A stretch of 26,448 nt of DNA, taken from positions 1-26,448 of the IMG/VR virus record IMGVR_UViG_3300021957_000248; one strand, written 5' to 3'. This document shows, piece after piece, positions 1 through 26,448 of this stretch (position 1 is the stretch's first letter; every line of letters starts with the position of its first letter). Both the position numbers and the translations under genes were made by a program. Source of the stretch: a virus. Under the pieces are notes generated by a model. The model made no database searches, was not told the DNA's origin, and saw nothing but the letters and a program-made list of their open reading frames with translations.

Positions 1-1
1 T

Positions 2-1672
2 GCACTTGACAGGGACAACACTGCTGGGTATAACTGTAGCTATCTACCCGTAGATGACCCTAAGTCCTTCGATGAGGCTATGTACATCTTGCTCTGCGGT
101 ACTGGTGTTGGCTTCAGTGTTGAACGGCAATACGTTAGTAAGCTCCCTGAGATCCCTCAACTGTTCGACAGTGAGACTACAATCGTCGTTAAGGATAGTA
201 AGGAAGGTTGGGCTAAAGCTTTCAGACAATTGTTGGCACTCCTATGGGCTGGTGAAATCCCTCAGTGGGACATTGGATTGGTACGTCCTGCAGGTGCTAG
301 GCTTAAGACGTTTGGTGGTAGAGCTAGTGGCCCAGCGCCTCTAGTAGAACTATTTAACTTTGCTATCACTACGTTTAAGAACTCACAGGGACGTAAGCTA
401 TCCAGCGTTGAGTGTCACGATCTTATGTGCTTCATTGGTCAGATAGTCGTAGTTGGTGGTGTACGCCGTAGTGCTATGATTTCTCTGTCTAACCTGAGTG
501 ATGATCGTATGCGTCACGCTAAGTCAGGTCAGTGGTGGGAGACTGCTAGTTGGAGAGCCTTAGCTAATAATAGCGTTAGTTACACTGAAAAGCCTGATAT
601 GGAAACGTTTATGCGTGAGTGGATGGCATTAGTTGAGTCTAAGTCAGGTGAGCGTGGAATCTTTAATCGCCAAGCAAGTAAGAAACAGGCTGAGAAATAT
701 AACCGAAGGGATAGTAATTACGACTTTGGTACTAACCCCTGCAGCGAAATAATTTTGCGCCCATATCAATTCTGCAACTTAACAGAGGTAGTTGTACGTG
801 CTACAGATACTATTACAGATCTGGAAAGAAAGGTTCGTATGGCTACGATTCTGGGAACCATTCAATCATCCTACACAAAGTTTCCCTACTTGCGAAAGGT
901 GTGGGCAAACAACACAGAAGAAGAGCGGTTGCTTGGTGTGTCACTTACGGGAATAATGGACAACCCTCTTATGACATCAGCAAACGCTGGATTGGAGAAA
1001 ACTCTTGACCACCTTAGAAATGTGGCTGTTGCTACTAATGCTGAATGGGCTGACCGCCTTGGTATACCTCATAGCACTGCAATTAGCTGCGTCAAACCAT
1101 CGGGAACGGTCTCCCAGTTGGTGGATTCAGCCTCTGGGATTCACGCTCGCCATAGTGCCTATTATATCCGTACTGTGCGTGGTGATAATAAAGATCCCTT
1201 GACGCAGTTTATGAAAGATAAGGGTGTTCCTAATGAACCTTGTGTGATGAAGGGTGACACTACTACAGTGTTTAGCTTCCCAGTTAAGTCACCAGAGGGT
1301 GCTGTTACTCGTAATGATATGACTGCCATTGAGCAACTAGAGACTTGGCTAACGTATCAGCGTCATTGGTGTGAGCATAAGCCAAGTGTGACTATATCGG
1401 TACGTGACTCTGAGTGGATGGATGTGGGTGCATTTGTGTATAAGCACTTTGATGAAATGTCAGGTGTGTCTTTCTTGCCACACACAGATCATACTTATCA
1501 GCAAGCTCCGTATCAGGACTGCACTAAGGAAGAGTATGAAGAGTTGCTATCAGCTATGCCAAAAGATATTAACTGGTCAGAACTTTCAGAGTATGAGAAC
1601 GAAGATAATACTGCAGGAAGTCAAACTATGGCTTGTACAGGTGACTCTTGCGAAATAGTGGATATAACCTAA
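2..1672 (+). CDS. nrdJ: Adenosylcobalamin-dependent (class II) ribonucleotide reductase, 5'-truncated by window edge
   Basis: This enzyme reduces ribonucleotides to deoxyribonucleotides using a cobalamin-generated cysteine radical. The frame is open from the first bases, so the N-terminus (roughly 100 residues by comparison with the Lactobacillus enzyme) lies outside the window; 556 residues are visible. Numbered from the first codon, the active-site cysteines are C12 (in YNCSYL), C247 with E249 (in NPCSE) and C258 (in FCNL). The 11-residue spacing of C247 to C258 equals C408-C419 of the monomeric L. leichmannii reductase. The C-terminal redox pair C545/C550 (CTGDSC) is present with the expected spacing. 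Other family signatures are VKPSGT (about residue 365) and SGVSFLPHTDHTYQQAPY. Its stop overlaps the glutaredoxin start (TAATG). The segment between the first and second catalytic cysteines is about 54 residues shorter than in the Lactobacillus enzyme. Assignment is firm; triphosphate rather than diphosphate substrate is inferred from the family. Confidence 0.94.
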   Translation, partial: ALDRDNTAGYNCSYLPVDDPKSFDEAMYILLCGTGVGFSVERQYVSKLPEIPQLFDSETTIVVKDSKEGWAKAFRQLLALLWAGEIPQWDIGLVRPAGARLKTFGGRASGPAPLVELFNFAITTFKNSQGRKLSSVECHDLMCFIGQIVVVGGVRRSAMISLSNLSDDRMRHAKSGQWWETASWRALANNSVSYTEKPDMETFMREWMALVESKSGERGIFNRQASKKQAEKYNRRDSNYDFGTNPCSEIILRPYQFCNLTEVVVRATDTITDLERKVRMATILGTIQSSYTKFPYLRKVWANNTEEERLLGVSLTGIMDNPLMTSANAGLEKTLDHLRNVAVATNAEWADRLGIPHSTAISCVKPSGTVSQLVDSASGIHARHSAYYIRTVRGDNKDPLTQFMKDKGVPNEPCVMKGDTTTVFSFPVKSPEGAVTRNDMTAIEQLETWLTYQRHWCEHKPSVTISVRDSEWMDVGAFVYKHFDEMSGVSFLPHTDHTYQQAPYQDCTKEEYEELLSAMPKDINWSELSEYENEDNTAGSQTMACTGDSCEIVDIT

Positions 1673-1908
1673 TGGCAAACGGTATTTACACTCTAGTGGG
1701 GCGGGTAGACTGCCCTCACTGTTCAAAGGCTATGGGTCTGTTGAGAGATAATGGTTACACAGTTAACTACTATTCTCTCAATGACTCTAAATGGGTACTT
1801 GACTTATTCAAAAAGTCTGGTATAAAGACGGTTCCACAAATTTGGGATCAAGATGGTAACTGCATAGGTGGTTATCAGGAACTAAAACAACTCCTTGAAA
1901 GGGAATAA
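1672..1908 (+). CDS. Glutaredoxin
   Basis: A 78-residue thioredoxin-fold redox protein that probably re-reduces the disulfide of the adjacent ribonucleotide reductase. It shows the dithiol motif C14-P-H-C17, the cis-proline motif T53-V-P55 and the G66-G67-Y glutathione-binding turn, all at usual glutaredoxin spacing. CPHC replaces the more common CPYC. An extra cysteine, C64, lies just before the GG pair. I chose the ATG overlapping the reductase stop (TAATG) rather than the in-frame ATG at 1648, which would add eight residues inside the reductase gene. The tight coupling to nrdJ supports a joint role. Whether it uses glutathione or another electron donor cannot be read from sequence. Confidence 0.86.
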   Translation: MANGIYTLVGRVDCPHCSKAMGLLRDNGYTVNYYSLNDSKWVLDLFKKSGIKTVPQIWDQDGNCIGGYQELKQLLERE

Positions 1909-1909
1909 A

Positions 1910-2029
1910 ATGACAGGTATTGAATTTATGGCAGTCGCAACTATCGGTATGGTGGTTGTTGGTGAAGTGGTTAACTTAGCAGCTGAGTATGTTCCACCTC
2001 TTGTAGATCAAGTAATGGGCTGGTTCTAA
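1910..2029 (+). CDS. Small single-span membrane protein (39 aa), unknown function
   Basis: An open frame of 39 codons fills the space between glutaredoxin and the next gene exactly. It starts one base after the glutaredoxin stop, behind a GAAAGGGAAT purine run that overlaps the end of that gene. It ends in a TAATG overlap with the next start. The product, beginning MTGIEFMAVATIGMVVVGEV, has one hydrophobic stretch at about residues 5-25 followed by a short tail ending in GWF. I do not recognise a family. The gap-free fit and the overlap argue that it is real. It could be a membrane peptide acting on the host envelope, but nothing in the sequence settles this. Confidence 0.62.
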   Translation: MTGIEFMAVATIGMVVVGEVVNLAAEYVPPLVDQVMGWF

Positions 2030-2217
2030 TGTATGCTTTGCTGTTAGTTATGATGTTTGAAGGGAAGGTACAAGTACACGCCTTTAATGGTTTGTTTATG
2101 GATCGTGCGTCTTGTAGTGAGGTAGGTTCTAAAATGGAAACTCGCTTAGAAGATTCAAAACCGGGGCCATCAGCTACAGCTAAAACGTATTGTTTCCAAG
2201 TACCAGAAAGTGCATAA
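2029..2217 (+). CDS. Small protein with hydrophobic N-terminus and two cysteines (62 aa), unknown function
   Basis: The start codon overlaps the stop of the 39-residue gene (TAATG), which suggests translational coupling. The N-terminus MYALLLVMMF is hydrophobic but short, so it could be a weak signal sequence or a buried strand. Two cysteines, one in RASCSEVG and one in KTYCFQVP, could pair if the protein is exported. No known catalytic motif is visible and I do not recognise the family. Gene context is a phage nucleotide-metabolism operon followed by small accessory genes, a region where phages often carry host-takeover or anti-defence functions. Confidence 0.66.
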   Translation: MYALLLVMMFEGKVQVHAFNGLFMDRASCSEVGSKMETRLEDSKPGPSATAKTYCFQVPESA

Positions 2218-2219
2218 GT

Positions 2220-2423
2220 ATGGGTATAGAAGAAGAAGCCAAAAGGCTCACAAAGGCCAAGCAGGAAAAGTTTTATGATGAATTAGTTACCTTGTTACTA
2301 CCTGCTAAACGTCATATAGAAAGTCATCTCCACGATTCACGCCCAAGAGAAAGGGCATTAGAGAGGCTTGATGACGTTGCTACTATATCACGGTTTGCTG
2401 CAGAACTATTTAAACTAAAATAA
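2220..2423 (+). CDS. Small helical protein (67 aa), possible remote Acb2-like fold
   Basis: This is the last + strand gene before the terminator. I used the ATG at 2220, two bases after the previous stop, rather than the in-frame ATG at 2190 that would lie inside the previous gene. The protein is charged and helical: an N-terminal helix (MGIEEEAKRLTKAKQEKFYD), a middle segment LLLPAKRHIES and a C-terminal helix. The stretch from residue 38 to 62, with DSR, then A, then RLDD, aligns without gaps to my recollection of the Acb2 anti-CBASS family pattern (DSRE, A, KLEEA). Acb2 proteins sequester cyclic nucleotide signals. The resemblance is short, recalled from memory and unverified, so function is left open. 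Confidence 0.7.
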   Translation: MGIEEEAKRLTKAKQEKFYDELVTLLLPAKRHIESHLHDSRPRERALERLDDVATISRFAAELFKLK

Positions 2424-2425
2424 AA

Positions 2426-2450
2426 GGGGGCCGAAAAGCCCCCTCTTTTT
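2426..2450. terminator. Bidirectional intrinsic terminator between converging operons
   Basis: A perfect six-base GC stem, GGGGGC (2426-2431) with GCCCCC (2438-2443), closes a CGAAAA loop. On the + strand it is followed by TCTTTTTATTAT, and on the - strand by TTTTATTTTAG, so a U-tract is available in either direction. It sits in the 28 bases between the + strand stop at 2423 and the - strand stop at 2452. It should end both the RNR operon transcript and the late structural transcript. Confidence 0.88.
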
Positions 2451-2451
2451 A

Positions 2452-5400
2452 TTATCTTTTGTTTTCTTTACGGTAAACACTTATAAAAGAAAAATATGTT
2501 TGTAGTATCTCTAGGGATTCTGGATCATTCCCTAGTTCACCTATATTACCATCCCATCCAAATCGTTCCTTCAAGAACTTCCTAGCCTCTGCTCTCTCTT
2601 CACGAGAACCAGTAACTGTAGCCTTTCTTCGTAGGGCATTTATAGAACCCTCTGGAAGATCCGTTGTGAGCAAGTGTTTCCTTACCTGAGACTTAACATC
2701 ATTTTTTATATTATTTAATTGAACTCTTCTTGTATTGACACTAGCGTTCTTCCAGCTATCACTTCCTATAACGTCTAGTACCCTTTCCTCAAATAGTGGA
2801 ACAACAACCTCATTTAAGATTTTATCGTATGCAGGTATCTGGCTTCTTTCGTTAGCCTTCCAAGGATGTGCCTCTGCCATAGAGTAGGCTTTCTCTACAC
2901 CTGTTCTAGTAGGAACCTGAGTTATACCCATAATTCTTAGGATAGGGTTAGCATCTTTAATCTTTCCCTCTCTTGTAGCTACTCTAAGTTCCTCACCAGT
3001 AATCCCATCAATCTTATCACTAAAGATTTCCAGTAAGTTATCTACATACTTTGATGCCCCTACAGTGAAGGTAGAGAAGCCTTTCTCTTGCCTAACATCC
3101 TTAGCTGTATCTGAGTCGTTTATAAACCCAACCATCTTATTCAGAGCATCTAGTGGGCGTGTAAAGCCAGCTAAGATATTACCACCCTGTTTATACAGAG
3201 CATTGAATGAAGCCTGTCTAGCTCCCTCTTCTTGGTTATACAGAACGTCAAACATATTGTACAAATCATTACCAAACTGTAGATCTCTAGCGAACTGGCC
3301 TACAGCTAACTGTGCAGTAACATCTTCGATAAGATCCCTTGGTACAGTCTCACCATTCTTAGATAAGTTACCAGCGCGTCCTACAGCAAGCCACAGAGAT
3401 ACCGGGAACATATTCTTAGCGTCAATAACCTTACCGCCACCAGTATCCATATGATGCCAAGCATAACCCTTCTCACGCTTTCTCTCATCGTATTCCATCG
3501 CTAACTTTAAAGACGAGAAACCAACCAAACTCCTAGAGAAAGCCTCTACTGTTTTGATGTTACGTTTCTCTTTCTTCATAATAGCTGATGCACCCTCAAC
3601 CATACCACCTACACTCCACTGGTAGGCCGTAGCTAGGGTGTTATTAAAGAACCGACCAAAGGGTAAGATCGTACCAATGACAGGTATGTTAGAGAAGTTC
3701 TCCACCTGTTTAGCCGCTGCATTAAGCAACTGGTCTTCTGTGGTGTAGTCCTTAGCAAAAACTGACTTCATAGTCGTATCTAGAGCGCCACCAATCACAT
3801 CATCATCAATGACTGACAGATCACCTTTCTTTAGTGTTTCCTCTAGGGTAACGCCCTTGTTAAGTCTTAACCACTTGTCCATCTCAGTGATGTACATCTG
3901 TGACTTAGTAAAGGTATCCTGTAGCTTAACACCAGTAAGCCTATTAGACCCATCTGCTAAAGCCTCTGCCCTCTTAAACCAAGCACTGTCAGGGTCAATC
4001 CCATACCGTTTACCACTACGTTCAACACCACCAGTATAGCTCTCAAACAGAATGCTTCTAAGGTCTTTATTCTCATTCAGAAACTGCATATATGTGTCGT
4101 GAGTTGTGTAGGGGTCTAGTAAGTTACGAATCTTCTGAGACTGTATCTGCATATAGATCTTAGCCACACGTAAAGATTCTCTACCAGCCTCAGTTCTAGT
4201 TCCACCCTTAGCAAGTCCATACATTGTACTTCCTGTAGCGGAGAAAAGGTCTGCTAATGACTGACCAACATAAAACTGACCAAAGCCTAGAACGTTTACT
4301 GCAGTAGTAGCAGGTGATGATACAAGCATCCTACGCCATAGGTTCTGTCCATACTGACCTACCCTAGCTTTCTTAGCCTTCTTAGCTTCATCATCTAATG
4401 CTTTGATAGTTCCAGCCTGACCTTCAATTAACTGATGACCGTGTAAATTAGCTGCATCTAAAGTCTTACGAACCTGAGACATTACATTTAGAACCTGACC
4501 ACCCTTACGGATTTCAATAGCTAGTAAGTCACCTAAGCTTGTAGCTAACTCCGTAGTCTGACCAAGAGTAAAACCTTTAGGTTCTAAGGATCTGTTAATC
4601 TTCTTTAGTTCTTCCTGAGACATTGACTGTACAACAGAAGTCATTACATCAGAGACAGTAAAACCTTTGGGTAACTTTAGACCCTGATCTTTAAATAGTT
4701 TTACAAGACCACCCTTACCATCACCATCAGGGCCAAGCATCATATCTTTTATGAAATCTACAGATGTAGGAACATCATCGAAGCTATCCTTGCCAGCCTC
4801 TACCTTTACATCCCAAGCCCTAGCTTTCTCCATAATGATTGCTGCAGCATCCTTTGCCGCTTCCTCACTAAGTTTTATCTGTTTAGCTGCTTGTCTTGCT
4901 GATAGCTGTCTTGCTGCCTCATCAATACCTTCCCGGGATTCAGTTCTAGCTCTAGCTGACTCAACTAATATATCAGAATCAGATAACCCAGACTTACCAG
5001 CCGCTCGACCAAATAGTAACTGAGTAGCACCACCTATCCCACCAAGAACAGAACTAAACCCTGTCTGAACTAGGTTATAGTCTTGCTGTGCCCCAGCCTT
5101 TAGTAGGGTGTTTTGTAGAGTAACATCGTGCATAACAGCAAAGGTAGAGTCTAGGGCAGTTGTTCCCATTAAGACTTTCTTGTTGTCTTTTGCAGCTTGC
5201 TTCTTTAGAACCTCTTTTCTGGCCCTCTTCTTAGCTTCTAACAAAAAGATCTCACGCTCTCTACGTGCGGCCTGTCTACGGATCTTAGCAGACACTGGGT
5301 TCTTAACGCCCTCTGCAGCAAATCGTTTAGCCGCCATCTTAGCGGCCTCTTCACCAGCTTCCTTTGCGGCTTGTTGTGTCGCACCACTAGCTAAAGCTTT

Positions 5401-6018
5401 CTTACCAGCCTCAACAGCGGCCCTCTTAGTTGCCATACGTCCAGCCTGAGTAAGCCCTACACCAGATGCTTTAGCAATACCACCTGTAAGTAGACCAGCA
5501 TAAGTAGAGGGGTCTTTTATAGTAGCCATAAAGTAGTCTTTCATACCATCTACAGCACCCATAAAGCCATCATTAGTAAACACGCTACCTAGCTTATCAT
5601 AGAGTTCGTAGGCTCTCGCAGCTGTAGCTTTCTTAGTATCATCAGCATCACGAATATAACGAACTTCCCCGGCTGTGGTTACAATGTTACTATTGAAGTA
5701 CCTCATATGATCTACAAAGTCTTCTACAACATCCTCATCAGACTTGCCCTGATCCTTACGGTAGTCCACACCAAACCTTTGTGACATATAGTCACGAATC
5801 TCTCTAGCATTTCTACCTGTCTTTAAGTCTTTTTTCTTAAGCTTTGTGTCATCATCAAACGGATACTCATCCTCTTCTTGACTCCTATTACGTATCTCAG
5901 CAAGAGTTATTGTCTTCATAGGGCTTGGTAAGGCGCTGGGCGTCTGTACATCAAGAGGACTTGGAGCAGAAGGTAGATTTCTTCGCTTACGAATCTCTTC
6001 TAACGTTATAGTCTTCAT
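2452..6018 (-). CDS. Large internal virion / DNA-ejection protein candidate (1188 aa)
   Basis: This is the last gene of the structural operon, in the position and size range of T7 gp16-type internal core proteins, which are ejected with the DNA and help it cross the envelope. There is no transglycosylase motif at its N-terminus; the lysozyme domain is in a separate gene (8776-10083). The N-terminus carries a near duplicate: MKTITLEEIRKR at residues 1-12 and MKTITLAEIRNR at 34-45. Residues about 190-300 are Ala/Lys/Arg-rich and helical. More hydrophobic stretches occur near YAGLLTGGIAKASGVGLTQA and VSSPATTAVNVLGFGQFYVG. The first ATG has AGAGGT eight bases upstream; the second candidate start (5919) has none, so I used 6018. 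The stop lies just beyond the terminator. The role is inferred from position and size, not from a recognised domain. Confidence 0.72.
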   Translation of the reverse strand: MKTITLEEIRKRRNLPSAPSPLDVQTPSALPSPMKTITLAEIRNRSQEEDEYPFDDDTKLKKKDLKTGRNAREIRDYMSQRFGVDYRKDQGKSDEDVVEDFVDHMRYFNSNIVTTAGEVRYIRDADDTKKATAARAYELYDKLGSVFTNDGFMGAVDGMKDYFMATIKDPSTYAGLLTGGIAKASGVGLTQAGRMATKRAAVEAGKKALASGATQQAAKEAGEEAAKMAAKRFAAEGVKNPVSAKIRRQAARREREIFLLEAKKRARKEVLKKQAAKDNKKVLMGTTALDSTFAVMHDVTLQNTLLKAGAQQDYNLVQTGFSSVLGGIGGATQLLFGRAAGKSGLSDSDILVESARARTESREGIDEAARQLSARQAAKQIKLSEEAAKDAAAIIMEKARAWDVKVEAGKDSFDDVPTSVDFIKDMMLGPDGDGKGGLVKLFKDQGLKLPKGFTVSDVMTSVVQSMSQEELKKINRSLEPKGFTLGQTTELATSLGDLLAIEIRKGGQVLNVMSQVRKTLDAANLHGHQLIEGQAGTIKALDDEAKKAKKARVGQYGQNLWRRMLVSSPATTAVNVLGFGQFYVGQSLADLFSATGSTMYGLAKGGTRTEAGRESLRVAKIYMQIQSQKIRNLLDPYTTHDTYMQFLNENKDLRSILFESYTGGVERSGKRYGIDPDSAWFKRAEALADGSNRLTGVKLQDTFTKSQMYITEMDKWLRLNKGVTLEETLKKGDLSVIDDDVIGGALDTTMKSVFAKDYTTEDQLLNAAAKQVENFSNIPVIGTILPFGRFFNNTLATAYQWSVGGMVEGASAIMKKEKRNIKTVEAFSRSLVGFSSLKLAMEYDERKREKGYAWHHMDTGGGKVIDAKNMFPVSLWLAVGRAGNLSKNGETVPRDLIEDVTAQLAVGQFARDLQFGNDLYNMFDVLYNQEEGARQASFNALYKQGGNILAGFTRPLDALNKMVGFINDSDTAKDVRQEKGFSTFTVGASKYVDNLLEIFSDKIDGITGEELRVATREGKIKDANPILRIMGITQVPTRTGVEKAYSMAEAHPWKANERSQIPAYDKILNEVVVPLFEERVLDVIGSDSWKNASVNTRRVQLNNIKNDVKSQVRKHLLTTDLPEGSINALRRKATVTGSREERAEARKFLKERFGWDGNIGELGNDPESLEILQTYFSFISVYRKENKR
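5884..6018 (-). repeat. N-terminal peptide duplication inside the 1188-residue virion protein
   Basis: Residues 1-12 and 34-45 are the same peptide with two substitutions (MKTITLEEIRKR and MKTITLAEIRNR), 99 bases apart. They are joined by a Pro/Ser-rich linker that itself holds similar SAPSP and SALPSP pieces. The DNA of the copies differs at several bases, so the duplication is old or selected. It may be a docking peptide used twice. Confidence 0.75.
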
Positions 6019-6021
6019 CTA

Positions 6022-7794
6022 CTAAACCTCTGGGTTATCTGATAGGTCAGGCTGTACTCTCTGCAAGGCTTGCTTCATAAGAAAGATTAGACCGTTTACA
6101 TCTTCATTTAGTAAGAGAGGGGATTTAGCTGCATTTTCGTTAAACCACATAGCTAAACCTTCCCTAAGCTCCTCATCCCCATCATCCATAGCGTAACCGT
6201 TATCGACAAGATATGTCACTACATCTCTACCATAAGTTTGTACGAAGTTTTCTAGGGGCTTACTGGCTTTAACAACCTCTTCTGAAGCCTCGTCTGAAGC
6301 CGCTTCTTGCTGTTGTACTTCGTCTTTACTTAGAGGGCCAGTTCTAGCTTTATTTCTACCAGCGGCAGATTCTGGTGTGTTTTCAAATAATGCCGCAAAG
6401 GGGTTTATAGCTACACCTGTACTCTTTCTTCGACTACCTCTTAGGGTTGGGTCTACTTCTTCTTCAACAGGGTCTGGCATAGTTAAACTAGCTTCCCTAG
6501 CTTCTAGTGCATCAACCTCTATAGATATACCCATCTCGTACAGTTCCAACGCATCTGGGCCTTCAACCTTATAAGGCTCTCCATCCAAAGTTACTGTAGC
6601 TGTCTTTGGTTTTCCGTCTTCATCAAGCTCAAACGTTACTCTATTACCTTCAGATAACCCTTCAAATACATCACCCTCAAACGTTTGACTGTTTTCACCC
6701 TGCTCTACAACAACAACATTGTTACGTTCAGCATTTACTGCAGAACTAGCGGGTGGGGTCTTACCATCATCACTAACATCGTCTTCATCTAGTGCAGCAA
6801 AGTTATAGATCTCTTCATTAAGTGCATCAATATCTACACCATAAGGCTCTAAAAAGGGTTTCATAGCTTCTAGATAGCCACCCCCAGTAAAGGCAGAAGC
6901 CCTGTTGCTAACAATTTGAGTAGCTATAGTTTTCTCAATAAGTCTTTGCTGTGCCCTTAAATTTGCTATGTCACTATCAAAGGCTTCTGTCGCATCTGCC
7001 CCTGAATGTTTAACACCATTAATATCTGTATATAAACTTGGTGCATCTTTAAATATACGAGTTACCCTATCAATTTGTTTATCTAAGATTTCCCAATCCT
7101 CATTAATCTCAAAAGAATCTTCTATAGTTGCTCTAAGGCTTCTTGACTCAGAACTAGACTCTTCTATATCAAAGTACTTCAATGGGGTAAAGTTAACGTA
7201 AGCCCCTTGAGTAAGGGTATCATACTCTGACTGTGCGGAAAGCTCGTTCAAGTCAAGTAGACTGTAGCCACCTACACCAAGCTCTGAGTCTAGATTTACC
7301 CTAGCATTCTCACGAGCATTGAACCCAAGTAGATTACCCAACATACCATAGTCTCTTGCCTTATAGTCTCCTACTTTAGGATCTGTTAGGCCAACTATAT
7401 TATTAATACGTTTTGTCATCCAGTCAGGCTCATACTTCATAACCTCGTATGCTTCTGGTACTTCAAAGTTGTTCTGTGCAGCCTCTGGTGTCCATCTAGC
7501 ACCAAGAGAAGTCTTTAACTCGCTTAAGTTCCTTGTTAGGTCTACTAAGCCTGTAGGCCCAGATCCCATAGCTGCAGCAACCATAGCGTCTGTAGCCCCT
7601 AAAGACTTAGCCTTAGAACCCAGACCAGCCATACCCTGAGCTAAACCTGTTCTCTTCTTAAACTCCGCTCGACCAGTTGTTCTAGCTAGTTCACGTTGAC
7701 GCTCTTCATAGCTCTTTGCGTCAGCGGTTCTTTCCCTGATACCTTCTGCAGTACGGTTAAGAAAACTCTCTGCGAATGCTTGCCAGTCAGCCAT
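6022..7794 (-). CDS. Probable internal virion protein (590 aa)
   Basis: A soluble, acidic protein with a highly charged helical N-terminus (about residues 1-50), a Gly/Ala stretch around 50-85 and a low-complexity acidic middle (about 330-360, with DEDDVSDDGK). The C-terminal half carries another Glu-rich linker (EEASDEASEE-type, about 495-515) and a compact C-terminal domain ending in DLSDNPEV. No enzymatic motif is visible. Its place directly before the 1188-residue gene, three bases away, matches the T7 gp15-gp16 order, so an internal core or ejection role is plausible but inferred. Its start overlaps the previous stop (TAATG), and an AGAGGT site eight bases upstream lies inside the previous gene. 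Confidence 0.7.
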   Translation of the reverse strand: MADWQAFAESFLNRTAEGIRERTADAKSYEERQRELARTTGRAEFKKRTGLAQGMAGLGSKAKSLGATDAMVAAAMGSGPTGLVDLTRNLSELKTSLGARWTPEAAQNNFEVPEAYEVMKYEPDWMTKRINNIVGLTDPKVGDYKARDYGMLGNLLGFNARENARVNLDSELGVGGYSLLDLNELSAQSEYDTLTQGAYVNFTPLKYFDIEESSSESRSLRATIEDSFEINEDWEILDKQIDRVTRIFKDAPSLYTDINGVKHSGADATEAFDSDIANLRAQQRLIEKTIATQIVSNRASAFTGGGYLEAMKPFLEPYGVDIDALNEEIYNFAALDEDDVSDDGKTPPASSAVNAERNNVVVVEQGENSQTFEGDVFEGLSEGNRVTFELDEDGKPKTATVTLDGEPYKVEGPDALELYEMGISIEVDALEAREASLTMPDPVEEEVDPTLRGSRRKSTGVAINPFAALFENTPESAAGRNKARTGPLSKDEVQQQEAASDEASEEVVKASKPLENFVQTYGRDVVTYLVDNGYAMDDGDEELREGLAMWFNENAAKSPLLLNEDVNGLIFLMKQALQRVQPDLSDNPEV

Positions 7795-8336
7795 TATACT
7801 GCACCTCTCGACATAATACCTTTAGGTTGTTCTTGCTGTGGAGCTTCTTCCATAGGTTCTTCCGCTTCTGGTTCAATGTTCTCACGTATTTCTTGTAGGA
7901 TACCAGAGGTTGGCCCTTCCTGTTGAGCTTCTTTTTCCATAGCTGCCATAACCAGAGTTTTAAGACGCTCTTTCTCTTTCATAGTCTGAGCCTTCTCAGC
8001 ATCAAAGCTTGTCTCTCTTACCTCTATCCCATACTCAGACATAGCGGCCTTTATAAAAGAAGCTATAACAGGTGCAGCTAGAATACCAGCCTCAACAGTG
8101 TGTAAGCCTTTCATAGCTCCAGTCGATGTAATAGTCTTAACTATTCCACGTAGATCACCACCAATCTCAAATAAAACAGCTAAGTCTTCCATCTTCTCAT
8201 TGTCAGCTAAACTACTGATGTAGAAGTCTACTACCTCTGGAACCTTCACCATCTCTGGTGGTCTTTCCCAAGGAGAGTTCTTTGGTGTGTCTGTTAGAGA
8301 TTGGCCGGGAATAGCGGCTACCATTAAGTCTACCAT
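7794..8336 (-). CDS. Phage structural-region protein with C-terminal KGIMSR tail (180 aa), unknown function
   Basis: The N-terminus (AAIPGQSLTDTPKNSPWERP) resembles a family of marine phage virion-region proteins that I recognise only as uncharacterised. A hydrophobic or amphipathic centre (about residues 75-100, with HTVEAGILAAPVIASFIKAA) is followed by a charged helix. The C-terminus is Glu/Gln/Pro-rich and flexible, ending QPKGIMSRGAV. The lysozyme-domain protein upstream has a nearly identical KPKGIMNR peptide. The ATG at 8336 has AAGG eleven bases upstream; an alternative ATG four codons later is less well placed. The gene is coupled to the next one by TAATG. Confidence 0.68.
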   Translation of the reverse strand: MVDLMVAAIPGQSLTDTPKNSPWERPPEMVKVPEVVDFYISSLADNEKMEDLAVLFEIGGDLRGIVKTITSTGAMKGLHTVEAGILAAPVIASFIKAAMSEYGIEVRETSFDAEKAQTMKEKERLKTLVMAAMEKEAQQEGPTSGILQEIRENIEPEAEEPMEEAPQQEQPKGIMSRGAV

Positions 8337-8348
8337 TTTTATTGTACC

Positions 8349-8771
8349 TTATTTAGTAAATCCAGCGCCAAAGTAAAGTCCTACAATGGCTGATACGATG
8401 TGTGTGTCTAGGGGTGTAATAACAAAGCCTCGTGCAGATACCCACATAGTGCTTTCAGCGGGGCCAAACAACCAGTTCCAAAATCCACCATTCATTTCAG
8501 TGTACCCTACTATGACAGTAACTTCAGGATACCACACTGCTACTAGCTTTGGCAAGACAATAATTGCGAAAACTGCAGATAATGCGATTATTCTTCTAGT
8601 CCAAGCAAAGTGTTTGTCTGTCTTACCGTGTTCACGAGCCTGACTTGCAGCGCCTATCAAGGCTCTCTGTTGTTCAGCCTTGTTCTTATTAGACTGACCC
8701 CAGATAGACATTACTCCCCCCAACACCGTTGAGAAGAGCATAGTGATAAGTTCTAGGGGTAATCCGAACAT
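8349..8771 (-). CDS. Multi-span membrane protein, holin candidate (140 aa)
   Basis: Hydrophobic segments lie at about residues 1-24 (LELITMLFSTVLGGVMSIWG), 60-82 (RIIALSAVFAIIVLPKLVAVW) and 120-138 (THIVSAIVGLYFGAGF). A basic, soluble stretch (SNKNKAEQQR to KTDKHFAWTRR) separates the first two. Three spans in 140 residues, next to a lysozyme-domain gene, fit a phage holin, which would perforate the inner membrane at lysis. An internal virion membrane protein is the other option. It starts four bases after the lysozyme-domain stop, with GGG-containing purine runs rather than a strong ribosome-binding site in front of it. No direct holin signature is recognised. Confidence 0.6.
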   Translation of the reverse strand: MFGLPLELITMLFSTVLGGVMSIWGQSNKNKAEQQRALIGAASQAREHGKTDKHFAWTRRIIALSAVFAIIVLPKLVAVWYPEVTVIVGYTEMNGGFWNWLFGPAESTMWVSARGFVITPLDTHIVSAIVGLYFGAGFTK

Positions 8772-8775
8772 TACC

Positions 8776-10083
8776 CTACCCTACTGAAATAGAACGCATA
8801 CTATTAGAAGAGTCTAACCCAGAATAAGTTTTTTCTGGGTCACTAATAGAAGGTTTATATCTATGTACTTCTTCTCCGTCAGAGTCTAACCACACAAAAA
8901 CAGGTTCTTTCTTTGTACCCTCAACCGAGACTGTAGAAACTTCCTTAAACCCTTCTTGGCCTTTCATTAAATCATTATATTCCTTAGCGCGTCTTTTCGA
9001 TAAACCCTTACTAGATGTATATATAACTCTACCATTTTTATCTCTCATACGGTTTTCATTTTTATCTCTAGGTGACGCTAAGACAACAGAGGCTAATGAT
9101 CGCTTAGCAGCATCGAAATCTGGAGTATCTTGTGAGAGAGCATTTACAACACCTTCTGGTAAAGATCCTATATTTATATAAAGGGATAACACCCCAAACC
9201 TTTGATCTTCATTTAGACCTTCAAATACCTCTGAATATTGTTCCTTAGCGTTCTCATACAACCTGCTGTACACAGCTTTAGCTAAAACTCTACGATCTTG
9301 GTATTTCTCATCGTCTGGATTAAACCCTAAGCTTCTCGCTGTTTCTGGTAATACGCCAAAACCCAAAGTGTTAATACCTAAAGGATCTCTATGATCTTCT
9401 TCACCCTCTAATCCACCTATCTTATCAACAAAGAAGTTTGTAAAAGATAGGTTTTCTTCCGTGTCAGATCTACTTTCTGGCAAACCCATATCATCATCTG
9501 TCAGAGCTTCCGCTACAGGTCTATTCATAATACCTTTAGGCTTATCTAGCATCTCATTACTACGAGTATCTATACTAGGTGCATCAACAAGCGCTGGGCT
9601 GTCTCCCATCTCTGGCTGTCTACCTCTAGAGACAGGTGTGACCATAGGCTGAACTACATCCTGAGCTTCCCTAGCGTTATCTCTCATAGTCAGATCAGCA
9701 CCCTGCATATCAGCACCACTGAACATAGCAGTCCTAGCTGTCTCTGATAGTTGCCCTATAGGGGGTCTAGTTGCTTCCATCAGAGCGCTATTGATAGCTT
9801 CATTCATCTGCTCATCTTTGTAGAACATATCCAAGTTATCTAAGTAGTCTTGAATAAGGTTAGATTTTACAGGTGGGGCTTTCTTCATACTCTTCAAGTC
9901 ATACTGGTCAGCCTGTAGGCGAGCAAAGTCTTGTAGCATTGTTTGGTTTTCATCTTTAGCTTCTACAGGTTTAGGCTCTGTAGGTCTACTAATTATGGAC
10001 TCTGTGGGTGTAGTCTCTTCTTGCTCTGGAAGAACTTCTTGCAGAAAGCTTAGGGCATCAAAGGAAAATTGTACTTCGCTCAT
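8776..10083 (-). CDS. Lysozyme-domain virion protein or endolysin (435 aa)
   Basis: The C-terminal half carries a T4-lysozyme-like (GH24-type) muramidase domain at about residues 210-376. The probable catalytic set is E226 (GGLEGE), D233 (RDPLG) and T239 (NTLGFG), followed by LNEDQRFGVLSLYINIGSLP and GLSKRRAKEYNDLMKG, which fit the back part of that fold. The E-to-D gap is six residues instead of eight as in T4 lysozyme. The first 210 residues are polar and apparently unstructured, with a KPKGIMNR peptide at about 181-188. That long extension suggests a virion-associated lysozyme used at infection, although the holin candidate next door leaves an endolysin role open. I chose ATG 10083, one base from the previous stop and behind AAAGGGAC. 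The longer frame from 10296 overlaps the 701-residue gene and was rejected. Confidence 0.8.
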   Translation of the reverse strand: MSEVQFSFDALSFLQEVLPEQEETTPTESIISRPTEPKPVEAKDENQTMLQDFARLQADQYDLKSMKKAPPVKSNLIQDYLDNLDMFYKDEQMNEAINSALMEATRPPIGQLSETARTAMFSGADMQGADLTMRDNAREAQDVVQPMVTPVSRGRQPEMGDSPALVDAPSIDTRSNEMLDKPKGIMNRPVAEALTDDDMGLPESRSDTEENLSFTNFFVDKIGGLEGEEDHRDPLGINTLGFGVLPETARSLGFNPDDEKYQDRRVLAKAVYSRLYENAKEQYSEVFEGLNEDQRFGVLSLYINIGSLPEGVVNALSQDTPDFDAAKRSLASVVLASPRDKNENRMRDKNGRVIYTSSKGLSKRRAKEYNDLMKGQEGFKEVSTVSVEGTKKEPVFVWLDSDGEEVHRYKPSISDPEKTYSGLDSSNSMRSISVG

Positions 10084-10084
10084 T

Positions 10085-12190
10085 TTATCCGTCCCTTTCA
10101 CCAGTGATGGGGTTCCTACCTCTGAACCTATTACCCAAATAACCTTCGATAACGGCACTACCAAAATTACCCATAGCGCCCCAAAAACCAGAAGATTTAG
10201 CAGCACTTGCTGCCTGTTTAGCATCCTCTGATGATAGTTGTGCAATAGCAAGCTGGGTTGCTCTATCCGCATCATTGTTAGCAGACTGCCAAGCATAACT
10301 CATCATATCCCTAGTCTCTTGCATCATAGCACTAAACGCTAAGGCTGTCATATTAGTTGCAGCCGCCGCATCCGCACGATTAGCTTCATTGGTTGCTGCA
10401 GTATCTATAGTGGCAACTGTTTGATACCACGACGCATTAGCTTGCTCAATTATAAGCTGGTTACTAGCATTGAATCTTTCACGCTCATCTACCATCTTCT
10501 TATTGAACTGCTCAATAGCGTTTGTTTCACCAGCATTAAACCTATTCTGAGCATTAGCTTGTTCAGAGTTAAACATACTAAGTGATGAACTTAGATTATC
10601 ATAGAACTGGTCAACCTGTATCTTATTAGATGCGTTAAACTGTTTAGCCGCATTTTCAGCTGCTTGGTCAGACAACAAAGCATTAGCACGTTGTTGGGCC
10701 TTAAATACATTAGTCTGTTGCTCATTCTCTAAGTTCTGCATATCCATCTGTAGGAATGCATTAGCTTGCTGTATAGCCGCCTGTTGACGGTTATTTAAAT
10801 TAGCTGTGTCCATCTGAGTCATTGCTGCAGCATCAGACAACACCTTAGCATTAGCTGCATCTAAGTTAGCTAGGTCTACTGACTGAGCTAGACGGGCATT
10901 CTCTAAAGCAATCTGTTGCTCTGCAGTGAAGTTCATATTAGCTATATCAGAGATCTTAGCTGCATTAGCTACACGAGTCTGAAACTCTTGGTTAAACTCT
11001 AGGTTGAGAAACTCAGCACGTTGCTGTGCAGCAAACATAGCAGACTGTTGCTTATTAGATAAATTCTGTAACTCAAAGCTTGCTGCAGTCTTAGCATCCT
11101 GAGAAGCTATAGGAATAGCGCTCTCCATTGCCGCCTGTACAATAGCCATACCAGCCATACTAGAAGAACTAAGACCCCTAGCCGCTAGTGCCGCTGATGC
11201 CGCTCTCATAGCTCCTGCAGCCCAAGCTGGTGGGTTCTTACCTTCAAAGTCTTCCATAAGACCGCTTAACTGGCCTTGGACTGTAGCATCAGAAGAGGGT
11301 GCGCCTGTAGCCGCCTCAAAGCTTGTCTCTTCCTTTACACGATCCATATCGACAGAAGATCCTGAGATCATCTCACCGTCTTCTACCTTACGTTTATCAG
11401 GTGCCTTAACTGTTTGTGCGGCTGTAATCTGTGCTGCAGTTAAACCTAGTTGAGCTAACTCATCAGGGTTCATAGTCGCAGCTTTAGCTAGAGCCTCGTC
11501 ACTAGGTAGCCCAGTTGCTGCAGTTAAGGAATCTAAAGTTTTCTGAACCTCATCTGTAACTGTAACGGCTTCAACTGTAGGGGCGGATTTCTTTTCTGGG
11601 GCTACTACGTCTGCTTCTGTTTCTGCAGTTGTTGCAGTTGCCTTCTCAGCATCTCCAACCTCACCAGTGCCCTCAGCAATGGTTTGTTTATCATCTGTAG
11701 CTATCTTCTCTACGTCTGTTTTAGTAGTTAAAGACTCAGGATCATTTATGGCTGCAGATGTCATCTCCACATTAGAGGGCATCTCAGTAGTTTTAAATGA
11801 AGTCTCTGCACCTTGAAGAGCTTCTTGGGCATTTCTTAACCTAGTCTCAGCCTCAGTGACCTTTGTTACTAGAGATGCATCTTCTGGATTAGCGGCTTGA
11901 GCATCTCTAGCGGCCTGTAAAGCTTCTTGAGCATCAGCCACACGTTTCTGTGCGGCATCTAGTTTAGCTTGTCCACCCTCGTTAAAACCTTTTACATACA
12001 TACCATTATTAGCTTTAACTGGTTGAGGGTTTAAAACACGCATAGCTTGCTCTGTTGCATTACCTAGTTTAGCTTGATAAGCAGGATTAGATGCAATAAC
12101 TCTACGCTGTTCATCACCTTGCATACCAGCTAACTCAGGCACAATCTTGCCTCTCTGCTCTGGTGTAAATCCTAAGAAACGTTTTGCCAT
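10085..12190 (-). CDS. Ala/Gln/Asn-rich coiled-coil structural protein (701 aa), internal virion protein candidate
   Basis: The N-terminus (MAKRFLGFTPEQRGKIVPEL) is followed by a heptad-like coiled coil at about residues 75-135 and an acidic Thr/Glu/Ala-rich linker to about 300. From about 360 to 640 runs a long helical array with a loosely repeated unit of the form NLxNxQQxAxxxAQxRAxxL, seen for example as NLSNKQQSAMFAAQQRAEFL and NLNNRQQAAIQQANAFL. Near the end is KSSGFWGAMGNFGSAVIEGY, a hydrophobic segment that could touch membrane. No enzyme motif is visible. The repeats suggest a long rod or a multimeric channel. Its place before the lysozyme-domain gene parallels T7 gp14-gp16 order, so an ejected internal protein is the leading inference. 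AAGGAA precedes the ATG. Confidence 0.7.
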   Translation of the reverse strand: MAKRFLGFTPEQRGKIVPELAGMQGDEQRRVIASNPAYQAKLGNATEQAMRVLNPQPVKANNGMYVKGFNEGGQAKLDAAQKRVADAQEALQAARDAQAANPEDASLVTKVTEAETRLRNAQEALQGAETSFKTTEMPSNVEMTSAAINDPESLTTKTDVEKIATDDKQTIAEGTGEVGDAEKATATTAETEADVVAPEKKSAPTVEAVTVTDEVQKTLDSLTAATGLPSDEALAKAATMNPDELAQLGLTAAQITAAQTVKAPDKRKVEDGEMISGSSVDMDRVKEETSFEAATGAPSSDATVQGQLSGLMEDFEGKNPPAWAAGAMRAASAALAARGLSSSSMAGMAIVQAAMESAIPIASQDAKTAASFELQNLSNKQQSAMFAAQQRAEFLNLEFNQEFQTRVANAAKISDIANMNFTAEQQIALENARLAQSVDLANLDAANAKVLSDAAAMTQMDTANLNNRQQAAIQQANAFLQMDMQNLENEQQTNVFKAQQRANALLSDQAAENAAKQFNASNKIQVDQFYDNLSSSLSMFNSEQANAQNRFNAGETNAIEQFNKKMVDERERFNASNQLIIEQANASWYQTVATIDTAATNEANRADAAAATNMTALAFSAMMQETRDMMSYAWQSANNDADRATQLAIAQLSSEDAKQAASAAKSSGFWGAMGNFGSAVIEGYLGNRFRGRNPITGERDG

Positions 12191-12201
12191 CTATTTTTTC
12201 C

Positions 12202-12450
12202 TTACTTGCCTACTTGCATCCATACGGCAGTAGCTATGAATGTCAGTACTGCAACTGTTCCTAATTGTACTAAAGTTTTCCAAATACTTTTCTTTGTGTC
12301 TCTCCAAGAGTCCAACAAACTACGTAGCTCTTTAATGTCACTAGCTGCATCCATATCAGATAAGCCTAAATCACACAAGGCTTGTCTAGCGCCCTTCTTA
12401 GCAGCTCTGTCAAGCATTTCTTCTAACTGTTCTGGTGTAAAGTCAGACAT
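12202..12450 (-). CDS. Small C-terminally membrane-anchored phage protein (82 aa)
   Basis: A charged amphipathic N-terminal part (LEEMLDRAAKKGARQALCDL) and a GLSDMDAASDIKELRSLLDSW segment lead to one membrane span at about residues 60-79 (LVQLGTVAVLTFIATAVWM). The pattern of GARxxLxxLGLxDxDAxxDIxxLRxLLDxWR resembles the DUF6127 group that I recall from alphaproteobacterial phages and prophages; this would fit the proposed host. Function is unknown. A lysis accessory role or a second holin-like role is possible, since no other single-span protein is nearby. Its start overlaps the stop of the preceding glycine-rich gene (TAATG). Confidence 0.72.
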   Translation of the reverse strand: MSDFTPEQLEEMLDRAAKKGARQALCDLGLSDMDAASDIKELRSLLDSWRDTKKSIWKTLVQLGTVAVLTFIATAVWMQVGK

Positions 12451-13211
12451 TATAAGTTTACCGTATATGTTCCGGGGTTAGTATAAGTGTAAGTTGACCC
12501 ACCTACAGTAATAGAAACTCTTCCAGTAGCACCATTAGCACCAGTTGTACCACCGTTGGGATCAACACCACCAGTACCTTTAGCGCCTACTACAATAGTT
12601 AATACTGATCCTGTATAGATATTAACTGAGGAAGTACCTTGATTTCTGTCTGCCGCAGAACCCCCAGCACCAGCGGGGTCTGTGTTGTATACTGAACCAA
12701 AGAAGTTTGTTTGTCTACGGCCTCCACCGCCACCGCCACCTGCGCCATACGATGTTGCAGGAGCAGCAAATCCGTTTTGTTGCTTATTGGAGTCAGCGCC
12801 ACCAGCACCAAATGCACTAGCCTCACCACTACTATCACCGCTATGGTTGAGAGAGCTTGCAGCGCCACCTGTGGCACCAGTAGAAGTTCTTCCTAAAAGA
12901 GTGGTACCTGAGTGAGTAATAGTAAAACTACTGTTACCGCCATTACCACCGTCAACTAGACCCCCAGTGTTGCCGCCGTTATGCATACCGCCACCGCCGC
13001 CGCCACCACCGCCGATTACATCGAAGGAGACAGACTCAACTGAGTTACTACCATACCATTCAGCAAAGTTCATACCTGTTGCAGAACCTTTACTAATTAA
13101 ACCTCTTATATCAGAATCATTAAGTGAAACAGTAGTTCCACTTACACCTGACCCAGCTGCCTCTACGTGCATCTGATTAAGAGAGATAGCTCCTGATGAA
13201 GGTAATGCCAT
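12450..13211 (-). CDS. Glycine-rich tail tip / adhesin-like protein (253 aa)
   Basis: The N-terminal 55 residues (MALPSSGAISLNQMHVEAAG to FAEWYG) form a conserved-looking module that I associate with tail proteins of marine phages. The remainder is a glycine-rich domain: nine consecutive glycines at 67-75, a seven-glycine run near 158-164 and many GGN/GAGG clusters. It ends with a beta-type closing segment (GRVSITVGGSTYTYTNPG). Polyglycine-rich sandwich domains of this kind form receptor-binding tips in T-even gp38 adhesins. An adhesin or fibre-tip role is therefore likely by analogy, but the specific receptor is unknown. It directly follows the tail fibre gene, with AAAGGAC before its ATG. 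Confidence 0.76.
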   Translation of the reverse strand: MALPSSGAISLNQMHVEAAGSGVSGTTVSLNDSDIRGLISKGSATGMNFAEWYGSNSVESVSFDVIGGGGGGGGGMHNGGNTGGLVDGGNGGNSSFTITHSGTTLLGRTSTGATGGAASSLNHSGDSSGEASAFGAGGADSNKQQNGFAAPATSYGAGGGGGGGRRQTNFFGSVYNTDPAGAGGSAADRNQGTSSVNIYTGSVLTIVVGAKGTGGVDPNGGTTGANGATGRVSITVGGSTYTYTNPGTYTVNL

Positions 13212-13222
13212 TACTTAGTCCT

Positions 13223-14971
13223 TTAAGGTGTTAGAGCGCCATAAGCAGTTATATTGCCTTCTACAGTAAGGTTACCATTAGAATCTAGTTGCATCCTACA
13301 GGTGCCACCAGTAAGAAATTTTAGAGAAGTTCCTGACTGTTGAATTTCCCAAGTGCCTAAGTCAAGTTTAGAGGCTTGTACGGTTGAGTTAGGGTCAGTG
13401 GAAAAAGCACCAGTAGAACTATTATAAGATATACCGCCACTAGCTGATAAAGCCTCTCTAGCTGGAGTTGTAACTCTATCGTCTGTAAAATAAAGATTAC
13501 TAGAGCCTTCTGATAAACTATCAGTGTCCTGATTACTTAAATCACTAACTGTTCCAGTTACATCCCCGGTCAAATCTCCTTCGAAAGTAGAGGCGACAAC
13601 AGTACCTGCAGTACCAGTAAAAACTTCACTACTGTTTGTTGCATCTGGTATAAAGGTAAATTTACCTTCACTATCATCGAAACCAAAGAAACCTAGTTTA
13701 GCATCGGTTCCATTATGCCAGTTAAACTCAATACCACGATCTTTGTTATCATCTGCAGTAGGTGCGGTATCACCACCTAGTGTAAAAATAGGATCAGCTA
13801 CAGTTACAGTTGTACTGTTCACTGTTGTTGTAGTACCACCTACAGTAAGATCACCGTCTAATGTGAGATTATTAAAAGTTACATCATCAGTTGTACTTAC
13901 TGCCTGACCAATCGAAACCTCTCCATCAGTAATAGATACACCAGTTCCACCACTGAAATGCGCTCTAGTATCTGTAGCACTTGGCCCAGTGTAAGTAATA
14001 GCACCTGTACTACTGTCATAAGCTAAAGAACCGTCACCACCAGAGTCCGTAACAGAGATAGCACCTTTTGCTGCAGTATCTGCCCTAGTAGACGTATAGT
14101 AAAGATTAGTAGAACCTTCTGATAAATCATCAGTGTCGTGATTAGATAGACTTGAGACTGTACCAGTTAGTGCAGCATCTGACCCATCTGTACCATTCTG
14201 AAGAACTACGGTTCCATCTGTAGCTAATACGTCACCGTTTACGTTACCTGTTAGTAATCCTGAGAAACCACCGTTACCTGTCACTGTACCTGTAAAAGTA
14301 GAGGGGGGAGTTACAGCAAACAAACCAGTATTAGTAGCATTGCTAAAAGATACATTACCAGCAACAGTTAAATCGTTATCTAAAGTTGCAGCAAGTGTTA
14401 CATCTAGAGTACCTTGAAAGTCAGCATTAGCATCACTAAATACCACCGCATCTGTAGTACCAGATCTGATAGTCATATTGCCAGATGCATTATTTAAACT
14501 ACCAAAGTCAGAACCTGCATCTTTTAGAAGAATGTTACCGCCAGCTACATCTAATGTTATATCACCAGCGACATCTACAAGAAGGTTACCTGATGAAACA
14601 TCTAACTCATTATCTGTAAGGGTCATATAACCACTACTACCAGCTACTACAGTATCCCCATCAAGAGTAGCCGCTGAGACAGTAGAGCCAAATCTACCAT
14701 TTTTAAATCTGGCACTAGACGTTGAACCACCAAGATCTATAGTGTTATCACCATTAGGTAACACTTGAGTTGAGTTTACCGTAATTTGTCCTGCAGGGCC
14801 AACCTTCTCAATAGGCGCTCCTGAGTCAGATAAACTAGGATCGTGATTATGACCAGATGCACCAGTGAAAGCAGATTGAACAGCATTAAACTCAGCATTA
14901 ATGTCATCAGCATCAATAGCTTCACCATTAGCTATCTGACCTGTAGTATCTTGTCTTGTATATCCTGCCAT
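13223..14971 (-). CDS. Tail fibre protein (582 aa)
   Basis: The N-terminus (MAGYTRQDTTGQIANGEAID to ASGHNHD to GPAGQI) is a virion-attachment module common in short-tailed marine phages. The rest is Thr/Asp/Gly-rich beta repeat sequence of the trimeric-fibre type, with elements such as DGDTVVAGS, NTIDLGGSTSSARFKNGRF and DLTVGGTTTTVNST. A longer unit occurs twice: LSNHDTDDLSEGSTNLYYT and LSNQDTDSLSEGSSNLYFT, each followed by a YNSSTGA or YDSSTGA element. No chaperone or peptidase domain is seen at the C-terminus. It lies between tail tubular protein B and the glycine-rich adhesin, consistent with a fibre on the tail hub. AAGGAC precedes the ATG at good spacing. Confidence 0.85.
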   Translation of the reverse strand: MAGYTRQDTTGQIANGEAIDADDINAEFNAVQSAFTGASGHNHDPSLSDSGAPIEKVGPAGQITVNSTQVLPNGDNTIDLGGSTSSARFKNGRFGSTVSAATLDGDTVVAGSSGYMTLTDNELDVSSGNLLVDVAGDITLDVAGGNILLKDAGSDFGSLNNASGNMTIRSGTTDAVVFSDANADFQGTLDVTLAATLDNDLTVAGNVSFSNATNTGLFAVTPPSTFTGTVTGNGGFSGLLTGNVNGDVLATDGTVVLQNGTDGSDAALTGTVSSLSNHDTDDLSEGSTNLYYTSTRADTAAKGAISVTDSGGDGSLAYDSSTGAITYTGPSATDTRAHFSGGTGVSITDGEVSIGQAVSTTDDVTFNNLTLDGDLTVGGTTTTVNSTTVTVADPIFTLGGDTAPTADDNKDRGIEFNWHNGTDAKLGFFGFDDSEGKFTFIPDATNSSEVFTGTAGTVVASTFEGDLTGDVTGTVSDLSNQDTDSLSEGSSNLYFTDDRVTTPAREALSASGGISYNSSTGAFSTDPNSTVQASKLDLGTWEIQQSGTSLKFLTGGTCRMQLDSNGNLTVEGNITAYGALTP

Positions 14972-14983
14972 TTTAGTTTGTCC

Positions 14984-16525
14984 TTACTGTCTTTCGTTAG
15001 TTCTAAATTCTAACACTGCAGTGTCTAATTTAAATGTTGGGTTAGTAGAGTCATCTTCATACCTAATTGAAACCGTCTTACCACTACCTAGCGCAAATGT
15101 TTCATAAATCCTGTCAGCAAAACTACCATAGGTAGATGTATTGTAAATAGAAGTCGGAGCGCCATATAAAGATACTGCACCCGCCGTACTTACAAGAGTG
15201 CTTGTAGGGGGATCAATCGTAGTACCTTTTCCTTGACCAGCAAAATCATATGATAAGTTTATATCTAAACTAAGTACGGCTGTGGGTTCTACATAGGTAG
15301 TAACTCTGTAAAAAGTTTTTCTTATTTGAGGATCTTGAATGGGCATATAAGGAGATTCATAAACACACCTTATGTTTTCAGAGTCAAAACTAGATCCAAA
15401 CTCCATCTTATAAACGTATCCTGAGTCATTACCAAATACGATAGTTTCAGAGTTTCCAGTAATTTGGCTGTCAGATACGTTTACCTTCATCCCCCTTAAT
15501 GTAGCCCAAGCTATAGAGTCTGCGCCTTGAGCGGAAAACTTTGTTGCAAGTAGTCCGGGTGATAAGTCTGAGGGAGTAGCTGCGTTATAACCAAATATTC
15601 TATACTGGGCTTTTTCCCTTATAACTAAAGAGGAAAAATTATTAGCAAGTTTTAGAAAATACTCTGTATCTTTTTTAATAGGGGCAGATGCAACAGCTAA
15701 ACCGAAATCACCAATTCTATCAGTAGCAGATAATAACCTAATCCCATCAGAGGATAGGTACATAATATCTCCACCAACTTCTTGAATAGTCTCTTTTGCA
15801 GTACAACCAATATCCAGTGTTATAGGAGATAAATTAAAATCTGAAACACTATTACCGACAAGCTTATGTATAGACCTTTTAGTAAAAATTATAAGCTGAT
15901 CTCTAAATACTTTTAAGCCCTCTATTTCAGAACCTAGAGAAAGGCTACCAGCACCATTAGCTGCAGAAAAATCTGTTTCATCAAAGGGGGCGCTGAATAC
16001 AAGGTTAGCACCACTAGCAAAGAAAAAATGATTTTTAAAGAACTCTGTATCTGATGATGCAGCAATGTCTGGAGAGTTAGAAGCTGATAAAAAAGTAAAG
16101 GTGTCATCAGTGTCATTATAAATAGATGGAAAGTTAACTCCATCCACTAATATAGTTTTCTTTTTACCGCCCAATGTGACATCAACAAAACGAACTCTTT
16201 GGCCTAAAGAAGCAGCGGTTCCTCTTAAAGTCCACCCACTTCCTTGACTTTCGTAGTATTTAGTAACACCACCATCAGCCCTAGCCGCTAAAACAAAGTT
16301 AAGACCTAATACCTTAGTAAGTAAAACATCCCCTGACCCCGGTAAAACTGTTGTATCAAACTTAGTAAAACCTTTTACTTTAGAGTACCCCCCACTTGTA
16401 GATGGTTCAAAGTTCTCTAAAATAGAGGCTGATCCTACAGCATTCACACCCTGTTGAAGAGGGCTTAGGTTTGAAATAAGACCCCCTTTAAATTCTATAG
16501 GAAATGTTTGATACTGTATAGCCAT
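14984..16525 (-). CDS. Tail tubular protein B (T7 gp12-like nozzle)
   Basis: 513 residues, start overlapping the preceding stop (TAATG). The opening FPIEFKGGLISNLSPLQQG, then GSASILENFEPSTSGGYSKV and KGFTKFD, is the recognisable start of podovirus nozzle proteins, which form the distal tail tube. The body is beta-rich, with LFxKxSIHKLVG-like and DIMYLSSDGIRLLSATDR segments that fit the propeller-like part of the nozzle. T7 gp12 is longer (about 790 residues), so this is a compact version. It directly follows the gp11-like gene, the classic order. Local base composition is low in GC (about 27% in one counted 60-base line near 15601). Confidence 0.87.
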   Translation of the reverse strand: MAIQYQTFPIEFKGGLISNLSPLQQGVNAVGSASILENFEPSTSGGYSKVKGFTKFDTTVLPGSGDVLLTKVLGLNFVLAARADGGVTKYYESQGSGWTLRGTAASLGQRVRFVDVTLGGKKKTILVDGVNFPSIYNDTDDTFTFLSASNSPDIAASSDTEFFKNHFFFASGANLVFSAPFDETDFSAANGAGSLSLGSEIEGLKVFRDQLIIFTKRSIHKLVGNSVSDFNLSPITLDIGCTAKETIQEVGGDIMYLSSDGIRLLSATDRIGDFGLAVASAPIKKDTEYFLKLANNFSSLVIREKAQYRIFGYNAATPSDLSPGLLATKFSAQGADSIAWATLRGMKVNVSDSQITGNSETIVFGNDSGYVYKMEFGSSFDSENIRCVYESPYMPIQDPQIRKTFYRVTTYVEPTAVLSLDINLSYDFAGQGKGTTIDPPTSTLVSTAGAVSLYGAPTSIYNTSTYGSFADRIYETFALGSGKTVSIRYEDDSTNPTFKLDTAVLEFRTNERQ

Positions 16526-17208
16526 TAGTAATGTACTCTAGTGTCTCTTACGTAGTTTGTTCTGTTTATAAAAGTACTTCTTAAATGTTTAATACCCATA
16601 AGGAACTTTTGTTGTAAGGCATTAGCTGCTTGCATATCACCCTTAAACATAAACAAGTAGTACATAGCACCGTCTACAATAACGTGTCTAAAGTACTCTG
16701 GTAAAGAAGGTACATCAGTAGAGTTAACTAAATCGACAGGTAGTCTGTAATACTCATAAAAGATAGTGTAAGCTTTGTCTGGAGCAGGTACTAACCCATA
16801 CTCTCTACTAGGTGTTTGAAACACATAACGTGGCATACCTTTTAACTCAGAGTTATACTCGTAATCTGCGTATTTGTCAAGATATTCTTCGTATGAAATC
16901 AATTTTAATTTAACTGTTTCATTACCCAATGTAGCACTTCTCGCTATTCTAAAGCTATCCCAATCAACAGTCTTAGCATCCCCGGGAGTGGAATACCTAA
17001 CAATGTTAGCTGTAAGTGTCTCTTCTTCCTCAGAGTGATTAAAAGGCCACTCATATTCGTGTTGATTTATAAAGTTAATTGATGAGTTAACAGAGTCCTT
17101 AATAGCGGAGTAATAACCAGTAACTGTATCAAAGTTAGCTGTTGTAAGCTCTACCTCATTAGACCTTCTGTTTATGTCGTTAACTATCCCTAAAAAGTCG
17201 TATGCCAT
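16525..17208 (-). CDS. Tail tubular protein A (T7 gp11-like adaptor)
   Basis: 227 residues, similar in size to T7 gp11 (196). It has the typical opening (MAYDFLGIVNDINRRSNEVE), an aromatic-rich middle (NQHEYEWPFNH), the signature FEYYRLP-like segment YTIFYEYYRLPVDL and the helix PEYFRHVIVDGAMYYLFMFK. Proteins of this family form the ring joining portal to tail tube. The gene ends in a TAATG overlap with the tail tubular protein B gene, a pairing that reinforces both calls. Its start lies one base beyond the stop of the 105-residue adaptor gene. Confidence 0.88.
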   Translation of the reverse strand: MAYDFLGIVNDINRRSNEVELTTANFDTVTGYYSAIKDSVNSSINFINQHEYEWPFNHSEEEETLTANIVRYSTPGDAKTVDWDSFRIARSATLGNETVKLKLISYEEYLDKYADYEYNSELKGMPRYVFQTPSREYGLVPAPDKAYTIFYEYYRLPVDLVNSTDVPSLPEYFRHVIVDGAMYYLFMFKGDMQAANALQQKFLMGIKHLRSTFINRTNYVRDTRVHY

Positions 17209-17209
17209 A

Positions 17210-17527
17210 TTACTGTTCCCGCATTCTTATTTTAATAGATCTCTCTACAGTATTAGCTAAGTTGTTAGTTATACGACAGGTAAACTTATAGTCAACATTG
17301 TTTAGTCCACCAGCAATATATATTGTCGCAACTGTATCAGTATTAGTCGTAGACGTAATAGTTATATTATTCAGAGTTTGCCCAGCCGTGATCTCTTGCA
17401 TAACACGGTTCTCATCTCTAAGAAACCATTGAACGCTTGATATTGTTTTATCACCTAGAAAACGTGACCAATCAACACTATAGTCAAGTGTTTCATCTGG
17501 GTCTTTGTTAGGCCATCTAAACGCCAT
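17210..17527 (-). CDS. Small beta-rich structural protein, probable fibre-tail adaptor (105 aa)
   Basis: The N-terminus (WPNKDPDETLDYSVDWSRFL) matches my recollection of the phage fibre-tail adaptor family in proteobacterial phages. It is followed by an Ig-like beta region (TISSVQWFL, TITSTTNTDTVATIYIAGGL, DYKFTCRI). Such proteins are thought to link tail or head parts. It lies directly before the gp11-like gene, inside the tail cluster, and is preceded by AAAGGA about seven bases from the ATG. The structural-protein class is well supported by context; the adaptor name is less certain. Confidence 0.7.
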   Translation of the reverse strand: MAFRWPNKDPDETLDYSVDWSRFLGDKTISSVQWFLRDENRVMQEITAGQTLNNITITSTTNTDTVATIYIAGGLNNVDYKFTCRITNNLANTVERSIKIRMREQ

Positions 17528-17538
17528 TTTATGATCCT

Positions 17539-17649
17539 TTACTTAGTAATGTAGATATACCTATCAAAAGGTGTATCATCTTTTTCTACGAATACTGTTC
17601 TAAGTTCTTCTACTATAACAACAGTTCTTTCATCAGATGTACTTGGCAT
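17539..17649 (-). CDS. Small conserved-context protein (36 aa), unknown function
   Basis: A 36-codon frame exactly fills the interval between two structural genes. Its ATG overlaps the stop of the 1025-residue gene (TAATG), and its stop lies 11 bases before the next start, a gap that carries the ribosome-binding site of that gene. The product begins MPSTSDERTVVIVEELRTVF and ends in DRYIYITK. It reads as beta strand, charged turn, beta strand, with no membrane span. It is easily missed because it is short. I do not recognise a family. The perfect spacing and coupling make it a likely real gene. Confidence 0.66.
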   Translation of the reverse strand: MPSTSDERTVVIVEELRTVFVEKDDTPFDRYIYITK

Positions 17650-20600
17650 TAAGCAGCCCTCGAAATATAAACAGTTCTTGCTCTGTCATAAGCATTCTTA
17701 AACTCTTCAAAGTTAAATCCATCTGTAGACAGTGTTATAGAACCTCTACCCACAGTAACTAACGGTAAGGTACTTAGTTGTACAGATGCGTTTATTACAC
17801 CCTTTACTTCATCAGATGCATTGAAAGAAGAGTTTGCAGAAGAAAGTACTTTTGTAATATTTACAATTACTGCACCAACTTCAAGTAAAGAGGAAACTCC
17901 AGAAGGACTTGCTTGACCTGTAAAAGCTGAATCAATATTAAAGGCTGTAGCAGAACTTACACCTGTAATGATAGCAATAGAGTTTACATCAAGTGTAGGA
18001 GCAACTTGTGAAGCAGTAGATACAGAGCTAATACTTATGCTACTGTTATTAGTTGCAGCAAGAGAGTTAACACTTGCTGGGCTTGATACACCGTTAATTA
18101 GTGTGCTAACTAATGATTCAAGTGTATTAATCTCTGAACTAGAGCTTACACCAGTAAGGGGTACACCGATTGATATTGGTGTAAGAGTAACTTCAGATTC
18201 AACTTTTTCAAGTAATACCCCTAGTACAACGGGGTTAATATCTAAACTAGTGCTTATGCTAGATAAGGGTGATCCAACACCAGTATTAACTTGACCTACA
18301 GATACTTGAGAAGATACCGACAGTGAGGGTGGTATAATTTCATCAATATCAATTATTAAACTAGGGGTTTGTAATGTAGATGTAACTGTTGATAAAGTTA
18401 GAGATAAGTTTTCTTTTAAGTCGTTAATACCTACACTTGAAGAAACATCATTTAAATCAACTATTACAAGTTTAGAAATACCTTGTATAGAGGCTTGAGA
18501 TGATACACTATTAATACTTACAGAGGAGCTAACTGAAAGATCATCTGTAACTATGTTAGAAGATGAACTACTTAAAGTTAAACTTAAATTTTCAACAACC
18601 GCTCCTAGAGAAACCCCTAGTAAAGATGTTGGAAGAAATACTGTAGAAATTTTATCAACATCTTCAATATCTGTTTGTACAGGTACTGAGATGATTGTAG
18701 GGTTACTTGAGTGAACTTGAGTTACAGTTTGTAAATCTGAACTAGTAGTAACACTAATAAGATCTATACTAGAATTTACGTTGAAACTGTCAATATTACC
18801 AACTTGACCTGTAAAGGTAGCCGAGTCAAGAGTAACAGAAGAGTCTACGAAAAAAGATAATGGTGAAACAGCTACACCAGAATTTACTTTGTGAGGTGCT
18901 TGAAAAGGGCTATCAAAAACAAGTGTATCAGCTGCTGTTGCGTCATTTGTGAAACCGCCAGTAGCTGCCCAAGTAGGGGTAGTCCTTTGATTGAGGACTA
19001 AACTCCTATTGAAATTTGAAGGAGCGTTTATGTTAAAGTTATTTATTAAGCCTTGGAAAGTGTTTCCAGCATAACCGCCTACAGTAAAATCATCTAAGAA
19101 AAATTGATAGGAGCTTGAAGTGTAAGGCCCATAGCTTATAGTAAGTAATTGACTTTGATAGTGTACAAGACTATTAGAGTCATCATACAAGGTTATGTAG
19201 TGACGCTGACCACTCTGATATACGTGTAATCTGTACCAAGTGTCTACAGATATACCACCAGACGGGCTAATAGTAAACGAACTAGTCGCTGTCCTAAGTA
19301 ACTGGTTACCTAACTTAACGTGAGAGCTAATAGAGTTTCCGTTTAGGTAAGCGTAGATTCTCTGACTAGTCCAACCTGACTTAGAACCTTGTGAATCAAA
19401 TATCCAAGTTGTACCAGTAGTATAATTAGAATCTAGTTTAAAATAAAGTTCGACTCCAATAGAAGAACTCTGAATCTGTGTAGATCTTGTATAATTAACT
19501 CCACCAGAAGTATCACCAGAATAGTATAAATTAGGTGTAGTATCTAAGAGAACATCAGCGTTTATAGTTTCGATACCAGAAACATTATTTACTTCAGAGG
19601 TAGTATTAACACCTACTGTAGAAGCAATATTAACAACTTCTGTATCTAAACTGTTTGGTATTTGAGTAGATGAAGATACTGTTGATAAGTCTGTGTTGGC
19701 AGTACCTGATGCGGATATATCAACAAATGTTTGTGAAGTAACTTTAACTAATGTTGGGTTACTAGAGGCTGTTTTAGTAACAACCCCTATTTCAGAAACA
19801 CTTGAGTCTGAGGATAGCTCAACACTAATTGAACCGCCTATATTTCCCGAAATAAGGGCAGAGTTTACATCTTCAACAGTTTTATTTGAACTAGCAGATA
19901 ATGTTAAAGAAGAAACACTTAAAGTTACTGAAACTGCTACTAGGTGTTCTGAAGGGCCAATTTGAATTGAGCCTACTTGTGTAGTTGAGTTTAGTGTTGA
20001 AAGGGTTTCGTTAGATGTCGCATTTGAGTTAACTGAATTTACAACAACTGAAGAAGAGTCTCCAGTTAAATCTATGCCGCTGTTTGGTATAACAGAGTTA
20101 ACTTGTACTGAAGAAAATGCAGAAGTTAGTACCTGTAAGTCAGTGACTGTTACAGATATATTATTAATGCTAGAACCAGAAGAAACACCGCTTAGAACAT
20201 CTTGCTCTGAAGTACTTGTGGAGACAGTTCCTATTTGTGAGATTGAGGAAACTGAGTTTAGAAGTTGTTGGTCTTCACTAGTTCCTTGTGGTGATGAAAC
20301 TTGACTTGTTGTATTTACTGAAGAGAGTGGGATTATTATATTAGTAACTATATTCCCAACTTGAGAGGATGTAGATACAGATGTTACTAACTGCGCATCT
20401 TCTGATTGTACTCCTAAAGAGTTGATCTGAGAAGAGGAGGAAACAGAGGAAAGAGTCTCTGAATCCGTTACAGTTAAAGATAAAGTTCCTAACGCAGTGG
20501 AACTAGATACAGACACTAATGACTCAGTATCTACTACAGATGTTGAAACAGAACCTACTGCAGTTACACTAGAAACAGATGTTAAAGTTTTACTGTCTAC

Positions 20601-20726
20601 TACAGTAAGATTTAAACTACCTGTAGAACCTTGACTGTTTACCCCTGACAAACTAATAGACGATGAAACTATTAAGAGTCCATCGTCTGCAAGAGTTGTT
20701 GATGATAGGGGGCTAAAGCCTAGCAT
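17649..20726 (-). CDS. Giant repeat fibre-like protein with embedded lectin-like (LamG/ConA) domain (1025 aa)
   Basis: The N-terminus MLGFSPLSSTTLADDG is a phage structural leader type. Residues about 40-215 consist of a 22-residue repeat (consensus D-x3-L-x-S-V-S-S-x-S-x-I-[GN]-x-[VL]), with the conserved VSS position at 51, 73, 95, 117, 137, 159, 181 and 203. Weaker copies continue on both sides of a concanavalin/laminin-G-like domain at about 395-570. That domain contains YYSGD, VELYFKLDSNYTTGTTWIFD, DTWYRLHVYQSGQRHYITLY and FQGLINNFNI, a fold usually used for sugar binding. A C-terminal piece (VTVGRGSITLSTDGFNFEEF) differs from the repeats. Composition is Ser/Thr/Val-rich with almost no Cys or Trp outside the lectin part. 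A beta-solenoid fibre or surface decoration that displays a glycan binder is inferred. AAAAGGAACG precedes the ATG. Confidence 0.8.
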   Translation of the reverse strand: MLGFSPLSSTTLADDGLLIVSSSISLSGVNSQGSTGSLNLTVVDSKTLTSVSSVTAVGSVSTSVVDTESLVSVSSSTALGTLSLTVTDSETLSSVSSSSQINSLGVQSEDAQLVTSVSTSSQVGNIVTNIIIPLSSVNTTSQVSSPQGTSEDQQLLNSVSSISQIGTVSTSTSEQDVLSGVSSGSSINNISVTVTDLQVLTSAFSSVQVNSVIPNSGIDLTGDSSSVVVNSVNSNATSNETLSTLNSTTQVGSIQIGPSEHLVAVSVTLSVSSLTLSASSNKTVEDVNSALISGNIGGSISVELSSDSSVSEIGVVTKTASSNPTLVKVTSQTFVDISASGTANTDLSTVSSSTQIPNSLDTEVVNIASTVGVNTTSEVNNVSGIETINADVLLDTTPNLYYSGDTSGGVNYTRSTQIQSSSIGVELYFKLDSNYTTGTTWIFDSQGSKSGWTSQRIYAYLNGNSISSHVKLGNQLLRTATSSFTISPSGGISVDTWYRLHVYQSGQRHYITLYDDSNSLVHYQSQLLTISYGPYTSSSYQFFLDDFTVGGYAGNTFQGLINNFNINAPSNFNRSLVLNQRTTPTWAATGGFTNDATAADTLVFDSPFQAPHKVNSGVAVSPLSFFVDSSVTLDSATFTGQVGNIDSFNVNSSIDLISVTTSSDLQTVTQVHSSNPTIISVPVQTDIEDVDKISTVFLPTSLLGVSLGAVVENLSLTLSSSSSNIVTDDLSVSSSVSINSVSSQASIQGISKLVIVDLNDVSSSVGINDLKENLSLTLSTVTSTLQTPSLIIDIDEIIPPSLSVSSQVSVGQVNTGVGSPLSSISTSLDINPVVLGVLLEKVESEVTLTPISIGVPLTGVSSSSEINTLESLVSTLINGVSSPASVNSLAATNNSSISISSVSTASQVAPTLDVNSIAIITGVSSATAFNIDSAFTGQASPSGVSSLLEVGAVIVNITKVLSSANSSFNASDEVKGVINASVQLSTLPLVTVGRGSITLSTDGFNFEEFKNAYDRARTVYISRAA
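20085..20597 (-). repeat. Protein-level 22-residue (66-base) repeat array
   Basis: Eight near-consecutive units lie in the N-terminal part of the 1025-residue protein, with one unit shortened to 20 residues. Examples are DSKTLTSVSSVTAVGSV, DTESLVSVSSSTALGTL and DSETLSSVSSSSQINSL. The underlying DNA copies have diverged, so this is a protein repeat and not a DNA satellite or CRISPR. Confidence 0.85.
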
Positions 20727-20737
20727 TTACGTTCCTT

Positions 20738-21058
20738 TTAAGAACTTACTGCAGTCGCCCAAGCGTTCACAAATGCTGTTACTTCATCATTCGTCATAGC
20801 ACTTGGTGTTTCTGAGGGGTTATCTTCACTTAATTCTAAAATTGGGTAGCGAGAATGCAGATCGAGAACGTAAGTAACCAGTTCTGACTGCGTATAGTTT
20901 GTAACGGTATCAGGAACCCAATACGCTCGATCAGCTTCATCAGGCGTGTAACCAATGTAAGTTTTATTGTCTGGATCAAAAAAGTGACCCGGATTTTCGA
21001 CCCACGGTGGTGTTGTGTTTCCCATATGAGTTCTATGTAATTTATACTTCAGAAACAT
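20738..21058 (-). CDS. Uncharacterised marine-phage tail-region protein (106 aa)
   Basis: The protein contains PPWVENPGHFFDPDNKTYIG, then YTPDEADRAYWVPDTV and a C-terminal helical part ending in FVNAWATAVSS. I recognise this as a type of small protein found near tail fibre genes of marine phages, but with no known function; a fibre assembly factor is conceivable. Two starts are possible. The ATG at 21064 sits directly against AAAAGGGG, too close for initiation, while the ATG at 21058 has that site about five or six bases upstream, so I chose 21058. The gene overlaps the end of the 276-residue gene by 17 bases. Confidence 0.7.
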   Translation of the reverse strand: MFLKYKLHRTHMGNTTPPWVENPGHFFDPDNKTYIGYTPDEADRAYWVPDTVTNYTQSELVTYVLDLHSRYPILELSEDNPSETPSAMTNDEVTAFVNAWATAVSS

Positions 21059-21872
21059 CTTCATCCCCTTTTGGCTTTTCGAGCTGCAGCATATACTCTG
21101 GATTCACAAAATCAGCTTTTCCAAAAATTCTTTCGGCAGTAGCATCTACATTTTTGTGATACTTTTCAGCCATTGCATCCAAGAAATCTTCAAGATCGTT
21201 TGAGTGTAACAATTCGCCTTGTGCAATGCGTTGACCACACACCTGTACATACCCGCTTACCTCAGTAAAACCGATCTGCGGATGCACTCCATATTGCTGC
21301 ATATATTCAATCGTTGAAGTTGATGCTCGACCCCCATTCAACAAATTTCGGTACATAAGCTCAAAGCCACGCCTTACGTGATGCCGCTTCTCTTCAGCCT
21401 CAAAAGAAAGCTCATCCCATTCATCAATACCGTGCTTTTCTTTCAGATTATCGTAGGCGTCACACAGCGTAGCAATGTCTTTGATGGAACCATTAATTTT
21501 ATGCTCTAACGTCATTAAAGAATGGCGCTTCATTCGCAACTTGGCCTCTGACACGATATCGTCTTGGCCCTCTAATTCTAGAATTTCTTCACGGCACTCA
21601 GCGTGACTGACTTGCGCTTCATTCAGAGCCATTTTACGAGTTTCAACCTCTGCAGCAACTTGTCGAAGCATTCGCATTGGCGAGTGCCCGTTAAGCATAG
21701 TCAGGGTCATTAAACTCAGTGTTGTTTGAGAGTTCTGACGATCAAAGGCTCGTGTTGCCTGATCTATTTCTGGTAGTTTTTCAGCAACCCTAGCTGCAGC
21801 TACCTGATTAATATTTTCAGATGCCTCAACGGGCAAAGAAAACGTGATTGGTTTTGTAACTATATTTGTCAT
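21042..21872 (-). CDS. Helical phage protein of unknown function (276 aa)
   Basis: A short beta-like opening (MTNIVTKPITFSLPVEASE) is followed by long charged helices: AARVAEKLPEIDQATRAFDR, a heptad-like VAAEVETRKMALNEAQVSHA region (about 73-100) and KLRMKRHSLMTLEHKI. This makes much of residues 35-165 likely coiled coil. The C-terminal third (GVHPQIGFTEVSGYVQVCGQ) looks globular, and the protein ends in an acidic tail, KPKGDEDVSEV. No enzyme motif is visible. It stands between kelch-like fibre genes and the 106-residue protein, so a fibre chaperone or connector is a reasonable guess only. Preceded by AAGGAAAAC. GC content (about 50% in a counted line near 21361) is above that of the neighbouring 1025-residue gene. 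Confidence 0.68.
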   Translation of the reverse strand: MTNIVTKPITFSLPVEASENINQVAAARVAEKLPEIDQATRAFDRQNSQTTLSLMTLTMLNGHSPMRMLRQVAAEVETRKMALNEAQVSHAECREEILELEGQDDIVSEAKLRMKRHSLMTLEHKINGSIKDIATLCDAYDNLKEKHGIDEWDELSFEAEEKRHHVRRGFELMYRNLLNGGRASTSTIEYMQQYGVHPQIGFTEVSGYVQVCGQRIAQGELLHSNDLEDFLDAMAEKYHKNVDATAERIFGKADFVNPEYMLQLEKPKGDEDVSEV

Positions 21873-21902
21873 TTGTTTTCCTTGAAGTTTTTAGTCTAGT
21901 AA

Positions 21903-23018
21903 TTACGAAGGGAACCCCGAACAAGCCCCCAGACTCTGCAACGTAGCATTGTAAGTTCCAAAAGATGTGGCATTCCCAGTGGTATCTATGGTGACTATTT
22001 GTTGAGTATTCAAATACGCCGTTGTTGATTTCCCAGCAACCCAACAAGCTTTAGTACTGTTACAAGCAGAACTGCTAAACCTCATTCCTGCAAGCAGATC
22101 ACCAAAGTCAGTGGCGTTTCCAGCACTAGCGGGATTAATGTATTCGATAGTATTGGTATAAGTAATTCCATCATTACCACCAGCGTGAAGAACACGACTA
22201 CTATTTCCACAAGCCGAATTTTGTCCTTGTTGATACCTAACTGAAGTAAGATCCCCCCAGTCAATTGCACTAGAAGCTGTGGCAATAGTTACATAATCTA
22301 TAGTATTTACACGACCGCTAGAGGCGTACCCGCCAAAAAAGAAACCTTTAGTGCCGTCAGAAGCACCGCAAGCATTACTCCTAGTCTGAGTTAGGAGGCC
22401 GCTCCTAACACTAGCGTTTCCAGTAGTTGCTATTGTAATTTCTGAAATCCAGCCGTTATATGTAGTAGCACCATCCCACATTGCAAAGATTGTGGTAGTG
22501 CCATCAGATGCAGAAGAAACCGTTTGAATACTTGTCAGATCGCCAAAATCGGTAGAATTTCCCGGCGTAGAGATTGTAACATAATCGATGTTGTTAATGT
22601 AATTGCTTATTATACCCCCTGCAAATATCCCTCGACTACCACTTGATGAGCCTGAGACTCCATTTCTAGCACTTGTTAAAGATCCAAATGAGGTTGAGCC
22701 ACCAGAACCAGTTAAATCTATGTAACGAATTGCAGATGTGGGACCGTTACCACCCGCTACAAGCATCCTATCGCCAATATGCGACAGTGGTGGTGGCGGG
22801 GGTACTGTAGTAATCGCTCGAAATTCACCATTAAAATACTGATAAAGTTTTTCATTGCCAGTATCCCACCAATAGTCGCCGTTTGCATTCCCGCTACTAG
22901 GCTCAGTTCCACTGGCAGTGTAATTTTGTGTAGGTGAGGTACCACCGACTAAGATACCATTTTCAAGGTCAATCGCTGTGCCGTTATCTTTAATGGTGTT
23001 TACTTTTAATGTACTCAT
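21903..23018 (-). CDS. Kelch-like tail fibre / receptor-binding protein, paralogue 1 (371 aa)
   Basis: Residues 1-75 form an attachment module (STLKVNTIKDNGTAIDL to GDYWWDTGNEKLYQYFNGEF) ending in a PPPPP linker. Residues about 85-371 carry six repeats of about 48 residues, marked by FGSL, FGDL, SGLL, WGDL, FGDL and FGTY near positions 111, 158, 205, 254, 305 and 353. Each is preceded by a I-x-Y/E-V-T-I-x-T-x-G-N-A strand and followed by an A-C/S-D-G-T-K-G-F-F-F-G-G-type strand. This is the layout of a beta-propeller of the kelch type, a common receptor- or glycan-binding head. The gene is the last of three tandem paralogues and its start overlaps the previous stop (TAATG). Ligand unknown. 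Confidence 0.8.
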   Translation of the reverse strand: MSTLKVNTIKDNGTAIDLENGILVGGTSPTQNYTASGTEPSSGNANGDYWWDTGNEKLYQYFNGEFRAITTVPPPPPLSHIGDRMLVAGGNGPTSAIRYIDLTGSGGSTSFGSLTSARNGVSGSSSGSRGIFAGGIISNYINNIDYVTISTPGNSTDFGDLTSIQTVSSASDGTTTIFAMWDGATTYNGWISEITIATTGNASVRSGLLTQTRSNACGASDGTKGFFFGGYASSGRVNTIDYVTIATASSAIDWGDLTSVRYQQGQNSACGNSSRVLHAGGNDGITYTNTIEYINPASAGNATDFGDLLAGMRFSSSACNSTKACWVAGKSTTAYLNTQQIVTIDTTGNATSFGTYNATLQSLGACSGFPS

Positions 23019-24172
23019 TATGAATGCGCTCCTGATGTAGCACCTATGCCGTACCCCGCCTCAGCGGTAGTACCCCAAAGTGAGGCATTTCCAGTAGTAT
23101 CTATTGTAACTCTATGAGCGTAATTTTGGAATTGAACTGAAGCATTTAGGCCTTGAACCCAAATTGCGTGTGTATCGTTGTTCGTAGAGCCAGTATACCA
23201 AAGAGCGTTTGCTAAATTACCAAAACTAGACGCATTACCAGCACTTGCTGGATTTATATAATCAATAGTTGCAGTATAATTTCCTGATGAATTAGTTCCC
23301 CCACCAATAAGTATACGGCTACTGGTTCCACAAGCGGAGTTGCCGCCCGTATCTTTTCTTGCCGTAGCAAGATTTCCCCAGTCTGAGGCATTACCATCCG
23401 TAGCAATAGTCACGTAATCTATTTCATTAATAGCAGTAGAACTAGAAGCCGTTCTCCCACCAAAGAAGAAACCCTTAGTACCATCAGAAGCACCGCAACC
23501 ATTACTTTTGGCCTGAGTTAAAGTGCCAGACCAAGCGGTGGCGTTGCCAGCGGTATCTATGGTGACTTCTTGGATTAAACTCGTTTTGTTATTATCATTC
23601 ATAGCATAAATAGCTTTGTTGCCATTAGATGCTGAAGCAATGGTATAAGAAACCTCTGTCAGATCACCAAAGTCAGTAGAGTTTCCAGTCGAGGCTATTG
23701 TGATGTATTGTATTGTATTAACGACCCCTGAGCTTGTCGCTGCGCCCGCAAATAGACCTCGACCCCCACCAGAAGCACCAGTAACATATGCAGAATCTGC
23801 TAATAAATTACCGAAAGTGTTAACAGTCGCTCCAACATCTAAGTCGTAGTACTGTATTCTATTGTCTCGGCCAGCGCTTACAAAACCTAACGTAAACAAT
23901 GCTCTATCACCAAACCAGACAGGAGGAAGTGGATTTGCCGTTCCACTGCCAACAACTCGCTTCCACTCACCCCCAGCCCGATAGTCTAAATACCTAAGCG
24001 TTGGTTGATACCAAACATCACCATCGCTGGGGCTAGTGGGTTCAGTGTCACTATTAGTAAATGCGCCGCCACCAAGGCCTTGCAAACTTCCTCCAACCTT
24101 AATTCCGTAGGTGAAATTAGCAGCACCTGTGCCAGCTAAATTGTTAATTTTATCTACTGTAATATCAGACAT
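23018..24172 (-). CDS. Kelch-like tail fibre / receptor-binding protein, paralogue 2 (384 aa)
   Basis: It has the same architecture as its two neighbours: a leader ([20 protein letters not shown]), a GDVWYQPTLRYLDYRAGGEW attachment element near residues 50-73, then about six propeller-like repeats marked by FGNL, FGDL, WSGT, WGNL, FGNL and LWGT. It shares GASDGTKGFFFGG and the INPASAGNA segment with paralogue 1. The encoding DNA is also visibly similar there (compare 22325-22380 with 23455-23510). The leader differs from that of paralogue 1 and resembles that of paralogue 3 (ITVDKINNLAGTGAANF versus [17 protein letters not shown]). It is joined to both neighbours by TAATG overlaps. Receptor-binding role inferred from the fold and tail context. 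Confidence 0.8.
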   Translation of the reverse strand: MSDITVDKINNLAGTGAANFTYGIKVGGSLQGLGGGAFTNSDTEPTSPSDGDVWYQPTLRYLDYRAGGEWKRVVGSGTANPLPPVWFGDRALFTLGFVSAGRDNRIQYYDLDVGATVNTFGNLLADSAYVTGASGGGRGLFAGAATSSGVVNTIQYITIASTGNSTDFGDLTEVSYTIASASNGNKAIYAMNDNNKTSLIQEVTIDTAGNATAWSGTLTQAKSNGCGASDGTKGFFFGGRTASSSTAINEIDYVTIATDGNASDWGNLATARKDTGGNSACGTSSRILIGGGTNSSGNYTATIDYINPASAGNASSFGNLANALWYTGSTNNDTHAIWVQGLNASVQFQNYAHRVTIDTTGNASLWGTTAEAGYGIGATSGAHS

Positions 24173-25326
24173 TACGCAGCGGCCCCCGACATTGAATCAG
24201 TATTACCCCGTTCTTTGGTTAGATCCCCAAAATCGGTTCCGTTACCAAGAGTGTCTATTGTGACATACGTAATCTCATCTCTTTTATTAGGATAATTCGC
24301 AGTACCACCAGAATAACAGGCTCTAGTTTCATTACACGACATCCCACCCAACCAAGTGTCATCACCCATATCCCCAAAGCTAGATGCGTTACCTGCAGAA
24401 GATGTGTCGAAATAATATATTTCAGAAAATTCAACAAAACCTTGCTTTCTGCCCCTACAATGCAAAACCCTAGTATCGTTACCACAGGCTTTTGTGTTCA
24501 TACAAGCGAGTGCAAGATCACCCCAATCAGTAGCGTTACCCGTTGTTTGTATTACAATAGAACAAATTCGGTCAGTCAGGCCGTTATTGCCGTTCCCGCC
24601 CATAAAGAAGCCTCTAGTGCCATCACTAGCCACTCCCATTGCTTGATAATCGTTGTCTGTAATGTCTCCAAAATCAGCAGTGTTTGCAGAGGATTCTATA
24701 CTTTTATACTCAATACGGTTATCGGTGCTTGTAAATCCAGAAACAAACATTCGGTCTGCATCATTGTCTGCACAAGTGTCTTGTTTAGCTACTCCTATAT
24801 CACCATACTGACTTGAATTACCTAAAGTGGCAGTAAGAATTGTCCGAATATTCGGAGTCAAAGTACCTTGTATATTTCCAGAGATAATAAATCCTCGACC
24901 AGATCCCGCCGTACAAGAACTAGACGAGATATAATGTGCATCATCTCCAAAGTCAGAAGCATTACCAAGGGTGGTAAAATCCCAATAATCAATGGTATTA
25001 CCATAATTGCTAGTACTTGAATACTCAACTGCGCTATATCCCGGCCCCTGTATTCCCCTATCGCCGTAATGCGAAGGTAAAGCGGGTGGTGAAGCTCCCA
25101 AAGTAACCGTTTGCCACTCACTGTTTGCATAGATCATTAATTCGCTGTTTGTAGTATCCCACCAAACTGCACCATCACTAGGGCTTGATGGCTCAGTACC
25201 ACTACTCGTAAAACTGGAAGTACCTATACTGCCTAGAGCAACACCACCCACGGTTGGGGCGGTAGTGAAGTTGGGTGCGCCTGTTCCAGCGGCATCAACG
25301 ATTGTATCTACACGAATTTCGGTCAT
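24172..25326 (-). CDS. Kelch-like tail fibre / receptor-binding protein, paralogue 3 (384 aa)
   Basis: This is the first of the three tandem paralogues in transcription order. The leader [20 protein letters not shown] and the element [20 protein letters not shown] form the attachment part. About six repeats follow (FGDD, YGDI, FGDI, WGDL, FGDM, FGDL), with strands such as [16 protein letters not shown] and [11 protein letters not shown]. Its repeat faces differ from those of paralogues 1 and 2 more than these differ from each other, for example [11 protein letters not shown] and [10 protein letters not shown]. That would suit a different ligand. Its start overlaps the end of the cupredoxin-domain gene by four bases (ATGA). 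Confidence 0.8.
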
Positions 25327-26243
25327 AGGATTACGTGCCTTCCCCCAGCCGCAATAGTTAAAGTTACGCCGCTGGCAATAGTAAGCGGCCCAACTGTTAG
25401 AGCGCTTTCTGTGGCTCCTACTGTGGTGTTAGTCGTAAGAGTGCGTGAGGCCACGTTTACTGTGCCAAACCCTGCCGAAGAAGTTATTGTGCCGAATTGA
25501 AGAGTTCCGCTGCCAGTTGTTTTTAAAACCTGGTTTGCACTCCCGTCAGACGTAGGGAGCGTAAAAGTAGACACAAAGCTTTGCAGGTTTGCATCATAAG
25601 CCAAGGCGTCTGTACCAACCACCGGCGGTCTTACAACGATTGCCCCGCCCATGCCTGAGTGGTTTGCGCAGTAGTAATAAAGCGCTGGGCAATCCTGTTC
25701 TAGCTTCACCTCAATATAGGCCCCTGCAGTGCCCTGTGTGCCCACTTCGGTGATGCCGGTAGTGAATTGCGAACCGCTGTTGTGAGTGCCGTCTGAGGTT
25801 GTGCTGAAGCGGAAAGGATGACCTGATATGGAACTTGCCGAAACATCAAAACGATAAGTCACCGAAGGCACCAAGGTCAGAGTTTGATTGGCAGTTCCAT
25901 CGACCACAAACTCACCGTTCAGAACGATGACATTGATGTCTGCGTAAAGGAGATCCAAATCATTGGCAGAGGCGCTGATAAAGACTTTGGCATTGCCAGA
26001 CAGGTTCAACAAACTGCCTGTACTTGAACTCGTTAATGTACGGGAAAGCGTACTCCCTGAATGGGTATATACACCTGTAGATACTTCCCAGGCGCCGCCG
26101 GTATCCTCAATTACCAGCCGAACCGTGTGCCCATCTAAAGAAGAAGGCACGGCCTGATAGCCAGTCTCCGCAGAGCCTAGCGTAACCGTGCCTGTGCCTG
26201 TCGTAGAGGTCGAAACCTTTACACGATCTGCGAACCGAGCCAT
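25323..26243 (-). CDS. Tail protein with cupredoxin-like (type 1 copper) domain (306 aa)
   Basis: Residues 1-100 ([20 protein letters not shown] to GYQAVP to [18 protein letters not shown]) are a phage tail leader module. Residues about 105-205 read as a cupredoxin: a beta start ([20 protein letters not shown]), H142 in SGHPFRFS, and YYYC192ANH195SGM198GG. The H...C-x2-H-x2-M set has the same C/H/M spacing as amicyanin, and all four copper ligands are present. The C-terminus ([20 protein letters not shown], ending GGRHVIL) resembles other phage fibre ends. GC content is clearly higher here than in the left part (57% in a counted line at 25681). AAGGAAC stands about six bases before the ATG. 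Copper binding is predicted from ligand residues only; the domain may have kept the fold without metal. Confidence 0.75.
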
Positions 26244-26252
26244 TTAGGTTCC

Positions 26253-26448
26253 TTAATCAAATTTGATAACGAAATCGCCAATACCGAAGCGGAGAATATC
26301 GCCCGAGTTCACCGTGCGGGCAGTGGTCAAAGCGCCGGTCAGGAACGGGAATCTGGCGGGGTTATAGCCATCACCTGACCCTGAACCATACTCACTTACT
26401 CGAAATGAACCGCCAGAATTATTATAGACAGTGCTGTGATAACCACGA
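26253..26448 (-). CDS. C-terminal end of a phage structural protein, cut by window edge
   Basis: An open frame enters from the right edge and ends in TAA at 26253-26255; 64 residues are visible. The segment reads HSTVYNNSGGSFRVSEYG, then YNPARFPFLTGALTTARTVN and SGDILRFGIGDFVIKFD. It is beta-rich, with the polar Gly/Ser character of tail or fibre proteins. No start is visible and the family is not identified. It is followed nine bases later by the cupredoxin-domain gene and shares that gene's high GC content (about 62% in a counted 60-base line at 26281). Confidence 0.7.
   Translation of the reverse strand, partial: RGYHSTVYNNSGGSFRVSEYGSGSGDGYNPARFPFLTGALTTARTVNSGDILRFGIGDFVIKFD

Follow-up and report, generated by a model that had tools for sequence, protein, structure and literature searches.

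Three overlapping genes with a common architecture

Receptor-binding proteins set the host choice of a phage, and few of them have been named for the uncultured phages that abound in the sea. A row of three related genes in such a virus raises the question of what the set encodes and why it has three members. The locus lies on the minus strand of IMG/VR record IMGVR_UViG_3300021957_000248 (positions 21903 to 25326); the whole 26,448-nt stretch is referred to here as the window. The source virus is uncultured and marine and infects bacteria. Its genes K1, K2 and K3 are chained head to tail by 1-base overlaps (TAATG), and K1 shares a 4-base overlap with the upstream gene UP. Co-oriented overlapping genes of this kind suggest joint translation of K1 to K3.

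Table 1 Features of the array and its surroundings in the window
Feature	Coordinates	Strand	Description	Basis
K1	24172..25326	-	Class A gene, leader + kelch-type propeller, 384 aa	ORF
K2	23018..24172	-	Class B gene, leader + kelch-type propeller, 384 aa	ORF
K3	21903..23018	-	Class C gene, leader + kelch-type propeller, 371 aa	ORF
K1 leader	25087..25326	-	Class A, about aa 1-80	Leader clade; DNA homology to L030, L032 stops ~230 nt into gene
K2 leader	23933..24172	-	Class B, about aa 1-80	Leader clade; L029, L032 homology blocks stop ~240-250 nt into gene
K3 leader	22806..23018	-	Class C, about aa 1-71	Leader clade; L032 homology block stops ~210 nt into gene
K1 head	24175..25062	-	Propeller head	Profile match
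K2 head	23021..23908	-	Propeller head	AlphaFold2 model, Keap1-like; 90% DNA match to L032 gene 1 (class A) head
K3 head	21906..22772	-	Propeller head	Profile match
UP	25323..26243	-	Tail-fibre-like, 306 aa, upstream of array	PHROG tail fiber families, 1.1e-14, 7.6e-14
ANC	21042..21872	-	Conserved, helical, 276 aa, downstream of array	Relative in 123/127 candidate viral-contig stretches
DN	20738..21064	-	Conserved short gene that follows ANC, 108 aa	63 phmmer hits in the loci compared

The identity of K1 to K3 came from their fold, after searches of Pfam, PHROG and PDB sequences had given no useful name. All matches of Pfam kelch models to K3 stayed below cut-off (16.1 versus 50 and 10.8 versus 20.1 bits), and these models matched neither K1 nor K2. 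A Pfam HNH match on K2, also below cut-off and inside the repeat sequence, was taken as chance. The AlphaFold2 model of K2 has six blades (mean pLDDT of 90.5; propeller blocks mostly 90 to 98) and a poorly resolved leader (block pLDDT of 49 to 92), supplying the blade number that the preliminary description of this DNA had proposed to predict. It matches Keap1 (1x2j; Z of 38.2, rmsd of 2.1 over 283 residues) and, in Foldseek, KLHL12 (E of about 1e-18). K1 and K3 each give one match to a 300-residue propeller profile (303 aa and 296 aa, respectively; identical copies in L027). The repeat consensus, GG...IDY...DFGDL, places Gly-Gly at the close of strand B, Tyr in strand C and an aromatic residue, mostly Phe instead of Trp, in strand D, while a C-terminal strand closes the ring at blade 1. 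Kelch repeats are defined in PMC4668279 by the GG pair, the strand C Tyr, the strand D aromatic and C-terminal closure. Each of K1 to K3 is a leader of ~75 to 80 aa followed by one kelch propeller, with six blades modelled for K2. The three adjacent leader-plus-propeller genes overlapping head to tail that had been described from the letters are thus borne out by the ORFs, the profile and the K2 model.

The peptides GASDGTKGFFFGG and INPASAGNA, said to be common to paralogues 1 and 2, occur exactly in K3 and K2, the paralogues having been numbered from the low coordinate. K1 is the divergent copy, as had been described for paralogue 3, since it shares 36% protein identity with K2 (E of 6.2e-43) compared with 48% between K2 and K3 (E of 3.6e-75). 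The similar DNA reported for neighbors is clearest in K2 and K3, whose best-matching stretch of 115 nt reaches 74%, but does not extend to the whole genes. Overall DNA identity is 54% for K2-K3, 48% for K1-K2 and 49% for K1-K3, and the longest exact words in common are 18, 10 and 13 nt, respectively. By sequence comparison, K1 to K3 are old paralogues. The duplication is not recent, and the leaders represent three old classes common to many phages.

Leader classes and array composition

The leaders of relatives form three clades, defined as classes A, B and C, and the window order is A-B-C. K1 scores 127 bits as class A (margin of 46), K2 116 bits as class B (margin of 60) and K3 122 bits as class C (margin of 74). 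The tree was built after removing L048, which duplicates L047, and the 10 proteins out of 109 that had no clear class. It leaves L076 and L077 ambiguous, and its cleanness is partly by construction, because the classes were defined on leaders. Average-linkage clustering gives no three clean groups at k=3, and three large ones at k=7 (34, 31 and 29, plus small ones). The nearest leader in another genome belongs to the same class in 98 of 98 cases (shuffle mean of 35.5, maximum of 57), with class models that were likewise defined on the leaders themselves.

Arrays spanned end to end were counted after merging those with an exact 120-base head stretch in common (L023+L029, L030+L031) and leaving out leaders below 60 bits or with a margin below 25 bits. 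All three classes are present in 26 of these 28 arrays, which are related by ancestry and so are not independent draws. Class numbers are equal in 20 (15 of 1:1:1 and five of 2:2:2), the latter (AABBCC, AABCBC) with every class doubled, and class A comes first in 26. The eight unequal arrays are ACBB (three), ABCBC, AABCB, ACABBBC and CB (two, in which class A is represented upstream by no more than a weaker match). The five spanned arrays outside class-model building (L168, L172, L176, L185 and L266) all fit. Copy-number variation, anticipated in the preliminary description, is therefore found among relatives. An early rule from first ORF counts, that copy number is always a multiple of three, fails, as 4, 5 and 7 occur. 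The idea that leaders encode array position was likewise replaced by leader class, because order varies (ACB in L136).

Other ANC-carrying phages, L034 and L040 among them, have just one propeller gene, whose leader is unrelated, so the triad is dispensable for some phages. The class C leader also has weak, suggestive matches (E of 2e-3 to 0.9) to cyanophage proteins, many of which carry tail fiber or tail collar annotations, and among the weak matches is one to Marine virus AG-345-F15, without annotation.

Exchange, replacement and loss of heads

Heads follow class less closely. The nearest head in another genome belongs to the same class in 60 of 98 cases (shuffle mean of 34.4, maximum of 51), and the head tree requires at least 19 class changes after collapsing branches below 0.95 support. 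Head exchange is thus frequent yet not free, because heads retain class signal. An earlier positional test had left out pairs with heads at least 60% identical; the class-based repeat dropped this filter and still finds residual class signal. Heads pass from one class to another, and the DNA breaks sharply where leader and head meet. In gene 1 of L023 and L029, the leaders share 92 to 100% DNA identity, which then falls to about 40%; between window K2 (B) and L032 gene 1 (A), about 50% gives way to up to 100%. This common junction marks where heads are exchanged in nature. Heads can also be lost, leaving headless leader genes in L154 (82 aa), L184 (77 aa) and L266 (75 aa), or be of another kind, since non-kelch heads occur on A-B-C leaders in L185 (all three), L266 (A and B), L195 (A) and L071 (C). 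Exchange mostly takes the form of heads being replaced across genomes and across classes. The recombination proposed earlier stands in this form, but crossing-over among the window copies was not seen, because they are too unlike.

These arrays could also go back to an ancient triplication that has simply been inherited, with products acting singly and equal numbers without meaning. Most spanned arrays do share ancestry (ANC of 54 aligned relatives is 59 to 95% identical to window ANC) and 8 of 28 are unequal, but it is hard to see in these terms why all three leader classes stay (26/28) despite duplication, head replacement and head loss, why leader-only genes persist (as in L154, L184 and L266), and why the five doubled arrays double every class, not one. 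We consider such an origin by descent alone unlikely.

A variable face and no sign of a switch

Variation within the heads is concentrated on one face. Mean column entropy is 3.29 bits in the BC and DA loops compared with 1.49 in AB and CD, in all six blades, for a set without remote loci (L081, L089, L090, L091, L102, L103 and L105) and near-identical contigs (L028, L038, L051, L052, L057, L059 and L078). Similarly, dN/dS is 0.53 in BC+DA loops and 0.21 in AB+CD. Keap1 binds its ligands with the BC/DA-loop face, as described in PMC4668279. The earlier suggestion of duplication followed by diversification of the ligand face agrees with these values, and relatives show neither strict one-to-one orthologues, nor an unchanged face, nor a fixed copy number.

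Several alternative heads in tandem might instead point to a phase-variable or diversity-generating system that chooses which copy is used. The reverse transcriptase of a diversity-generating retroelement (PF00078) was found in 0 of 27 records, mostly fragments, with a positive control in 3 of 14 genomes. An invertible tail fibre cassette would carry a site-specific recombinase and inverted repeats. Resolvase PF00239 was also found in 0 of the 27 mostly fragmentary records, and positions 20700 to 26448 hold no convincing inverted repeats, the single weak pair (20 nt at 85%) lying 2.3 kb apart within the coding region. All array copies are co-oriented on one strand, and their overlaps suggest joint translation. 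A switchable head, as had been raised, is therefore very improbable.

Neighboring genes and phage type

Given its PHROG matches, UP is probably an adaptor or shaft. The ANC model (pLDDT of 78) has no PDB match at an E of ≤0.001. DN is a possible fibre-assembly protein; in L185, a DN-like protein directly follows the non-kelch A-B-C array, beside which ANC was not found. The window tail protein is 63.6% identical to that of CRP-345 and 44.5% to that of HMO-2011, and judged from its genes the phage is short-tailed and marine, with tail genes of the HMO-2011 type. DNA polymerase serves as membership criterion in PMC8528129, and the window is a 26.4-kb fragment. In tblastn searches of 50,697 phage isolate records, K1, K2, K3 and ANC had no match beyond chance. 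Two genome-collection loci lie in MAGs (L168, Porticoccaceae; L169, alphaproteobacterial), a weak host clue, as the binning of phage contigs gives little evidence of host, and no host is claimed.

The array sits between the coat protein gene, found only in relative L028 (2248-3318; profile phrog_267), and the tail genes. This position, along with weak minor head protein profile matches in 3 of 90 members, would suit proteins that decorate the capsid or otherwise lie on the outside of the virion. We regard that role as improbable for K1 to K3: the adjoining UP matches tail fibre families, and host recognition would suit both the variable ligand-type face and the changes in copy number.

A proposed receptor-binding cassette

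From the fold, the leader classes and their joint retention, head exchange and the variable face, each read from sequence or model, we propose that K1 to K3 likely constitute a tail receptor-binding cassette in which the three docking leaders are not interchangeable and the heads can be swapped. Such a cassette would give the virus a modular means of altering the bacterial surface that it recognizes. The N-terminal leader would dock each protein at its own virion site, presumably on the tail, and the C-terminal propeller would bind a host-surface ligand by its one variable face. If classes A, B and C are not interchangeable, a complete cassette would need one copy of every class, or two copies of every class; heads would be cargo, swapped by recombination at the leader-head junction.

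The A, B and C products may form a hetero-oligomer or a branched complex. A putative hetero-oligomer, suggested earlier, gains indirect backing from the joint retention of the three leader classes. Three separate homotrimeric spikes, one per class, at three sites or on a branched tower as in Ackermannviridae, without mixed trimer, are a serious candidate, if somewhat short of an even chance. This arrangement is one form of the cassette model, from which the oligomer alone differs, so the two estimates overlap. Ackermannviridae keep N-terminal docking domains and swap receptor modules between spike types (PMC8432352), and the propeller protein of phi11 is a homotrimer (PMC4901313); unequal arrays also pose less of a problem if mixed trimers of fixed composition are not required. 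Joint class doubling (AABBCC, AABCBC) fits either form. More tentatively, the products may build an obligate A:B:C heteromer, in which one recognition unit would present the host with three unlike heads together. The leaders would then be a set of sockets into which kelch, other propeller and lectin-like heads fit, and the 2:2:2 arrays would be whole sets doubled. If true, uncultured marine phages would have in it a combinatorial device for recognizing hosts.

Within the cassette model, the structural question of why there are three classes, and why they double in step, becomes testable. In addition, the leader classes offer a sequence tag for finding receptor-binding heads of any fold in metagenomes, including headless and non-kelch cases.

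Comparison with known systems

Literature searches returned no report of such arrays, although one may exist elsewhere. Puniceispirillum phage HMO-2011 has the related tail protein and several small genes in a row that carry a tail fiber annotation; it differs in that this row lies downstream of the tail genes, and K1-K3 and ANC have no match beyond chance in the phage collection. In phage vB_PcaM_CBB (PMC5259590), three kelch-type proteins have close gene numbers (CBB_550, 552 and 554) and one is virion-found, but this is a giant myophage. The Staphylococcus phage phi11 baseplate protein likewise uses a beta-propeller as probable host-binding head, but has five blades, a helical stem and a homotrimeric form (PMC4901313). 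Keap1/KLHL kelch domains share with the viral heads six blades (Z of about 38 over ~280 residues, rmsd of about 2), GG at the end of strand B, C-terminal ring closure and the BC/DA ligand face. They differ in that identity is ~10 to 14%, the viral heads are without BTB domain, and strand D usually has Phe, not Trp.

A close parallel is with the branched tailspikes of Ackermannviridae (CBA120 TSP1-4), a system characterized by T4 gp10-like XD domains. As described in PMC8432352 and PMC11414711, several receptor-binding proteins come from one cluster, with conserved N-terminal assembly domains and receptor modules swapped at a fixed junction; here, leaders are class-locked and heads exchanged in the same way. 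Receptor modules there are beta-helices, whereas the heads here are kelch propellers in an HMO-2011-like phage, carried on leaders of ~75 to 80 aa of three mostly equal classes with doubled sets. With leader docking putative, the likeness is best read as analogy, not homology.

Organization of the propeller gene array

The three leader-plus-propeller genes K1, K2, and K3 overlap by one base each at K1/K2 and K2/K3, and lie between the gene UP and two conserved genes on the other flank, ANC and DN. At the protein level, K2 is 48% identical to K3 and 36% to K1, and the peptides quoted in the preliminary description have exact matches within K2 and K3. Paralogy is thus upheld for the proteins. 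The DNA of the neighbors is less alike than claimed, with identity among the three genes of only 48 to 54% and no run of identical bases exceeding 18. The window record is linear (26,448 bases) and, judged by its tail gene (63.6% protein identity to Roseobacter phage CRP-345 and 44.5% to Puniceispirillum phage HMO-2011), is HMO-2011-like.

Features of the array and its surroundings
Feature	Position	Strand	Remarks
K1	24172-25326	-	Class A leader
K2	23018-24172	-	Class B leader
K3	21903-23018	-	Class C leader
UP	25323-26243		Tail-fiber-like gene flanking the array on one side
Tail protein	16525-17208
Ser/Val-rich repetitive protein	17649-20726	-	1025 aa, next after DN; few relatives (13 phmmer hits in the fetched loci); slot varies in length among relatives
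Candidate tRNA-Ile (GAT)	14863-14941	-	Predicted within the start of a large structural-protein ORF (13223-14971)
ORF pair	8776-10296 and 10085-12190	-	Share 212 bases; true start of the first ORF probably further in

Leader classes and array composition

When read side by side, the leaders fall into three types, which form three clades on a leader tree; the window array carries one of each (A, B, C). Class profiles built from these leaders (cutoffs of ≥60 bits, margin of ≥25) were run on the fetched loci. Two ANC queries returned 123 viral loci and 133 loci, 80 being kept from each. Copy number varies by relative from none to seven propeller genes upstream of ANC, and nearly all array genes encode a single leader and a single propeller.

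At least one class leader was found in 54 distinct arrays, 28 of which were spanned, i.e., covered from the upstream UP-type gene through to ANC or DN; the 26 partial arrays were left out of the composition counts. All three classes are present in 26 of the 28 spanned arrays, class A comes first in 26, and class numbers are equal in 20 (1:1:1 in 15, 2:2:2 in 5). The eight unequal arrays read ACBB (three), ABCBC, AABCB, ACABBBC, and CB (L119 and L257); for the CB arrays, a weaker class A match lies approximately 6 kb upstream in an ORF of 493 to 495 aa (read in L119 and L121). Owing to the common descent of the arrays, the counts do not amount to independent trials. Most of the arrays counted had also served to train the profiles. 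The exceptions, spanned arrays L168, L172, L176, L185, and L266, all have three classes in equal numbers (5/5).

Other arrangements were also observed. L024 and L025 are parts of a single 72.7-kb contig (IMGVR_UViG_3300042308_000967) with approximately 14 kelch-type propeller genes flanking an ANC-like gene on both sides, and nearly all of their leaders fall outside classes A, B, and C. Lone propeller genes whose leaders are of a fourth type stand behind a fiber-like gene of 900 to 929 aa in L034 (6871-8001) and L040 (6889-8001); this may be the same device in one-part form.

Heads are lost, replaced, and exchanged

Leader-only genes of class A occur in L154 (82 aa, with a stop codon that overlaps the start codon of the following gene) and L184 (77 aa), and one of class C occurs in L266 (75 aa). 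A different propeller-like repeat is carried by all three L185 leaders and by two in L266; the L185 class B and L266 class A heads match SMP-30/gluconolactonase or lactonase propellers above the Pfam cutoff, while the other two L185 heads give weak Pfam hits only. The L071 class C head is SBBP-like, below cutoff, and one L195 class A head has no Pfam match and looks lectin-like by eye. In L185, ANC was not found, and a DN-like protein directly follows the array. Since kelch heads are missing or replaced while leaders remain, the leader is the constant part of the array protein.

Every leader from a protein of clear class (98/98) has its closest relative from a different genome within its own class, and 97/98 do when leader residues 41 to 80 are taken alone, compared with approximately 35 to 36 after shuffling classes within arrays. 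For the heads this figure is 60/98 versus 34 shuffled; the heads thus retain some class memory through recent descent, yet they have moved often. The full head tree implies 37 class changes, at least 19 when branches below 0.95 support are collapsed and 10 when those below 0.99 are, and 14 of 35 well-supported small head clades contain mixed classes.

Leader-head joints are also visible at the DNA level. For gene 1 of L023 and L029, windows that begin within the first 180 bases show 92 to 100% identity, falling to approximately 40% beyond base 240. Conversely, the leader of K2 (class B) is approximately 50% identical to that of L032 gene 1 (class A), with identity climbing to 100% in the head, a pattern repeated when L037 gene 4 (B) is compared with L039 gene 5 (C). 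The three leaders of the window and L032 align in register, but the K2 head aligns with gene 1 of L032. Recombination, which the preliminary description envisaged between neighboring copies, is borne out mostly as heads that moved between genomes and between classes, with identity that shifts abruptly near the leader-head junction.

Exchange extends to the adaptor-like gene UP. Relative L028, in which the major head protein is placed upstream, is 99.7% identical to the window across 12.5 kb, and this match stops inside UP; L027 and L028 hold a 234-aa gene at this position, where UP of the window has 306 aa.

One propeller face is variable

The consensus of a 90-protein alignment, window included, has six repeats. 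K1 and K3 have one propeller-profile match each; of the three, K2 alone was modeled with AlphaFold2 (mean pLDDT, 90.5; propeller mostly 90 to 98), and structural superposition matches this model to Keap1 and to designed kelch proteins of six blades (Z of ~38, rmsd of ~2; Foldseek, E of ~1e-18 with KLHL12). In Keap1, the substrate surface consists of the DA and BC loops (PMC4668279).

With blade and loop limits placed by hand from predicted strands, mean column entropy over 109 array proteins is 3.29 bits in the BC and DA loops (85 columns) versus 1.49 bits in the AB and CD loops (68 columns), an excess present in all six blades. Across 19 near-orthologous pairs, dN/dS equals 0.53 in BC/DA loops, 0.21 in AB/CD loops, and 0.18 in strands. 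Diversification of the ligand face, as anticipated, is thus located in the BC/DA loops: one propeller face is under relaxed or diversifying change, with dN/dS not above 1.

A switchable head, also envisaged in the preliminary description, is not supported: neither reverse transcriptase nor resolvase families were detected in 27 records (mostly fragments), and a repeat search gave no convincing invertible segment. Promoter and terminator scans stayed at chance level. The overlapping genes suggest that all three products are made together.

Comparison with known systems

Literature on HMO-2011-type phages does not mention kelch in the passages searched of PMC6918029, nor kelch or propellers in those of PMC9038755. 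Elsewhere, a propeller domain is known in the receptor-binding protein of phage phi11 (PMC4901313), and kelch proteins are reported in phage CBB, one of them found in the virion (PMC5259590). In the simplest account, the leaders would dock the proteins at three distinct tail sites and the heads would bind the host surface. The branched tailspikes of Ackermannviridae are thought to operate in this way, keeping their N-terminal assembly domains while one spike type acquires the receptor module of another (PMC8432352, PMC11414711).

Follow-up and report, generated by a model that had tools for sequence, protein, structure and literature searches.

Can a fibre-type phage protein carry the metal site of a blue-copper protein, and if so, what would such a site do on the surface of a virus particle? 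The question is raised by an ORF of 306 amino acids in a 26,448-base virus record (the window, i.e. the whole stretch of DNA that was analysed). An earlier note, made from the letters of this DNA, had described the product as a tail-leader module fused to a domain with four type 1 copper ligands in amicyanin-like spacing, and had considered such a protein unusual. We therefore analysed the gene and its setting, the conservation of the four residues, the fold of the domain and its occurrence in phages and cells.

Genomic setting of the ORF

The ORF is a real gene because it shares a four-base overlap with the next gene and has a syntenic counterpart, 90% identical, in contig L003. Its product matched the PHROG tail-fibre families 30742 and 693 at ~1e-14, and these matches, together with its position among head and fibre-like genes in L003, identify it as a phage virion protein of the fibre type. 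The features of the locus are as follows.

25323 to 26243, minus strand: ORF of 306 aa encoding a virion-type protein with a predicted cupredoxin-like domain (ATG start, PHROG matches, counterpart in L003)
25944 to 26243, minus strand: N-terminal module, residues 1–100, common to many marine phage fibre-like proteins
25626 to 25937, minus strand: predicted cupredoxin-like domain, residues 103–206 (AF2 model, Foldseek, profile matches to plastocyanin/pseudoazurin)
25326 to 25625, minus strand: C-terminal module, residues 207–306 (from the translation; similar ends in other phage proteins)
21903 to 25326, minus strand: three tandem fibre-type proteins of 371–384 aa, as context (from the translations; directly downstream of the ORF)

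The same N-terminus as in residues 1–100 was present in L004–L008, L057, L072, L074 and L075, with related forms in L021, L033 and L148. This sharing with marine fibre-like proteins bears out the 'tail-leader' label in part. By the gene order in L003 (major head protein, two phrog_240 'head protein' genes, the counterpart of the ORF, three kelch-like fibre proteins), where head genes are the neighbours, the protein could belong to a tail fibre or a head fibre. Ends similar to the C-terminal module were found in other phage proteins, e.g. L157, L012 and L166.

The three tandem paralogues combine a fibre-type N-terminus with a repeated GNATDFGDL-type body that is kelch/beta-propeller-like, their Kelch matches in Pfam being weak and their gene order being the same in L003. 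They are a possible receptor-binding set. Positions 80–1672 encode a ribonucleotide reductase, of the B12-dependent type by Pfam, on the plus strand, opposite that of the virion genes. The occurrence of this enzyme and an SU10-type adaptor in the same 26,448-base record points to a short-tailed phage.

Conservation of the predicted metal site

The spacing C-x2-H-x2-M is that of the amicyanin ligands. H142, C192, H195 and M198 were located in the ORF exactly as had been claimed, at the following positions.

25818 to 25820, minus strand: H142 (SGHPF), predicted copper ligand 1, just before model strand E47-50; aligns with plastocyanin H39
25668 to 25670, minus strand: C192, predicted copper thiolate ligand, at the end of model strand E91-95; aligns with plastocyanin C89
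25659 to 25661, minus strand: H195, predicted copper ligand; aligns with plastocyanin H92
25650 to 25652, minus strand: M198, predicted axial ligand; aligns with plastocyanin M97

When the 306-aa protein was shuffled, the pattern H-x30-60-C-x2-H-x2-M arose in 3 of 20,000 shuffles. All 86 domains of a first homologue set retained the four ligand residues; as one search seed of this set included the ligand motif, the count was not used as proof and the search was redone with an alignment seeded solely on the stretch between H142 and C192. The full set (H plus C-x2-H-x2-M) was then found in 77/78 distinct domains, with spacer residues varying widely. The sole exception, L185, had both histidines changed (SGFSF, CPAQSLM) and retained the cysteine and the methionine. 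Across 17 diverse domains of phage, archaeal and bacterial-lipoprotein origin, which were 31–86% identical to the domain of the 306-aa protein, the only invariant columns were H142, Y190, C192, H195 and M198.

A set thinned to 70% identity (nr70; 84 domains) contained 73 full ligand sets and one double-His loss. C, H and M were all gone in 10 further domains, 6 of which had lost the first His as well. Joint retention of the ligands gave a Fisher p of 7e-8, uncorrected for relatedness and to be taken as a guide only since the 10 losers are partly interrelated and some are truncated copies. Loss that is nearly all-or-none fits a metal site, not four independent structural residues. Free replacement of the four residues among homologues, which the earlier note had set against its own reading in advance, was not what we observed, as homologues do not replace the ligands in the search seeded between them (77/78), the 17-domain set or the nr70 set.

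Fold of the domain

An AF2 model of the domain, built with 60 homologues, was all beta (pLDDT 91.6, pTM 0.85) and placed H195 and M198 in the loop before strand E102-107, as in cupredoxins. Foldseek comparison of this model with the PDB returned blue-copper proteins at all of the top 11 ranks (three-domain copper nitrite reductase, rusticyanin), at E ~1e-3 and TM ~0.5 and with Ig domains close behind. With a profile of the 17 diverse domains, 27/29 PDB matches below E 1 were blue-copper or multicopper proteins, pseudoazurin and plastocyanins being at E ~0.02. A structural comparison with blue-copper proteins had been proposed as a check, and by profile alignment with the cyanobacterial plastocyanin 3cvb the four residues H142, C192, H195 and M198 fell on H39, C89, H92 and M97, the copper ligands of plastocyanin. 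A PDB profile made earlier from close homologues had placed SIRP-alpha Ig domains first and plastocyanins at E ~0.9; with the diverse profile, the SIRP matches were gone and blue-copper proteins led.

Family models gave weaker signals. The alignment by hhalign with six canonical cupredoxins was confident for the C-terminal loop only, and PF00127 matched 35/60 domain members weakly (best 3.9e-5), exceeding its curated cut-off in one cellular homologue, a Woeseiaceae lipoprotein. The 306-aa protein alone had no match in Pfam (PF00127 included), in NCBIfam or by phmmer against the PDB, and no solved structure containing the domain was found in the PDB by sequence. Assignment to amicyanin proper was not supported by TIGR02657/NCBIfam, which found nothing for the 306-aa protein, though the C-x2-H-x2-M loop spacing fits. 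The features that place the domain in the cupredoxin superfamily are its fold, as seen in the all-beta model and the placement of the ligands, and the ordered and conserved H, C, H and M of the predicted site.

Taken as a prediction, the claim of a cupredoxin-like fold with a complete and selectively maintained type 1 ligand set thus gained support from AF2, Foldseek, the profiles and conservation. We consider it very likely that the domain is cupredoxin-like and its metal site real. Given a site, copper is the likely metal, and residues 103–206 are probably a cupredoxin-like domain whose type 1 metal site is copper-type and under selection.

Occurrence among phages

Far from being a lone oddity, the domain was widespread. 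A tblastn search with the 98-residue domain recovered 273 phage records, mostly of cyanophages and also of SAR11 and Methylophilales phages, and more than 590 stretches of viral contigs carried it among the matches listed. In these contigs the domain was located at the N-terminus, in the middle or at the C-terminus of fibre-like proteins, and was sometimes in tandem. Judged by sequence, the carriers in L185, L198 and L206 look like lambda-J-type central fibres.

A homologous domain forms the C-terminus of S-SM1 gp9 (L277:17391-18614). This protein is the baseplate wedge tail-fibre connector and has PF07880 as its N-terminal domain. A tblastn search with this gp9 domain recovered 323 phage records, all cyanophage or marine and mostly annotated gp9. 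H and C-x2-H-x2-M were kept, and the spacers free, in 12/12 diverse phages (Syn9, P-SSM2, P-TIM68 and S-SSM7 included), the P-SSM2 carrier being annotated as proximal tail fibre. Ligands were likewise kept in 37/38 distinct stretches of viral contigs, the exception being another repeat. The model of the S-SM1 gp9 domain (pLDDT 86.6) had amicyanin at Foldseek ranks 1–5, and this divergent homologue has the C-x2-H-x2-M spacing of the 306-aa ORF.

The gp9 carriers L277–L288, from marine cyanomyoviruses, are annotated only as gp9 or hypothetical. Further copies of the domain were found in T4-GC399, the gene next to gp9. Gln in place of Met at the axial position is seen in stellacyanins, and this replacement was observed in the second domain (...WCHYHTGQGN...) of a GC399-type protein in L361. 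The C-terminal domain of S-SM1 gp9 also matched PF25489 (At5g54830-like, plant-named) weakly, at E 1e-4, and this family is a possible eukaryotic relative. In S-SM1, 41 proteins were detected by virion proteomics (PMC3037559).

Cellular relatives

Sixty-three genome contigs, nearly all marine, carried the domain. Several of these, in single-cell or metagenome bins, have the look of phage DNA, and others look cellular. In marine Gammaproteobacteria, the domain was found in lipoproteins with an ACGGGG lipobox, where cadherin/Ig repeats precede it (L106, L117). A Cellvibrionales ORF (L103:4563-5684) consisted of three tandem copper-type domains with a C-terminal membrane anchor and adjoined a DsbD gene. 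The domain was also carried by a 9,219-aa ORF of a flavobacterium and by marine Euryarchaeota.

In a tree of 89 domains, based on few columns and with bootstrap not settled, virus and cell labels were interleaved, and its well-supported branches required at least five virus-label changes and at least four cell-label changes. From this interleaving, repeated transfer of the module between phages and cells is probable. The earlier note had entertained mimicry of a host cupredoxin as a way to a redox partner or a copper transporter. This reading found no support, as nothing links the domain to either, and the cellular proteins closest to it are not periplasmic electron carriers but surface lipoproteins and giant adhesin-like ORFs, in which it is the C-terminal domain.

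Nature of the metal and role of the site

In our proposal, marine tailed phages place a mobile module in proteins of the virion surface, and the domain is a copy of it. The carriers of the module are fibre-like proteins, the gp9-type connector of baseplate wedge and tail fibre, and the neighbour of gp9. In marine bacteria and some archaea, surface lipoproteins and giant adhesin-like proteins would end in this module. The site may hold copper, which would most likely be taken up once the particle has left the cell because cytoplasmic copper is scarce. The metal would pin the N-terminal half of the domain (H142) to the C-terminal loop (C192/H195/M198), and the pinned halves would present a stable, pre-shaped Cys-His-Met face. 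Such a face could hold, stabilise or orient the fibre assembly, or contact the host surface, and a redox function is not assumed. This structural-lock or docking-face role is our tentative preference over other roles. A bolder reading appears rather unlikely. In it, working blue-copper centres are a conserved part of marine tailed phage particles, also in the gp9-type connector in the baseplate of most marine cyanomyoviruses sequenced, and copper, or the redox state of the copper, has a part in host attachment or the deployment of fibres. If this were true, virions would constitute a sizeable oceanic reservoir of tightly bound copper.

Assembly of virions takes place in the cytoplasm, which has zinc to offer but very little free copper. 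This favours a real site that is purely a structural lock, its metal being something other than copper or not redox-active (e.g. zinc or Cu(I) acquired in the cytoplasm as the particle is assembled). Phage tail tips also bind structural metals such as iron, via HxH motifs (PMC11705849). However, the residues Cys-His-His-Met, so ordered and spaced, make up the type 1 copper set and fall on copper ligands in the alignment, and a plain zinc site needs no invariant Met. We consider a lock of this kind unlikely. The HxH motif itself is absent from the 306-aa protein, whose histidines are at 39, 61, 142, 154, 195 and 303.

A copper-loaded domain might instead act as a Trojan horse, recognised by copper-uptake or copper-binding proteins of the host surface and so aiding adsorption. 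An iron version has been published for marine phage tails (PMC11705849), and the domain is located in the tail-fibre connector and in fibre-like proteins. Nonetheless, no link to any copper receptor was seen, and the module is also present on bacterial surface proteins and in phages of very different hosts. We consider this use improbable.

The metal-free remnant suggested as an alternative in the earlier note, i.e. an old cupredoxin fold kept solely as an Ig-like structural spacer in fibre proteins, has a real example in a sister family. T4-like cyanophages (S-SM1, S-MS29, ACG-2014d and others) encode T4-GC345 'structural proteins' that have the same fold without the C/H/M ligands, so the fold as such can do without metal, and the proximity of Ig domains to the Foldseek matches fits a spacer too. 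For the 306-aa protein such a remnant is disfavoured, as few positions of the domain are conserved as well as the four ligands, whose neighbours vary, and the ligands disappear together rather than singly. Here we judge a metal-free spacer very improbable. The T4-GC345 proteins in L226, L229, L231–L234, L237 and L239 are encoded upstream of fibre genes.

Lastly, an electron-transfer mimic of plastocyanin or amicyanin reaching a redox partner of the host is hardly credible, despite the cupredoxin fold with its amicyanin-type loop and the many cyanophages among the carriers, since P-SSM2 has a separate plastocyanin gene (L240) besides its tail-protein domains and the domain is a built-in part of large structural proteins, occurring also in SAR11/Methylophilales phages and in extracellular bacterial proteins. 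A mix-up of the domain with that plastocyanin gene (petE) was checked for and excluded.

Relation to known systems

Cupredoxins are well known, and iron is known as a metal of phage tails. Amicyanin (PF00127/TIGR02657, Paracoccus) shares the C-x2-H-x2-M loop and is the nearest solved fold of the gp9-type domain, but is a free periplasmic electron carrier, whereas the phage domain is a module in larger virion proteins with no partner enzyme. The cupredoxin domains of plastocyanin, pseudoazurin, rusticyanin and CuNiR agree in fold class and have all four ligands in register, but differ in loop lengths and are about 20% identical or less. A further known system is gp9 of T4-like cyanophages (T4-GC398, PF07880), whose C-terminal domain is homologous to that of the 306-aa protein and has the four ligands; in contrast, the 306-aa protein lacks the gp9/10 N-terminal domain (PF07880 absent in Pfam) and is found in a phage with an SU10-type adaptor. 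Cyanophage petE (L240) is likewise a phage-encoded type 1 copper protein, but is a separate small gene for photosynthetic electron transport, i.e. an auxiliary metabolic gene, and its product is outside the virion.

The HxH iron tail fibres (T4 gp37 tip, alterophage R22Y) also place metal in phage tails, with a proposed Trojan-horse role (PMC11705849), yet they bind iron via repeated His-x-His, unlike the predicted single-chain Cys/His/His/Met site of the phage domain. Ig-like accessory domains of phage tail proteins resemble the module as mobile beta-sandwiches inserted in many virion proteins, but they are without a metal site and we do not claim a sequence relation between them and the cupredoxin-like domain.

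Searches of the open literature (subscription papers and preprints were outside its scope) found no description of a cupredoxin-like domain with a complete type 1 site as a virion module; PMC8115048 mentions viral nirK, which is unrelated to the virion domain. The carrier proteins are already public, annotated as tail fibre, structural or hypothetical. What appears to be new, as predicted from sequence, is a common virion module that is cupredoxin-like and has a complete type 1 site. Its occurrence across marine phage tail proteins, among them a baseplate protein of most marine cyanophages sequenced, suggests that many marine viruses may carry a copper-type site on the exterior of the particle. 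With the finding, a domain of hundreds of proteins whose annotation is just tail fibre or hypothetical can be named. Should the sites be occupied, copper would be part of the host-contact proteins of many abundant marine phages. The cupredoxin fold would then have gained a new use, and the 'Trojan horse' idea, proposed for iron, would also cover a second metal. The idea is testable at once, as the lab-grown cyanophages Syn9 and S-SM1 have a gp9 with an intact site. In a viral structure library, the domain fold was also matched by the Pithovirus LCPAC302/304 'beta-sandwich proteins' and a Marseillevirus protein (ranks 37, 47 and 50).
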